In this document: positions 1 to 64,000 of the stretch, piece by piece | Position numbering within the stretch: position 1 is the first letter of the stretch | Layout of the letters: each line of letters opens with the position of its first letter | Assembly: GCF_031583025.1 (NCBI RefSeq) | Contig: NZ_CP134062.1 | Span: forward strand, 4,030,001-4,094,000 | Direction: 5' to 3' | DNA: 64,000 bases | Source: Mycobacterium sp. Z3061 | GTDB taxonomy: Bacteria > Actinomycetota > Actinomycetes > Mycobacteriales > Mycobacteriaceae | Position numbers and translations under genes: made by a program | Notes under the pieces: model-generated | Database searches by the model: none | Told to the model about the DNA's origin: nothing | What the model saw: only the letters and a program-made list of their open reading frames with translations

Positions 1-122
1 GAATACTACGCAGCGTAGACCACACCGCTTCCCCGGGCGACTGCCTGGTCACCGCGACCCGCCGGGCGCCGCGCGGACGGCGACCCGACATGGTCTTCCG
101 GACTGCGGCATACTGGGGCGCC

Positions 123-2108
123 GTGTGTGGATTGTTGGCCTTCGTCGCCGCTCCCCCGGGCTTGGACGGGCCTGCCGGAGCCGATGCCGCGGCAGCGCAT
201 GCCGCCGAGGCCGACGGCGCGATCGCGCGCGCATCGCACCTGATGCGCCATCGCGGACCCGACGAACCGGGCACCTGGGCCGACCCTGACGCGGACGGTT
301 CGGTGGTCTTCGGTTTCAACCGCCTCTCCATCATCGACATCGCGCATTCCCACCAGCCGCTGAGCTGGGGACCGCCGGAGGCGCCGGGCCGCTACGTGCT
401 GGTGTTCAACGGCGAGATCTACAACTACCTGGAGCTGCGCGAGGAACTGCGCACCCAGCACGGCGTCGTATTCGCCACCGACGGCGACGGTGAAGCCATC
501 GTCGCGGGCTTCCATCATTGGGGCACCGACCTGCTCAAGCGTTTGCGCGGCATGTTCGCGTTCGCGCTGTGGGACACCGTCACCCGGGAGCTCTTCTGCG
601 CCCGCGACCCGTTCGGCATCAAGCCGTTGTTCATGGCGACCGGCGCCGGCGGCACCGCGGTGGCCAGCGAGAAGAAATGCCTGCTCGACCTGGCTGACTT
701 GATCGGCTTCGACGCCGGGGGCTCCGGGATCGATGAACGCGCGGTGCAGCACTACACCGTCCTGCAGTACGTGCCCGAACCCGAGACGTTGCACCGCGGC
801 GTGCGCCGGCTCGAGTCGGGCTGCTACGCCCGGATCCGGCCGGGGTCGGCGCCGGCGGTCACGCGATATTTTGTTCCTCGGTTTGCCGCGGTGCCGATTA
901 CGTCGGGCACCGAACAGGCCCGCTACGACGAGATCACCGCGGTGCTCGAGGACTCGGTTGCCAAGCACATGCGCGCCGACGTCACCGTCGGGTCGTTTCT
1001 GTCCGGCGGCATCGACTCCACGGCCATCGCGGCACTGGCGATCCGGCACAACCCGCGCCTGATCACCTTCACCACCGGCTTCGAGCGCGAGGGCTTCTCC
1101 GAACTCGACGTCGCGGTAGCATCGGCGGAGGCGATCGGGGCCCGGCACATCGCGAAGGTGGTGAGCGCCGAGGAGTTCGTGGGCGCGCTACCCGAGATCG
1201 TCTGGTACCTCGACGAGCCGGTGGCCGACCCGGCGCTGGTGCCGCTGTTCTTCGTCGCCCGCGAGGCGCGCAAGCACGTCAAGGTGGTGCTGTCCGGCGA
1301 AGGCGCCGACGAGTTGTTCGGCGGCTACACGATCTACCGCGAGCCGCTGTCGCTCAAACCGTTCGACTACCTGCCCCGGTCGCTGCGACGGTCGATGGGC
1401 AAGGTGTCCAAGCCGCTACCGGAGGGGATGCGCGGCAAGAGCCTGCTGCACCGGGGCTCGCTGACGCTGGAAGAGCGCTACTACGGCAACGCCCGCAGCT
1501 TCTCCGACGCTCAGCTACGCGACGTGCTGCCCCGATTCCGGGAGGACTGGACCCACACCGACGTCACGGCGCCGGTGTACGCCGAGTCGGCGGGCTGGGA
1601 CCCCGTGGCGCGGATGCAGCACATCGACCTGTTCACCTGGCTGCGCGGCGACATCCTGGTCAAGGCCGACAAGATGACGATGGCCAACTCACTGGAGCTG
1701 CGGGTGCCGTTCCTGGACCCCGAAGTGTTCGCTGTGGCCTCGCGGCTGCCCTACCAGGCCAAGATCACCCGCACCACGACCAAGTACGCGCTGCGGCGCG
1801 CGCTGGAGCCGATCGTGCCGGCGCACGTGCTCAACCGCCCCAAACTAGGGTTCCCGGTGCCGATCCGGCACTGGCTGCGCGCCGGCGAGCTGCTGGAGTG
1901 GGGCTACGAGCTGGTCGACAAATCGCAGGCCGGCCACCTCGTCGACCTGGCCGCAGTCCGCCGGATGCTCGACGAGCACCGGGTGGGCACCAGCGATCAC
2001 AGCCGCCGGCTGTGGACGATGCTGATTTTCATGCTGTGGCACGCGATCTTCATCGAGCACAGCGTGGTGCCGCAGATCAGCGAGCCGGTCTACCCGGTCG
2101 AGCTCTGA
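123..2108 (+). CDS. asnB: Asparagine synthetase (glutamine-hydrolysing)
   Basis: Makes asparagine from aspartate, ATP and glutamine in the cytoplasm. The GTG start at 123 is chosen because it places Cys at position 2 (M-C-G-L-L), the N-terminal nucleophile of class II glutamine amidotransferases; an upstream ATG at 90 would bury that cysteine and cannot give an active glutaminase. The glutaminase domain shows RHRGPDE, NRLSIID and FNGEIYNY. The synthetase domain has the PP-loop SGGIDSTA and the conserved SGEGADELFGGY. Length 661 aa, close to the 652 aa of M. tuberculosis AsnB (Rv2201), which it resembles throughout. It is convergent with adoK and separated from it by a long perfect palindrome. 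Confidence 0.96.
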   Translation: MCGLLAFVAAPPGLDGPAGADAAAAHAAEADGAIARASHLMRHRGPDEPGTWADPDADGSVVFGFNRLSIIDIAHSHQPLSWGPPEAPGRYVLVFNGEIYNYLELREELRTQHGVVFATDGDGEAIVAGFHHWGTDLLKRLRGMFAFALWDTVTRELFCARDPFGIKPLFMATGAGGTAVASEKKCLLDLADLIGFDAGGSGIDERAVQHYTVLQYVPEPETLHRGVRRLESGCYARIRPGSAPAVTRYFVPRFAAVPITSGTEQARYDEITAVLEDSVAKHMRADVTVGSFLSGGIDSTAIAALAIRHNPRLITFTTGFEREGFSELDVAVASAEAIGARHIAKVVSAEEFVGALPEIVWYLDEPVADPALVPLFFVAREARKHVKVVLSGEGADELFGGYTIYREPLSLKPFDYLPRSLRRSMGKVSKPLPEGMRGKSLLHRGSLTLEERYYGNARSFSDAQLRDVLPRFREDWTHTDVTAPVYAESAGWDPVARMQHIDLFTWLRGDILVKADKMTMANSLELRVPFLDPEVFAVASRLPYQAKITRTTTKYALRRALEPIVPAHVLNRPKLGFPVPIRHWLRAGELLEWGYELVDKSQAGHLVDLAAVRRMLDEHRVGTSDHSRRLWTMLIFMLWHAIFIEHSVVPQISEPVYPVEL

Positions 2109-2126
2109 CGAGTCGAGCTCTGACGA
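2097..2126 (+). repeat. 15-bp tandem duplication over the asnB stop codon
   Basis: The 15-mer gtcgagctctgacga occurs twice head to tail (2097-2111 and 2112-2126). The first copy contains the asnB stop codon TGA at 2106-2108; the second repeats the last codons and stop just downstream. It looks like a recent slippage duplication without coding effect. The second copy runs into the left arm of the terminator palindrome. Confidence 0.9.
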
Positions 2127-2181
2127 GCAGACGCAAAATCGCCCGGGAGCATATGCTCCCGGGCGATTTTGCGTCTGCTCG
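2124..2181. terminator. 58-bp perfect palindrome, probable bidirectional terminator
   Basis: Two perfectly complementary 29-nt arms meet at 2152/2153 with no spacer. Each arm has a GC core (cgcccgggagcat) and an AAAA/TTTT tract followed by gcgtctgctcg. It lies between convergent asnB and adoK, so it can terminate both transcripts. There is no long U-tract on either side; the T run sits inside the stem. The terminator role is inferred from position and stem strength. Confidence 0.75.
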
Positions 2182-2187
2182 CGAGAC

Positions 2188-3183
<996 letters not shown>

Positions 3184-3351
3184 TCAGTCGTCTAGCCTCT
3201 CACGAACGTCAGCCGACGCCGAACGCTGCCGACGTTCGAGGCGGCCCGCTCCCCTTGCGCTAGCCTGCCTAGAGACTCACCCGGTTGCCGCGGCTGGACA
3301 TTCGTACGGCAACCCGCTCGTCGCCTCGTCCCCCAGCGTAGGAGAACAACG

Positions 3352-4017
3352 ATGGCCGGTCCGCACCCACCGAACCCTGCCGTGGGTGCCGATGGGCCTC
3401 AACCATCGCGGCCGTATCCCAAAGCCGGGCCCAACGCAACCGTGGACTTCCCGCACACCGAACCGGCCTTCGGGCCCGGCAACGCCGCAGGACCGCCGGC
3501 CGGTTACCCCGGTCCCCAGCCCCGCCCGAAGCGAGGGCACAAGCGCCTGCTGATCGGAGTGCTGCTGGCGGTAGCCCTGGTGGCCGCGCTGACCACCGCC
3601 ATCGTGTACGGGGTGCGCACCAACGGCGCCAACACCGGCAGCGCGGTCTCGGAGACCTCGGCCAAGACGGCGGTCCAGAGCTACCTCAACGCGCTGGCGC
3701 ACAAAGACCTCGACAACATCATGCGAAACACGCTGTGCGGCCTCTATGACGCCGTAAAGGACAAGCGCTCCGACCAGGCATTGGCCAAACTCAGCAGCGA
3801 CGCGTTCCGCAAACAGTTCTCCGAGGTCGAGGTGACGGCGATTGACAAAATCGTCTACCTCTCGCAGTACCAGGCTCAGGTGCTGTTCAGCATGCAGGTG
3901 ACGCCGGCCGCCGGGGGGCCGTCACGCGGGCAGGTCCAAGGCATCGCCCAGCTGTTGTTCCAGCGTGGGCAGATCCTGGTGTGTTCCTACGTGCTGCGCA
4001 CCGCCGGTCAGTACTGA
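3352..4017 (+). CDS. Membrane-anchored protein, Rv2203-like
   Basis: A 221-aa protein of unknown function. The N-terminal 60 or so residues are Pro/Gly-rich and low complexity, followed by one transmembrane segment (about residues 64-86, LLIGVLLAVALVAALTTAI). The C-terminal part of about 130 residues would lie outside the membrane and resembles an NTF2/DUF4878-like fold often found after a single TM in actinobacteria. The ATG at 3352 has an AGGAG about 7 nt upstream. It sits where Rv2203 does in M. tuberculosis and converges on the Fe-S carrier gene with only 4 bp between stops. The fold assignment is an inference. Confidence 0.85.
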   Translation: MAGPHPPNPAVGADGPQPSRPYPKAGPNATVDFPHTEPAFGPGNAAGPPAGYPGPQPRPKRGHKRLLIGVLLAVALVAALTTAIVYGVRTNGANTGSAVSETSAKTAVQSYLNALAHKDLDNIMRNTLCGLYDAVKDKRSDQALAKLSSDAFRKQFSEVEVTAIDKIVYLSQYQAQVLFSMQVTPAAGGPSRGQVQGIAQLLFQRGQILVCSYVLRTAGQY

Positions 4018-4021
4018 CCGA

Positions 4022-4378
4022 TCAGTTGAACGAGTCCCCGCACGCGCACGAACCGGTGGCGTTGGGGTTGTCGATGGTGAAGCCCTGCTTCTCGATCGTG
4101 TCGACGAAGTCGATCGACGCACCTTCGACATAGGGGGCGCTCATCCGGTCCACCGTCAGCGTCACACCGCCGAATTCCACGGTCAGGTCGCCGTCCAGGG
4201 TGCGGTCGTCGAAGAACAGGTTGTAACGCAGGCCGGCACATCCGCCCGGTTGCACGGCGATCCGCAGTGCCAGGTCGACGCGTCCCTCCTGGTCCAGCAG
4301 GGACTTCGCCTTCGCAGCGGCGGCCTCGGTCAGGATCACGCCGTGCGTCGAGGTGGTCGGCTCGTTCTGCACCGTCAT
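4022..4378 (-). CDS. erpA: A-type iron-sulfur carrier protein (HesB/IscA/ErpA family)
   Basis: Transfers Fe-S clusters to apo-proteins. The 118-aa protein, the same length as Rv2204c, has the three family cysteines: Cys47 in QPGGCAGLRY and the C-terminal pair Cys111 and Cys113 in SCACGDSF. The whole protein is one HesB-like domain. Client enzymes in the window that need 4Fe-4S clusters include LipA. The gene is convergent with the Rv2203-like gene and has its own ATG start with a purine-rich leader. The symbol erpA follows usage for the Rv2204c family; whether it is strictly ErpA or another A-type carrier cannot be settled from sequence alone. Confidence 0.9.
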   Translation of the reverse strand: MTVQNEPTTSTHGVILTEAAAAKAKSLLDQEGRVDLALRIAVQPGGCAGLRYNLFFDDRTLDGDLTVEFGGVTLTVDRMSAPYVEGASIDFVDTIEKQGFTIDNPNATGSCACGDSFN

Positions 4379-4455
4379 TGCTTCTCCTACATGCTCATTG
4401 TCCGGGTGGGCCTGTCCAGCTGTGATTCTGGGGCCTGCTCAAGGAACCCACTACG

Positions 4456-5532
4456 TCAACGGTACCCCGGCGGGCCGCTATTCCCGAGTCGCGCCGCAGT
4501 CTCCGAGGCCAGTCCCATCAGCTGATTGGCCGCGTCAGCCAGTGCCAGCCGCACCGAACCTGCGTATTCGCTCATGGCCAGGGCGGACATGATGCCGGAC
4601 ACGCGCGTGGTGGACTTGTCCACCGACACCTGCCCGGCCAGCACGATCACCGGGATACCGAGGTGGCGGGCGGCGGCCGCGATCTCGCCGACCACTTTCC
4701 CGTGTAGTGACTGCTCGTCGAAGTGGCCCTCACCGGTGACGATCATGTCCGCGTCTTCCAGGTCATCGCCGAAGTTGGTCAGTTCGGCGAAGATGGCCGC
4801 GCCGGATTCACACCGGCCGCCCAGCGCCAGCAGGCCGGCCCCGATCCCACCGGCGGCACCCGCGCCGGGCTCGGCACTCACGTCCCGTCCGGCGACGGTG
4901 TCCAGCACCTGCGCCCAAGCCTCGAGCCGTTCTTCCAGCTTGGCGACCGTCGCCGCATCGGCGCCCTTCTGCGGCGCGAACACCCGGGCCGCGCCCCACG
5001 GCCCCAGCAGCGGATATTCCACGTCCGAGGCGGCGATCAGCTCGATCCCCGACATCCACTGGCGGGCCGTGTCCAGGCCACCCAGTTCGTGGATCATCCC
5101 TTGACCCCCGTCGGTGCAGGCGCTGCCGCCCAACCCGACCACGATGCGCACGGCGCCCGCCTTCAGAGCGGCGGCGATGAGTTGACCGACGCCCCTGCTG
5201 TGCGCGGCCATCGCGGTCTCGGGCGTCGGCGGGCCCTCCAGCAGCGCCAGACCGCAGGCCTGTGCGCATTCCAGGTACGCCGTCCGGGACCGCTCGTCGT
5301 ACACCCACCGGGCATTGACCTCGGTGTCCAGCGGCCCGGACACGCGCAGCCGCCGCAGTCCCCCGATCCGGCTGGCCAGCACCTCGACGAACCCGGGTCC
5401 GCCGTCGGATTGCGGCGCGACGATGAAGGAGTCACCGGGCCGGGACCGGGTCCAGCCGGTCGCGATCGCGGCGGCCGCCTCTACCGCGGACAGGCTGTCG
5501 CCGTAGCAGTCCGGAGCCACCAGCACCCGCAT
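4456..5532 (-). CDS. Glycerate kinase
   Basis: Phosphorylates D-glycerate using ATP (GckA/GlxK family). From the start [16 protein letters not shown] it is 358 aa, equal to Rv2205c. Family blocks are clear: [11 protein letters not shown] near residue 40, [15 protein letters not shown] (nucleotide-binding loop), [15 protein letters not shown] and [17 protein letters not shown] longer start at 5601 (MNGAQAGGG) is open but adds a low-complexity Gly/Ala leader not seen in the family. No convincing ribosome binding site precedes either start. It is divergent from the Rv2206-like gene. Confidence 0.9.
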
Positions 5533-5690
5533 CGCAGGCAGCTGCAGCCTGCCGGGCCCGAAGCCACCGGCAGCACCACCCCCCGCCTGCGCCCCGTTCA
5601 TCACTGGCCAGCGTAGGTGTACACGCAGTTCGCCGTACGCAATACAGCCGCAATTAAGCAGGCTCACACAAGCGAAGTAACCTGACGACT

Positions 5691-6365
5691 GTGAAGCTGC
5701 TGGGCCGCAACAAGGGTCATGACGAGGGTGACGACGCTCCGGCCACGCCGGAGCCGAGTTCCGTGGCGGCCGAGACGGCGGCCCGTGGGGCGCGGACCGG
5801 CCCCAAGGGCCGTCCCACGCCCAAGCGCAGCGAGGCTCGCGGCAGGAAGGGGCCGGTTGCGCCGGCGCCGATGACAGCATCGGAGGCGCGGGCCCGGCGC
5901 AAGTCGATGGCCAAAGCGAAGCTCAGCCGCGAGGAACGCCGCGCCGATCGCACCGCCAGCCGCGCCCGGATGTCGGAGCGCCGGGAACGGATGATGGCCG
6001 GCGAGGAGGGATACCTGCTGCCGCGCGATCAGGGGCCGGTCCGCCGTTACGTCCGCGACGTGGTGGACGCCCGACGCAATGTGCTCGGCCTGTTCATGCC
6101 CTCGGCCCTGGCGTTGCTCGCCTTCATGTTCGCGTTGCCTCAGCTGCAGTTCTACATGTCCCCGATCATGCTGGCGCTGATGGCGCTGATGACCATCGAC
6201 GGGATCATCCTGGGTCGCAAGGTGGGCCGGCTGGTGGACGCGAAGTTCCCGAAGAACACCGAAAGTCATTGGAAGCTGGGCATTTACGCCGCTGGACGCG
6301 CCTCCCAGATGCGCCGGATGCGCGCTCCCCGGCCTCAGGTCGAGCGTGGCGCCCATGTCGAATGA
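5691..6365 (+). CDS. DUF3043-family membrane protein, Rv2206-like
   Basis: A 224-aa protein of unknown function starting at GTG 5691. The N-terminal half is highly basic and charged ([15 protein letters not shown]; many Arg/Lys), with [20 protein letters not shown] before the membrane part. Two transmembrane helices follow (about residues 126-145 and 150-170, [16 protein letters not shown]). A short basic tail ends the protein. Its position matches Rv2206. It lies 14 bp upstream of cobU on the same strand and so may be cotranscribed with the cobamide genes, though no functional link is known. Confidence 0.87.
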
Positions 6366-6379
6366 CCCGTTGATCTGAC

Positions 6380-6913
6380 GTGCGCACGCTGGTACTCGGC
6401 GGCATCAGGTCGGGCAAGTCCCGGTGGGCGGAGGACGCAATCGCAACCGCGCTGGCACCAGATCAGCCGGTCCGTTACCTGGCCGCCGGGCCGCTGGACC
6501 GGGCCGACCCGGAATGGATGGCGCGGATCGCCAAGCACCGCGACCGTCGTCCCGGGCACTGGACGACGCAGGAAACCGGTGATGTGGCCCGCGTGCTGCA
6601 GCAGCCGCCCGCCGTACCGACCCTGGTCGACGACCTGGGCACCTGGCTGACCGGGGCGCTGGATCGAAATCACGGCTGGGACGGCGGCTCGGTGGACGAA
6701 CCGGTGTCGCGGCTGCTGGGCGCGGTGCGCGCGTTCGAGTCGACGCTGATGCTGGTCAGTCCGGAGGTGGGGCTGACCGTCGTGCCGGCCACCGCAGCCG
6801 GGCGCCGGTTCGCCGACGAGCTCGGCAGTCTCAACCAGCGGGTGGCGGCACTGTGCGAGCAGGTGGTACTGGTGGTCGCCGGGCAACCCCTGACGATCAA
6901 GGCACCGGCGTGA
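6380..6913 (+). CDS. cobU: Adenosylcobinamide kinase / cobinamide-phosphate guanylyltransferase
   Basis: Bifunctional enzyme that phosphorylates adenosylcobinamide and transfers GMP to give adenosyl-GDP-cobinamide. The 177-aa protein opens with [19 protein letters not shown], carrying the P-loop GGIRSGKS, followed by RYLAAGP, both typical of CobU. The active-site His is probably within the segment [12 protein letters not shown]. Start GTG at 6380. The stop TGA overlaps the cobT start in GTGA, so translation is coupled. In M. tuberculosis cobU lies elsewhere (Rv0254c), so this arrangement differs from the reference block. Confidence 0.93.
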
Positions 6914-7974
6914 CCGGGTTCGCGCCGGTGCCGGCGCCCGACGCGGACGCCGGGGCCGCGGCCCGTGCCCGTCAGGACACCCTGACCAAGCCACGCGGCG
7001 CGCTGGGCCGGCTGGAGGATCTGTCGGTGTGGGTCGCGGCCTGCCAGGGGCAGTGCCCGCCCCGCCAGTTCGACCGGGCACGGGTGGTGGTCTTCGCCGG
7101 TGACCACGGTGTGGCCAGGTCCGGGGTCTCGGCGTACCCACCGGAGGTGACCGCGCAGATGGTCGTCAACATCACCGCCGGCGGAGCTGCGATCAACGCG
7201 CTGGCTGACGTCGCCGGTGTGACGGTACGGGTGGTCGACCTGGCCGTGGACTGCGAAGACCAGGCAGATTCGGTGAGCGACAAGATCCGCCGCGGCAGCG
7301 GCGACATCGCGGTCGAGGACGCGCTGTCCGACGAGGAGACGGCGAGGGCTGTCGCCGCCGGTCAGCAGATCGCCGACGAGGAGGTCGACGCCGGCGCCGA
7401 CCTGCTCATCGCCGGGGACATGGGCATCGGCAACACCACCCCGGCCGCGGTCCTGGTGGCCGCGCTGACGAACACCGAACCGGTCGCGGTGATCGGCTTC
7501 GGGACCGGAATCGACGACGCCGCGTGGTCGCGCAAAACCGCTGTGGTCCGCGATGCGCTGTACCGGGCGCAGCCGATCGCCGGTGACCCGGTGGCGCTGC
7601 TGCGCTGCTGCGGCGGCGCGGACTTCGCGGCGATGGCCGGCTTCTGCGCGCAGGCCGCCGTCCGGCGTACGCCGGTGCTGCTGGACGGCATGGCGGTGAC
7701 GGCCGCGGCGCTGGTCGCCGAACGGCTGGCACCGGGCGCGCGGCAATGGTGGCAGGCCGGCCACCGGTCCACCGAGCCAGGCCACACGCTGGCGCTGGCG
7801 GCGCTGGAATTGGAGCCGATAGTGGACCTGCGCATGCGGTTGGGCGAGGGCACCGGCGCCGTGGTGGCATTGCCGGTGCTGCGGGCCGCGGTGGCCACCT
7901 TGTCCTCGATGTCGACGTTCGCCGAGGCCGGAGTGTCGGGCGCGATCACCCCGCCGGACCCCGCCACCTCGTGA
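6910..7974 (+). CDS. cobT: Nicotinate-nucleotide:dimethylbenzimidazole phosphoribosyltransferase
   Basis: Makes alpha-ribazole 5'-phosphate, the lower-ligand donor of cobamides, from nicotinate mononucleotide and 5,6-dimethylbenzimidazole. Start GTG 6910 overlaps the cobU stop by 4 nt; an in-frame upstream start would extend into cobU and is not needed. The 354-aa product has the family blocks [28 protein letters not shown] and [15 protein letters not shown]. The catalytic Glu is probably in the C-terminal [24 protein letters not shown] (Glu-Gly-Thr-Gly). Length is near the 361 aa of Rv2207. It ends in a second GTGA overlap with cobS. Confidence 0.95.
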
Positions 7975-8711
7975 TCCGGTCACTGGCAACAGCTTTCGCC
8001 TTCGGCACGGTGCTGCCGGTCCCCCACTCGCAGACCGGCCCGATGGGTCGCGGCGCCCTGACCGCGCTACCGGTGGTCGGCGCCGCGCTCGGCGTGCTGG
8101 CGGCCGCCGTGACGTGGGGCGCCGCGGCGGCGTTCGGTCACTCCAGCGTGCTGCCGGGACTGCTCGCCGTGGCCGCCCTGCTGCTGGCCACCCGCGGCCT
8201 GCACATTGACGGTGTGGCGGACACGGCCGACGGGCTGGGTTGCTACGGACCGCCGCAGCGGGCGATGGCGGTGATGCGCGACGGTTCGTCCGGCCCGTTC
8301 GGGGTCGCGGCCGTCGTCCTGGTGATCGCCCTGCAGGGCGCCGCGTTCACGGCGCTGAGCCCGCCGGCGATCGTGCTGGCGGTTTTCGCCGGCCGGGTCA
8401 GCGCGGTGCTGGCCGGCCGGCGCTCGGTCCCGGCGGGCGACGGCAGCACGTTGGGCGTCCAGGTCGCCGGGTCCCAGCCCACCGCGGTCGTGGCGGCCTG
8501 GTTGGTCGTCCTGCTCGCCGTCTCGGTGCCGGCCGGCCCGCGGCCCTGGCAGGGACCGGTCGCCGTGGCGGTGGCGGTGTGCTGCGGCGCGGTGCTGGTG
8601 CGGCATTGTGTGCGCCGGTTCGGCGGCATCACCGGCGATGTGCTGGGTGCCGCCATCGAGCTGACGACGACGGTGTGCGCGGTGACGCTGGCCGGGTTGG
8701 TGCGCCTCTGA
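7971..8711 (+). CDS. cobS: Adenosylcobinamide-GDP ribazoletransferase (cobalamin-5'-phosphate synthase)
   Basis: Integral membrane enzyme joining adenosyl-GDP-cobinamide with alpha-ribazole (phosphate). Start GTG 7971 overlaps the cobT stop by 4 nt; product 246 aa against 249 in Rv2208. N-terminal [10 protein letters not shown] and the metal-binding [14 protein letters not shown] motif near residues 80-95 are diagnostic, followed by [10 protein letters not shown]. Several hydrophobic helices are visible along the length. It is the last gene of the cobU-cobT-cobS operon and converges on ilvE across a strong inverted repeat. Confidence 0.94.
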
Positions 8712-8731
8712 CGTCGGGGCCGCTCGCGCCG

Positions 8732-8783
8732 AGCGTGAAGCTGGCTTCACGTTCGTGCGCCAGCGTGAAGCCAGCTTCACGCT
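8732..8783. terminator. Inverted repeat between cobS and ilvE, probable bidirectional terminator
   Basis: A 20-nt arm (8732-8751, agcgtgaagctggcttcacg) and its perfect reverse complement (8764-8783) flank a 12-nt spacer. Each arm is itself a near-palindrome (cgtgaagc..gcttcacg), so alternative small hairpins are possible. It is located between convergent genes. No U-tract follows. The nested architecture also fits a short interspersed repeat. Confidence 0.65.
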
Positions 8784-8806
8784 GGGGCGCTACTAGCTAC
8801 CAGCGA

Positions 8807-9913
8807 CTACCCGAGCCGCGACATCCAGCCGTGCGTGTCGGCGAATGTGCCCCGCTGAATCCCGGTCAACGTGTCGCGCAGCGCCATGGTCACCTCGCCG
8901 GATTCACCGTCGGCGATGGTGAACTCGCCGTCGCCGTATTTCACCCGTGAGACGGGGGTGATGACGGCGGCGGTGCCACAGGCGAACACCTCGGTGATCT
9001 CACCGGAGGCGGCCTTCTTCTCCCACTCCTCGATATCGATCTTGCGTTCCTCGACCGCAAAACCGGCGTCGATCGCCAACTGCAACAACGAGTCCCGGGT
9101 GATCCCGGGAAGCAGCGAACCGGACAGCTCGGGGGTGACCAGGCGCGCCGAGCCGCCGCTGCCGAGCACGAAGAACAGGTTCATCCCGCCCATCTCTTCG
9201 ACGAAGCGGCGTTCCACGCCGTCCAGCCACACCACCTGGTCGCAACCGTGCTCGGTGGCTTCAGCCTGGGCGAGCAGCGAGGCGGCGTAGTTTCCGCCGA
9301 ATTTGGCGGCTCCGGTGCCGCCCGGGCTGGCCCGCACGTACTCGGTGGACACCCAGACCGTGACGGGACTGATGCCGCCCTTGAAATACGCTCCGGCCGG
9401 CGATGCGATCAACAGGTAGCGGTACTCCTTGGCGGGCCGCACGCCCAGGCCGGGCTCGGTGGCAATCATGAAGGGCCGCAAGTAAAGTGCCTCTTCGCCG
9501 CCGGCCCTGGGCACCCACTGGTTGTCGACGGCGATGAGCTGGCGCAACGACTCGAGAAACAGGTCGTCCGGGAGCTCCGGCATCGCCAGCCGACGCGCCG
9601 ACGAACGCATCCGGGCCGCGTTGGCGTCGGCCCGGAACGCGACCACGGAACCGTCGGCCCACCGGTATGCCTTGAGCCCCTCGAACACTTCCTGCGCGTA
9701 GTGCAACACGATCGCCGACGGGTCCAGCTCGATCGGGCCGTATTCGAGGACGCGCGCGTTGTGCCAGCCCTGACCCTCGACGTAATCGATCGAGACCATG
9801 TGGTCGGTGTGGTACTTGCCGAAACCGGGGTCCGCCAGGATCGCTACCCGCTCGGCCTCGGTGGCGGGGTGCGCCGCGCGCGAAACCGTGAACTCGAGAG
9901 GGCCGCTGGTCAT
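8807..9913 (-). CDS. ilvE: Branched-chain amino acid aminotransferase
   Basis: PLP enzyme catalysing the last step of Leu, Ile and Val synthesis and the first step of their breakdown. The ATG at 9913 ([16 protein letters not shown]) gives 368 aa, identical in length to IlvE of M. tuberculosis (Rv2210c). Fold type IV features: [34 protein letters not shown], and the Schiff-base Lys in [12 protein letters not shown]. The phosphate-binding region [12 protein letters not shown] is near the C terminus. The reading frame stays open upstream to 10297, but that extension overlaps gcvT antisense to no purpose. It is 53 bp downstream of gcvT on the same strand. Confidence 0.96.
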
Positions 9914-9966
9914 GGGGCTGATTCTATAACCTTGCGCGAACGGGTTTTTGCCACGCGCATATGCGG

Positions 9967-11070
9967 CTAACGCGTTTTCAGTTGGACAAACGGCGGACGT
10001 ACCACTTCGCACTGCACCGCGCGGCCACGGACATCGACCGTGATTTGCTGGCCGTCCTGCACCCCGGCGTCGGAGTCGATCAGCGCCAGCGCGATGCCCA
10101 GTTGCAGGGTCGGCGAAAAGGTGCCCGACGTGGTGGTACCCACCGGCTTGTCGCCGTCGAGCACCGTCAGCCCCGCCCGCAGCACCCCGCGGCCGGTGGT
10201 CCGCAGTCCGCGCAGCAGCCGTCGCGGGCCGGCTTCCTTCTCGGCCAGCAGCGCATCGCGGCCGAAGAACGCGTCCTTCTTCCAGCCGATGGCCCAACCG
10301 CAGCGGGCCTGCAGCGGTGAGATGTCCAGCGACAGCTCGTGGCCGTGCAGCGGGTAACCCATTTCGGTGCGCAGGGTGTCGCGCGCGCCCAGACCCGCGG
10401 GCTGCCCGCCGGCCTCGGAGACCGCCGCCACCAGCGCGTCGAACACGACTCCCGCCGAATCCCAGGACGGCAGCAGTTCATAGCCGTGCTCTCCGGTGTA
10501 ACCGGTGCGGCAGACCCGCACCGGCACACCCGAATACGTTGCGTCCGCGTAGCCCATGTAGTCCATCTCGGTCGGCAACCCGAGTGCGGCGAGCACCTCG
10601 GTGGAGCGCGGTCCCTGGACGGCCAGCACGGCATAGTCGCGGTGCAGGTCGGTGATGGTCAGACCGGCCGGGGCGGCTGCCTGCAGCGCCGCCACCACCG
10701 CGGCGGTGTTGGCGGCGTTGGGCACCAGGAAGATCTCGTCGTCGCCGACGTAGTAGGCGATGAGATCGTCGATGACGCCACCGGATTCGGTGCAGCACAA
10801 CGTGTACTGGGCCTTGCCAGGGCCGATGCGGCGCAGGTCGTTGGTAAGCGCGGAGTTCACGAACTCCGCCGCACCCGGACCGCGCACCAGGGCCTTGCCC
10901 AGGTGGCTCACGTCGAACAGGCCGACGGCGTTGCGGGTGGCGTTGTGTTCTCCGACGGTTCCGGCGTACGACACCGGCATCAGCCAGCCGCCGAACTCGG
11001 CGAAACTCGCACCCAGTTCGCGGTGGCGGTCTTCCAGTGGGCCCTTGAGCAACTCCGGAGCATCGGTCAC
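9967..11070 (-). CDS. gcvT: Glycine cleavage system aminomethyltransferase (T protein)
   Basis: Transfers the methylene carbon of the aminomethyl-lipoyl H protein to tetrahydrofolate, releasing ammonia. The GTG at 11070 ([21 protein letters not shown]) gives 367 aa; Rv2211c is 379. A purine-rich GGTGGGA lies upstream. Family blocks: [42 protein letters not shown], the folate-binding [13 protein letters not shown] and [15 protein letters not shown]. The N-terminal Asp of IDDLIAYY is expected to be catalytic. It needs a lipoylated partner made by lipB/lipA at 24-26 kb. It is divergent from the cyclase gene with only 14 bp between starts. Confidence 0.95.
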
Positions 11071-11084
11071 GGCGTCCCACCCTA

Positions 11085-12242
11085 ATGCTCGTCGCGGCTG
11101 GCACACTTGGGCAGGTGTTCGATTGGGATGCGATGGAGGCCGCCGGAATCGCCAACCCGCGCGAGCGCGCCGACCTGATCAAGTACCTGGACGACCTCGG
11201 CTTCACCCTCGACCAGATGGCAGAGGCCGAGCGGCGAGGCCGGCTGTTCGGACTGGCCGGGGACGTTCTGCAATGGTCGGGCGCCCCGATCTACACGGTG
11301 GCGGCCGCGGCCGAGCAACTCGGGCTGACCGCCGAGCAGGTCGCCCATGCCTGGGGGCTGCTAGGGCTGACCTTCGCCGGTCCGGACGTTCCGGCCTTCA
11401 GCCAGGCCGATGTCGACGCCCTGGCGACCTGGGTGGCGCTGAAGGCGGTGGTCGGCGAGGAGGGCGCGTTGGGTTTGTTGCGGGTCCTCGGCGCCGCGAT
11501 GGCCCGGCTGGCCGAGGCCGAGTCGACGCTGATCCGGGCCGGCACGCCCGATATCCAGATGACCCACACCCACGACGAGTTCGCCACGGCGCAGGCGTAT
11601 CGCTCGGTCGCCGAGTTCGTCCCGCGGATCGGTGCGCTGATCGACATCGTGCACCGTCACCACCTGACCAGCGCGCGCACCCACTTCGAGGGCGTCATCC
11701 GCGACACATCGTCGAGTGTGGTGTGCGGCATCGGTTTTGCCGACCTGTCGGGTTTCACCGCGCTCACCCAGGCGTTGAACCCCGCCCAGTTGTCGGAGTT
11801 GCTCAACGAGTTCGCCGGAGCGGTGTCGGATGTGGTCCATGCCGACGGCGGCCGGGTGGTGAAGTTCATCGGTGACGAGGTGATGTGGGTCAGCGCGGCC
11901 CCCGGGCAATTGGCCCAGGCAGCCGTCGATCTCGTCGAGCATCCGCAAGCGCGGGCGGAGGGACTGCAGGTCCGCGCCGGCCTTGCCTACGGCACCGTCC
12001 TGGCGATCAACGGCGACTACTTCGGCAACGCGGTCAATCTGGCCGCGCGCCTGGTTTCAGCCGCGGCGCCGGGTCAGATCCTGATGGATGAGACGCTGCA
12101 CGAGCAGCTGCCGACCTGGCCCGCAAAACCGCACGGCCCGTTGGCGTTGAAGGGTTTTGACGAGCCGGTGCCGGCGTTCGAGTTGCGCGCCGGCGGCGCC
12201 GCTGAGGACGCCGGCCTGTCCGGCCTGCGCTGCGGTAGTTAG
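11085..12242 (+). CDS. Class III adenylate cyclase, Rv2212-like
   Basis: Synthesises cAMP. The 385-aa protein has an N-terminal region of about 190 residues that starts with a MerR/HTH-like helical segment ([15 protein letters not shown]), as in the autoinhibitory N terminus known for the pH- and fatty-acid-responsive Rv2212. The cyclase domain starts near residue 210: metal-binding Asp220 in [11 protein letters not shown] and Asp264 in KFIGDEVMW, with the transition-state Asn/Arg in [11 protein letters not shown]. No transmembrane segment is seen. A GTG at 11115 ([11 protein letters not shown]) is an alternative start. Divergent from gcvT, so its promoter must lie inside the gcvT 5' end or be shared. 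Confidence 0.93.
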
Positions 12243-12273
12243 CCAGATCGTCGTCCGACTAGGGTTATTCGTC

Positions 12274-13824
12274 GTGACCACCACTTCCTCGGGCTACCAG
12301 GCTCCCACCGTCAATGTCGCGACCTCCCTGCCCAAACGCGGTGTGGGTTCCTCGGTCCTGCTGGTACCGGTCGTGTCGACCGGTGGCAAGGACGCACCGG
12401 GCGCCGCCGTCGCCGCCGGTACCGTCCCGCTGCCCGCCGAGGCCGTAGCCGAAATCGAGGCCGGCCTACAGGCATTGGGCGCCACCGGCGCGACCGAGCA
12501 GGTGCACCGACTGGTGGTGTCGTCGCTGCCGGTGGCCAGCGTGCTGACCATCGGCCTGGGCAAGCAGCGTGACGAATGGGCGAGTGACTCGATCCGCAAG
12601 GCGGCCGGGGTCGCGGCGCGGTCGCTCGGCACCGCCGAAGCCGTGATCACCACACTGGCCGACCTGCCTGGCGAGGGCACCTGTGAGGCCGCGGTCGAAG
12701 GCCTCATCCTGGGCAGCTACCGGTTCAGCGCCTTCCGCAGCGCCAAGACCGCTCCCAAGGACGCCGGGCTACGCAAGCTCACCGTGCTGTCGACCGCCCG
12801 GGATGCCAAGAAGCAGAGCGCGCACGGGACGGCGGTAGCGACCGCGGTGGCCACCGCGCGCGATTTCGTCAACACCCCGCCGAGTCATCTTTTCCCGGCC
12901 GAATTCGCGACGCGCGCAAAGACTTTGGGAGAATCGGTCGGCCTCGAAGTAGAGGTGCTCGACGACAAGGCGCTGAAGAAGGCGGGCTTCGGCGGGGTGA
13001 TCGGGGTGGGCCAGGGGTCCTCGCGGCCGCCGCGGCTGGTGCGGTTGATCCACCGGGGGTCACGGCTGGCCAAGAACCCGAAGCGAGCGAAGAAGGTCGC
13101 CCTGGTCGGCAAGGGCGTCACCTTCGACACGGGCGGAATCTCGATCAAGCCGGCCGCGTCGATGCACCACATGACCTCGGACATGGGCGGGGCGGCCGCC
13201 GTGATCGCGACGGTGACGCTGGCCGCCCAGTTGCAGTTGCCGATCGATGTGATCGCCACGGTGCCGATGGCCGAGAACATGCCGTCCGGGACGGCGCAGC
13301 GCCCCGGCGACGTGCTGACCCAGTACGGCGGCATCACCGTCGAGGTGCAGAACACCGACGCCGAGGGCCGGCTCATCCTGGCCGACGCCATCGTGCGGGC
13401 GTGTGAGGACAATCCGGATTACCTGATCGAGACGTCCACCCTCACCGGCGCGCAGACGGTGGCGCTGGGTGCGCGCATCCCGGGGGTGATGGGTAGCGAG
13501 GAGTTCCGCGATCGCGTCGCCGCGATCTCGCAGCGGGTGGGCGAGAACGGCTGGCCGATGCCGCTACCCGACGAGCTCAAGGACGACCTGAAGTCAACGG
13601 TGGCCGACCTGTCCAATATCAGCGGTCAGCGGTTCGCCGGCATGTTGGTGGCCGGGGTGTTCCTGCGCGAGTTCGTCGCCGAGTCGGTGCAGTGGGCGCA
13701 TATCGACGTCGCCGGCCCGGCCTACAACACCGGCAGCCCGTGGGGATGCACGCCCAAAGGCGCCACCGGCGTACCCACCCGCACCATGTTCGCGGTGCTC
13801 GAAGACATCGTCAGCAACGGGTAG
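12274..13824 (+). CDS. pepB: Leucyl aminopeptidase (M17 family)
   Basis: Cytosolic two-zinc exopeptidase removing N-terminal residues. The GTG at 12274 gives 516 aa, against 515 in Rv2213. The M17 catalytic domain shows the metal ligands and catalytic Lys in [26 protein letters not shown], and the signature [13 protein letters not shown], whose Asp and Glu bind zinc and whose Arg is catalytic. The N-terminal domain (about 160 residues) is the macro-domain-like region typical of the family. The reading frame extends upstream to 12157 but overlaps the cyclase stop. Its stop codon directly abuts a remnant of another gene on the opposite strand. Confidence 0.96.
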
Positions 13825-13880
13825 CCGCCGACCAGGCCGTGGTGCCCGGCGCCGATCACCACCGCTTCGACCGCGTCCAT
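13825..13880 (-). pseudogene. N-terminal stump of an FAD-dependent oxidoreductase gene
   Basis: Two bases after the SRPBCC stop codon on the minus strand an ATG at 13880 opens a reading frame [19 protein letters not shown]. This is a textbook N-terminal FAD-binding strand-loop-helix (GxGxxG) of the phytoene-desaturase/NAD(P)-FAD oxidoreductase type (GAGHNGLVAA). The similarity stops exactly where pepB ends (13824); beyond it the frame is just antisense pepB. The rest of the gene is absent, so this is the scar of a deletion that fused the start of an operon partner to the 3' end of pepB. Confidence 0.75.
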
Positions 13881-13882
13881 GG

Positions 13883-14347
13883 CTAGCTGACCTGGCTGGG
13901 CTTGAGTCGTTCGGCCAGGGCCCCGAGGCGCCATAGGCACTCACGATTGCGGGGATAGACCGCCACCAGCGCGATCTGGTCGGGCAGCAGGCGGGCCGGC
14001 CCGGTGACCGGCACCTCGATCATTTCGATCCGGCACCCGTCCGGAATATCGCTGAGCCGCAGCGTTATTCGTGCGGCCCCGAACAATCCGACCCGGGCCT
14101 TCAACACCAGTTCCTCACCCGGCGTGCAGCTTTCGACCTCCGTCTTGTCGTTGATCACCAGGGGCCACACCCCGACCGAGTGGTTGATCGCCGAGCCGGG
14201 CTCCGGCCAGTTCGAGTCGACGGCCCGGGTCCGGCTGTTTCCGACCACCCACTGCGTGTAGGTCCAGCCGTTGGCCATGACGTCCCACACCGCCTGCCGC
14301 GACGCCGACACGTCTCGGATGGTGGTCAATTCCTTCGTCAAAGTCAT
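13883..14347 (-). CDS. SRPBCC-family protein (polyketide cyclase/START-like)
   Basis: A 154-aa single-domain protein with the SRPBCC pattern: N-terminal strand with TTIRDVSASRQAVWDVMANGWTY, then PGSAINHSVGVWPLVINDKT, and a C-terminal long helix (LLPDQIALVAVYPRNRECLWRLGALAERL). Such proteins bind hydrophobic ligands; the substrate here is unknown. The start ATG at 14347 has AAGGA upstream. It was apparently the first gene of a two-gene operon whose second gene, an FAD oxidoreductase, is now reduced to a stump at 13825-13880, so its original function may be impaired. Confidence 0.8.
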   Translation of the reverse strand: MTLTKELTTIRDVSASRQAVWDVMANGWTYTQWVVGNSRTRAVDSNWPEPGSAINHSVGVWPLVINDKTEVESCTPGEELVLKARVGLFGAARITLRLSDIPDGCRIEMIEVPVTGPARLLPDQIALVAVYPRNRECLWRLGALAERLKPSQVS

Positions 14348-14499
14348 GACAAGTCCTTCCGCGTTGGAATCATCACCGCGGAGTACCCCGGCCGCCGGAA
14401 AGTACCGCTAACGGGTCCTGGCAAACATTGCAGCGTTTAGCTCGAAACCGTCGTGGCTACTACAGCACCAGCAAGATCCTCCTCGGGAAAGGCCGAAAA

Positions 14500-14844
14500 G
14501 TGACTGTACGACGGTTAATCATCGCGGTGAGTGCCGTGCTCTTGGTAGCCGGCGTGATCGGGTTGCTGGTGCCCGTCCAGGTGTCCAACAGCAACGGCGG
14601 AACGGTGTCTTGCGGCAATGGGCTGGCCACGGATCTCTCCGGAGCCCGGGCCGCCAATGACCGCAATGGCGCCAACATCCCGATCCTTAACCAGATCATT
14701 CCGCACACCGACTTCGTGGCTCAGTGTGAGTCCGCGGTGTCGAGCCGGCGGATGTGGACGATCCCGTTGACGGTGATCGGCATCGTCGGTGTCGCCGGGG
14801 CGCTGCTGGTACGGCGCACCCGAGGCGCGCCGGTCGACGTTTAG
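14500..14844 (+). CDS. Small membrane protein with two TM segments
   Basis: Not recognised as a named family. The GTG at 14500 is chosen because GGGAAAGG stands 8-15 nt upstream; the frame is open back to 14428 but without a comparable site. The 114-aa product has one TM helix at residues 5-23 (LIIAVSAVLLVAGVIGLLVPV), an extracytoplasmic loop of about 55 residues with two cysteines (VSCGNGL and AQCESAV) that could form a disulfide, and a second TM helix near the C terminus (WTIPLTVIGIVGVAGALLV). It ends with a 4-nt tail-to-tail overlap with ephD. Confidence 0.75.
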   Translation: MTVRRLIIAVSAVLLVAGVIGLLVPVQVSNSNGGTVSCGNGLATDLSGARAANDRNGANIPILNQIIPHTDFVAQCESAVSSRRMWTIPLTVIGIVGVAGALLVRRTRGAPVDV

Positions 14845-16622
14845 ATCACCTTCATCCGCGCCGTGCTGCGCAGTGCCTGGGGCAGCACCCGCGACACCCC
14901 GTAGAGCGCGTAGGCCTCGAAGGTGACCGGCCGGATCGGCTTGTTCTTCTTGACCGCGGACACGATCGCGTTGGCGACCTTGTCCGGCCCGTAGCTGCGC
15001 AGGTCGAACATCTTGTCCAGCTGTCCGCGCCGGCCGTCGACGACTTCGTCGTCCTTGCCGCCGGCACTGAACTGGGTGGTGGCGATGATGTTGGTGTCGA
15101 TGACGCCGGGGCAGATCGTGGTCAGGCCGACGTCGGCGGCGTCGAGTTCGGCCCGCAGGCAGTCGGAGAACATGAACGTCGCCGCCTTGGACGTGCAATA
15201 AGCGCTCAGCGACTGCAGCGGGGCGTAGGCCGCCATCGACGACACGTTGACGATGTGTCCGCCGGTGCCGCGCTCGACCAGGCGCTTGCCGAACGCCCGG
15301 CAACCGTTGACGACCCCGCCGAGGTTTACGTCGAGCACCCGGTCGAACTGCTCGGGCGGGGTGTCGAGAAATCCGCCCGCCTGGCCGATGCCGGCGTTGT
15401 TGACGACGATGTCGGGCAGGCCGTGCTCGGCGCAGACCCGCTCGGCGAACGACTCGACGGCGTCAGCGTCGGAGACGTCGAGCACGTAGGCGTGGGCGGT
15501 GCCGCCAAAGGCGGTTATCTGGGCGGCGGTCTCCTTGACGGTGGCCTCGTCGATGTCACTGATCACCAGCTCAGCGCCCTCGCGCGAGAACGCGATCGCG
15601 GTTTCGCGGCCGATGCCGCTGCCCGCCCCGGTCACCGATACCAGCGTGTCGCCGAAGTAGCCCCGGGGGCGGCCCACCTGCGCCCGCAGCATCGCCCGGC
15701 TCGGCTGTTTGCCCTCGATCACATCGGCGAAGTCGTGCACGGCGGCGGCCATCACCTGTGGGTGCGACATCGGTGAGAAATGACCGGCCCGGATGTCGCG
15801 CCGCCACAGCCGTGGTACCCAGCGGCCGGTCTCGTCGTACCCGTGCGGCCGGACGTACTTGTCCCTGGTGTTGACGACGAGCTGCACCGGCGTGTCGATG
15901 ACTCGCACACCCTGCCGGCGGAACTTCCCGGAAAACGAGCGCCAGTAGTTGGCGGGGTAGGTCTTCACCGACGTGGCCGCGTCGCTGGCCAACTTCTCGG
16001 AATGGTGAATCTGCTCGACGGGGATGTTGTCGACGATGCTGCGCCGCACCGCCGAACTCGACAGCGCCAACCGCAACAACAGCGGCGCCAGCAACGGGAT
16101 CGAGAAGAAAGCCATGTAGGTCAACCGAAGCACCTGGCTGATCGCCTGGGCCAGTTTGCGGACCCGCCACGGCTGGCGCAGCGCACCGAAGATGAACCCG
16201 ACCAGCTGATCCTGGGCCGGGCCGGACACCGAGGTGAACGACGCGACCCGATCTGCGGCGCCGGGCCGGCTCAGGTACTCCCAGACCGCCACCGAGCCCC
16301 AGTCGTGGGCCAGCACGTGAACCGGCTGTCCGGGGCTCAACTCGCCGATGACGGCTGCGAAGTCGTCGGCCAGCCGGGCGGTGCTGTACGCGGACACCGG
16401 CTTGGGCGCCGAGGAAAGGCCGACACCGCGGTTGTCGAACCGCAGCACCCGGAACCGCTGTGCCAGCAACGGCACCACGCCGTCCCACAGCACATGTGAA
16501 TCCGGCCAGCCGTGCATCAGCACGACGGTCGGTCCTTCGCGGTTGCCCTCCTCGTAGACGGCGATCCGGACACCGTCCGCGCTGTCGACGAACTGCTGGG
16601 GTGCATGTTGTGTTGCCGGCAT
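14841..16622 (-). CDS. ephD: Epoxide hydrolase / short-chain dehydrogenase fusion EphD
   Basis: 593 aa (Rv2214c: 592). Residues 1 to about 300 are an alpha/beta hydrolase: HGWPDSHVLWDGV (oxyanion HGxP), nucleophile Asp in LAHDWGSVAVWEY, and His in AGHFSPMSHP. Residues from about 320 are a classical SDR: cofactor loop VTGAGSGIGRETA, NNAG, and the catalytic YCTSK preceded by SSMAAYAPLQS. In M. tuberculosis EphD has been linked to mycolic acid metabolism. The ATG at 16622 has a strong GGAGG 5 nt upstream, which fixes the start against longer in-frame options reaching 16667. It is divergent from dlaT. Confidence 0.95.
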   Translation of the reverse strand: MPATQHAPQQFVDSADGVRIAVYEEGNREGPTVVLMHGWPDSHVLWDGVVPLLAQRFRVLRFDNRGVGLSSAPKPVSAYSTARLADDFAAVIGELSPGQPVHVLAHDWGSVAVWEYLSRPGAADRVASFTSVSGPAQDQLVGFIFGALRQPWRVRKLAQAISQVLRLTYMAFFSIPLLAPLLLRLALSSSAVRRSIVDNIPVEQIHHSEKLASDAATSVKTYPANYWRSFSGKFRRQGVRVIDTPVQLVVNTRDKYVRPHGYDETGRWVPRLWRRDIRAGHFSPMSHPQVMAAAVHDFADVIEGKQPSRAMLRAQVGRPRGYFGDTLVSVTGAGSGIGRETAIAFSREGAELVISDIDEATVKETAAQITAFGGTAHAYVLDVSDADAVESFAERVCAEHGLPDIVVNNAGIGQAGGFLDTPPEQFDRVLDVNLGGVVNGCRAFGKRLVERGTGGHIVNVSSMAAYAPLQSLSAYCTSKAATFMFSDCLRAELDAADVGLTTICPGVIDTNIIATTQFSAGGKDDEVVDGRRGQLDKMFDLRSYGPDKVANAIVSAVKKNKPIRPVTFEAYALYGVSRVLPQALRSTARMKVI

Positions 16623-16852
16623 CAAACCTCCGCCACCTGCGACTTGTCGTCGGGATTCAGTGGCCACACCGTAGCAAGAGCGACCGTCACGACACGCAAC
16701 CGAAGTCGCCGCGCCCTGAATGTGGGTGGCCGGTGGCAGAGTGAAAGGATAAGTTTTGACCTCGACATGGGTTGCCCACCCGGTTCCTTACGGTGTGGTA
16801 AGCCAGAGGTCGACCTGCGCCGATCCGACGACCGTTCGAGGAGTCAACTCAG

Positions 16853-18676
16853 ATGGCCTTCTCCGTCCAGATGCCGGCACTTGGTGAGAGCGTCACCGAG
16901 GGAACGGTCACCCGCTGGCTCAAGCAGGAAGGCGACACGGTCGAAGTCGACGAGCCACTTGTCGAGGTCTCAACCGACAAGGTGGACACCGAGATCCCGT
17001 CGCCGGCCGCGGGCGTGCTCACCAAGATCATCGCCCAGGAAGACGACACCGTAGAGGTCGGCGGTGATCTGGCCGTCATCGGCGACTCCGGCGACGACTC
17101 GGACGACAGCTCGGACGACGAGAAGGGCCAAGACAGCGGCCAGGATTCCTCCGAGCCCACCCAGCAGGAGGCCCAGGAGGAGCCCTCCGAAGCCGAGGAG
17201 CCGGCGCAGGAGGAATCCGAGCCCGAACCCACGCAGGAGAAGTCCAGCGGCGGGGACGGCGGCGACGCGACCCCGGTGCTGATGCCGGAGTTGGGCGAGT
17301 CGGTGACCGAAGGCACCGTGACGCGGTGGCTCAAGAAGGTCGGCGACTCCGTCCAGGTTGACGAGCCGCTGGTCGAGGTGTCCACCGACAAGGTGGACAC
17401 CGAGATCCCCTCACCCGTGGCGGGTGTGCTGGTCAGCATCACGGCCGAAGAAGACGACGTGGTTCAGGTGGGCGGGGAACTGGCCAAGGTCGGCAGTTCC
17501 GATTCCGGCGGGTCCTCCACTTCCAAGCCCAAGGCTCAACCCAGCGAGGAAAAGGCCGAGCCCGAGCCCAAGAAAGAGCCCGAGCCGGAACCCGAGCCTG
17601 AGCCTGAGCCTGAGGCCAAGAAGGAACCCGAGCCCGAGCCCGAGCCCAAGGAAGAACCCAAGCCCGAGCCGAAGAAGGCTGAGCCACAACCGGAACCCGA
17701 CGCGGCGTCGGACGGCGGCCCCTACGTGACGCCGCTGGTCCGCAAGCTGGCCGCCGAACACAACGTCGACCTGTCCGAGGTGAGCGGCACCGGCGTCGGA
17801 GGCCGAATCCGCAAGCAGGACGTCCTGGCTTTTGCTGAAAGGGAAGCTGAGAAGAAGCAGCAACCGAAGGAGGAGGCCAAGCCGGCCGCCCAGCCCTCGG
17901 CTCCCGCGGCCAAGCCCGCGGCCGCGGCCGCTCCGGCCCCGTCACTGGCACATCTGCGCGGAACCAAGCAGAAGGCGAACCGGATCCGACAGATCACCGC
18001 CAAGAAAACGCGCGAATCGCTGCAGCTGACGGCGCAGCTCACCCAGACCCATGAGGTCGACATGACCAAGATCGTGGCGCTGCGCAACCGCGCCAAGGCC
18101 GCGTTCGCCGAGCGTGAGGGGGTGAACCTGACCTTCCTGCCGTTCATCGCGCGGGCGGCCATCGACGCCCTCAAGATCCACCCAAACGTCAACGCCAGCT
18201 ACGACGAGGAAACCAAGGAGATCACCTACTACGACGCCGAGCACCTCGGGTTCGCCGTCGACACCGAGCAGGGCCTACTCTCCCCCGTCATCCACAACGC
18301 CGGCGACTTGTCCCTGGCCGGACTGGCGCGCGCGATCGCCGACATCGCCGCCCGGGCACGGTCGGGCAACCTGAAACCCGACGAGTTGTCGGGCGGAACC
18401 TTCACCATCACCAACATCGGCAGCCAGGGCGCGCTGTTCGACACCCCGATCCTGGTGCCGCCGCAGGCCGCCATGCTGGGTACGGGTGCCATCGTCAAAC
18501 GTCCCCGGGTCATCGTCGACGAATTCGGCAACGAGTCCATCGGTGTCCGGTCGATCAGCTATCTGCCGCTGACCTATGACCACCGACTCATCGACGGCGC
18601 GGACGCCGGACGATTCGTGAGCACGATCAAGCACCGACTCGAAGAGGGAGCCTTCGAGGCCGACCTGGGGCTGTAA
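16853..18676 (+). CDS. dlaT: Dihydrolipoamide acyltransferase E2 (DlaT/SucB)
   Basis: E2 core of pyruvate dehydrogenase in mycobacteria and part of the peroxynitrite reductase/peroxidase system. 607 aa; Rv2215 is 553. Order: lipoyl domain 1 (Lys in [14 protein letters not shown], about residue 43), acidic linker, lipoyl domain 2 with the same motif (about residue 183), a long Glu-Pro-Lys linker (about residues 223-285), peripheral subunit-binding domain ([18 protein letters not shown]...GRIRKQDVL), Ala-Pro linker, and the catalytic domain ending in [15 protein letters not shown] with the His and Asp of the HxxxDG acyltransferase motif. GAGGAG lies 9 nt before the ATG. Lipoate would come from lipB/lipA downstream. 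Confidence 0.96.
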
Positions 18677-18692
18677 GGAGGACTCCCGAACC

Positions 18693-19604
18693 GTGGCCAA
18701 AGCGGTGATCGCGATTGCGGGTTCGTCTGGCTTGATCGGTTCGGCGCTGACTGCCGCGCTGCGCGCGGCCGACCACGAGGTGCTGCGCATCGTGCGTCGC
18801 GCCCCGGCGAATTCCGAAGAGCTGCACTGGAATCCGGAGAGCGGTGAATTCGACCCGGACGCGCTGGCCGACGTCGACGTGGTGGTCAACCTGTGTGGCG
18901 TGAACGTCGGCCAGCGCCGGTGGTCGGGTGCGTTCAAACAGAGCCTGCGCGACAGCCGGCTGGCGCCGACGGAAGTGCTGGCGGCCGCCGTCGCCGACGC
19001 CGGTGTCGGCACACTCATCAACGCCAGCGCGGTGGGCTACTACGGCGACACCAGAGAGCGCGTGGTCGACGAAGCCGACGCCGCCGGACGGGGCTTTCTG
19101 GCCCAGTTGTGTGTGGACTGGGAGGCCGCCACGTTGCCGGCACAGTACGAAGGCGTCCGGGTGGTGCTGGCCCGCACCGGGTTGGTGCTGGCCCCCTCGG
19201 GCGGCGCGCTGCGGATGATGCGGCCGGTGTTCTCGGTGGGACTCGGCGCGCGACTGGGCAGCGGCCGTCAGTACATGTCCTGGATCAGTCTGGAGGACGA
19301 GGTCCGCGCGCTACTGTTCGCCATCTCCCACCCGACGTTGTCCGGACCGGTGAACCTGACCGGACCGGCACCGGTGACCAACGCGGAGTTCACCACCGCC
19401 TTCGGCCGCGCGGTCAACCGCCCGACGCCGATGGCCGTGCCGGGTTTCGCGGTGCGCGCGGCGCTCGGGGAATTCGCCGACGAGGGTCTGCTCACGGGTC
19501 AGCGCGCCATTCCGACGGCCCTGGAACAAGCGGGTTTTCAGTTCCACCACAACACAATTGGCGAGGCACTCGGGTACGCCACGGCCCGTCGTGAGCAGGA
19601 TTGA
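18693..19604 (+). CDS. TIGR01777-type NAD(P)-binding epimerase, Rv2216-like
   Basis: A 303-aa extended-SDR protein. The N-terminal Rossmann loop is [41 protein letters not shown] and [18 protein letters not shown] follow, all typical of the YfcH/TIGR01777 group whose substrates remain uncharacterised. The C-terminal domain ([13 protein letters not shown]) is the DUF1731-like tail. Start GTG 18693 with AAGGAGG 9 nt upstream, right after the dlaT stop (16 bp), so the two genes are likely cotranscribed, as for Rv2215-Rv2216. Confidence 0.9.
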
Positions 19605-19705
19605 ATACCCTTACGGAACCCATTTCGCACCAGCGACTTCTGCGGTATCTTGCTTCCGGCGCTTATGTGCCGGCGCCACGAACCAAGTGAGACCAATGGA
19701 GACCA

Positions 19706-20458
19706 GTGACTGCCTCGGTTTTTCATGACGTGAAAAAGGAGGGGCCGCTGTATGCACTCTTCCTCAACTGCACCCTGAAGAAGGGGCCGGAGGTTTCCAA
19801 CACCGAGGCATTGTGCAATCTGCTCATCGAACGACTGCGAGCCCACCAACCCGACATCGAAACCGAGATCGTCCGCGTCGTCGATTACGACGTTAGACCC
19901 GGCATCGGCAACGACGAAGGTGACGGCGATGAATGGCCGGTCATCCTGGAAAAAGTCAAGCGCTGCAACATCATCGTGCCTGCCATGCCGATCTGGATGG
20001 GGGTGCGCTCCTCGGTGATGCAGCGGGTGATCGAGCGGCTGGACGGCACCACCAAGACGGTGATGTGCGAGCGCACCGGCCAGTTTCCGCTCTACGGAAC
20101 GGTGGCCGGGTGTGTGGTCACCGGCAATGAGGACGGCAGCCACGACTGCGTCGCCAACACCTTCGCAAACCTGCTGCACTTCGGGGTGACGGTGCCGCCC
20201 AACACCGATCTCTACTGGGTCGGGGATGCCGGGCCGGGAGCCAGCTATATCGAGGCCGGCGGCGAACTGTCGCCGTATGTGCGGCGCAACGCCGAACTGA
20301 CCGCGCTCAATTTGCTCTTCGGCGCGAAACTGCTGCGGGACAATCCGTACACGATCAACATCGCACGGCACAACGCAATAATGATGCAGCGCAACGAAGT
20401 CAAGGCGGCCGCGATGAACCTTGCCATCAGCTACATGCGCGACAACATGCCGGATTGA
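19706..20458 (+). CDS. Flavodoxin-fold NAD(P)H-dependent FMN reductase family protein
   Basis: The product of 250 aa begins near residue 17 with YALFLNCTLKKGPEVSNTEAL, the FMN phosphate-binding entry of NADPH-dependent FMN reductases/flavodoxin-like proteins, followed by CNIIVPAMPIWMGVRSSVMQRVIERLDG (flavin loop) and GCVVTGNEDGSHDC. Start GTG 19706 with TGGAG 7 nt upstream. It is the first gene of a four-gene cassette absent from the corresponding M. tuberculosis interval, and its stop overlaps a TTG start of the next gene by 4 nt. It probably supplies reduced flavin or reduces a quinone-like substrate; which one is not apparent. Confidence 0.82.
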   Translation: MTASVFHDVKKEGPLYALFLNCTLKKGPEVSNTEALCNLLIERLRAHQPDIETEIVRVVDYDVRPGIGNDEGDGDEWPVILEKVKRCNIIVPAMPIWMGVRSSVMQRVIERLDGTTKTVMCERTGQFPLYGTVAGCVVTGNEDGSHDCVANTFANLLHFGVTVPPNTDLYWVGDAGPGASYIEAGGELSPYVRRNAELTALNLLFGAKLLRDNPYTINIARHNAIMMQRNEVKAAAMNLAISYMRDNMPD

Positions 20459-21336
20459 TCGCGCGTCGGCTCAGCGACACAACCATGCAGGGCGATCCCC
20501 TCCCCAGTATCAGCGAGACCGAAGCGACCGGGCACATCGCCGAACTCTTCGAAGACATCCGCCAGACGCTCGGGATGTCGTTCGTCAACCTGGTGTGGCG
20601 ACACCTCGCCTCGATCCCAGGCGCCCTGGCCTGGACCTGGGCGACTATGAAGCCGCTGTACGCCAACGGCGCCGTGTACTCGGCGGCCGACGCGCTGCGC
20701 GCCACACCGGATCTGCCACCGGTCCCCCGGTTGCCCACCGTGGCGCTGCGCTCGATCGGGATCGACGCTGATCACGAAAATACAATCAGAGCAACACTTT
20801 TCGGATACGATCGGGGTAACCCGTTGAACACCGTGGCGTTCTGCGCGGTCCTGGCCCGCTTGCACGGAGCGGCACCACCGCCATGCCCGCCGTCGCGTCC
20901 ACCGTCGCGTCCATTGTCAGCGCAGCCCGTCCCGGGCCCGCTGAGTTTCGACCAGATGCCGGACCATGTGGCGGAATTGGTGCGCAGCGTCAACCTGATC
21001 GGGGCCCGGGAGCAGGGCCAGACCGTGCAGGTGAGCCTGCCTAGAAATCTGGCCCGCTGGCCGGGCATGCTGGTGCTCTACTACGCGGCCCTGCAGCCAC
21101 TGCACGACAGCGGGGCGCTGCTGGCCGCCGTCGACTCCGTGGTCGCAGACGGCAGACGGCGGGGCGTCGCGGTCAGCGGCGCCCTGGGCCGCACCGGCCT
21201 TCCCGATGCCTCTACGGCGGTGGCCGTGCGGGCTTCGCTCGAGCGGCTGGTACCCCACGCGATGGGGCGCATGATTCCGATTGTCACTCTGCTGCTTCGG
21301 ATGCTGCCCGATGGTCCCCGAGAAGATATCCGTTGA
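20455..21336 (+). CDS. DehI-like protein (halocarboxylic acid dehalogenase family)
   Basis: A 293-aa protein resembling the DehI family of 2-haloacid dehalogenases. The protein has two related halves, as DehI does: FVNLVWRHLASIPGALAW then WATMKPLYANGAVYSAAD in the first, and VSLPRNLARWPGMLVLYYAA then LQPLHDSGALLAAVDS in the second. Both are helical repeats. The catalytic Asp and Asn of characterised DehI could not be placed with certainty, so dehalogenase activity is not claimed. Start: TTG 20455 overlaps the preceding stop (TTGA), or ATG 20485; neither has a strong ribosome site. It sits between a flavin reductase and an RraA-like gene. Confidence 0.7.
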   Translation: MIARRLSDTTMQGDPLPSISETEATGHIAELFEDIRQTLGMSFVNLVWRHLASIPGALAWTWATMKPLYANGAVYSAADALRATPDLPPVPRLPTVALRSIGIDADHENTIRATLFGYDRGNPLNTVAFCAVLARLHGAAPPPCPPSRPPSRPLSAQPVPGPLSFDQMPDHVAELVRSVNLIGAREQGQTVQVSLPRNLARWPGMLVLYYAALQPLHDSGALLAAVDSVVADGRRRGVAVSGALGRTGLPDASTAVAVRASLERLVPHAMGRMIPIVTLLLRMLPDGPREDIR

Positions 21337-21352
21337 TTGGAGAGGTGAAAGC

Positions 21353-22012
21353 ATGAATCTGACCGAGTTGGTAGCCGGTCTCGGAGTCGCCGATGTGGTC
21401 GACGCGATGACGATGACGCATGCGCACCGCGCCCACATCATCGAACTCGACAGCCCCGATCCCAGCCGGATACTCGTCGGCCCGGCGGTGACGATTTCGT
21501 ATCTGCCGGTGCGCAAGGACCTGATGGATCCCGAAAAGCACAGCCTCGGGCCGGCCATCTACCGGGCCGTCGCCAAACATGATCCCGCCGGGGCGGTGCT
21601 GGTGATGGCCTCCAACGGCTACCCGCACACGTCGCTGGGCGGGGGCACCAAGCTCTCTCGGGTGGAAAACCTGGGCATGGCAGGCATTCTCGCCGATGGC
21701 AGGCTGCGCGACTACGAAGAGCTGAACACCTACCGGTTCGCCACCTACAGCCGCGGCGAAACGGTGCGCGCGGGCGGCAACGAGGTCCAGCCCTACCTGG
21801 CCGACGTCCCGATCGCCGTCGGCGGGGTTACTGTCGTACCCGGTGATGTCATCTTCGCCAAAGGGTCTACCGCCGTGGTGATTCCGGGTGCTGAGGCCGA
21901 AGCCGTCCTGACCAGGGCGCGCAACATCATGCACAAGATGGATGCCGCCAAGGAAAGCCTGAAGAACGAAGACCCCGAGACCGTGCTCAGTCAGGGCAGC
22001 GGCGAACTGTGA
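21353..22012 (+). CDS. RraA-like / HMG-aldolase family protein
   Basis: 219 aa from ATG 21353, preceded by GAGAGGTGAAA. The fold signature is visible: GVADVVDAM at the N terminus, VGPAVTISY, VLVMASNGYPHTSLGG, and the active-site block GMAGILADGRLRDYEEL, matching the G-x-DG-x-x-RD motif in which Arg binds substrate carboxylate and Asp anchors a divalent metal in HMG/CHA aldolases and related oxaloacetate decarboxylases. RraA proper (an RNase E regulator) shares the fold, so the name alone does not fix function; the metabolic neighbours argue for an aldolase or decarboxylase. Its stop overlaps the next start in GTGA. Confidence 0.82.
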   Translation: MNLTELVAGLGVADVVDAMTMTHAHRAHIIELDSPDPSRILVGPAVTISYLPVRKDLMDPEKHSLGPAIYRAVAKHDPAGAVLVMASNGYPHTSLGGGTKLSRVENLGMAGILADGRLRDYEELNTYRFATYSRGETVRAGGNEVQPYLADVPIAVGGVTVVPGDVIFAKGSTAVVIPGAEAEAVLTRARNIMHKMDAAKESLKNEDPETVLSQGSGEL

Positions 22013-23676
22013 GCGCGCCGGCCAACACCAGCGAACAGTTGGTCAGTGCGCTGGCCGCCGAAGGCGTCGAATACGTCTTCGGCATTCCGGGCGATGAGAA
22101 CCTGCACTTCATGGAGGCGCTGCGCAAGGACGGCCGGATCACCTTCATCCTGTTCCGGCACGAACAGGCTGCGGGTTTCGCCGCGGCCGCCTACGGGCGG
22201 CTCACCGGCAAGCTGGCCGTCGCCATGTCGACACTGGGCGCCGGGGCGATGAACCTGACCACACCGGTGGCCCACGCGTATCTGGCCGCCATGCCGATGC
22301 TGGTGGTCACCGGCCAGAAGGCGGTGCGCGACAACAGGATGGGCCAGTACCAGCTGGTCGACGTGGTGGATGTGATGCGCCCCATCACCAAGTTCGCGGC
22401 CAAGATCCCATCCGGCCCGATGGCCGGATCGCTGGTGCGCCAGGCGATGATGTCGGCGCTCGAGGACCGCCAGGGCCCCGCGCACCTGGAACTGCCCGAC
22501 GACGTGGCCCGCGACACCGAGCTCGGTCCGTCGGTTCCATGTCACCACAGCGCCATCCCCGTCGCGACCCAACACAGCATCGACGCCGCGGCGGACCTGA
22601 TCCGGCATGCCGGCCGCCCGCTGATCATGGTCGGCGGCGGCACCCGTGCCAACCGGCCGGAAGTCGCCGCGGCCGTGCGCGCGCTGATCGACCGGACCCA
22701 GATCCCCTTTGTCGCAACGATGATGGGCAAGGGCGTCGCGGACGAGGACCACCCGCTCTACGTGGGGTGTTCGATCATGCCCGCCGACTATCCGAACTGC
22801 GCCATCCAGGCGGCCGACGTGATCCTCAATGTCGGCCATGACGTCATGGAGAAACCCACGTTTTTCATGCGGGCCGACGGCACCCAAGTCGTCATTCACC
22901 TGAATCCCTTTGCCGCCCGTGGCGACAACAGCTACTTCCCGCAGGCACAGATCGTCGGCGAGATGGCCGACGCACTGTGCCGGCTCACCGAGCAACTGGA
23001 CCCGAATCCCGCCTGGGATCACGACGGTTTCCGGCGACTGGCTGAGCAGATGCGGCACAGCGTCGCCCGATCGGCCACCGACACGTCGTTCCCGGCCAAG
23101 CAGGGCCATCTCATTGCGACGCTGCGCGACTTCATGGCCGACGACGACATCCTGTCCCTGGACAATGGAATCCACATGATGTGGGCGACAAGGAATTTCA
23201 ACGCGCGCCGACCCAACACCATGCTGATCGACCACGCGCTGGGATCGATGGGGATCAGCCTGCCCGCCGCCATCGCGGCCAAGCTCGTGCATCCCGAACG
23301 CACAGTCGTGGTGCTGACCGGCGACGGTGGATTCGCGATGAACATCCAGGATCTCGAGACGGCGGTGCGGCTGCGCCTGGATCTGATCGTGGTGGTGTTC
23401 AACGACAAGAGTCTGGGCATGATCGCGATGAAGCAGGTCGCCGACGGCTACCCACGGTATGGCGTCGATTTCGACAACCCCGACTTCGTTGCGCTGGCGT
23501 GCAGTTACGGCGCCACCGGGCATCGCCTGGCAGACCCGGCACACTTCCGCGACCTGCTCGAGGAGGCTGCCGCGGCGGGCGGAGTGCACATCATCGACGC
23601 ACCGGTGGACCCGCACGCGAACATGGCGCTGATGCAGGAGATGCGATCGGTCGACTGTTCGCGCAGCGGCGGTTAG
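22009..23676 (+). CDS. Thiamine-diphosphate-dependent enzyme, acetolactate-synthase large-subunit-like
   Basis: 555 aa from GTG 22009, coupled to the preceding gene. The PYR domain has [17 protein letters not shown] and the conserved Glu that activates ThDP in [16 protein letters not shown]. The middle domain has the DHAP/FAD-like NAD fold with [14 protein letters not shown]. The PP domain carries the ThDP/Mg motif starting [13 protein letters not shown] and ending about 27 residues later in FNDKS. No ilvN-like regulatory subunit follows, unlike true ilvBN operons, so this is probably a catabolic or biosynthetic 2-oxo-acid decarboxylase/ligase rather than branched-chain acetolactate synthase. 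Last gene of the cassette; the opposed DUF1622 gene ends 1 bp after it. Confidence 0.88.
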
Positions 23677-23677
23677 C

Positions 23678-24034
23678 TCACGCGGCCGCCGCCTTCGAAT
23701 CGGCTTCCCGCCACGGCCATTTCCCGGTCATCTCCACGGTCAGCGAGAGGCTGAGGAAGGTCCGGATGGCCACCACCCCGGCCAGTGCGGCGACGTGCTG
23801 CGTGTTGGGCGTGACGACGATCGTCTTGACGATGTCGCCGGCCACCAGGAATTCCAGTCCGATCAGAATCGCGCGTCCCAGGTTGTTGCGCAGGTCGCGA
23901 TAGGCCTGGGCTGCGTCGCGCGCCACATGCAGGAGGAACAGCGAACAGGCGATGAGGCAGCCGACCACGATCACCGAAACACCTGCGACATCGATGGCCG
24001 AGCCGACGTGGTCCACGATCTGCAGCAGATTCAT
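23678..24034 (-). CDS. DUF1622-family membrane protein
   Basis: 118 aa, function unknown. Three hydrophobic segments: residues 15-38 ([19 protein letters not shown]), around 57-72 ([17 protein letters not shown]) and 78-97 ([18 protein letters not shown]). The central [20 protein letters not shown] and [13 protein letters not shown] are the recognisable DUF1622 blocks. ATG start at 24034. The gene points towards the ThDP-enzyme gene (tail to tail, 1 bp apart) and diverges from lipB over 60 bp. Confidence 0.8.
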
Positions 24035-24094
24035 GGCAGGCAGATTAGCGGCTGGTGGGACCGTCGGACCGGTGCTTCGCGTAACGTCGCTGAC

Positions 24095-24784
24095 GTGACG
24101 GGTTCAATCCGGTCCAGCCCCGCATCGATCGACGTACGGCAGCTCGGCACCCTCGACTACCAGGACGCCTGGCAGCTGCAGCGTGAGCTGGCCGACGCCC
24201 GGGTCGCGGGCGGATCCGACACCCTGCTGCTGCTCGAGCATCCCGCCGTCTTCACCGCCGGCCGCCGCACCGAACCGCACGAACGGCCGCTGGACGGGAC
24301 TCCCGTCGTCGACACCGATCGCGGCGGCAAGATCACCTGGCACGGCCCCGGGCAGCTGGTGGGTTATCCCGTCATCCGGCTGGCCGAGCCCCTCGACGTC
24401 GTCAACTACGTGCGGCGGCTCGAGGAGGCACTGATCAAAGTGTGTGGCGATCTGGGCCTGGAAACTGCGCGGGTGGACGGACGCTCCGGGGTCTGGGTCC
24501 CGGGCCGGCCGGCCCGCAAGGTCGCCGCGATCGGAGTGCGGGTGGCTCGCTCGACGACGTTGCACGGGTTCGCCCTCAACTGCGACTGCGACCTGGCGTC
24601 ATTCTCGGCGATCGTGCCGTGCGGCATCACCGACGCCGGAGTCACGTCGCTGTCCGCCGAACTCGGCCGGCGTGTCGCGGTGGACGACGTGCGTGCCGCC
24701 GTCGCCGATGCCGTGTGCGATGCCCTGGACGGGTTGCTGCCGGTACGGGATCACTTGGCCGGCCGCGTAGCATCGAATACGTGA
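24095..24784 (+). CDS. lipB: Octanoyl-[ACP]:protein N-octanoyltransferase
   Basis: Transfers octanoate from acyl carrier protein to lipoyl domains, the first step of lipoate assembly. 229 aa from GTG 24095 (LipB of M. tuberculosis: 230). Family blocks: [15 protein letters not shown], the signature [37 protein letters not shown] with the catalytic Lys, and [14 protein letters not shown] with the catalytic Cys. The open frame reaches much further upstream (23795) but runs antisense through the DUF1622 gene. Its stop overlaps the lipA start in GTGA. Acceptor proteins in the window include DlaT. Confidence 0.95.
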
Positions 24785-25716
24785 CTGTCGCTCCTCAGGG
24801 TCGGAAACTGCTGCGCCTCGAGGTGCGCAACGCCCAGACTCCGATCGAGCGCAAGCCACCCTGGATCAAGACGCGGGCCCGGATGGGACCGGAGTACACC
24901 GAACTCAAGAGTCTGGTCCGGCGCGAGGGTTTGCACACCGTCTGCGAAGAAGCCGGCTGCCCCAATATCTTCGAATGCTGGGAGGACCGGGAGGCCACCT
25001 TCCTGATCGGGGGCGACCAGTGCACCCGGCGCTGCGATTTCTGCCAGATCGACACCGGCAAGCCCGCCGAGCTCGACCGCGACGAGCCGCGCCGGGTGGC
25101 CGAGAGCGTGCAGACGATGGGCCTGCGCTACGCCACGGTGACCGGCGTCGCCCGCGATGACCTGCCCGACGGCGGCGCCTGGCTGTACGCCGAGACGGTG
25201 CGGGCCATCAAGGAACTCAACCCGTCCACCGGCGTCGAGCTGTTGGTTCCGGACTTCAACGGCGAGCCCGACCGACTCGACGAGGTCTTCGAGTCCCGTC
25301 CGGAAGTGTTGGCGCACAACGTCGAAACGGTGCCGCGCATCTTCAAGCGGATCCGCCCGGCGTTCACCTACCGGCGCAGCCTCGATGTGCTCACCGCGGC
25401 GCGCGAATTCGGCCTGGTCACCAAGAGCAACCTCATCCTCGGTCTGGGTGAGACGCCCGAGGAAGTGCGCACCGCGCTGGCCGACCTGCACGCCGCCGGC
25501 TGCGACATCGTCACCATCACCCAGTACCTGCGGCCGACAGCGCGTCATCATCCGGTCGAACGGTGGGTGACCCCGGATGAGTTCGTCGAGTTCGCCGGGT
25601 TCGCCGAAGGGTTGGGCTTCGCCGGGGTGCTGGCCGGGCCGCTGGTTCGCTCTTCCTACCGGGCCGGTCGGCTCTATGAGCAGGCCCGCACGGCGCGAAC
25701 CTCGGCGCCCGGATAA
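24781..25716 (+). CDS. lipA: Lipoyl synthase
   Basis: Radical SAM enzyme inserting two sulfur atoms into octanoyl groups. 311 aa from GTG 24781, the same length as Rv2218. The auxiliary cluster ligands are Cys55, Cys60 and Cys66 ([12 protein letters not shown]), and the radical SAM cluster ligands are Cys81, Cys85 and Cys88 (CTRRCDFC), exactly the LipA spacing. Also visible: [23 protein letters not shown] and the C-terminal [15 protein letters not shown] with the RSSY serine that binds the auxiliary cluster. Translationally coupled to lipB. Confidence 0.97.
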
Positions 25717-25742
25717 CCCGCGCATACGTATCCTTAGTGACT

Positions 25743-26495
25743 ATGGCGAAATCCCGAACTGCTGCGGAAAACAAGGCCGCCAAGGCCGAGGCGGCGGCCG
25801 CCCGCAAGGCTGCTTCCAAACAACGCCGCGCTCAGCTGTGGCAGGCGTTCAACATGCAGCGCAAGCAGGACAAGCGCTTGCTGCCGTACATGATCGGCGC
25901 GTTCGTGCTGATCGTGGCGGTCAGTGTGGCGGTCGGGGTGTGGGCCGGCGGGCTGACCATGATCATGATGATCCCGATCGGTCTGCTGCTGGGCGCGCTG
26001 GTGGCGTTCATCATTTTCGGCCGCCGGGCCCAGCGCAGCGTCTTCCAGCAGGCCGAGGGCCAGACCGGAGCCGCCGCGTGGGTGCTGGACAATCTGCGGG
26101 GCAAGTGGCGGGTGACCCCCGGGGTGGCCGCGACCGGACACTTCGATGCGGTGCACCGGGTGATCGGCCGGCCCGGCGTCATCCTGGTCGGCGAGGGTTC
26201 GGCGACCCGCGTCAAACCGCTGCTCGCCCAGGAGAAGAAGCGCACGGCGCGAGTGGTCGGTGAGGTGCCGATCTACGACATCATCGTCGGCAATGGCGAG
26301 GGCGAGGTCGCGCTGGCCAAGCTGGAGCGCCATTTGAATCGCCTGCCGGCCAATATCACTGTCAAGCAGATGGACACGTTGGAATCGCGGCTGGCCGCCC
26401 TCGGTTCGCGAGCCGGGGCCGCGATGATGCCCAAAGGCCCGCTACCCAATTCCGGCAAGATGCGCGGTGTCCAGCGGACCGTACGCCGCCGTTAA
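25743..26495 (+). CDS. DUF4191-family membrane protein, Rv2219-like
   Basis: 250 aa from ATG 25743, equal in length to Rv2219; a GTG two codons upstream (25737) is an alternative. Charged N terminus rich in Ala/Lys/Arg, then two adjacent TM helices (about residues 50-72 and 76-97), and a C-terminal cytosolic domain with GQTGAAAWVLDNLRGKWRV, IGRPGVILVGEG and VPIYDIIVGNGEGEV. The domain is conserved in actinobacteria and its function is unknown. It follows lipA by 26 bp and is probably in the same transcript. Confidence 0.88.
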   Translation: MAKSRTAAENKAAKAEAAAARKAASKQRRAQLWQAFNMQRKQDKRLLPYMIGAFVLIVAVSVAVGVWAGGLTMIMMIPIGLLLGALVAFIIFGRRAQRSVFQQAEGQTGAAAWVLDNLRGKWRVTPGVAATGHFDAVHRVIGRPGVILVGEGSATRVKPLLAQEKKRTARVVGEVPIYDIIVGNGEGEVALAKLERHLNRLPANITVKQMDTLESRLAALGSRAGAAMMPKGPLPNSGKMRGVQRTVRRR

Positions 26496-26878
26496 TAAGC
26501 GCCGCATCTCGAGAACAGCCCGGCAATTCGGGTGATTTGAATTCAATAGGCCGCGCCTGGCTGAAATGCGGCAGCTCGGTCCGGTTTCTGCATCGGTGCC
26601 AGTGCTGCTCGGGCGCCTAAACCGCGCTGCCAGCATGTTCCGCGCGGTTCGGATAATGATCGCTTTGTAAAGCCGATTTACAATGGCTGCGGAAAATTGC
26701 TATATCTGCCTTTCTGTATAACCGCTTCACATTGACGCCGCTGTTAAAAGATTTCTTTATAACGTTTTGATAAACATGTGTGAATCGCGTCATAATTCCC
26801 CGTACGTTTGCGCCTGATATTTCGGGCAATTCGAAGCGACTCGTCGGTGAGCCGGGTCTCGGCGGTGGGAGGACAGCA
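26496..26878. other. AT-rich intergenic leader upstream of a PE_PGRS gene
   Basis: About 380 bp without a supported gene. Base composition is clearly more AT-rich than the neighbours, above all 26640-26800 (ataatgatcgctttgtaaag, gattTCTTTATAACG). Several TATAAC/TATAAT-like hexamers occur there, for instance gtataac near 26718 and tataacg near 26758, either of which could be a -10 element. A short GC hairpin (cccggcaattcggg) follows the upstream gene and may help termination. AT-rich leaders of this kind are the usual targets of nucleoid proteins such as Lsr2 and EspR; that is inference. Confidence 0.55.
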
Positions 26879-29210
26879 GTGTCGTTTGTGATCGTGTCGA
26901 CGGAGACTGTGGCAGCGGCGGCGTCGAATCTGGCGGGCATCGGGTCGGCTGTCAGCGCGGCGAACTACGCGGCGGCCAGTTCGACGACGGAACTGTTGGC
27001 CGCAGGCGCCGACGAGGTGTCGGCCGCCGTCGCGGCGCTGTTCAACGGGCACGGCGAGACGTACCGCGCCGTCAGCGCCCAGGCGACGGCATTCCACGAC
27101 GAGTTCGTGCGGATCCTGACCGCGGGCGGTGTCTCCTACGCCAGCGCAGATGCGGTCAACGCGACACTGCAGACGATCGAGCAGAACCTGCTTGGCGCGA
27201 TCAACGCCCCCACTCAGACACTGCTCGGCCGCCCGCTGGTCGGCAACGGCGCCAACGGGTTGCCCGGCACCGGCCAGAACGGCGGAGCCGGCGGCCTGCT
27301 GTTCGGGAACGGGGGTAATGGCGGATCCGGAGCGGCTGGTCAGAACGGGGGTGGCGGCGGAGCCGCCGGGCTGTTCGGCAACGGTGGCGCCGGCGGCGCC
27401 GGCGGAACCGGCGCAAACGGCGGCGCCGGAGGCACTGGCGGGTGGCTGTACGGCAACGGCGGATCCGGCGGAATCGGCGGGCTCGGCCTGCCCGGGGCCG
27501 GCGGCGCGGGCGGCGCAGGCGGCAACGCGACCGGACTCATCGGGACCGGCGGTGCCGGCGGAACCGGCGGACTCGGCAACGTCGGTGGCGCCGGTGGCCG
27601 CGGCGGCAGCGGCGGGGTGCTGTTCGGTGTCGGCGGCAATGGCGGGGCCGGCGGAGTGGGCGCCGGCGGCGTCGGCGGGGCCGGCGGGGCCGGCGGCGAC
27701 GTCTTCGGGCTCATAGGCAACGGCGGTGCCGGCGGCTATGGCGGCCAGACCGCCGACGGGGCCGCAGCGGCACCCGCCGGCGGCAACGGCGGCACCGGCG
27801 GGTGGCTCTTCGGCAACGGCGGGGCCGGTGGCGCCGGCGGATACAACATCTTCGGGGGCCCGGGTGGCGCCGGCGGCGCCGGCGGCAATGTGCTCGGCCT
27901 CATCGGCGACGGCGGGGCCGGTGGCGCCGGTGGGTACACCACGACTGGCATTGCCGGGGCGGGAGGCGCCGGCGGCGGCAGCGGACACCTGCTGGGCAAC
28001 GGCGGAAGCGGCGGCAACGGCGGCATGGCGACCGCAGCCGGAGGCACCGGCGGGGCCGGCGGCGCCGGCGGCAACGCGCTCACCGTCATCGGCAACGGCG
28101 GGTCCGGCGGACTGGGCGGCAACGGTGTCGCCGGCAGCGGCGGAGCCGGGGGCAACGGCGGCAACGGCGGTCTGGTGATCGGCTTCGGCGGTAACGGCGC
28201 GGCCGGCGGCCTGGGCGCCGCGGGAATCGGTGGAGCCGGGGGCAACGGCGGCAACGCCATCGGCCTGATCGGCGACGGCGGCGCCGGCGGCGTCGGCGGA
28301 CAGAGCGCTTCCGCGCTCGCCCAGGCGGCGGCCGGCGGCAGTGGCGGCACCGGTGGCCTGCTGTTCGGCAACGGCGGAGCCGGTGCGGCCGGCGGGTACA
28401 ACACCCTCGGCGGCGCGGGCGGCGCCGGCGGTCGCGGCGGCAGTGTGCTGGGGCTCATCGGCGACGGCGGAGCGGGCGGCGCCGGCGGGGCCACCACCAC
28501 CGAACCGGTGGCACCGGCGGCGGCGGACGGCAGCGGGCGCCTGTTCGGCAATGGCGGCCTGGCCGGCAACGGTGGCACCGCTACCAGCCCCGGTGGCACC
28601 GGCGGGGCAGGCGGGGCAGGCGGGAACTCGGTCGCGCTGGTCGGCAACGGCGGAGCCGGCGGGGTCGGCGGCTACGGCGTCTTCGGCAGCGGCGGTGCCG
28701 GTGGTACCGGCGGCACCAGCGGTCTGCTCTTCGGCTTCGGCGGCAACGGCGGACTCGGCGGACTCGCGGGCGGTGCGGCTGGTGTCGGTGGCGCCGGCGG
28801 CAACGGCGGCAGCGGTCGGGCTCATCGGCAACGGCGGCAACGGCGGGCTGGGCGGCTTCGGTTTCACCGGCGGGGCGCACGGCGGTGACGGCGGCAACGG
28901 CGGCACGCTGTGGGGCAATGGCGGTGATGGTGGCGGCGGCGGCCAGCTCGGTGGTGCCGGCGGCAACGGCGGCAACGCCGGGATGTGGTTCGGCAACGGC
29001 GGGGCCGGCGGTGACGGTTTTGCCGGCGACGCCGGCGTCATCAAGGGCGGCAATGGCGGCAACGGCGGCCGCGCCGCCTCCGGCATCGGTTTCGGCGGCA
29101 ACGGCGGCAGCGGTGGCCTCAACGCGGGCGCCGGTGGCGGCACCGGGGGTGCCGGCGGCCAGGGCAGCGCGCTGGCCGGCACCGCCGGCAGCGCCGGAGC
29201 CAACGGCTGA
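26879..29210 (+). pseudogene. PE_PGRS family protein, frameshifted near 28,810
   Basis: GTG 26879 with GGGAGGA upstream opens a PE domain of about 95 residues ([20 protein letters not shown]..., YASADAVN carrying the YxxxD secretion motif of ESX-5 substrates), the linker [13 protein letters not shown], then Gly-Gly-Ala/Gly-Gly-Asn PGRS repeats. The repeat frame runs in the start frame to about 28,810. From there the glycine-rich reading continues in the next frame ([17 protein letters not shown] to GSAGANG, stop 29208-29210), while the original frame degenerates to Arg-rich sequence and stops at 28888. So the gene needs a single net shift to be intact: either a genuine frameshift mutation or an assembly/sequencing error in a repetitive GC tract. 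Confidence 0.85.
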
Positions 29211-29213
29211 GCG

Positions 29214-29636
29214 TCAGCGGCGTAGTACCGCGGTCCTGGTCAACCGGTCCTGCAAACCTCGCCCGTCGGTATCGGTGAACAACGGCGGGACCACCAGGAA
29301 GATCAACAAACCGCGGACCAGGGCGCGGCCGATGCCGATCGGCAGACGGCCGTCCACCGCCGCCACCTGCAACCGCAGTGCGAGCTGACCCGGCGAGAAC
29401 CCGAACAGTCGCACCGACACCGCACCGATCACCAGCCAGATCACCGCTTGCACCGTCGACAACAACGCGTCGGAGATCGCCCCGAAGGTCAGCGCCAGCA
29501 GCGCCAGCCCGGCGGCGATCAACCAGTCGACCAGCAACGCCAGCAGACGGCGGCCCATCGGTGCCACCGAACCCGGACCGGTCCGCGGCAGGCCGAGCGT
29601 TTCACCGGGGTAACCGGCTGGTGATTGCGGTGTCAT
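29214..29636 (-). CDS. RDD-family membrane protein, Rv2219A-like
   Basis: 140 aa from ATG 29636, the length of Rv2219A. RDD-domain features: SVAPMGRRLLALLVDWLIAAGLAL, whose Arg and Asp-Asp-like region precedes the first TM, then a second TM (TVQAVIWLVIGAVSVRLFG), SPGQLALRLQV and a C-terminal TM (RALVRGLLIFLVVPPLF) followed by DRLTRTAVLRR. Function unknown; RDD proteins are often small transporters or membrane scaffolds. It converges on the PE_PGRS gene (3 bp between stops) and diverges from glnA1. Confidence 0.88.
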   Translation of the reverse strand: MTPQSPAGYPGETLGLPRTGPGSVAPMGRRLLALLVDWLIAAGLALLALTFGAISDALLSTVQAVIWLVIGAVSVRLFGFSPGQLALRLQVAAVDGRLPIGIGRALVRGLLIFLVVPPLFTDTDGRGLQDRLTRTAVLRR

Positions 29637-29778
29637 CGGGGATGTCCGGTGACCGCGTGCGCCCGCCGTTGGCATCGGCCATTCAGCGTCGGCGGTCGAC
29701 CAGTTACGATCTTGCGGGCCATGGTCTTCACAATAGGGCCCGGCGGTCAGCCGGGTGCTGTTGCAGCCGCTGTGGTAC

Positions 29779-29816
29779 GTAACCTCTGCGCAACACGGGG
29801 TTGACCGACGGGCAAC
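29779..29816 (+). promoter_or_regulatory. Tandem GlnR-like boxes upstream of glnA1
   Basis: Four half sites in a fixed spacing: GTAAC (29779), GCAAC (29790), TTGAC (29801) and GCAAC (29812), each separated by exactly 6 nt. This reproduces the actinobacterial GlnR a-site/b-site pattern (gTnAC-N6-GaAAC-N6 repeated at 22 bp). The last half site ends 48 bp before the glnA1 start. Binding is inferred from pattern and gene identity. Confidence 0.72.
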
Positions 29817-29864
29817 AAGAGCTTTCTAGCGTCGGCCGCGAATCACCAAGTAAAGGAGCCTTCT

Positions 29865-31301
29865 GTGACGGATAAGACGCCCGACGACGTCTTCAAACTT
29901 GCCAAAGACGAAAACGTCGAGTTTGTCGACGTCCGTTTCTGCGACCTGCCCGGCATCATGCAGCACTTCACCATTCCGATCTCGTTCTTCGACGAGAGCG
30001 TGTTCGAAGACGGCCTGGCCTTTGACGGGTCGTCGATCCGTGGTTTCCAGTCGATCCACGAGTCCGACATGCTGCTGCTGCCGGACCCGGAAACCGCGCA
30101 GGTCGACCTGTTCACCCAGGCCAAGACGCTGAACCTGAACTTCTTCGTGCACGACCCCTTCACCCTCGAGCCCTACTCCCGCGACCCGCGCAACGTCGCC
30201 CGCAAGGCCGAGAACTACCTGATCAGCACCGGCATCGCCGACACCGCGTACTTCGGTGCCGAGGCCGAGTTCTACATCTTCGACTCGGTGGCCTTCGACT
30301 CGCGCACCAACGGCTCGTTCTACGAGGTCGACGCGATCTCCGGCTGGTGGAACACCGGCTCGGCGACCGAGGCCGACGGCAGCCCCAACCGCGGGTACAA
30401 GGTGCGCCCCAAGGGCGGCTACTTCCCGGTGGCCCCCGTCGACCACTACGTCGACCTGCGCAGCAAGATGTTGCAGAACCTGATCGCGGCCGGCTTCAGC
30501 CTGGAGAAGGGCCACCACGAGGTGGGCACCGGCGGGCAGGCCGAGATCAACTACAAGTTCAACACGCTGCTGCACGCGGCGGACGACATGCAGCTGTACA
30601 AGTACATCGTCAAGAACACCGCGTGGGCCAACGGCAAGACCGTCACGTTCATGCCCAAGCCGCTGTTCGGTGACAACGGGTCCGGCATGCACACCCACCA
30701 GTCGCTGTGGAAGGACGGCAGCCCGCTGATGTACGACGAGACCGGCTACGCCGGCCTGTCGGACACCGCCCGCCACTACATCGGCGGCCTGCTGCACCAC
30801 GCCCCGTCGCTGCTGGCGTTCACCAACCCGACGGTGAACTCCTACAAGCGTCTGGTGCCCGGCTACGAGGCTCCGATCAACCTGGTCTACAGCCAGCGCA
30901 ACCGGTCGGCGTGCGTGCGTATCCCGATCACCGGCAGCAACCCGAAGGCCAAGCGCCTGGAGTTCCGCTGCCCCGACTCCTCGGGTAACCCGTACCTGGC
31001 GTTCGCGGCGATGTTGATGGCCGGCCTGGACGGCATCAAGAACAAGATCGAGCCGCAGGCGCCGGTGGACAAGGACCTTTACGAGCTGCCCCCGGAGGAG
31101 GCTGCGAACATCCCGCAGGCACCGGTTCAGCTGTCCGCGGTGATCGACAAGCTCGAGGAGGACCACGAGTACCTCACCGAGGGTGGCGTGTTCACGCCCG
31201 ACCTGATCGAGACGTGGATCAACTTCAAGCGGGAAAACGAGATCCTGCCGGTCCAGATCCGGCCTCACCCGTACGAGTTTGCGCTGTACTACGACGTTTA
31301 A
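29865..31301 (+). CDS. glnA1: Glutamine synthetase type I
   Basis: Condenses glutamate and ammonia to glutamine. 478 aa, same length as GlnA1 of M. tuberculosis (Rv2220). Start GTG 29865 with AAAGGAG 7 nt upstream. Visible motifs: [20 protein letters not shown], the ATP-binding [25 protein letters not shown] and the adenylylation loop [10 protein letters not shown] with Tyr406, the residue modified by GlnE. Upstream lie tandem GlnR-like boxes; downstream a strong hairpin ends the transcript. The enzyme is the dodecameric, adenylylation-regulated form. glnE, its regulator, is about 10.5 kb further on instead of adjacent. Confidence 0.97.
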
Positions 31302-31340
31302 AGGACGTCTAAAGGCCGAGTAGCCCCGGACAGATCCGAG

Positions 31341-31386
31341 CCACCCGCGCCGCGATCGCATCGCTGATCGCTGCGCGGGTGGTTTC
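31341..31386 (+). terminator. Rho-independent-type terminator after glnA1
   Basis: Stem arms 31341-31357 (ccacccgcgccgcgatc) and 31366-31382 (gatcgctgcgcgggtgg) pair with one mismatch around an 8-nt loop and are followed by a short T stretch (tttct). It lies 40 bp after the glnA1 stop and separates it from the cyclase gene. Confidence 0.8.
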
Positions 31387-31418
31387 TGTCGGGGCGTCGG
31401 TTGTGAGATTCTGCCGAT

Positions 31419-34091
31419 GTGTCACCGGCGGCTGCTCCCTCGGGGGTGGTGACTTTTCTTTTTACCGACGTGGAGGGCTCCACACGTCGGTGGGAGGCCG
31501 ACGCCGACGCGATGCGGGCCGCTCTGGCCGCCCACGACGAGGTGTTGCGCGGGGCGATCGAGGCGCACGGCGGCTTCCTGTTCAAGCACACCGGTGACGG
31601 CGTGTGCGCGGCCTTCGCCTCGCCCCGCGCGGCCGTGGATGCCGCGGTAGCGGCACAACTCCAGCTGGAGTTGCCGGTGCGGATGGGCTTGGCGACCGGC
31701 GAAGCCGAACTGCGGCAGGCTGATTACTTCGGGACGGTACTCAACCGTGCGGCCAGGGTGATGGCCGCCGGTCATGGCGGTCAAATCCTGCTGGCCGAGT
31801 CGACGGCAGGTCTGCTGAGCGGAGTGGATCTGCTCGATCGAGGGCCGCGACGGTTGCGCGACGTCCCCGTGCCGGTCGGGGTGTTCCAGGTTCGGGCCGC
31901 GGGTCTGCGCACGGAGTTTCCGCCATTGCGGGCGCTCGATACGAGTCCGGGAAACCTGCGGTCTGTCGGCACCCGGTTGGTCGGCCGCGGCGCCGAGGTG
32001 GCCGCGATCGAGGCGGCGGTCAAGACGCACCGGGTGGTGACGCTGACCGGCGTGGGCGGAGTCGGTAAGACGCGCCTCGCGGTGGACGTCGCGACACACC
32101 TGGCCGAGGCGTTCCCGGACGGGGTCTGGCTTTTCGAGCTGGCCGCGGTCACCGATCCGGTGGCGGTACCCGATGCGGTGGCGTCCGTGCTCGGCATCAC
32201 CCAGCAACCGGGTAAGAGCGTCACCGAGTCGGTGGCCGACGCGTTGGAGGGGCGGATCCGGTTGCTGGTCTTCGACAACTGCGAGCACGTTCTCGACGCC
32301 GCCGCCGACCTGATCGAAGCCATACTCGCCGTTTCGGCGACGATACGAATCCTCGCCACCAGCCGCGAAGGCCTCGGAGTCCCCGACGAGCAGGTGTTGC
32401 CGGTGCGCCCCCTGGACACCGCAGCGGGACTCCAGTCGGCGGCGGTGACCCTGTTCGTCGAACGTGCGCGAAGCATCGCGTCGGACTTCTCGATGGCCGA
32501 CCCCGGCGAGGCCGCCGCGGTGAGTGAGATCTGCCGGCGCCTCGACGGCATTCCACTGGCCATCGAACTCGCGGCCTCCCGGATGGCGTCCATGACCGCC
32601 GGCGAGGTGCGTGACCGTCTCGACCACCGCTTCCAGCTGCTGGTCGGCTCCCGTCGGGGCCTGGAACGTCACCACACGCTGCGACACGCCGTGGCCTGGT
32701 CCTACGACCTTCTCGACGACGGCGAAAGGTCGGTGCTCAACCGCTGTTCGGTCTTCGCAGGCGGTTTCGACCTGCGCAGCGCCTGCGCGGTAGCCGGATC
32801 CGGCGACCTCGACGAGTACGCCGTTCTCGAGCTACTCGACGCGCTGGTGCGCAAGTCGCTGCTCATCGCTGACCACGCTGCTTCGCGCACCCGCTTCTCG
32901 ATGCTGGAGACGATCCGCCAGTTCGCCGAGGAACACCTGGTCGCCGGCGGAACGTCCGTCGAGATCCGGGCCGCCCACTCGAAGTATTTCGCTGGACGGG
33001 AAACCGACATCATGGCCGTGTGGGACAGCCCGAACCAGCGCGCGGCGTACGACTGGTTCACGGTCGAGCTGGCCAATCTGCGCACTGCCTTCCGGTGGGC
33101 CACCGAACACGGCGACCTGGACACGGCAGCTGCCATCGCGGCCTACGCGGCGCTGCTCGGCCCTTTCCTCGAGAACTACGAACCGATCACCTGGGCCGAA
33201 GAACTCGTCGCAAGACTACGCGACCTAGCCCATCCCCGACTCGCGGCGATCTGTGTGGGGGCATCGCTGTGCGTGCTCGTCGGACGCTTCGAAGATGCTG
33301 TGCGCTACAGCGAGATCGGCCAGCAGGTCATCGCGACCGCCGGCGACGCCGTCGCGTACTTCGGTGAGCCCTGGCTCGGCAGTGCGTATCTGTTTGTCGG
33401 CCGGCCCGACCGGTATGTGGAGCTGTGTCGCTCGCAGCTGGCACGTACCGGCGACGCGAACACATTCGCGAGAGCCAACCTGGTGTTCGCATTGGCCGCG
33501 GCCGGTTCGACGGACGAAGCGACAGTGGCCGCGACGGGCCTCATCGATGCCGCTGAAGCGACGGGCAATCCCTGGGTGCTGGCCTACGCGCTCTTCGCGT
33601 GGGGTTTTGCCTTCCGTGATATCGACTCGGGTCGCGCGATCGACGCGTTTCGCCGGGGCGTCCTCGTCTCGCACGACAGCGGTAACCGATTCTTCGAATC
33701 ACAATTCTCGTATTGGAGGTGCGGCGTCGAGGCCGAGCACGGGGACCCGGTGACGACGTTGGGCTACCTCGCCGTGGCCATCCGTACCAACCACGAATCC
33801 GGCAACATCGGCATGATGCACAACCCCATGGCCACCCTGGCCCTGGTTCTCGACCGGCTCGGACGCTACGAACCGGCGGCCACCATCGCCGGTTTCGCAG
33901 CGGGCAATCCCATGGTTGCGGTGTCCTTGCCCGAGCTCGCGGCGCTGACCAGACATCTACGCGAGCTCCTCGGTGAACAAGCCTTCGAATCGCTCGCCCG
34001 GACGGGTGAACTGATGACCGTCACCGCCATGGTGACTTACGCCTGCGACCAAATCGACCAGGTGCGAAGAGAACTCGAACACGGCACCTGA
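31419..34091 (+). CDS. Adenylate cyclase-STAND ATPase signalling protein
   Basis: 890 aa from GTG 31419. An N-terminal class III cyclase domain keeps all key residues: metal Asp17 (FTDVEGST) and Asp60 (KHTGDGV), substrate-selecting Lys56, and Asn109/Arg113 (LNRAARVMA). A STAND/AAA-type NTPase follows, with P-loop LTGVGGVGKTRLA near residue 209, Walker B-like LLVFDNCEHVLDAA, and the RLDGIPLAIELAA sensor motif. The C-terminal 450 residues are helical repeats of TPR type. M. tuberculosis relatives (Rv1358, Rv2488c) usually end in a LuxR helix-turn-helix; none is visible here. It lies in the accessory segment between glnA1 and glnE. Confidence 0.9.
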   Translation: MSPAAAPSGVVTFLFTDVEGSTRRWEADADAMRAALAAHDEVLRGAIEAHGGFLFKHTGDGVCAAFASPRAAVDAAVAAQLQLELPVRMGLATGEAELRQADYFGTVLNRAARVMAAGHGGQILLAESTAGLLSGVDLLDRGPRRLRDVPVPVGVFQVRAAGLRTEFPPLRALDTSPGNLRSVGTRLVGRGAEVAAIEAAVKTHRVVTLTGVGGVGKTRLAVDVATHLAEAFPDGVWLFELAAVTDPVAVPDAVASVLGITQQPGKSVTESVADALEGRIRLLVFDNCEHVLDAAADLIEAILAVSATIRILATSREGLGVPDEQVLPVRPLDTAAGLQSAAVTLFVERARSIASDFSMADPGEAAAVSEICRRLDGIPLAIELAASRMASMTAGEVRDRLDHRFQLLVGSRRGLERHHTLRHAVAWSYDLLDDGERSVLNRCSVFAGGFDLRSACAVAGSGDLDEYAVLELLDALVRKSLLIADHAASRTRFSMLETIRQFAEEHLVAGGTSVEIRAAHSKYFAGRETDIMAVWDSPNQRAAYDWFTVELANLRTAFRWATEHGDLDTAAAIAAYAALLGPFLENYEPITWAEELVARLRDLAHPRLAAICVGASLCVLVGRFEDAVRYSEIGQQVIATAGDAVAYFGEPWLGSAYLFVGRPDRYVELCRSQLARTGDANTFARANLVFALAAAGSTDEATVAATGLIDAAEATGNPWVLAYALFAWGFAFRDIDSGRAIDAFRRGVLVSHDSGNRFFESQFSYWRCGVEAEHGDPVTTLGYLAVAIRTNHESGNIGMMHNPMATLALVLDRLGRYEPAATIAGFAAGNPMVAVSLPELAALTRHLRELLGEQAFESLARTGELMTVTAMVTYACDQIDQVRRELEHGT

Positions 34092-34212
34092 ACTGCGCCC
34101 GTCGTGGGTTTGACCGCGCCCCTGCGCGGTTATCTGATGGGCGACCAGTGTCAGCATCCGGTCGCGTCTGTCCCGATGCGGTCGGTGCTCTGCCGGGGAG
34201 CGAGACGACGAG

Positions 34213-35802
34213 ATGACCGCCAGCCAACCCAACGCGCCGGACGTCGCGACGGCACACATCCCCTATCTGTGGACCGAGCCGCGTTCGCCGAGCGGCGCAG
34301 CGAACCCACTCATCGCCGGCGCCACCATTGCCAGCGGCCGGATCCGGCTGCTGCTGTTCTATGGCGAGTTGACGCACCTCCAGTTCTGGCAGGCGGCTGA
34401 CACGGTGACCGGGCAGCACCTGGCTGTCACCGTCGTCGACGCCGAGAACGCGCTGCCGACGGCGACCGTCGACGCAATCCTTTCCCGCACCGCACGTCTG
34501 CGCGGTATCGACTCACCGTCGGTGGCGACGGTGATCGACGTGGGCCGTGATTACTGCGGCGGTGTGGTGGTCTCGGAGTGGATTCGTGGCGCCACGCTGA
34601 AAGAGGTGGCCAACAGCGGTCCGTCGCCCATCGGGGTCGCCGACGCGGTGCTGTCGCTGGCCGAGGCGGCAGAAGCGGGTCACCGGGCGGGCCTGACATT
34701 GTCGATCGACCACCCTGCCCGGATCAGGGTCAGCCTCGACGGGCGCGCCGTCCTGGCCTTCCCGGCGACCTTGCCGGACGCGACTGCGCGCGATGATCTT
34801 CGGGGCATCGGCGCGGTGATGTATGCGCTGCTGCTCAACCGCTGGCCCTTCGAAAACCAAGCGGTGCGGAAGGATTGGCACAACGCCGAGACCGACGCCC
34901 GGGGCCGGATCCAGGAGCCGGCGGCTTTCGACCCGCGCATTCCGTTCCTCGTGTCGTCCACTGCGACAGCCCTGGTCCGCGATGGCGAGAACATTCGCAG
35001 CGCCAAGACCATTACGACGTTGCTGCGCGAGGCGAGCGGGGAGGCGAAGAACTCCGCGGATCCGCACCGAACCCGTGAGCTGCCCGCTCTGCCGCCCCCC
35101 GGCCAGTACGCCGCCTTCCGCAATTTCGGACCCGCGGAGCGGGCCGAGTACGCGCGCCGTCAGCTCGTCAAGACATGTCTGGGAAGTGCGGCGGCAGTGG
35201 TCCTGGTCCTGCTGACCACCTTTGCGACGACGATCAGCCACGTGGTCGGCACCTTCGACACCAAGGTGGCGATGAACGGCGACAAGCTCGGACTTCAGCC
35301 GGCTGCGACCTCACCGAGTCCGTCGCTGGTGGCCGCCAATCCCGCAACGGTCAAGGTGCTCCGAGCCGCGGTATTCTCGCCGGGCGGTGCGCCGGACAAC
35401 CCCGGCTCGGCCGGACTGGCGATCGACGGTGACCCCGGCACCGCCTGGTCGACCGACACCTACTTCGACCCCGCACCGTTCCCGAAGTTCAAGGACGGTG
35501 TGGGACTCCTGTTGCAGCTGGCCGAGCCCACGTCGCTGAGCGCGGTCGCCGTCGACCTGAACAGCTCCGGCACGGTGGTGCAGATCCGGGCATCAGCAAG
35601 CGCGACGCCGGCAAGACTCAGCGACACCACCGAACTCAGCGCGCCTGCCGCGTTGCCACCCGGCCATCATGTGATCCCCGTAACATCCTCTACGCCAACA
35701 ACTTTCGTGGTTTTCTGGATCAGCACCCTGGGCACCACCGGCGGGAAGAGCCATTCCGAAATTTCCGAGTTGACACTGCAGAGCGCAGTACAGTTCAGGT
35801 AA
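34213..35802 (+). CDS. MurJ-C-terminal-like pseudokinase with TM and discoidin-type domain
   Basis: 529 aa from ATG 34213. Residues about 30-290 form a degenerate kinase: no Gly-rich loop, Val-Thr-Val in place of the VAIK Lys (HLAVTVVDAEN), and SIDHPARIRV and AVLAFPA where HRD and DFG belong, while the scaffold EWIRGATLKEVA, DDLRGIGAVMYALLLNRWP remains. One TM helix spans about residues 321-345. The outer part (AIDGDPGTAWSTDTYFDP, GVGLLLQLAEPT, STLGTTGGKSHSEISELTLQ) is a discoidin-like fold. The same order and similar sequence form the C-terminal half of mycobacterial MurJ/MviN (Rv3910), whose pseudokinase binds FhaA. No flippase helices precede it here. Topology and role are inferred. Confidence 0.85.
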   Translation: MTASQPNAPDVATAHIPYLWTEPRSPSGAANPLIAGATIASGRIRLLLFYGELTHLQFWQAADTVTGQHLAVTVVDAENALPTATVDAILSRTARLRGIDSPSVATVIDVGRDYCGGVVVSEWIRGATLKEVANSGPSPIGVADAVLSLAEAAEAGHRAGLTLSIDHPARIRVSLDGRAVLAFPATLPDATARDDLRGIGAVMYALLLNRWPFENQAVRKDWHNAETDARGRIQEPAAFDPRIPFLVSSTATALVRDGENIRSAKTITTLLREASGEAKNSADPHRTRELPALPPPGQYAAFRNFGPAERAEYARRQLVKTCLGSAAAVVLVLLTTFATTISHVVGTFDTKVAMNGDKLGLQPAATSPSPSLVAANPATVKVLRAAVFSPGGAPDNPGSAGLAIDGDPGTAWSTDTYFDPAPFPKFKDGVGLLLQLAEPTSLSAVAVDLNSSGTVVQIRASASATPARLSDTTELSAPAALPPGHHVIPVTSSTPTTFVVFWISTLGTTGGKSHSEISELTLQSAVQFR

Positions 35803-35859
35803 GGGCGCCGGCGACCAGTGGGTCGCCACAGCCCAAGCGCGGCTGGAACGGACCTGCGG

Positions 35860-36777
35860 ATGCCTGAGGAAGTCTTCTTCGAATCCGGCGGCGTGTGCTG
35901 CGCCGCTGATTTCTACCCCCCGGATTCCGACGACGTACTGGTGCCTTGCGTAGTGATGGGACACGGTGGAAGCGGGACCAAGCGCCTGGGACTGCCGAAG
36001 TACGCCGAACGGTTCGCCGCGGCCGGTTTGGCGGTCTTGGCGTTCGACTACCGCGGCTTCGGCGCCAGCGCGGGCGAACCCCGGCAGGTCATCAGCTGCG
36101 CCGGGCAGCACGATGACTATCGGGCGGCGCTGCGCTATGTGCGGAGCCGTTCCGGCATCGACCCACAGCGGATCGCCTTATGGGGTACCTCCCTCAGCGG
36201 CGGCCATGTCCTGGCGGTGGCCGCTGAGGATCCGGCCGTAGCTGCTGTGGTCGCGCAAGTGCCCCTGATCGACGGCTGGCATCGTGGCCGTGGGTTACGC
36301 GAGCGACTCCACTGGGACATAGCCTGGCGCACCGCGCAATTCACCGCGGCGGCGCTGCGGGATGTGATTCACGAACGGGCCGGATGGGCACCCTACCTGG
36401 TGCCGGTGGTCGCCGAACCCGGCCGTATCGCGGTGTTCACCGAGCCGGACGCCAAAGCAGCGTTCGAGGCACTCGGCGGCGAATCCACCGGCTGGCGAAA
36501 CGCTTTGGCGCCTCGGATGATCTTCGACCTACCTCGCTATCGCAAAGGCACCGCGGAAGCCCTGCACATGCCGGTGCTGATGTGTCTCGCCGATAGAGAC
36601 TTGCAGACCTCGGCCTCGTTTGCCGCCAAAGTGTCAACGCGCATGCCGAACGTGGAGATCCATCACTACCCGGTCGGGCACTTCGACGTCTACCTCGGAT
36701 CGAGGTTTGACGAAATCACCTCCGCCCAAACCGAATTCCTGTGCAGGAAGCTGCTGACCAACAGCGCCGCCGGATAG
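35860..36777 (+). CDS. Alpha/beta hydrolase
   Basis: 305 aa from ATG 35860; a GTG at 35818 would add 14 residues without homology-like content. Features: oxyanion-hole block VVMGHGGSGTKRLGL, FDYRGFGASAGEPR, the nucleophile elbow GTSLSGGH, acid residue in LMCLADRDLQTSAS and His in YPVGHFDVY. This is the dienelactone-hydrolase/serine aminopeptidase S33-like pattern often annotated as alpha/beta fold hydrolase; substrate unknown. It follows the pseudokinase gene by about 57 bp on the same strand, and its 3' end abuts the stop of an opposed small membrane gene. Confidence 0.85.
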   Translation: MPEEVFFESGGVCCAADFYPPDSDDVLVPCVVMGHGGSGTKRLGLPKYAERFAAAGLAVLAFDYRGFGASAGEPRQVISCAGQHDDYRAALRYVRSRSGIDPQRIALWGTSLSGGHVLAVAAEDPAVAAVVAQVPLIDGWHRGRGLRERLHWDIAWRTAQFTAAALRDVIHERAGWAPYLVPVVAEPGRIAVFTEPDAKAAFEALGGESTGWRNALAPRMIFDLPRYRKGTAEALHMPVLMCLADRDLQTSASFAAKVSTRMPNVEIHHYPVGHFDVYLGSRFDEITSAQTEFLCRKLLTNSAAG

Positions 36778-36780
36778 GAG

Positions 36781-37038
36781 CTAATGGGTCCTAGCCAACT
36801 CGTCAGCCGGTTTCGACAGCGCATCCTGAGGCGCAGCCAACCAGCCGGCGCATCCAAGGGCAACGCCGATGGTGGTGTAGACAGCGGCCTCGGTCCACAT
36901 GTACCCGACACCCCACCGTCTTCCGAGGAAAGTCGGCTCGTTGACGATGCCAACCGAGGTTGCCACCGCATACCCCGCGTGCGCCCAGCCCAATGCCCCG
37001 AAGAAGCCCGATAAGAATTTGCACGCTTCACGATTCAT
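36781..37038 (-). CDS. Small two-TM membrane protein, unknown function
   Basis: 85 aa from ATG 37038, chosen over longer in-frame options because GGGAGGAG lies 6 nt upstream. Two hydrophobic stretches: residues 8-32 (FLSGFFGALGWAHAGYAV) and about 48-68 (TEAAVYTTIGVALGCAGWLA), with the loop GIVNEPTFLGRRWGVGYMW between them. The C-terminal tail is polar. I do not recognise the family. It converges on the alpha/beta hydrolase and diverges from the DUF2231 gene over 173 bp. Confidence 0.75.
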   Translation of the reverse strand: MNREACKFLSGFFGALGWAHAGYAVATSVGIVNEPTFLGRRWGVGYMWTEAAVYTTIGVALGCAGWLAAPQDALSKPADELARTH

Positions 37039-37211
37039 TGGCCACTCCTCCCGCCAAAAATGTTCCAGCCGGGTTCCAGCCGGCAGATCAATCGTCCGCG
37101 GGCGTGCAAGGCTCGCAAAGAGTCCAAAGTCACGCACTGGACCCCGCACAGGTTTTGCACAGCGGCGGCTGACAGGATCTGGGGCAGCCACACCCTAGCG
37201 GCAGGAGTCCC

Positions 37212-37703
37212 ATGACCGTCATCAGCGGGTTGCCGACGCACGTTCTGTTCGTGCATTTCCTGGTCGTCCTGGTACCACTGACCGCGCTGCTCGAAATCCT
37301 CTGCGCAGTGTGGCCGGCCGTACGCCGCGGACAAATCGTCTGGCTCACGCTCGCCTTGGCGACCGTGATCATGGTGCTGACCCCGATCACCGTCGAAGCC
37401 GGCGAGTGGCTCTACGATCTACGCCGCAACCCCGATCCAATCCTGCAGCAGCATGCCGAACGGGGCGGCTGGATGACCTATTTCGCGGTGGCCCTGCTGG
37501 TGATGGCAGTCGCACTGGCCGCCCTGCACGTCGCCGAGCGCCATTCGGACGAGCCGCGGCGGATCGCCAAAGCCGTCGTCGCGGTCCTCGCGGTAGTGGT
37601 GGGTGTCGCGTCGATGATTCAGATCTACCGGATCGGTGACACGGGCGCACGCTCGGTGTGGGGCAACGAGATTGCGCACTTGAGGCAAGTCACGAAGAAG
37701 TGA
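37212..37703 (+). CDS. DUF2231-family membrane protein
   Basis: 163 aa from ATG 37212 with GGCAGGAG upstream. Four TM segments: PTHVLFVHFLVVLVPLTALL, IVWLTLALATVIMVLTPI, MTYFAVALLVMAVALAAL and AKAVVAVLAVVVGVASMIQI. The His in the first helix (FVHF) and in the third-helix end (LHVAERHSD) resemble the conserved His of DUF2231 proteins, which are suspected haem-binding or electron-transfer membrane proteins. Function unknown. Its 3' end overlaps the opposed MocR gene by 14 bp. Confidence 0.82.
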   Translation: MTVISGLPTHVLFVHFLVVLVPLTALLEILCAVWPAVRRGQIVWLTLALATVIMVLTPITVEAGEWLYDLRRNPDPILQQHAERGGWMTYFAVALLVMAVALAALHVAERHSDEPRRIAKAVVAVLAVVVGVASMIQIYRIGDTGARSVWGNEIAHLRQVTKK

Positions 37704-39096
37704 GTGCGCGCATCAGCTGACCGAGATGGTCCAGTGCGCCGGCGTATTCGTGTTCTGCCGGCGTTCCGTAGCCGACGACGATTCCTGCGCTGCGCCGAGC
37801 GGTGCCGTGCCAGAACGGAGCCAGACCGGTCAGCGCGAGGTTGCGGTCGCGCGCGAGGCTCAGGGCATCGGCCTCGGTGCGGTCGTCAGGAAGCGACACC
37901 ACGGCGTGTAGTCCCGCGGAAATGCCCTGGACCGAAACCTCGGGTGCGTAGCGATCCAGGGTCTCCACCAGCGCATCGCGACGACCGCGGTAGCGGCGCC
38001 GCATCCGCCGGACGTGCCGGTCCAAGCCCCCTGACTCGATCAGTTCCGCCAGCGCCAACTGCGCCAACACATCGGTGCCGCGGTCGGCCCGTCGCTTGGC
38101 CTCGACCACCTCGTCGACCAAACCGGGTGGTACGGCCAACCAGCCGAGCCGCAGACCAGGAGCCAGGCTCTTACTGGCACTTCCGGCGTAAATGACCCGC
38201 TCGGGCGCCAGGCCCTGCAGCGCCCCGACGGGATGGCGGTCATAGCGGAACTCCCCGTCGTAGTCGTCCTCGATCAGATATGTGCCGCGCGCGGCCGCGA
38301 CCCGGGTGAACTCGCTGCGCCGGTGGGCATCCAGCGTCATACCGAGCGGAGCTTGATGCGCCGGCGTGAGAACCGCCGCGACCGACGTCGACGGCCATCG
38401 GTCCGGCCGGGCACCGCCGGCATCGACGTCCAGCGAATGAACCGTGAGCCCGGCAGCTTCGACGATCGCCCGGTGGTCGGGAAGGCACGGATTCTCCAGG
38501 GCTGTCGAACCGGGCGAGCCGGCGGCCAGCGCGTCGCAGACCAGCCGCAAACCTTGGGTGAATCCGCTGCAGATCACGATGTGCTCGCTGTTGGTGAGCA
38601 CGCCGCGCACCCGGCCCAGATAGTCGGCGAGAACCGCGCGCAGGCGCGGCGACCCGCGTGGATCGCCGGGTCCGAGTTCGGCGTGCGCGGTGACCTGTAG
38701 CGCCCGCCGCAGCGCACGCAGCCATTCCTGGCGGGGGAACATGCTCAGGTCCGGACGGCCCAGCCGGAAATCCGCGACGACGCGCGCGGTGGCGCCCTGG
38801 GCGGAGACGCGGGGCGGCATCAGCGGCCCGTGCGCCACTTCGGTCGCAGCACCCGGCCGGGTTCGCAGGTATCCCTCGGCCGCCAACTGGGAGTACACCT
38901 CCACGACGGTGCCGCGGGCCATCTGGAATTGCGCGGCCAGCGCCCGCGATGAGGGCAACCACTGCCCCGGCGCCAATCTCCCATCCCGGATCGCCTGCCG
39001 CAGAGCACTTTCCAGTGCCGCTCGGCGTCCACGACCGGGCGGAAGCTCCAGGTGCAGATCCAGACCGGCATCGTCACTGGTACACGAAACAATCAT
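37690..39096 (-). CDS. MocR/PdxR-type GntR transcriptional regulator with aminotransferase domain
   Basis: 468 aa from ATG 39096. N-terminal winged helix of the GntR family (residues about 25-90: ALRQAIRDGRLAPGQWLPSSRALAAQF..., TVVEVYSQLAAEGYLRTR). The rest is a fold-type I aminotransferase domain: QGLRLVCDALAAGS, EDDYDGEFRYD and the PLP-binding Lys in YAGSASKSLAPGLRLGW. Such proteins sense PLP or an amino acid adduct and control adjacent genes. It is divergent from a methyltransferase gene with 47 bp between starts, and an inverted repeat lies in that gap. In other actinobacteria PdxR controls pdxST, which is not here, so the regulon is unknown. Confidence 0.9.
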   Translation of the reverse strand: MIVSCTSDDAGLDLHLELPPGRGRRAALESALRQAIRDGRLAPGQWLPSSRALAAQFQMARGTVVEVYSQLAAEGYLRTRPGAATEVAHGPLMPPRVSAQGATARVVADFRLGRPDLSMFPRQEWLRALRRALQVTAHAELGPGDPRGSPRLRAVLADYLGRVRGVLTNSEHIVICSGFTQGLRLVCDALAAGSPGSTALENPCLPDHRAIVEAAGLTVHSLDVDAGGARPDRWPSTSVAAVLTPAHQAPLGMTLDAHRRSEFTRVAAARGTYLIEDDYDGEFRYDRHPVGALQGLAPERVIYAGSASKSLAPGLRLGWLAVPPGLVDEVVEAKRRADRGTDVLAQLALAELIESGGLDRHVRRMRRRYRGRRDALVETLDRYAPEVSVQGISAGLHAVVSLPDDRTEADALSLARDRNLALTGLAPFWHGTARRSAGIVVGYGTPAEHEYAGALDHLGQLMRALTSS

Positions 39097-39103
39097 CGAA
39101 TTG

Positions 39104-39137
39104 GACCTTATCTATGAACTGGTTTCTTCGTAAGGTC
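39104..39137. promoter_or_regulatory. Candidate MocR operator in the divergent gap
   Basis: Perfect 7-bp inverted repeat GACCTTA (39104-39110) and TAAGGTC (39131-39137), 20 bp apart, in the 47-bp gap between the MocR-type regulator and the methyltransferase. The right arm also overlaps the purine-rich ribosome site of the methyltransferase. Operator function is inferred. Confidence 0.5.
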
Positions 39138-39143
39138 GGAAAA

Positions 39144-40040
39144 ATGACGGCTCCCACCGCGACACACCGGCGTCTTGACCGCACCGCGAGCTTGACGGCG
39201 CAGGTCAACGCCGCCCAACGCGCCGCGGAATCCATGCGCCCACCGGATCGGCGACTGCTCGACGACCCGCAGTCCCGCCACTTCGTCGAGCACCCGGCGC
39301 TGCGGGCTGTCTTGTCTCACCCCTGGTCGGCCGACGCCGCGCTGCGGGTATTCGACCGGGTGTGGGGTGGGCTGCACGCGCACATCGCGCTGCGGGTGCG
39401 CTACGCAGACGATGCCTGCGCTGCGTCCATCGCCGCGGGCGTCGGCCAACTGGTGCTGCTCGGCGCCGGCTTCGACACCTCCAGCCTGCGGATCGGCGAT
39501 CCGGCGGTGACGGTGTTCGAGGTGGATGCGCCCACCACCCAGGCGCACAAACGCCCGGTGGTCGAGCGGCTTGCGACGAGTCACCGAACCGTTTGGGTGC
39601 CTTGTGATTTCGAGCATGACAGGTTGCGGGACCGGCTACTCGGGGCGGGTTTCGACCCGGCCCGGCCCAGCCTGGTCGTCTGGCTCGGCGTCAGCATGTA
39701 CCTCACCCGCGACGCGATCGACGCGACGCTGGCCGACCTCGCGCAGCTCTGCGCGCCGGGCAGCCGCCTGGTGGTCGACTACATCCGCGACGGTGTCGTC
39801 GCGGCCCGCACACCGTGGCCGGGCGCCGACCGGATCGCCCGGCTGGTGGCCCGGCGCGGGGAGCCCTATCGCAGCGACTTCACCGGGCAAGGGCTCGACG
39901 CCGTCCTCACCGCTCACGGTTTCCAGCCCGGCGAACACCTGGGCGTAGCCGCACTGCTCGAACGCTACGACCCGGCGAACACCAGCCGGCTCGCCAACGA
40001 CGACTGGCTGGCCGTCGCGACCGCGATTCGGCGGGAGTGA
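39144..40040 (+). CDS. Class I SAM-dependent methyltransferase (PPM1/LCMT-like family)
   Basis: 298 aa from ATG 39144, the frame being open upstream into the regulator antisense. The mycobacterial S-adenosylmethionine methyltransferase family related to leucine carboxyl methyltransferases is recognised by RTASLTAQVNAAQRAAES, the SAM motif QLVLLGAGFDTSSLR, the acidic EVDAPTTQAHKR, VPCDFEHDRLRDRLL, LVVWLGVSMYLTRDAIDATL and the C-terminal GEHLGVAALLERYDP. Mycobacteria carry many paralogues with unknown substrates. The divergent MocR-type gene is its likely regulator. Confidence 0.88.
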   Translation: MTAPTATHRRLDRTASLTAQVNAAQRAAESMRPPDRRLLDDPQSRHFVEHPALRAVLSHPWSADAALRVFDRVWGGLHAHIALRVRYADDACAASIAAGVGQLVLLGAGFDTSSLRIGDPAVTVFEVDAPTTQAHKRPVVERLATSHRTVWVPCDFEHDRLRDRLLGAGFDPARPSLVVWLGVSMYLTRDAIDATLADLAQLCAPGSRLVVDYIRDGVVAARTPWPGADRIARLVARRGEPYRSDFTGQGLDAVLTAHGFQPGEHLGVAALLERYDPANTSRLANDDWLAVATAIRRE

Positions 40041-40042
40041 CC

Positions 40043-40264
40043 TCAGAACTTGGGCCGGTGCGCGATGATTCCGCGCGACATCCACACCGGCGTCCCGTCC
40101 ACCACCTCGACGACCTCCAGCCAGGCGCCCGGCGCTACGAAGTGCCGGCTGATGTCTTCACGCTTCATCGAGATGATCAGGACGCCGGCGTCGGTCACCT
40201 CGAACGCGTCCAGCGTGCCGTAGTCACGGGCCTCTCCGTTGGCGAAAACGACCGTGAAAGCCAT
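40043..40264 (-). CDS. Small conserved-looking hypothetical protein
   Basis: 73 aa from ATG 40264 (AFTVVFANGEARDYGTL...). Predominantly beta strand with the pattern VFANGEARDY, GVLIISMKREDISRHFVAPGAWLEVVE; no TM segment, no cysteine. Not recognised. Codon use and GC content match neighbours and there is no competing frame, so it is probably real. It converges on the methyltransferase (2 bp apart) and follows the LLM oxidoreductase gene on the same strand by 22 bp. Confidence 0.65.
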   Translation of the reverse strand: MAFTVVFANGEARDYGTLDAFEVTDAGVLIISMKREDISRHFVAPGAWLEVVEVVDGTPVWMSRGIIAHRPKF

Positions 40265-40286
40265 GCTGGAATTATCTCGTGCAGCG

Positions 40287-41147
40287 TCAGGCGTCGAGCG
40301 CGAGGTCCTTGCGGAAGCGACGCAGCCCGTCGATCTTCTCCGCCAGGGTCGCATCCGGGCCGGCGTAGAACATCCACGGCATGGTGATGATGCCGGTGAT
40401 GCCCGCCTCCTCGGCGCGCCGGTAGTGCTCGACGGTGAACGCGTCGGTCAGCGGCGTCAGGATGGTGAAACCGTCCATGGACAACCCGTTTTCGGCGCGC
40501 AGCTTCCGCAGCTTGTCCACCGCCTCGATCGCGCGTTCGGTATTGATCAGGTCCCCGATCCACCCGTCGTAGCGGGCCGCGCGGCGCAACGCGATATCAC
40601 TGAGCCCGCCGACGTACACCGGGATCGGGGGCGGCGTCGGCTGCATCTCCAGGCGCGGCGCGTGGTAGAAAGTGCCGTCGAATTCCGTCCAGCCAGGCGA
40701 CCACAGTTCCCGCATCAGGTCGATCATTTCCTCGGTGCGCTTGCCGCGGGCCGCGAACTGCTCCCCCATCAACTCGAACTCCTCGCGGCACCAGCCCACG
40801 CCGATGCCGAGTTCGATCCGGCCCGAGGCCAGGAGCGCCGCGGTGCCAATCGCTTTCGCCGCCGAATACGGATTGCGCATCGCCGGGATGTAAACCGTGG
40901 TCACGAACTTCAGCCGCGTGGTGACCTGGGCGAGGGCACCGACGAGTACCCACGGATCCGGCCAGTCCGTGAAGGGCTGCCATCGACGCGACCCGTCCTT
41001 GGTGTACGGGTAGGGCGTCTGCAGCGTCTCCAGGTTGACGACGTGGTCGGGTATTCCGAGCCCGTCGTAGCCGAGTTCATCTGCGGCCCTGGCGATCTCG
41101 ATGATGTCCGGGGTGTCCAGAAAGGCGCTGCTGACGTAGAACTTCAC
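40287..41147 (-). CDS. LLM-class F420-dependent oxidoreductase
   Basis: 286 aa from GTG 41147. Luciferase-like TIM barrel: [71 protein letters not shown], and PPIPVYVGGLSDIALRRAARYDGW. The TIGR03619-like layout indicates a coenzyme F420 user; the substrate is unknown. Its GTG start overlaps the stop of the thioesterase gene by 4 nt, so it is the third member of a coupled glnE-thioesterase-LLM chain. Confidence 0.88.
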   Translation of the reverse strand: MKFYVSSAFLDTPDIIEIARAADELGYDGLGIPDHVVNLETLQTPYPYTKDGSRRWQPFTDWPDPWVLVGALAQVTTRLKFVTTVYIPAMRNPYSAAKAIGTAALLASGRIELGIGVGWCREEFELMGEQFAARGKRTEEMIDLMRELWSPGWTEFDGTFYHAPRLEMQPTPPPIPVYVGGLSDIALRRAARYDGWIGDLINTERAIEAVDKLRKLRAENGLSMDGFTILTPLTDAFTVEHYRRAEEAGITGIITMPWMFYAGPDATLAEKIDGLRRFRKDLALDA

Positions 41148-41794
41148 TGTCCGTTCCCGCCGTCGCGCGCCCAGGCCGGTTCGATGAAGACTCCCTCGGA
41201 TTCGACCGTGATCCCCTCGGCATCCGAAATGAACCCGCGCGCAAACACTTTGACGCCCTCCCTGCGGTCTATCCAGGCCTCGGAGCGCAGCGGTCCGAGC
41301 GGGGTGCCGCGCAGGTACTTCACCGTGATCGTTCCGGTGAACCGCGCCTTGGAGAGCCCCTCACTGGCCGCCTCGCCGAGCATGTGGTCGAGCACCAGCG
41401 CACTGACGCCGCCGTGCACCAGCTTCGGCGGACCCTCGTACGCCGAGCCGAGCATGAAGTCGGCCCAGCACCGTCCGCCGTCGTGGTGCACGACCAGGGG
41501 CGGGGCGATCGGATTGCACACGCCGACAACAGCGTTGCCCAGCGGCAGGGGACGGCCGTCGACGCGATAGCTCACCCCGACGGGCCGGGTGCGTTGCCGC
41601 AGCGACTCGGTGACGCTCTGGATCGCGGCTCGTGCCTGCGCGACCACAACGTCGTCGACCTCGGTGCGGACGGTCGCGTCGATCAGGTCGCGGACGGCGT
41701 CGGCGAGCGGTGCGTACAGGGCGGTCACCCGGTCAGCTTCGGGCGCGCTCAACACTTCGAACAGGGCGCCCAGCGCACCGGCATCCTGAGTCAA
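41144..41794 (-). CDS. PaaI-type hot-dog thioesterase
   Basis: 216 aa from TTG 41794, which overlaps the glnE stop (TTGA) by 4 nt. The C-terminal half is a hot-dog domain: [31 protein letters not shown] with the HGG motif and the Asp/His environment of acyl-CoA thioesterases, then [24 protein letters not shown]. The N-terminal 90 residues are helical and not recognised. It probably hydrolyses an acyl-CoA. Confidence 0.82.
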
Positions 41795-44772
41795 CTTCCG
41801 AACACCTTGCGCACCACAGCTTTCGCCCGCCTTGTCACCCGCAGATAGTTGTCCAGGAATTCCCCACCGTCGTCGTTGTGCCAGCCCGCCGCGACGGCGA
41901 CCGCGTTGAGTTGGCGCCCCGGCCCGGGCAACTGGTCGGTGGGCTTACCGCGGACCAGCACCAGCGCATTGCGGGCCCGGGTCGCGGTCAGCCATGCCTG
42001 GCGCAGCAGGTCGACCTCCTCCTGGTCGGCCAGTCCCGTTTCGGCGATGACGTCCAGCGACTCGAGTGTCGAGGTGTTGTGCAGGGCCTGGATCTCGTGG
42101 GCGTGCCGTAGCTGTAGCAACTGCACAGTCCATTCGATATCGGCCAGCCCCCCGCGTCCGAGCTTGGTGTGGGTGTTGGGGTCGGCGCCCCGTGGCAGCC
42201 GCTCGGACTCGATGCGCGCTTTGATGCGGCGGATCTCCTGCACGGCTTCGGCCGAGACGCCGTCGGGCGGATAGCGGGTCTTGTCGATGGTCAGCAGGAA
42301 GCGCTGACCCAGCACCGGGTCACCGGCCACCGCGTGCGCGCGCAGCAGCGCCTGGATCTCCCACGGTTGCGCCCACTGCGTGTAGTACGCCTCGTAGGAG
42401 GCCAGGGTGCGGACCAGCGGACCGTTGCGCCCCTCGGGGCGCAGATTGGCGTCCACCTCCAGCGGCGGATCGACACTGGGCTGCCCCAGCTGCTTTCGGA
42501 CCTGCTCGGCGATGGTGTTCGCCCATTTCACCGCCTGGGAGTCGGTGGCGCCGTTGGCCGTCTCGCAGACGAACATCACGTCGGCATCCGAGCCATAGCC
42601 CAGCTCGGCGCCACCGAGGCGGCCCATCCCGATCACGGCGATGACCGCGGGGGCACGCCCGTCCCCGGGAAGATTGGCCCGGATCGTCGCATCCAGGGCG
42701 GCCTGCAGAACCGCCACCCAGATCGAGGTGAGCGCGGCGCACACGTCGGTGACCTCGAGCATGCCCAGCAGGTCGGCGGATCCGACGCGGGCCAGTTCGC
42801 GACGGCGCAGGGTGCGCGCGGCGGCGATGGCCCGGGCGGGATCGGCGTGGCGGCCCGCCGAGGCGACCAGTGCCCGCGCCACCGCTGCGGGTTCGGCCTC
42901 CAGCAGCATGGGCCCGCTCGGGCGGTCGCCGTAGTTCTGGATGACCTCGGGTGCGCGCATCAGCAGGTCCGGCACGTAGGCCGAGGTGCCGAGCACATGC
43001 ATGAGGCGCTTGCCTACCGTCGGCTTGTCGCGCAGCGTCGCCAGGTACCAGCTCTGGGAGGACAGCGCCTCACTGAGGCGCCGGTAGGCCAACAGACCGG
43101 TGTCGGGATCCGGTGCATAGGACAGCCAGTCCAGCAGTCGCGGCAGCAGCACCGACTGCACCCGGCCACGCCGGCCACTCTGATTGACCAGCGCGGACAT
43201 GTGCTTCAGCGCCGTCTGCGGGCCCTCGTAACCGAGCGCGGCCAGCTGTCGCTCCGCCGCCTCCGAGGTCATGCGACCGCCGACGATCTCCAGCCCGGCG
43301 GGGCCGACGGACTCCAGCAGCGGCTGGTAGAACAGCTTGGCGTGCAACCGGGACACCCGGACGTTCTGGTGTTTGAGCTCCTCGCGCAGCACCCCGGCCG
43401 CGTCGTGGCGGCCGTCGGGCCGGATGTGGGCGGCTCGGGCCAGCCAGCGCACCGCCTCATCGTCGTCCGGCTCGGGCAGCAGGTGGGTGCGCTTGAGGCG
43501 CTGCAGCTGCAGCCGATGCTCGAGCAGACGCAGGAATTCGTAGGAGGCGATCATGTTCGCCGCATCCTCGCGCCCGATGTAACCGCCCTCGCCTAACGCG
43601 GCCAGCGCATCGACCGTCGACGCGACATGCAGTGACTCGTCACCGCGTCCATGCACCAGCTGCAGCAACTGCGCGGCGAACTCCACGTCGCGCAGGCCGC
43701 CGCTACCTAGTTTGAGTTCGCGGCCGCGGATGTCGGCGGGCACCAGTTGCTCCACCCGGCGCCGCATGGCCTGCACCTCGGTGACGAAATCCTCACGCTC
43801 GCAAGCCGTCCACACCATCGGCGTCAGCGCCTCGAGGTAACGCCGGCCCAGTTCGGCGTCACCCACCGCGGCGCGCGCCTTCATCAGCGCCTGGAACTCC
43901 CACGTCTTCGCCCAACGCTGGTAGTAGGCGACGTGCGATTCGACCGTCCGGACCAGCTCCCCATGGCGTCCCTCGGGGCGCAGCGCGGCGTCCACCTCGA
44001 AAAACGCCGACGATGCCAACCGCATCATCTCGCTGGCCACCCTGGTGGTGATGGCGTCGGCGCGCTCCCCGACGAAGATCACGTCGACGTCGCTGACGTA
44101 GTTCAGTTCGCGCGCACCGCATTTGCCCATCGCGATGACGGCCAGTCGCGGCGGGGTGCGGTCGCCGCACACCGACTCCTCGGCCACCCGCAACGCCGCC
44201 GCCAGAGCGGCGTCCGCAGTGTCCGCCAGCTGGGCGCCGACAGTGGCGAAGGGCAACACCGGCTCGTCCTCGACCGTCGGAGCCAGATCGAGTGCGGCCA
44301 GCACCAGCAGCTGGTCGCGGTAGACCGCTTTCAGCCGGTGCACGATGGTGCCTGCGGCGCCCGAACATTCCTCCACGCAGCGCATGAAGGTCTGCTGCAA
44401 CTGCTCGCGGGTAGGCAGTTTGACCTTGCCCCGCAGCAACTTCCACGACTGTGGGTTGGCGATCAGGTGGTCCCCCAGGGCCAGGGATGACCCGAGCACG
44501 GCGAACAGGCGCCCGCGCAGGCTGCGTTCGGTGAGCAGTGCCGCGTTCAACTCACGCCAGCCGGCGTCAAGGCTCTCGGACAGCCGGACCAGCGCCCGCA
44601 GAGCGGCATCGGCATCCGGGGCGCGCGACAGGGCCCAGAGCAGGTCGACGTGCGCCTGGTCGTCGTGCTGATCCCAACCCAGCTGTGCGAGCCGGTCGCC
44701 GGCGGGTGGATCCATCAAGCCGAGCCGGCCGACGCTGGGCAACTTGGGTCGCTGCGTGGCGGGCTTGGTCAC
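41791..44772 (-). CDS. glnE: Bifunctional glutamine synthetase adenylyltransferase/deadenylase
   Basis: Adds and removes AMP on the regulatory Tyr of GlnA1. 993 aa (Rv2221c: 994), start GTG 44772. Two nucleotidyltransferase domains: N-terminal with [15 protein letters not shown] (deadenylylating half) and C-terminal with [15 protein letters not shown] (adenylylating half), both keeping the two metal-binding Asp residues, separated by a helical regulatory region. GlnE is essential in M. tuberculosis. It is transcribed away from glnA2 and heads the coupled thioesterase-LLM chain. Its target glnA1 has been separated from it by about 10.5 kb. Confidence 0.96.
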
Positions 44773-44817
44773 GCTACTGACGGTAGCGCAAGCGCTCCGG
44801 CGCGCTGGCCGCCCGGG

Positions 44818-46158
44818 TTACAGGGACAGGTAGGAACGCAGCTCGAACGGCGTCACGTGGCTGCGGTAGTTCTCCCACTCGGTGCGCTTGTTGCGCAGGA
44901 AGAAGTCAAAGACGTGCTCCCCCAACGCCTCCGCGACCAGTTCCGAAGCCTCCATGGCGCGCAAGGCGTTGTCCAGACTCGACGGCAACTCGCGGTAGCC
45001 CATCGTGCGGCGTTCCTCGGGGGTGAGGTCCCAGACGTTGTCTTCGGCCTGCGGCCCCAGCACGTAACCCTTCTCCACCCCGCGCAGTCCGGCGGCCAGC
45101 AGCACCGCGAACGTCAGGTAGGGGTTGCACGCCGAGTCCGGGCTGCGCACCTCGATGCGCCGGGACGACGTCTTGTGCGGTGTGTACATCGGCACCCGGA
45201 CCAGGGCCGAGCGGTTGGCCGCCCCCCAGGACGCGGCGGTGGGCGCCTCGCCTCCGTGCACGAGCCGCTTGTAGGAGTTGACCCATTGGTTGGTGACGGC
45301 GCTGATCTCTGACGCGTGCTCGAGAATCCCGGCGATGAAGGACTTGCCGACGTCCGAAAGCTGCAACGGGTCGTCGTCGCTGTGGAAGGCGTTGACGTCG
45401 CCTTCGAACAGGCTCATGTGGGTGTGCATCGCCGAGCCCGGGTGCTGGCCGAATGGCTTGGGCATGAACGTCGCCCGCACACCTTCTTCCAGCGCAACCT
45501 CTTTCATGATGTACCGGAAGGTCATCACGTTGTCGGCCATGGACAGCGCGTCGGCGAACCGCAGGTCGATCTCCTGCTGACCGGGCGCGCCCTCGTGGTG
45601 GCTGAACTCCACCGAGATGCCCATGAACTCCAGCGCCTCGATCGCGTGGCGACGGAACTTGGACGCGGACTCGTGCACCGCCTGGTCGAAGTAACCGGCG
45701 TTGTCGATCGGAACGGGCTCGCCGCCATCCTCGGCGCCGGGCTTGAGCAGGAAGAATTCGATTTCGGGGTGGACGTAGCAGGAGAAGCCGAGGTCGTTGG
45801 CCTTCTGCAGCTGACGACGAAGCACGTGCCGCGGGTCCGCCCACGACGGTGAGCCGTCGGGCATGGTGATGTCGCAGAACATCCGCGCGGAGTGGTGGTG
45901 GCCGGCCCTGGTGGCCCACGGCAGTACCTGGAAGGTCGACGGGTCAGGGTGGGCGACGGTGTCGGACTCCGAAACCCGGGCAAACCCCTCGATCGACGAC
46001 CCGTCGAAGCCGATGCCCTCCTCGAATGCGCCCTCGAGTTCGGCCGGCGCTATCGCGACGGACTTGAGGAACCCGAGTACATCCGTGAACCACAGCCGGA
46101 CGAAACGGATGTCGCGCTCTTCCAGCGTGCGGAGGACGAATTCCTTCTGCCGATCCAT
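44818..46158 (-). CDS. glnA2: Glutamine synthetase type I, GlnA2
   Basis: 446 aa, as Rv2222c. Motifs FDGSSIEGFARVSESD, VHPEIEFFLLKPG, HHEGAPGQQEID, KPFGQHPGSAMHTHMSL and NRSALVRVPMYTP identify the fold. The segment equivalent to the adenylylation loop reads DNVWDLTPEE: Trp replaces the modifiable Tyr, so GlnE should not control it. GlnA2-type enzymes in actinobacteria are not the main ammonia-assimilating enzyme; polyamine or other roles have been reported for relatives. It lies 45 bp upstream of glnE on the same strand and may share a transcript. Confidence 0.95.
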   Translation of the reverse strand: MDRQKEFVLRTLEERDIRFVRLWFTDVLGFLKSVAIAPAELEGAFEEGIGFDGSSIEGFARVSESDTVAHPDPSTFQVLPWATRAGHHHSARMFCDITMPDGSPSWADPRHVLRRQLQKANDLGFSCYVHPEIEFFLLKPGAEDGGEPVPIDNAGYFDQAVHESASKFRRHAIEALEFMGISVEFSHHEGAPGQQEIDLRFADALSMADNVMTFRYIMKEVALEEGVRATFMPKPFGQHPGSAMHTHMSLFEGDVNAFHSDDDPLQLSDVGKSFIAGILEHASEISAVTNQWVNSYKRLVHGGEAPTAASWGAANRSALVRVPMYTPHKTSSRRIEVRSPDSACNPYLTFAVLLAAGLRGVEKGYVLGPQAEDNVWDLTPEERRTMGYRELPSSLDNALRAMEASELVAEALGEHVFDFFLRNKRTEWENYRSHVTPFELRSYLSL

Positions 46159-46180
46159 ACCCGCACACTAGGCACGCTCT

Positions 46181-46196
46181 GTTAAATCGATGTTAC
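46181..46196 (-). promoter_or_regulatory. Possible GlnR-like half-site pair upstream of glnA2
   Basis: Read on the minus strand the sequence is GTAAC-ATCGAT-TTAAC, two AAC-type half sites 6 nt apart, as in one GlnR box, 22 bp before the glnA2 start. The second half differs from the GaAAC consensus and there is no second box. Weak candidate. Confidence 0.35.
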
Positions 46197-46225
46197 GGAT
46201 GCCACGCCAGACACGTTGCGGATAG

Positions 46226-47782
46226 TCAGGCCTGACACCGCAGGTTCGGCGGCGGCAGGGTGAGATCCACGAAATAGCGCACGATCGCGGTGTCCACACA
46301 CTGATTGCCGTCGAACACGACGGTGTGTTGCGTCCCGTCGAAGGACACCAGCGAACCGCCCAGTTGGCGGGCCAGGTCCACCCCGGCCTGATACGGAGTG
46401 GCCGGATCGTGGGTGGTGGAGACCACGACGACCTTGCCCGCAGGAGCGGGCGCGGCGGCATGTGGTATCGAGGTCGGCGGTACCGGCCACAGCGCGCAGA
46501 TGTCGCGCGGAGCGGCGCCGGTGAACTGCCCGTAGCTCAGAAACGGAGCCACCTGCCGGATCCGTTGATCGGCGGAAACCCAGGAAGCCGGATCTGTCGG
46601 CGTCGGCGCGTCGACACATCGAATCGCGTTGAACGCATCCTGACCGTTGTCGTAGTGACCCTGCTTGTCACGCCCGTTGTAGTCGTCGGCCAGCAGCAGC
46701 AGGTCGCCCGCGTCGGTTCCGCGTTGCAGGCCAAGTAGTCCGCTGGTCAGGTATTTCCAGTGCTGCGGGGTGTAGAGCGCGTTGATGGTGCCGGTGGTCG
46801 CGTCGGCGTAGCTCAGGCCGCGCGGGTCCGACGTCTTGCCCGGGCGGGTCGCCAGCGGGTCGATCAGGGTGTGGTAGCGGGTGATCCACTGGGCCGGGTC
46901 GGTGCCCAGCGGACAGGCCGTCGATCTGGCGCAGTCGGCCGCGTAGTCGTTGAAAGCCGTTTGGAATCCGGCCATCTGGTTGACCGTCTCGTCGATCGGG
47001 CCGATCGTCGGGTCGATGGCGCCGTCGAGCACCATGGCCCGCACGTGGGGGGCGAACCGCTCGATGTAGGCGGTTCCCAGCTCGGTGCCGTAGCTGTAGC
47101 CGAGGTAGTTGATCTGCTCATCGCCCAGGGCCTGCCGGATCATGTCCATGTCGCGTGCGGCCGACGCGGTGCCGGTATTGGCCAGGAACGGCAGCCCCAT
47201 CCGCTCGGCGCAGTGCTGGGCCAACTCGCGATACACCTGCTCGATGTGGGCGACCCCGGTCGGGCTGTAATCGACCATCGGATCGCGCCGGTAGGCGTCG
47301 AACTCCGCGTCCGAGCGGCAGCGCAGCGCCGGTGTCGAATGCCCCACTCCCCTTGGGTCGAATCCCACCAGATCGAAGTGCTGGCTGATCTCGGAGTTCT
47401 TGAGGTCGGGGGCCATGCCGGCCACCATGTCGACGGCCGATGCCCCGGGCCCGCCCGGATTGACCAGCAGCGAGCCGATCCGCTGACCGGTCGCCGGAAC
47501 GCGGATCACCGCCAACTTCGCCTGTGCCCCAGTGGGTTTGTCGTAGTCGACGGGAACCGACACCGTGGTGCAGCGGGCGGTGGGAATGTCGGAGGTGTCG
47601 CTGATGAAGCCGTTGCAGGGAACCCAGCTCTGGGGCGTCGCGACGGACGCCGCGGGGACCTGGGTCCCCCCGGTGCCGGTGTCGGGTTCGGGGGTCGCGG
47701 CGGCGAGCGGGAGTGCCGCCGACTGCAGAAGCACCAGTCCGGACGACAACAGCGCCGAGCTCACCAGTCTCAGGCGCAACAT
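46226..47782 (-). CDS. Exported alpha/beta hydrolase, TAP-like peptidase (Rv2223c-like)
   Basis: 518 aa from ATG 47782. The N terminus is a Sec signal peptide (MLRLRLVSSALLSSGLVLLQ, then AALPLAAATP). The hydrolase has INPGGPGAS (oxyanion region), NYLGYSYGTELGTAYIE with the nucleophile Ser, and the C-terminal TTHDPATPYQAGVDLARQL carrying the acid residue and FDGTQHTVVF carrying the His. It is a paralogue of the next gene, hip1, with which it is in tandem; the pair exists in M. tuberculosis as Rv2223c-Rv2224c. Substrate unknown. Confidence 0.92.
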   Translation of the reverse strand: MLRLRLVSSALLSSGLVLLQSAALPLAAATPEPDTGTGGTQVPAASVATPQSWVPCNGFISDTSDIPTARCTTVSVPVDYDKPTGAQAKLAVIRVPATGQRIGSLLVNPGGPGASAVDMVAGMAPDLKNSEISQHFDLVGFDPRGVGHSTPALRCRSDAEFDAYRRDPMVDYSPTGVAHIEQVYRELAQHCAERMGLPFLANTGTASAARDMDMIRQALGDEQINYLGYSYGTELGTAYIERFAPHVRAMVLDGAIDPTIGPIDETVNQMAGFQTAFNDYAADCARSTACPLGTDPAQWITRYHTLIDPLATRPGKTSDPRGLSYADATTGTINALYTPQHWKYLTSGLLGLQRGTDAGDLLLLADDYNGRDKQGHYDNGQDAFNAIRCVDAPTPTDPASWVSADQRIRQVAPFLSYGQFTGAAPRDICALWPVPPTSIPHAAAPAPAGKVVVVSTTHDPATPYQAGVDLARQLGGSLVSFDGTQHTVVFDGNQCVDTAIVRYFVDLTLPPPNLRCQA

Positions 47783-47916
47783 GGCGGAAATCGTCTCACT
47801 TCAAATTGCCGGGTTGGACGCGGAACGATTACGCCTTGGTCACTAATCGATACGGACGGCGCGTCGCTCCGACTGTGAATCCCACGACGAGACAGTCCGA
47901 CGCGCCATCGCGCAAG

Positions 47917-49476
47917 TCAGCAGGTGGCGCCGCTGGGCGGCGTGGTCCCGTTGATCAGATAGGACGTGATGTAGTCGTCGACGCAGTTGTCGCCCTGGAA
48001 GACGACCGTGTGCTGGGTTCCGTTGTAGGTGAGCAGTGAACCCTTGAGCTGGTTGGCCAGGTCGACGCCCGCCTGATAGGGCGTGGCCGGGTCGTGGGTG
48101 GTCGACACGACGATCATCGGCGCCAGTCCGGGCGCGGAGACGACGTGCGGGCGGCTGGTGGGTGGCACCGGCCAGAATGCGCAGGTGCCCAACGGAGCGT
48201 CGCCGGTGAACTTGCCGTAGCTCATGAACGGCGCCAGCTCGCGGGACCGGCGATCTTCGTCGATGATCTTGGCGCGGTCGGTGATCGGCGGCTGGTCAAC
48301 GCAATTGATCGCCACGCGGGCATCGGTCGAGTTGTTGTAGTGGCCTTTGGAATCGCGGCGCATGTACATGTCGGCCAGTGCCAGCATCGTGTCGCCACGC
48401 TGCTCGTCGGCCAGTTCTTTGAGACCGTCGGTCAGGTGGTGCCACAGGTTGGGTGAGTACAGCGCCATGATGGTGCCGACGATGGCGTCGCTGTAGCTCA
48501 GGCCGCGCGGGTCTTTGGTCTTCGCCGGCCTGCTCACGGCCAGGTTGTCCGGGTCTACCAGCGGGTCGACCAGGTTGTGGTAGGCCTCCACGGCTTTGTT
48601 CGGGTCGTTGCCCAGGGGGCAGCTGGAATCTTTGGCGCAGTCGGCGGCATAGTCGTTGAACGCGTCTTGAAATCCCTTGGCCTGCCGCAGGTCTGCCTCG
48701 ATCGGGTCGGCGTTGGGGTCCACGGCGCCGTCCAGGATCATCGACCGCACGTTCTGCGGGAACGCTTCGGCGTAGGCCGATCCGATGCGGGTGCCGTAGG
48801 AATAGCCGAGATAGGTCAGTTTCGCGTCACCGAGCGCCTTGCGGATAGCGTCCAAATCCTTTGCGACGCTGACGGTTCCCACGTTGGCCAGGAAGTTCTT
48901 GCCCACTTTGTCCACACAGCGTTGCACGAACTGCTTGGTCTCGTTTTCCATCCGCGCCACGCCCGCCTGGCTGTAGTCGACCTGGGGCTCGGCGCGCAGG
49001 CGGTCGTTGTCGGCATCGGAGTTGCACCAGATAGCCGGCCGGGAACTGGACACGCCCCGCGGGTCGAACCCGACCAGGTCGAACCGCTCGTGCACCCGCT
49101 TGGGCAGGCTCTGGAACACGCCGAGTGCGGCCTCGATACCGGACTCGCCGGGACCGCCGGGGTTGATGACCAGCGAGCCGATCTTCTCGCCACTGGCCGG
49201 GAACCGGATCAATGCCAGCGACGCCACGTCGCCGTCGGGATGGTCATAGTCGACCGGGACGGCGAGCTTGCCGCACATGGCGTGCCCGGGAATCTTCGCG
49301 TTCGGATTGGAGCTGCGGCACGGTGTCCACACCACCGGCTGACCCAGCCGCGGCTCGGACATGAGCGCCTTGCCGGCGACGACGCGCACACAGCCCGCCA
49401 GGACCAGCACCACGGCGGACAGCGCGGTCCAGATCAACAGCATGCGCGCGAACTTGTCGCGGCGAGTCAGGCACAT
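47917..49476 (-). CDS. hip1: Cell-envelope serine protease Hip1/CaeA
   Basis: 519 aa from ATG 49476 (MCLTRRDKFARMLL), against 520 for Rv2224c. A hydrophobic N-terminal helix ends in the lipobox-like VLAGC, so it is probably a lipoprotein. Catalytic features: VINPGGPGESGIE, the nucleophile Ser in TYLGYSYGTRIGSAYAE, TTHDPATPYQAGVDLANQL and YNGTQHTVVFQGD. In M. tuberculosis Hip1 cleaves GroEL2 and affects envelope and innate immune signalling. The GTG at 49503 would put nine residues before the basic N region and is less likely. 134 bp separate it from Rv2223c-like. Confidence 0.95.
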   Translation of the reverse strand: MCLTRRDKFARMLLIWTALSAVVLVLAGCVRVVAGKALMSEPRLGQPVVWTPCRSSNPNAKIPGHAMCGKLAVPVDYDHPDGDVASLALIRFPASGEKIGSLVINPGGPGESGIEAALGVFQSLPKRVHERFDLVGFDPRGVSSSRPAIWCNSDADNDRLRAEPQVDYSQAGVARMENETKQFVQRCVDKVGKNFLANVGTVSVAKDLDAIRKALGDAKLTYLGYSYGTRIGSAYAEAFPQNVRSMILDGAVDPNADPIEADLRQAKGFQDAFNDYAADCAKDSSCPLGNDPNKAVEAYHNLVDPLVDPDNLAVSRPAKTKDPRGLSYSDAIVGTIMALYSPNLWHHLTDGLKELADEQRGDTMLALADMYMRRDSKGHYNNSTDARVAINCVDQPPITDRAKIIDEDRRSRELAPFMSYGKFTGDAPLGTCAFWPVPPTSRPHVVSAPGLAPMIVVSTTHDPATPYQAGVDLANQLKGSLLTYNGTQHTVVFQGDNCVDDYITSYLINGTTPPSGATC

Positions 49477-49588
49477 GGCACCATATGCTGCCAGAGCCGA
49501 CACAAGACGCAGGTTAGCGGCCGATTAGCAGGTCGCGACCAGCATCAGATCTGGCGCGCCGTTGCCGCGGAAAATCGGCAGACTCCGA

Positions 49589-51778
49589 TCACGACCGCCC
49601 GTTGTGTCCCTTGCCTCCCAGGGCGGAAACCGTTCCGCCGCCGCTACCTCCGTTACCGGCTGTGGCGCCGTTGCCGCCGGGGTTTTGGGCGGGACCAGAG
49701 GGGAGACCGCCTGCCCCGCCCACCGATCCATCCTTGCCCGGAAGACCACCATTGCTGCTGAATGTGCCAGCGAAGGCGCCGCTCCCGCCGCCTCCACCAA
49801 CGCCGTTTCCGCCGGTTCCGCCGACGCCGCCGACATAGGTCTTGGTTGCCGTTTGAACATTGCCGCCTTCTCCGCCGTTGCCGGCGATGCCGCCGGTGCC
49901 GCCACCGCCGCCGCCACCGGCGACCATGCTCCCGGTGCCTTGAGTCACACCGCCGCCGCCACCGCCGCCACCGGTCCCGCCAGACGTAAGGGTTCCGCTA
50001 CCGCCGGTGCCTCCGGCGCCGCCGGCGGCAAAGCTCGTATTGCCGAGGAGGCTGACAAGCGCTGAACCGCCGGTGCCGCCGGTGCCTCCGCCACCGCCCA
50101 GACCGCTGCTGCCGCCACCGCCGGCACCCGTGCCCGCGCTACCGCCAATGCCACCCGCGCCGCCGCCACCACCGCCCCCGGCGACGATGGATATCGTCGG
50201 GTCGTAATTGTCGCCACCCCTGCCGCCGTTACCGCCACTCCCGCCGATGCCGCCAGTACCGTTGGTCCCGCCGTTAGGTGTGCCGCCGCCGGCACCTCCT
50301 GCCCCGCCGTTACCGCCATCACCGCCGTCGCCGCTGAACGTGGTAGTGATTGCCGGGCTCGCGTCACCGCCGGCCCCGCCCTGACCACCGCCGCCGCCGT
50401 TGCCGCCGGTACCGCCTGTTCCGCCGGCAAATGCGTTGCCCCCCTTGCCACCGACTCCACCGTCACCACCGATGCCACCGAAAGGTTTCACACCGCTGTT
50501 CTGACCGGCCGCCCCGGCACCACCGTCACCGGCGTTACCGCCGGTACCGCCAATCCGGCCGGCTCCTCCGGCGCCGCCGTCACCGCCTCTACCGCCATCC
50601 AGTGCGACACCCGTGGCGCTCGTACCACCCGCGCCACCGCCTCCACCGTGACCGCCGTTCCCGCCGATACCCGCCAAACCTGCCGCGCCCGCGGACCCCA
50701 GGACAGCGGACCCGCCCGCACCACCCAGGCCGGCGTCACCACCGGCTCCGCCGTTGCCACCAACGCCGCCCGGTATTCCGAATGCGGCACCGTTGACGCC
50801 AGCAAGTCCGTCGCCGCCCAGACCACCGTTGCCGCCTGCGCCGCCCGCGCCGGCGGTGCTGAACAACCCGAATTCACCGCCACCGGCGCCACCCTGACCC
50901 CCAGCACCGCCGACGCCACCGGCCAAGCCGGTCGTTGCATTGCCCAACGCGCCCCCTCCGCCAACGCCACCCGCGCCGCCCCCACCGCCGCCCCAACCGA
51001 TCAGTGTCCGGCCGGCACCACCAGCGCCGCCCGCTCCGCCGGTACCCCCGGCACCCGTAGGGCCCGTGCCCGGGCCACCGGCGCCGCCGACACCACCGAC
51101 TCCACCGAAACCGCCCAGGTATCCGCCGACGCCCCCGCTGCCTCCGGCCCCGCCGGCGCCGCCGCTCGCCCCGGCGCCACCAGCACCACCTGCACCACCA
51201 TTGCCGAAGAGCAGCGCGGAGCCGCCCGCTCCCCCGCTGGCGCCGCTGCCACCGGCCCCACCGGCGCCACCGTTGCCGAACAGCCCCGCCGCCCCGCCGG
51301 CACCGCCGGCCTGCCCCGGCGCGGCACCGGCACCTCCATTGCCGCCGTCGCCGTACAGCAGGCCGCCGGTGCCACCGGGCTGACCCGGCGCGCCGTTGGC
51401 GCCGTTGCCGATGAGCGGACGTCCCAACAGGGCGTTGGTCGGCGCATTGATCACCCCCAAGATGACGTCTTCGAAGGTCTGCAGCGGCGATGCCGCGGCG
51501 GCCTCGGCGCCCGCGTAGGCCAGCCCTGCAGAGTTCACCGCCGCCGCAAATCGCTCATGAAATAAAGTCGCCTGCGCACTGAGCGCCTGGAACTCCTGAC
51601 CGAATTCGCCGAACAGGTTCGCGACCGCCGCAGACACCTCATCTTGTGCCGCAGCGGCGATCTGCGTAGTCGAGCTGGCCGCCGCCGCTTTGGCCTGCCC
51701 GATCGTCGTCATGACGCGGGTCAGATCAGCGGATGCCGCGTTGATGTCTGCGGGCACGGCCAACACGAATGACGTCAT
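49589..51778 (-). CDS. PE_PGRS family protein
   Basis: 729 aa, uninterrupted. PE domain in residues 1-100 ([34 protein letters not shown] with the YxxxE secretion motif), linker [16 protein letters not shown], then about 600 residues of Gly-Gly-x repeats with Ala and Asn, including longer Gly runs ([12 protein letters not shown]) and non-repetitive inserts such as [11 protein letters not shown]. It ends with GGKGHNGRS without a separate C-terminal domain. No PE-PGRS gene is present at this position in M. tuberculosis. It reads away from the AT-rich leader upstream of panB. Cell-surface or secreted through ESX-5 by family knowledge. Confidence 0.9.
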
Positions 51779-52612
51779 CCGGAGTTTCCCTTCGCCAGGC
51801 TCAGCGCAGCGCCGAGCACATTCTCAACCGAGTCGGGACTTTACTCGACGAACTGACAAATGATGCTAGGAACATTCAATTTAATTTGTTCGAGTCGGAC
51901 GTCCCGTACGTGCGAGCTCCAAGATCGAAGATAGGCCACTCCGGCCTGCGCTTTCGTGCCTATAAATACAATTGCAACGGACTATTCAGTCAGCCCAGCC
52001 CATATATCGCTATGCAAATGCCGCTGGCTTCGATAATGGCAGGTAATCAACCGGAAGAGGGCACTTCCTCCCCTCATCATGCAATTCTGATCGGCGGCTA
52101 CTACCTGCACATTGCAGCAAGCCAGGCGACAGAACTGTGCGACCGACTGATGCGGTCGTGCCGAAAAGACTCCCGGCGGGTAGCTTCGCGCAAATTTCGC
52201 TTTTACGCCCAAGTCCGGAGAACAGACAGGCCGGAGTAAGGCGTTTCCCCCTGAGCGGCGGCGTAAGAACCAACCAGCAGATACTCAGACGTATGTATTC
52301 AAAGCGGCGCGGTAGCGACTCTCCATTCTGCACCGGCCATGCGGGCTTCTGGTGCGAATCTCTTATATCACCCGTTACGCCGGGCCGACAACGAAAACGG
52401 CCGACATTTCGAACCGGATTGCCGCTCCTCCGTTGACCAACCCGTGCCGAGGATGGGCTTTCTCGGCTGCGTCCGGCCGGCTGAGATCCAACCCCGTGGC
52501 GCACCACACGGTGCATCGATCTGGACAAGATGGCAGACTGGGAAGGTCAGACGAACCCGGGGACCCCTGCTGTGGGCCACGAGGATCGACCCGACCATCA
52601 CTGAGGACAATG
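51779..52612. other. 834-bp gene-poor, AT-rich interval between a PE_PGRS gene and panB
   Basis: No gene with recognisable coding character. The part nearest the PE_PGRS start (about 51,840-52,110) is AT-rich for this genome (tataaatacaattgcaac, catatatcgctatgcaaatg) and would hold the PE_PGRS promoter. One 156-codon plus-strand frame crosses it but has atypical composition and begins on the PE_PGRS start. The 52,440-52,600 part is GC-rich and is the panB leader, with GAGGA 6 nt before the panB start. No terminal inverted repeats or transposase remnants were seen. Confidence 0.6.
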
Positions 52613-53455
52613 ATGTCTGAGAACGTTTACGGTTCCAGCCCTGCCGCCGAGTCGGCGCCACGGCCGAAAATTCGCACCCACCACCTGCAGAAGTGGAAGT
52701 CCGAAGGCCACCGGTGGGGCATGCTCACGGCCTACGACTACTCGACCGCGCGGGTGTTCGACGAAGCCGGCATTCCGGTGCTGCTGGTCGGCGACTCGGC
52801 GGCCAACGTCGTCTACGGCTACGACACCACGGTGCCGATCTCGATCGACGAGCTAATCCCACTGGTCCGTGGCGTGGTGCGGGGCGCGCCGCACGCGCTG
52901 GTAGTCGCCGACCTGCCCTTCGGCAGTTACGAGGCGGGACCGGCGGCCGCGCTGGCCGCCGCCACCCGGTTCATGAAGGAAGGCGGCGCTCACGCCGTCA
53001 AACTCGAGGGCGGCGAGCGCGTCGCCGAGCAGATCGCCTGTCTCAGCGCGGCCGGCATCCCGGTCATGGCGCACATCGGTTTCACCCCGCAGAGCGTCAA
53101 CACCTTGGGCGGTTTCAAGGTTCAGGGGCGCGGCGACGCCGCCGAGCAGACCATCGCCGACGCCATTGCCGTCGCCGAAGCCGGCGCATTCTCCGTGGTG
53201 ATGGAGATGGTGCCGGCCGAACTGGCCACCCAGATCACCGGCAAGCTCACCATCCCGACGATCGGGATCGGCGCCGGGCCCAACTGTGACGGTCAGGTTC
53301 TGGTCTGGCAGGACATGGCCGGAATGAGCAGCGGCAAGTCCGCCCGTTTCGTCAAGCGGTTCGCCGCCATCGGCGCCGAATTAGGCCGCGCTGCAAGGCA
53401 ATACGCAGAAGAAGTGGCCACCGGGACATTCCCGGCCGAAGAGCACTGCTTCTGA
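52613..53455 (+). CDS. panB: 3-methyl-2-oxobutanoate hydroxymethyltransferase
   Basis: First committed step of pantothenate synthesis: adds a hydroxymethyl group from methylene-THF to 2-oxoisovalerate. 280 aa from the second of two tandem ATGs (52610, 52613); Rv2225 has 281. Blocks: [35 protein letters not shown] split around [23 protein letters not shown] (metal-binding Asp), [32 protein letters not shown] and [10 protein letters not shown] (catalytic Glu region). The open frame extends far upstream without homology. Confidence 0.96.
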
Positions 53456-53473
53456 CCTGGGACCGCTTCTGAC

Positions 53474-53833
53474 CTAGGGTGTGGGCGCCGGAGCCCCGCA
53501 CCGAGCCCGGAAGTCGGTCACCGGTTGGCGAATACCCTGCAGATCCGCGTGCACGTCCGGATTGGCGTCCATGTACTGCTGCAACCGGTTGCCCATCTCT
53601 TCGCGACTCAGCCCTTTCAGACTCGTGAAGAAGTCGTTGACGTCCGGGTGGGCGAACAGATATGCGGAGGTCGCTGCGGCCACGCCGGAGGATATGCCGG
53701 CCAGGTCCGCCGCGGTACAGTTCGGCGGCGCCGGCTCCGGGTCCGCCCCGGCCGGTGCCGCGGCACCGAAAAGCATTGCGCCACTTACCGCGCCGGCAAC
53801 GATAGCGCCGGCGATCACGCGCGTGTTCAACAT
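53474..53833 (-). CDS. Secreted haem-binding (hemophore-like) protein
   Basis: 119 aa from ATG 53833, with GGAGGAG upstream fixing the start. Sec signal peptide MLNTRVIAGAIVAGAVSGAML, cleaved near AGA-DPEP. The mature part of about 85 residues is helical with two cysteines (PPNCTAADLAG and DFRARCGAP) that would form one disulfide, and the pattern YLFAHPDVNDFFTSLKGLS...MDANPDVHADLQGIRQP. This is the mycobacterial hemophore-related family (Rv0203-like). Haem ligands cannot be fixed from sequence. It is convergent with panB, 18 bp apart. Confidence 0.85.
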   Translation of the reverse strand: MLNTRVIAGAIVAGAVSGAMLFGAAAPAGADPEPAPPNCTAADLAGISSGVAAATSAYLFAHPDVNDFFTSLKGLSREEMGNRLQQYMDANPDVHADLQGIRQPVTDFRARCGAPAPTP

Positions 53834-54032
53834 GGACGACTCCTCCGTACTTCCGACCGGCGCCCCGAGAGCCGGTACCACATTCGCACACCATAAGTGG
53901 TGCGGCCGGACCGTTCGATAGGAACATGCCGTAGGCGGCCCGGTAACCCTGGTGTGGCACGCTATGGGGGCCTACCGTTCGACGCCCTCAAACCACCCTG
54001 CTCGGCAGCGACGCGCTCTCACGGAGAAGAAA

Positions 54033-55556
54033 ATGCCTGCTAAAGCGCCAAAGACGGCGCGACATCTGGAGGTCGAGCGCAAGTTCGACGTGGTCGAGTC
54101 GACGGTGTCACCCTCGTTCGAGGGCATCGCGGCAGTGGCCCGCGTCGACAAATCCCCCGTCCAGGAACTGGACGCGGTGTACTTCGACACCGCGACCCAG
54201 GACCTGGCCCGAAACCGGATCACCCTGCGCCGCCGCACCGGCGGACACGACGCCGGCTGGCACCTGAAGCTGCCCGCCGGAGCCGACACCCGCACCGAGA
54301 TCCATGCCGCGATCGACGCGTCCGCCGACGACGACGCGGTACCGGCCGATTTACTGGACGTGATACTCGCGATCGTCCGCGACCGCCCCGTCGCGCCCGT
54401 CGCACGCATCACCACCCGGCGCGAAAGCCAGGTCCTCTACGACGCCGAAGGCCGCGCGCTGGCGGAGTTCTCCAACGACCACGTCACCGCGTGGTCGGCG
54501 TCCGACGGATCCGACGAGCAGCGCTGGCGGGAGTGGGAAGTCGAGGTCCTCGACATCGACTCCGACAAGAAACACAAGGCCGGCCATGAGCTGCTGAACC
54601 GGTTGAGCAACCGGTTGCTCGACGCCGGCGCCTCCCCCGCTGGACACGGCTCGAAGCTGAGCCGGGTGCTGGACTCCGACGCTCCGGCCAAGCAGGCGCC
54701 CACTCCCCCGGCTGACCCGGTACACCGCGCGGTGGCCCAGCAGGTCGAGGAGCTGCTGGTCTGGGACCGTGCCGTGCGCGCGGACGCCCACGACTCCGTG
54801 CACCAGATGCGGGTCACCATCCGCAAGATCCGCAGCCTGCTCAAAGACTCCCAGGACTCGTTCGGATTGGCCGACGGCGCATGGGTTCTCGACGAACTGC
54901 GCGAGCTGGCCGGGATCCTGGGCGTGGCGCGCGATGCCGAGGTGCTCGCCGAGCGTTACGAGCGCGAACTGAGTCAGTTGGCTCCCGAGCTGGTTCGCGG
55001 GCCGGTGACCGAACGTCTCGTCAACGGCGCTCAGCGCCGTTACCAGCTCGGCCTGCGACGCTCGCTGGCCGCCATGCGGTCCAAGCGCTACTTCCGCCTG
55101 CTGGACGCACTCGATGCGATGGTCGCGGAGCCGCCGGTCACCGCATTAGGTCAGGAACCGCGCCCGGTTACCATCGATGCCGCCTACAAGCGCGTCCGCA
55201 AGGCCGCCAAGGCCGCACGCGCGGCGGAAGCGGCGCATGCCGAGGACGCCGACGAGACGCTGCACGTGATCCGCAAGCGCGCCAAACGACTCCGCTACAC
55301 CGCGGCGGCCACCGGTGCGAGCCGGGTGGCGCAGCAGGCGAAGGCCATTCAGACCCTGCTCGGCGATCACCAGGACAGCGTGGTCAGTCGCGAACACCTG
55401 CTGGCGCAAGCCCAGGCGGCGCACCTGGCGGGGGAAGACACCTTCACCTACGGCCTGCTCTACCAGCAGGAGAACGAGATTGCGCAATCGAGCCGGGAGC
55501 AACTGGATTCGGTGCTGCGCAAGCTCGACAAGGCGGTGCACAAAAGCCGCCGCTGA
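54033..55556 (+). CDS. CYTH-CHAD domain protein, Rv2226-like
   Basis: 507 aa from ATG 54033 with CGGAGAAGA upstream; Rv2226 has 513. Residues 10-200: CYTH triphosphate tunnel domain with the ExExK-like HLEVERKFDV, VYFDTATQDLARNRITLRRR and GWHLKLPA basic strands. Residues about 230-500: CHAD helical domain with HQMRVTIRKIRSLLKDS, GVARDAEVLAERYE and LHVIRKRAKRLRYT, whose conserved His and Arg/Lys bind polyphosphate. Such proteins associate with polyphosphate granules. It converges with the RNase P RNA gene, which begins 5 bp after its stop. Confidence 0.92.
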   Translation: MPAKAPKTARHLEVERKFDVVESTVSPSFEGIAAVARVDKSPVQELDAVYFDTATQDLARNRITLRRRTGGHDAGWHLKLPAGADTRTEIHAAIDASADDDAVPADLLDVILAIVRDRPVAPVARITTRRESQVLYDAEGRALAEFSNDHVTAWSASDGSDEQRWREWEVEVLDIDSDKKHKAGHELLNRLSNRLLDAGASPAGHGSKLSRVLDSDAPAKQAPTPPADPVHRAVAQQVEELLVWDRAVRADAHDSVHQMRVTIRKIRSLLKDSQDSFGLADGAWVLDELRELAGILGVARDAEVLAERYERELSQLAPELVRGPVTERLVNGAQRRYQLGLRRSLAAMRSKRYFRLLDALDAMVAEPPVTALGQEPRPVTIDAAYKRVRKAAKAARAAEAAHAEDADETLHVIRKRAKRLRYTAAATGASRVAQQAKAIQTLLGDHQDSVVSREHLLAQAQAAHLAGEDTFTYGLLYQQENEIAQSSREQLDSVLRKLDKAVHKSRR

Positions 55557-55561
55557 GAGCA

Positions 55562-55990
<429 letters not shown>

Positions 55991-56075
55991 ACGAACACGG
56001 TACCCGCACAACAGGGCACAAGCCAGGTCCGGTCTCTTATCGTGGACAGCGCCAGCAAGGACGGGAGGCGGCCGC

Positions 56076-56786
56076 ATGACCCGGTGGGACACCCGCGTCG
56101 ACTCGGGAGACTGGGACGCGATCACCGCCGAACTCGACGAGTACGGCGGTGCGCTGCTGCCACGGCTGGTCACCGCCGGCGAGGCGGCTCGGCTGCGCGG
56201 TCTCTACGCCGACGACAGCCTGTTTCGCAAGACGATCGACATGGGCCCGAAACGCTACGGCTCCGGGCAGTACCGCTACTTCAGCTCTCCCTATCCCGCG
56301 CCGATCGAAGAACTCAAGCAGGCCCTCTATCCGCGGTTACTGCCGATCGCCCGCGCCTGGTGGTCCAGGCTGGGCCGCGCCACGCCGTGGCCGGACAGCC
56401 TCGACGAGTGGCTGACAGCGTGCCACCGCGCCGGCCAGACGCGCTCCACGGCGCTGATGTTGCGCTACGGCGCCGACGACTGGAATGCAATGCATCAAGA
56501 TCTCTACGGAGACTTGGTTTTTCCGCTCCAGGTGGTGATCAACCTCAGTGACCCCGGTGTCGACTACACCGGCGGTGAGTTCCTGCTCGTCGAACAACGA
56601 TTTCGGGCGCAATCCCGCGGCACCGCAACACAATTGCCACAGGGCCACGGCTACGTCTTCACCACCCGGGACCGGCCGGTGCACTCCAGCCGCGGCTGGT
56701 CGGTTGCGCCTGTGCGCCACGGCATTTCGACCGTGCGCAGCGGCGAACGGTATGCGCTGGGCTTGATCTTTCACGACGCCGCCTGA
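56076..56786 (+). CDS. 2-oxoglutarate/Fe(II)-dependent oxygenase family protein, Rv2227-like
   Basis: 236 aa from ATG 56076 with GGGAGG 7 nt upstream; Rv2227 is about the same length. The iron-binding HxD is HQDLYGD (after NAM) in the second half; the distal His is probably in RPVHSSRGW and the 2OG-binding Arg in TVRSGERYALG. YRYFSSPYP and DYTGGEFLLVEQR are further conserved-looking blocks. Substrate unknown; the DSBH layout resembles prolyl-hydroxylase-like oxygenases. It diverges from rnpB with 85 bp between 5' ends and converges with the MarR gene (1 bp). Confidence 0.85.
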   Translation: MTRWDTRVDSGDWDAITAELDEYGGALLPRLVTAGEAARLRGLYADDSLFRKTIDMGPKRYGSGQYRYFSSPYPAPIEELKQALYPRLLPIARAWWSRLGRATPWPDSLDEWLTACHRAGQTRSTALMLRYGADDWNAMHQDLYGDLVFPLQVVINLSDPGVDYTGGEFLLVEQRFRAQSRGTATQLPQGHGYVFTTRDRPVHSSRGWSVAPVRHGISTVRSGERYALGLIFHDAA

Positions 56787-56787
56787 C

Positions 56788-57216
56788 TCACTCGAGCTGT
56801 CGAACCGCAGCAGTCAGACGCTGCAACACTTTTCGTGCCGTTCGGATGTCGCCGGCCTCGATGTCCGCGGTGAGCGAGCGCTGCGCGGCGGACGCCCGGT
56901 CGGTGATGGAGGACAAGACCCGCCGGCCGGTGGCGGTCAGCGCCAGCAGCGGCGACGAGCGGTGGTCGGGATTGGGCCGCCACTGCGCCAGACCGTCGTC
57001 GACCAGGTTGTTGGCGATGCGCTGCACGCCTTGCCGGGAGACTCCGAGTCGGCGCGCGGCGCGCGGCACCGACGTCGCATCCCCGGAGATCACGCTGAGC
57101 AGCTGCCAGCGGGCCTGGGTCTGCCCTTCGGTCTTGGCGACGGCCTCTCCGGACTTGCGTAGCGCACCCGCGGCCTCGTAGATATCGGCTACCAACAGGG
57201 CGATGTCGTCAGCCAT
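56788..57216 (-). CDS. MarR-family transcriptional regulator
   Basis: 142 aa from ATG 57216, preceded by AAAGGAG; the frame is open to 57318 but the ribosome site decides the start. Winged helix-turn-helix: SVPRAARRLGVSRQGVQRIANNLVDDGL (recognition helix), wing NPDHRSSPLLALTATGRRVL, with helices 1 and 5-6 forming the dimer (ALLVADIYEAAGAL and DIRTARKVLQRLTAAV). It is divergent from the DUF1398 gene and direct repeats fill the gap, so autoregulation and control of that gene are likely. Confidence 0.9.
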   Translation of the reverse strand: MADDIALLVADIYEAAGALRKSGEAVAKTEGQTQARWQLLSVISGDATSVPRAARRLGVSRQGVQRIANNLVDDGLAQWRPNPDHRSSPLLALTATGRRVLSSITDRASAAQRSLTADIEAGDIRTARKVLQRLTAAVRQLE

Positions 57217-57225
57217 CAGGCTCCT

Positions 57226-57259
57226 TTGACAATATGTTGTCGTTTTAGCAATATGATGT
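57226..57259 (+). promoter_or_regulatory. Promoter and candidate MarR operator between the divergent pair
   Basis: Direct repeats CAATATGTTGT (57230-57240) and CAATATGATGT (57249-57259), 19 bp apart; the first forms a partial palindrome (ACAA..TTGT). TTGACA at 57226-57231 could be a -35 and TATGAT at 57252-57257 a -10 of the DUF1398 gene, though the 20-bp spacer is long. A MarR dimer binding here would block that promoter. Confidence 0.55.
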
Positions 57260-57282
57260 CTGAAATAGATTGGAGCACATAC

Positions 57283-57705
57283 GTGAGCAGCGCAATCGAA
57301 AAGCTTCAGGCAGCCCACGAACGGGCAGCGGAACTACGACCCCGGGCACACGGCTTTCCCCTGGTGGCCGAGGTGTTGCGCCAGGCGGGGGTCAGCAGAT
57401 ATCACCACTCGATCCCGTCGGGTACCACGCTCTATCTCACCGATGCCGGCGCCGTGGTCATGCAGGCCGACCCGGTCGTCTCAGGCATGGTCGACGTCGC
57501 GCCGTGGAACCGGGATGCCCTCATCGCTGCGATCCGCACCGACCAGGCCGGCGACACCAGCTATTCGCAGTTCACCCGATCCTGCTGGGAGGCCGGCGTG
57601 GTGAACTACGACGTCGATCTGTCGGGCCGCACCTGCACCTACGCGAGCGCGGCGGGTGAGCAGTATGTCGAGTCCTACCCGCAGGTCGAGGTCGATCAGA
57701 GGTAA
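57283..57705 (+). CDS. DUF1398-family protein
   Basis: 140 aa from GTG 57283, which has GGAG 7 nt upstream. ATGs at 57253 and 57256 are in frame but lie inside the putative -10/operator and have no ribosome site. The family is recognised by AAGV-like RQAGVSRYHHSIPSGTTLYLT, AIRTDQAGDTSYSQFTRSCWEAGVVNYDVDL and the C-terminal YASAAGEQYVESYPQV. Function unknown (relatives are called YbcV/phage envelope-like). Its 3' end overlaps the opposed RNase H/phosphatase gene by 10 bp. Confidence 0.82.
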   Translation: MSSAIEKLQAAHERAAELRPRAHGFPLVAEVLRQAGVSRYHHSIPSGTTLYLTDAGAVVMQADPVVSGMVDVAPWNRDALIAAIRTDQAGDTSYSQFTRSCWEAGVVNYDVDLSGRTCTYASAAGEQYVESYPQVEVDQR

Positions 57706-58826
57706 CCCGTCTGATTGACTAGGCGCACCGACGAGGCGCCGTCCGGATAGAACTCGGCGATGCTCAGCGACGCCAGGTCCAGGTGCAGCCGGTACAGAAT
57801 TCCCGATCCGGCGTCCAACGCCATCCGCAGCATCGACTTGATGGGCGTGACATGGGACACCACCAGCACATTGGCGCCGGGATGGTTGGCGATGATGCGG
57901 TCGCGGCCGCGCCGCACTCGCCGCAGCACGTCGTCGAAGCTTTCGCCGCCCGGCGGCAGCGCACCGGTGTCGTACAGCCAACGGCGGTGCAGTTCCGGGT
58001 CGCGGGTGGCGGCCTCGGTGAAGGTGAGGCCTTCCCATGCTCCGAAGTCGGTCTCGATCAGGTCCTCGTCGACGGTGACCTCCAAGCCCAGCGCCCGGGC
58101 CGCGGTCGTCGCCGTGTCATAGGCACGTTGCAGTGGCGATGAGATCACCGCCGCGATCCCGCGCCGCTGGGTAAGGTATCGTGCCGCCAAACCGGCCTGC
58201 CGCCAACCGATTTCGTTCAGCGGCGGGTTGCCCCGCCCGGAGTAGCGACGCTGCGCCGAAAACTCGGTCTGCCCGTGCCGCAACAGAAGGAACCGGGTGG
58301 GGTTGCCGCTGGCGCCGGTCCAGCCGGGCCCCTTGTTGGCGTCGGTCGGCACCTCCTCCGCCGCGGCCTTGCGGGCGGACTCGGTGACCGGCACGGCGAC
58401 CTTGTCGACCCGGCGGTCGGTCTGGGCCGCGGCGTCCATCGCCTCGTTGGCCAGCCGGTCGGCGTAGGCGTTCTGCTCGCGCGGGATCCAGGAGAAGCCG
58501 ATTCGGCGGAACTGGGCCGCCAGCGAGCGGGCCTGGCCGTGCAACTCCACCAGGTCGGGGTGTTTGACGCGCCAGCGCCCCGACATCTGCTCGATCACCA
58601 GCTTGGAGTCCATCAACACCTGGACCTCGACGGCACCCAGGTTCAGAGCGTCATCCAGGGCGGCGATCAGACCGCGGTACTCGGCGACATTGTTGGTGGC
58701 GCGTCCGATGGCCTGTTTGGTCTCGGCCAGGACCGTCCGGCGGTCCGCGCTCCACACCACCGCCCCATACCCGGCTGGTCCCGGGTTACCCCGCGACCCG
58801 CCGTCGGCCTCGATGACGACTTTCAC
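57696..58826 (-). CDS. Bifunctional RNase HI / alpha-ribazole-phosphatase-like protein
   Basis: 376 aa (Rv2228c: 364), start 58826 overlapping the preceding stop by 4 nt. Residues 1-130: RNase HI with the acidic residues in IEADGGSRGNPGPAGYG, NNVAEYRGLIAAL, VLMDSKLVIEQM and ENAYADRLANEAM-like NAYADRLANEAM. Residues 170-376: histidine phosphatase with LLLRHGQTEFSAQRRYSG, LIETDFGAWEGLTF and VSHVTPIKSML. In M. tuberculosis both activities have been reported. Coexistence with cobC two genes upstream supports the ribazole phosphatase role in cobamide assembly. Confidence 0.95.
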   Translation of the reverse strand: MKVVIEADGGSRGNPGPAGYGAVVWSADRRTVLAETKQAIGRATNNVAEYRGLIAALDDALNLGAVEVQVLMDSKLVIEQMSGRWRVKHPDLVELHGQARSLAAQFRRIGFSWIPREQNAYADRLANEAMDAAAQTDRRVDKVAVPVTESARKAAAEEVPTDANKGPGWTGASGNPTRFLLLRHGQTEFSAQRRYSGRGNPPLNEIGWRQAGLAARYLTQRRGIAAVISSPLQRAYDTATTAARALGLEVTVDEDLIETDFGAWEGLTFTEAATRDPELHRRWLYDTGALPPGGESFDDVLRRVRRGRDRIIANHPGANVLVVSHVTPIKSMLRMALDAGSGILYRLHLDLASLSIAEFYPDGASSVRLVNQTGYL

Positions 58827-59560
58827 TGCTCAAAAACCTTGACGCGCAATAAAATCGCGCCGCACTCCGGGCACCGCAGTACCTCATCTTCGGCCGCGGC
58901 GGTGATGCGGGCCAATTCGCCGCGCCCGATCTCGATCCGGCACGCGCCGCACCGGTGACCCTGCAGTTGCCCGGCTCCCGGCCCTCCCCCGGCGCGCAAC
59001 CGCTCGTAGAGCGCCGACAGATCGGGGTTCAGCCCGGCGGCCAGAGCGTCGCGCCGCGACGTGTGTTCCGCTCGGACCGTTTCCAGCTCGGCGAGCGCGG
59101 TGTCGAGAGCCTGCTGCGCGGCGGTCAATTCGGCCTGCAAGGCATCGGCGGTCCCGGACTCGGCGTCCTGCTGCGCCTGCAATTCCTCGCGGCGCTCCAT
59201 CACCTCCAGCAACGAGTCCTCCAGGCTGGTCTGGCGGCGCTGCAGCGTTTCCAACTCGTGCTGCAGGTCGGCCTGATGCTTGGCGTCGGTGGCCCCCGAA
59301 CTGAGCAGCGAGCGGTCCCGGTCCTCCCGCTTGCGCACCGCGTCGATCTCGGCCTCCAGCCGTGTTATCTGAGCGTCCAAGTCCTCCAATGCGATTCGCA
59401 CGGCACCCAACCGGTCACTGGCTGCGGTGTGCTCGCCGCGCACCCGGTCGTAGGCGGCGCGCTCAGGCAGATGACTGCTGCGGTGCGCGAGCCGGGACAG
59501 CTCAGCATCCACCGTCGCCAGTTCCAGTAGCGAACGCTGCTGTGCTACATCGGCCTTCAT
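58823..59560 (-). CDS. C4-type zinc-ribbon coiled-coil protein, Rv2229c-like
   Basis: 245 aa from ATG 59560 (a GTG one codon earlier is possible), as Rv2229c. Residues about 10-180 are a long coiled coil rich in Leu, Arg, Glu and Gln (for example LEDLDAQITRLEAEIDAVRKR and LETLQRRQTSLEDSLLEVME). The C terminus has a C4 zinc ribbon, CGACRIEIG and LRCPECGAILL. Relatives in other bacteria are thought to act as nucleic-acid or secretion-linked scaffolds. Middle member of a conserved operon. Confidence 0.92.
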   Translation of the reverse strand: MKADVAQQRSLLELATVDAELSRLAHRSSHLPERAAYDRVRGEHTAASDRLGAVRIALEDLDAQITRLEAEIDAVRKREDRDRSLLSSGATDAKHQADLQHELETLQRRQTSLEDSLLEVMERREELQAQQDAESGTADALQAELTAAQQALDTALAELETVRAEHTSRRDALAAGLNPDLSALYERLRAGGGPGAGQLQGHRCGACRIEIGRGELARITAAAEDEVLRCPECGAILLRVKVFEQ

Positions 59561-59582
59561 CACTGCTCTCCAGGTCTCTTTC

Positions 59583-60704
59583 TCAGCACTCGGTTCTCAG
59601 GTTCCAGGGGTCGGTGCGGACGGTGGATACCCGCACCGGCAGCGATCCGAATCTGGACCGCAGCACATCTGCCGCCTGGGCACACCACGGGAATTCGCTG
59701 GCCCAGTGCGCGACGTCGATCAGCGCCACCGGTGAGGCCCGCAGATGCTCGTCGGCGGGATGGTGCCGCAGGTCGGATGTGACATAAGCCTGCACGTCCG
59801 CCGCGGCTACCGCACCCAGGAACGAGTCTCCCGCCCCGCCACAGACCGCCACCCGCGATACCGGCAGGTCCGGGTCACCCCCGGCGCGCACCCCCCAGGA
59901 CGTTCGGGGCAAAGCGGCGCCGACGCGTGCGACGAAGTCGCGCAACGGCTCGGGGCGCCCCAGCGTGCCGATACGGCCCAATCCTGTCCCGGACGGCGGC
60001 GGCTCCAGCGCGAGGATGTCGAACGCCGGCTCTTCGTAGGGATGCGCGGCACGCATCGCGGCCAGGACGGCACCACGTGCCCGGGCGGGCGCGATGACTT
60101 CGACCCGGTCCTCGGTGACGTGCTCGACCGCACCGACACTGCCAATTGCCGGTGCAGCACCTTCGTGGGGCAGAAACTGGCCGGTGCCGGTGACGCTCCA
60201 GCTGCAGTGCGAGTAGTCGCCGATGTGTCCGGCGCCGGCGGCGAAGACCGCTTCCCGTACCGCTTCCGCGTTCTGCACCGGGACGTAGATGACCCACTTG
60301 TCCAGATCGGAAACGCTCGGCGAGGTGTCCAGGACGGCCTCGACGGTCAGGCCGAGGGCGTCGGCCAGCGCGTCGGACACACCCGGTGTCGCCGAATCGG
60401 CGTTGGTGTGGGCAGTGAACAGCGCACGGCCGGACCGGATCAAGCGGTGGATCAACGCACCCTTGGGCGTGCTCGCCGCGACGGTGTCGACGCCGCGCAG
60501 CAGCAACGGGTGATGGGCCAGCAGCAGCCCGTTGTCGGGCACCTCGTCGACCACTTCGGCCGTCGCGTCGATCGCGATGGTGACCGACTCGACCTCATCG
60601 GCAGGATCACCGCACACCAGGCCCACCGAGTCCCACGATTCGGCCAGCCGCGGCGGGTACGCCTCGTCCAGCACCTCGATGACGTCGGCCAGTCGCACGC
60701 TCAT
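59583..60704 (-). CDS. Nif3-like dinuclear metal centre hexameric protein, Rv2230c-like
   Basis: 373 aa from ATG 60704 (Rv2230c: 379); its start overlaps the cobC stop (ATGA). Metal-binding signature of Nif3/DUF34: [11 protein letters not shown] with two His, [20 protein letters not shown] with the second-half His/Asp, and HPADEH-like residues near [10 protein letters not shown], with the C-terminal DVAHWASEF. The middle part (about residues 125-220) is the inserted PII-like domain with [26 protein letters not shown] cyclohydrolase or metal chaperone roles have been proposed for the family; the true function is not established. Confidence 0.92.
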
Positions 60705-61759
60705 CGGCGGCTCCCGCCGTGGACGCCTTCCAGGGCGATCGACTCGACCAGCCGCGGCCACTCGGGTCGCACCGCCGCCCGCAGGTAACGCTCGTCCAGG
60801 CCGACGAAGGTGTCGCATCGGCGAACAGCAATTCCCTTGTCGCGCAATCGCTTTCTGGCCCGATCAGCATCGGGGCAGGCGAACAGCACGAAGGGGGCGC
60901 GGCCGTCGACCACCTCGAGGCCCACCGATTCCAGGCCCGCGACCATGGCGGCCCGCATGGCCACCGACCGGGCGGCATCCGCGGCAGCCTCGGCTACGGC
61001 CCGCTCGGTGCAGCAGGCGGCGATGGCGGTCAGTTGCAGCGTGCCCACCGGCCAGTGCGCACGCTGGGCGGTCAACCGGGCCAGCAAACCGGGCGCGCCC
61101 AGCGCGTAGCCGACCCGCAACCCGGCCAGTCCCCAGGTCTTGGTCAGGCTGCGCAGCACCAGCACGTCCGGCGGCGCGTCACCGGCCAGCGAATGCGGCT
61201 CGCCGGGAACGGAGTCGGCGAACGCCTCGTCGACCACCACGATCCGTCCCGGCCGGCGCAGCGCCAACACCTGCTCACGCGTGTGCAGCACCGCCGTCGG
61301 GTTGGTCGGGTTCCCGATCACCACCAGGTCGGCATCCTCGGGCACCTCCACCGCCTCGAGGGTGAACGGGGGTCGAAGGACGACGTGCTGCACGGCAATA
61401 CCGGCCGAGCACAGCACCGCCTCGGGTTCGGTGAAGGACGGCGCGATGATCGCCGCGCGTCGCGGACGCAGGTTGCTCAGCAACGCGAAACCCTCGGCCG
61501 CCCCGGCCAGCGGTAACACCTCGTCGCGGGCCCGGCCGTGCCGTGCGGCCACGGCTTCCTGCGCCGCGAGCACGTCGGCGGCGCTCGGGTAGCGGGCCAG
61601 GTCCGGAAGCCGGGCGCTCAGCTGCTGGACCAACCACGGCGGCGGTTGGGCGCGACGGACGTTGACCGCGAAATCCAGCATGCCGGGCGCCGCGTCCTGA
61701 TCGCCGTGATAACGCGCGCGCACAATACGACTCGACGCGCTCGGATCAAGACCCGCCAT
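60701..61759 (-). CDS. cobC: Threonine-phosphate decarboxylase / histidinol-phosphate aminotransferase-like protein
   Basis: 352 aa from ATG 61759 (a GTG one codon earlier is open); Rv2231c has 364. Fold-type I PLP enzyme: [64 protein letters not shown] and the PLP-Lys in [18 protein letters not shown]. CobD/CobC-type enzymes make aminopropanol phosphate for the cobamide side chain; a histidinol-phosphate aminotransferase function is the alternative. First gene of the cobC-Nif3-zinc ribbon-RNase H/phosphatase operon, all joined by short overlaps or gaps. Confidence 0.9.
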
Positions 61760-61813
61760 CACTGAAACACTAGTGCGCGCGGGTATTGCCCCAGCGCCGA
61801 GTACCTCCAGTCG

Positions 61814-63427
61814 TCAACGCAACAGACTCTGGATATCCGCGACGTTGAGATACCCCGCTTCGGCGATGGTGAGCACTTCCAGCAGCCCTGCCATCGTCAG
61901 CATCGCGGTGTTGGCCGCGATCGGGTCGCCGATCGCTTTGACCAGGCTGCCCTGCGCGAGGCCGTTCACGAACAACCCGGCGTCGTAAGCCGGCAGGCTC
62001 AGGGTGGCTGCGGTGACGATGTCGGCCGTCGGAAGCAGGACCGCGTAGTCCGTGGAGATGATCGACGCGACCGTGTTGACGATGTTCGCCGGTGTTGGCG
62101 CGATCGGGCCCGGCGTCGGCCCCAGCAGTGCGGGCAACAAGTCGGGCCACAGGGGCGTGAGTGGGGGTGGTGTCGCGGAGATGCTCCGTAGATCCGCCAG
62201 GAAGTCATGCACGCCCTGCTGCGCGCCCACCACCAGGGCTTGGGCAACCTGACCAGGGCTCACCGGTGGGAACAGCCCGAACGGAGTGGGCACGTTGGCC
62301 GGGGTCGTCGACCAACCGTAGGCGGGGTCGCCGTAGCCGAGATTGACGATGACCCGCAGGTCCGGTTGCAGCAGATCGGCCAGCGGATTGCCGAGGAACG
62401 GGATGATGCGCAGCGGGTCCAGCAGCGGCAGATTGGGGGTCGGAATCATCTTGTACGTGGTCATGGTCGGGCCTTGCGTGCCCAGGGTGAGGGCGGTATC
62501 GACCTGATCCTGGGTCAGGTGCGGGTAACCGAAATGCACCGCGCCGATCCCGAAGAAGGCGTTCAGGTCCGACACGAGATTGAGGGGGTAGCGGGGAAAG
62601 TCGGCCAGCCCGTCGTATTCCCGGGTGTAGATGGTGGTGGTGTACACGTTGTCCGGGGTCGCTCCGACCATGCTCACGCCGACCGACGGCAGGCTCAACC
62701 CCACGAAGCGCTGCAGCAGGCCGCCGTTGGGGTTCATCGGGTCGCCGATCAGCACGAAGTCCAGATCGGCAGGGCTCGGGGCGCCCGCGCCCAGCGCCGC
62801 GAGCTGTCGCATCTCCAGCGAGGCGATCTCGGCGCTCTGGGAGTAGCCGAAGACGGTGACGTGCTTGCCGTCGCCGATCTGCTGCAGGATCGCGTTGTGC
62901 AGGATGGCCACGCCCTGCTGCACCGACGCGTCGAACGTCAGGCTTCGCACCCCGGTCAGCGGGTACAGCTGCTCGGGTGTGAACACCACCCGGGGCACGG
63001 CGCCGTCCTGCCTGATAAAAAGCTTGCTGACGGCGTCGACGTAGCTGTTCGGCGGGTTCGGGTCGCCGGTGCCACCCATGATCAGCGACACCAGCGGCTT
63101 GGCCGGCCCCAGCAGCGGCGCGGCGGGGCCGGCCACCGCAGCGGCGTTGGCCGCCTCGGCGTCCAGATAGGCGCGTGCGCCGGCGGCCAGTACGGCCGCG
63201 AACACGTCGCCGAAGGCCGCCGCTCGCGCGAGGACCGCCTGCGCTTCCCGGGCATACGCACCGAACAGTTCCGCGGCGGCCGCCGACACCTCGTCCGCCG
63301 CCGCTGCCGCCAGGTCGACGGTAGGACCGGCCGCCAGCGCTCTGACCTCACTGATCGCCGTGCCGATTCCGGCCAGCTCAGCGGTCGCGGCTGTCATCAC
63401 CTGAGGTTGCGTGGTCAGCAGTGTCAT
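61814..63427 (-). CDS. PE family protein with PE-PPE alpha/beta hydrolase domain
   Basis: 537 aa from ATG 63427, preceded by GGAGGT; longer in-frame starts run into ptkA antisense. PE domain residues 1-100 (TTQPQVMTAATAELAGIGTAI) with the secretion motif YLDAE (YxxxE). PE-PPE domain from about residue 110 (YVDAVSKLFIRQD, VRSLTFDASVQQGVAILHNAI) with the nucleophile in VFGYSQSAEIAS (GxSxS), the acid probably in FVLIGDPMNPNGG, and HFGYPHLTQDQVD. Related mycobacterial proteins have esterase/lipase activity. M. tuberculosis has the vapBC16 toxin-antitoxin locus at this site. Divergent from ptkA with 100 bp between starts. Confidence 0.92.
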   Translation of the reverse strand: MTLLTTQPQVMTAATAELAGIGTAISEVRALAAGPTVDLAAAAADEVSAAAAELFGAYAREAQAVLARAAAFGDVFAAVLAAGARAYLDAEAANAAAVAGPAAPLLGPAKPLVSLIMGGTGDPNPPNSYVDAVSKLFIRQDGAVPRVVFTPEQLYPLTGVRSLTFDASVQQGVAILHNAILQQIGDGKHVTVFGYSQSAEIASLEMRQLAALGAGAPSPADLDFVLIGDPMNPNGGLLQRFVGLSLPSVGVSMVGATPDNVYTTTIYTREYDGLADFPRYPLNLVSDLNAFFGIGAVHFGYPHLTQDQVDTALTLGTQGPTMTTYKMIPTPNLPLLDPLRIIPFLGNPLADLLQPDLRVIVNLGYGDPAYGWSTTPANVPTPFGLFPPVSPGQVAQALVVGAQQGVHDFLADLRSISATPPPLTPLWPDLLPALLGPTPGPIAPTPANIVNTVASIISTDYAVLLPTADIVTAATLSLPAYDAGLFVNGLAQGSLVKAIGDPIAANTAMLTMAGLLEVLTIAEAGYLNVADIQSLLR

Positions 63428-63527
63428 TGCGGGGCACCTCCGAAGCCGGCCCCCGCGTCTTGAGACACCGATTGTGACAAACCGGTGCCCGCCATGTCCG
63501 AACTTCGCGATCAACGACAATGAACAC

Positions 63528-64000
63528 GTGACAGGCTCGATAAACGCCGCGAAGGCCGAACTGGTCATCTTCGATCTCGACGGCACGCTGACCGATTCGG
63601 CCGACGGCATCGTGGCGAGCTTCCGGCATGCGCTCACCCACATCGGTGCCCCGATTCCCGACGGCGATCTCGCCGCCCGCATCGTCGGCCCCCCGATGGA
63701 CGAGACGTTCCACGCCATGGAACTCGACGGGCGCGCCGACGAGGCGTTCACAGCTTTCCGGGCCGAGTACGGCAGCCGCGGCTGGGCGATGAACAGCCTG
63801 TTCGACGGCATCGCGCCGCTGCTGGCCGACCTGCAGGCCGCCGGGGTGCGCCTGGCGGTGGCGACTTCCAAGCTGGAGCCGACGGCCCGGCGCATCCTCG
63901 CCCACTTCGAGCTCGACCAGCACTTCGAGGTCATCGCCGGCGCCAGTCCCGACGGCACCCGCAAGTCCAAGACCGACGTCCTGGCGCACGCGCTGGCGCA
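63528..64000 (+). CDS. ptkA: Protein tyrosine kinase PtkA (HAD fold), 5' part
   Basis: The window ends inside the gene; 157 codons are visible. HAD-family phosphatase-like motif 1 VIFDLDGTLTDSADGIVASF, cap-domain block HIGAPIPDG, HAMNSLFDG-like WAMNSLFDGIAPLLADL, motif 2 VRLAVATSKLEPTARR and HFEVIAGASPDGTRKSK. Rv2232 (PtkA) is a HAD-fold protein that phosphorylates tyrosines of PtpA. The start GTG 63528 is proposed; GTG 63474 is in frame and would add 18 residues. The roughly 75-residue disordered N terminus that precedes the HAD domain in M. tuberculosis cannot be encoded upstream without overlapping the PE gene. Confidence 0.9.
   Translation, partial: MTGSINAAKAELVIFDLDGTLTDSADGIVASFRHALTHIGAPIPDGDLAARIVGPPMDETFHAMELDGRADEAFTAFRAEYGSRGWAMNSLFDGIAPLLADLQAAGVRLAVATSKLEPTARRILAHFELDQHFEVIAGASPDGTRKSKTDVLAHALA

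Follow-up and report, generated by a model that had tools for sequence, protein, structure and literature searches.

A stand-alone pseudokinase-transmembrane-outer-domain protein of Mycobacterium resembling the C-terminal half of MurJ

The closest described relative of the protein examined here is the C-terminal half of the mycobacterial flippase MurJ (Rv3910, MviN). As described in PMC10166564 and PMC12599244, the FHA domain of FhaA is recruited once PknB has phosphorylated Thr947, which lies behind the pseudokinase of MviN. PMC12599244 also describes an ATP pocket filled by F724 and W789, dimers of the MviN pseudokinase in solution with L750 and D793 named as interface residues, and a pseudokinase family, ActPs3, which is marked by a shortened activation loop and in many members of which a transmembrane (TM) segment lies C-terminal to the domain. 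The MurJ linker E541-F680 binds CwlM according to PMC6180346. The role of the pseudokinase and the outer domain of mycobacterial MurJ is debated, with FhaA as inhibitor or as promoter of peptidoglycan synthesis (PMC11898655). Among the matches listed in a search of the open-licence literature on MurJ/MviN, FhaA and pseudokinases, no title or abstract opening described the stand-alone protein analysed here.

We analysed a window of 64,000 nucleotides (positions 4030001-4094000) from the 6.79 Mb, single-contig genome of Mycobacterium sp. Z3061. An ORF on its plus strand (34213..35802) begins with ATG and runs without interruption over 529 aa. A first, sequence-only reading had judged by eye that this protein resembles the C-terminal half of MurJ and has no flippase helices, and both points were borne out. 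The alignment to Rv3910 is significant: its pseudokinase chains 3otv/3ouk, 3uqc and 3oun match residues 32-279 in an ungapped alignment (E 8e-75), and a phmmer search of solved structures (E 0.001) returned nothing besides Rv3910 pseudokinase chains. The resident MurJ, a 1214-aa open frame, lies at 6778210 of the same genome, and residues 25-525 are 49% identical to its C-terminal half (E 2.7e-138). Judged by these alignments, the ORF encodes a true paralogue of the C-terminal half of MurJ (Rv3910/MviN). The sequence-only reading had allowed for a frameshifted flippase domain upstream. We reject a MurJ that is split or frameshifted here, since the best match of two flippase queries in a tblastn search of the window reached E 0.041 over 73 aa. 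A flippase match is likewise absent from all 33 stand-alone ORFs that we found in named records. Among the matches listed, the closest named record at the gene is M. gordonae CTRI 14-8773, with 97% identity.

The pseudokinase domain covers residues 32-279 (34306..35049, plus strand) and is followed by a juxtamembrane part (residues about 280-325), a TM segment predicted from hydropathy at residues 327-345 (35191..35247, plus strand) and an outer discoidin/CBM-like domain at residues 385-525 (35365..35787, plus strand), assigned from alignments and a weak Pfam match to CBM_AftD. The predicted TM segment is the strongest hydrophobic 19-mer of the protein, with a mean of 2.02 against 1.33 for the runner-up. 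That the catalytic kinase motifs are lost, as the sequence-only reading had stated, was confirmed: the position of the VAIK lysine is T73 (T in 18 of the 19 stand-alone rows and S in one), and with the HRD and DFG aspartates absent as well, the protein lacks the hallmarks of an active Ser/Thr kinase. Residues F58, W123, D166, P168 and R170, on the other hand, are invariant in all 19 stand-alone and all 60 MurJ rows. With a numbering offset of +666 to Rv3910, F58 and W123 are the counterparts of F724 and W789, and Thr947 falls on the Thr of the A-D-R-T motif of MurJ; under the same numbering the positions of L750 and D793 are occupied by residues other than L and D. On the shortened activation loop of the ActPs3 family, the ungapped alignment to 3otv over residues 32-279 bears only indirectly. 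One open frame of 721 aa (L071, 8058-10223) extends some 240 residues ahead of the pseudokinase, with a Pro-rich beginning.

The presence of an outer domain, which had been called discoidin from the sequence alone, was upheld, while the discoidin identity is a fold-level guess because the Pfam matches remain below the cut-off. The 529-aa protein gave a single match, to CBM_AftD (E 0.0043; 17.1 bits, cut-off 27), and none above the cut-off. CBM_AftD was matched in 16 of 27 aligned members (E up to 1, best E 0.00028) and F5_F8_type_C in 5 of the 27 (best E 0.12). Among the best 60 of 72 profile-search matches no solved structure was found for the outer domain, as all of them lie in the pseudokinase part. 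Residues 379-525 are 57% identical to the outer domain of a Ser/Thr kinase encoded at 1894270 of the same genome (L003 1495-3291, C1:1894270), which has the catalytic motifs (Pkinase E 1.6e-40), and the pairing of a kinase with this outer domain recurs in 14 named records. The domain is found on MurJ, on a kinase and on the stand-alone protein, and thus in three settings within one genome.

The Thr947 column holds T in 42/42 MurJ rows of the first set and, with 18 rows from named records added and near-copies retained, in 60/60; the xDxT motif is present in all 60, and three of the 18 named-record rows deviate from the strict pattern with the Thr still kept. T is also found in 7/7 MurJ rows of other genera in a second alignment. 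A DRT-type site, in contrast, occurs in none of the 38 distinct stand-alone rows. The placement of the linker varies by alignment, and on one of them a single stand-alone row of 25 (G108) has T in the Thr947 column. Pseudokinases of other genera lack T in this column in 11 of 12 rows, the one that keeps it being L122. The CwlM-binding stretch E541-F680 lies N-terminal to the region common to MurJ and the stand-alone protein. The stand-alone family thus appears to have lost both protein contacts described for the inner region of MurJ, the FhaA site and the CwlM linker. It carries instead a juxtamembrane motif of its own, GxYAxF (residues 297-302; 35101..35118, plus strand), present in 38/38 stand-alone and 0/60 MurJ rows and extended as RNFGP in many stand-alone rows.

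Regarding the distribution, we scored seven candidates per genome in 198 evenly drawn Mycobacterium genomes. With E 1e-60 as the limit, 197 of them gave a match (the remaining genome is 72% complete), and 21 gave two or more, one of these genomes (G005) holding a contig-edge fragment. An open stand-alone frame is present in 19 of the 198, so that the occurrence in other mycobacteria, which the sequence-only reading had left to a survey, is patchy. Two of the 19 genomes (G000, that of the window, and G006) belong to one species, and in one (G066) the frame is N-terminally short (455 aa). A MurJ match is also present in all 19. In the last of the 21 genomes (G055, L079) we observed two extra MurJ-like copies with C-terminal halves broken across frames, and a 1210-aa MurJ elsewhere. 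The 68 loci from named records comprise 33 stand-alone ORFs, 18 MurJ with flippase, 14 kinases with the outer domain and three others, namely L191 with just the outer domain, L181 as a piece at a contig edge, and L199, a distant pseudokinase. Among the named species that carry the gene are M. gordonae, M. asiaticum, M. intermedium, M. manitobense and M. agri, and further M. tusciae, M. novocastrense, M. lehmannii, M. lacusdiani and M. iranicum; the scan was built on stand-alone patterns and therefore has no bearing on which species lack the gene.

In a tree of the 19 stand-alone proteins and 42 MurJ C-terminal halves the two groups fall on opposite sides of a branch supported at 100/100. A second tree of the pseudokinase domain only was calculated from 63 rows with other genera added (25 stand-alone, 19 of the 60 MurJ, 7 MurJ and 12 pseudokinases of other genera), with near-copies and several pseudokinase-only paralogues omitted. 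All 25 stand-alone rows form one clade (100/100) beside the mycobacterial MurJ, and together with 18 mycobacterial MurJ rows this clade is split from a Mycobacteroides MurJ and from the other genera at 100/98. Support for the mycobacterial MurJ clade itself is 83/47; the duplication may predate the sampled mycobacterial MurJ or fall within it. The 12 other-genus pseudokinases, which include the split MurJ of genus g2, fall outside the mycobacterial clade and imply a minimum of two label changes on starred branches; long branches meet among them, so we claim no exact number of origins. The tree does not support a descent of the mycobacterial clade from stand-alone proteins of other genera, though with long branches meeting there. 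Estimated by simple counting in nine pairs, dN/dS of the stand-alone protein lies at 0.10-0.38 over pseudokinase, linker plus TM and outer domain, and because of these values we regard the gene as kept by purifying selection. Compared with MurJ, dN/dS is higher for the pseudokinase in 9/9 pairs and lower for the outer domain in 3/9.

The surroundings of the gene vary. In the window it lies between what we take, by eye, to be glnA1 (29865-31301) and glnE (41791-44772), and in 9 of the 14 records of its subclade (13 fetched records and the window) it is found at the glnA1 locus. A glycine-rich, PE_PGRS-like protein, also named by eye, is encoded at 26780-28888. The upstream neighbour is a cyclase-STAND protein (31419..34091, plus strand, 890 aa), the downstream one an alpha/beta hydrolase (35818..36777, plus strand, 15 bp past the stop), which is a neighbour only. 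The sequence-only reading had placed the gene directly after the cyclase-STAND protein. This holds for the window, where that ORF is real and ends 121 bp before the pseudokinase ORF, and not for the subclade as a whole, as the two genes adjoin in 3 of the 14 subclade records (the window and two M. gordonae records). We therefore reject an obligate pairing as a general rule; the cyclase-STAND neighbour is lineage-specific. An anti-phage defence role was set aside: the PADLOC matches of the pseudokinase (PD-T4-6, best E 4.5e-10, residues 58-161) look like what any kinase fold would give, and those of the cyclase-STAND gene are weak. In a fast-grower subclade of 10 loci, picked by a downstream enoyl-CoA hydratase gene, the upstream side is visible in 9, and 6 of these have a Ser/Thr kinase gene with an HRDxKPxN motif as the immediate upstream neighbour in the same orientation; one example is L162 6625-7866, with its homologues. 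Within the 38 neighbourhoods, several of them cut by contig ends, a search that is blind to kinases with another spelling of the motif found no HRDxKPxN kinase beside the window's copy or in other subclades, except at L146, where three genes lie between. No neighbour is constant across the stand-alone family.

Taken together, we favour the reading that a free regulatory half of MurJ, derived from an old duplication within Mycobacterium, acts as a membrane-anchored, non-catalytic receptor that signals to a partner other than FhaA, and we give it a probability of roughly 0.55. The outer discoidin/CBM-like domain would bind a sugar of the cell envelope on the outside, if the membrane orientation is as we suppose, the pseudokinase with its filled ATP pocket would offer a docking and probably a dimerisation surface inside, and the output would pass through the conserved GxYAxF(RNFGP) stretch to the putative partner. 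An effect on cell-wall synthesis may follow. Several points count against this reading: the Pfam match that suggests the ligand class is below the cut-off, the patchy occurrence and changing neighbourhoods reveal no constant functional partner, T287 in the window's subclade may still serve as an FHA site, and the alignment of single linker residues is uncertain, with another Thr close by in some fast-grower copies. It is possible, though we lean against it, that the free pseudokinase pairs with that of MurJ, or shares its outer ligand, and so reduces the number of FhaA docking sites and relieves FhaA control in trans. The likeness of both domains to those of the resident MurJ, the MurJ match in every genome with an open stand-alone frame and the dimers reported for MviN in PMC12599244 would fit such pairing, yet the pseudokinase diverges faster than that of MurJ in all nine pairs. 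More doubtful is an inactive co-receptor tuning an active membrane Ser/Thr kinase that is encoded alongside or shares the outer domain; the upstream kinase genes of the fast-grower subclade point this way, as does the catalytic kinase of the window's genome that carries this outer domain, but beside the window's copy and in other subclades no HRDxKPxN kinase was found, save the more distant one at L146. These two nearest rivals, pairing with MurJ and action on a membrane kinase, may be two sides of the same thing.

The remaining alternatives appear weaker. The sequence-only reading had suggested that the protein could compete for or redirect FhaA and so be an accessory regulator of cell-wall synthesis. 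In that case PknB would phosphorylate T287 and FhaA would be drawn off MurJ. FHA domains may favour Leu at +3, and T287 of the sequence T-R-E-L (35071..35073, plus strand) is a candidate for a relocated phospho-Thr: of 13 rows examined from the window's subclade, 12 keep T-[RQ]-[EV]-L, an additional subclade record outside the pattern used to pick rows (L141) has T-R-R-L, and FhaA is encoded in the window's genome (FhaA_N). FHA docking could thus have been relocated to T287 in this subclade. The idea is nevertheless weakened, because the Thr947 site is kept in all 60 MurJ rows and its DRT-type form is missing from all 38 stand-alone rows; moreover, a protein 85% identical to that of the window, from M. 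gordonae DSM 44160, is without a Thr where T287 would be, and other subclades lack the site, although some fast-grower rows carry other linker Thr. We therefore consider FhaA competition unlikely. A decaying duplicate without function is highly improbable: the patchy distribution and the shortened frame of G066 would agree with decay, but the frame is open in 19 genomes, GxYAxF is invariant and specific to the family, and dN/dS well below 1 argues against it. Extending the receptor reading to other genera, we tentatively suggest that Mycobacteriales freed the regulatory half of MurJ more than once and mostly dropped FhaA docking (L122 keeps the Thr), and that the Mycobacterium copy gained GxYAxF as a docking motif for an envelope regulator. 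This would create a second, FhaA-independent branch that shares its outer ligand with MurJ and influences the synthesis of the cell wall in trans. Species with the stand-alone copy keep MurJ itself untouched beside it, and a natural separate copy with both domains and without the FhaA site lets the role of these domains be asked apart from flippase and FhaA.

Comparable stand-alone MurJ-type pseudokinases in other genera of Mycobacteriales likewise have no flippase in frame, and several have a TM segment and an outer domain, but they form separate lineages in the tree and share about 31-45% identity over the aligned part. One of them, L122 (G239), groups with the MurJ of its own genome. We also noted one genus in which single genomes (G243, G218, G259; L123-L129) hold several MurJ paralogues of pseudokinase-only or pseudokinase-TM type. 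In both genomes of genus g2 examined (G198, G228; L114, L115) a flippase gene is followed by a separate pseudokinase-TM-outer-domain gene; this split MurJ is likewise without the FhaA-type Thr and, unlike the stand-alone mycobacterial protein, adjoins its own flippase gene. With the Ser/Thr kinase L003 the protein has the outer domain in common, whereas the kinase domain is catalytic in L003 only. It shares with the ActPs3 family, as described in PMC12599244, the degraded VAIK, HRD and DFG motifs, the equivalents of F724 and W789 and the C-terminal TM segment; ActPs3 members other than MviN are presented there without a carbohydrate-binding domain, whereas the stand-alone protein has the homologous domain without the flippase. 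In comparison with full-length Rv3910 MurJ, the flippase, the CwlM-binding linker and the Thr947-type FhaA site are missing. With the C-terminal half of Rv3910 (PDB 3otv, 3ouk, 3oun, 3uqc) the protein shares the domain order of pseudokinase, TM segment and outer domain as well as the aromatic residues of the ATP pocket, and to these it adds its own GxYAxF motif.
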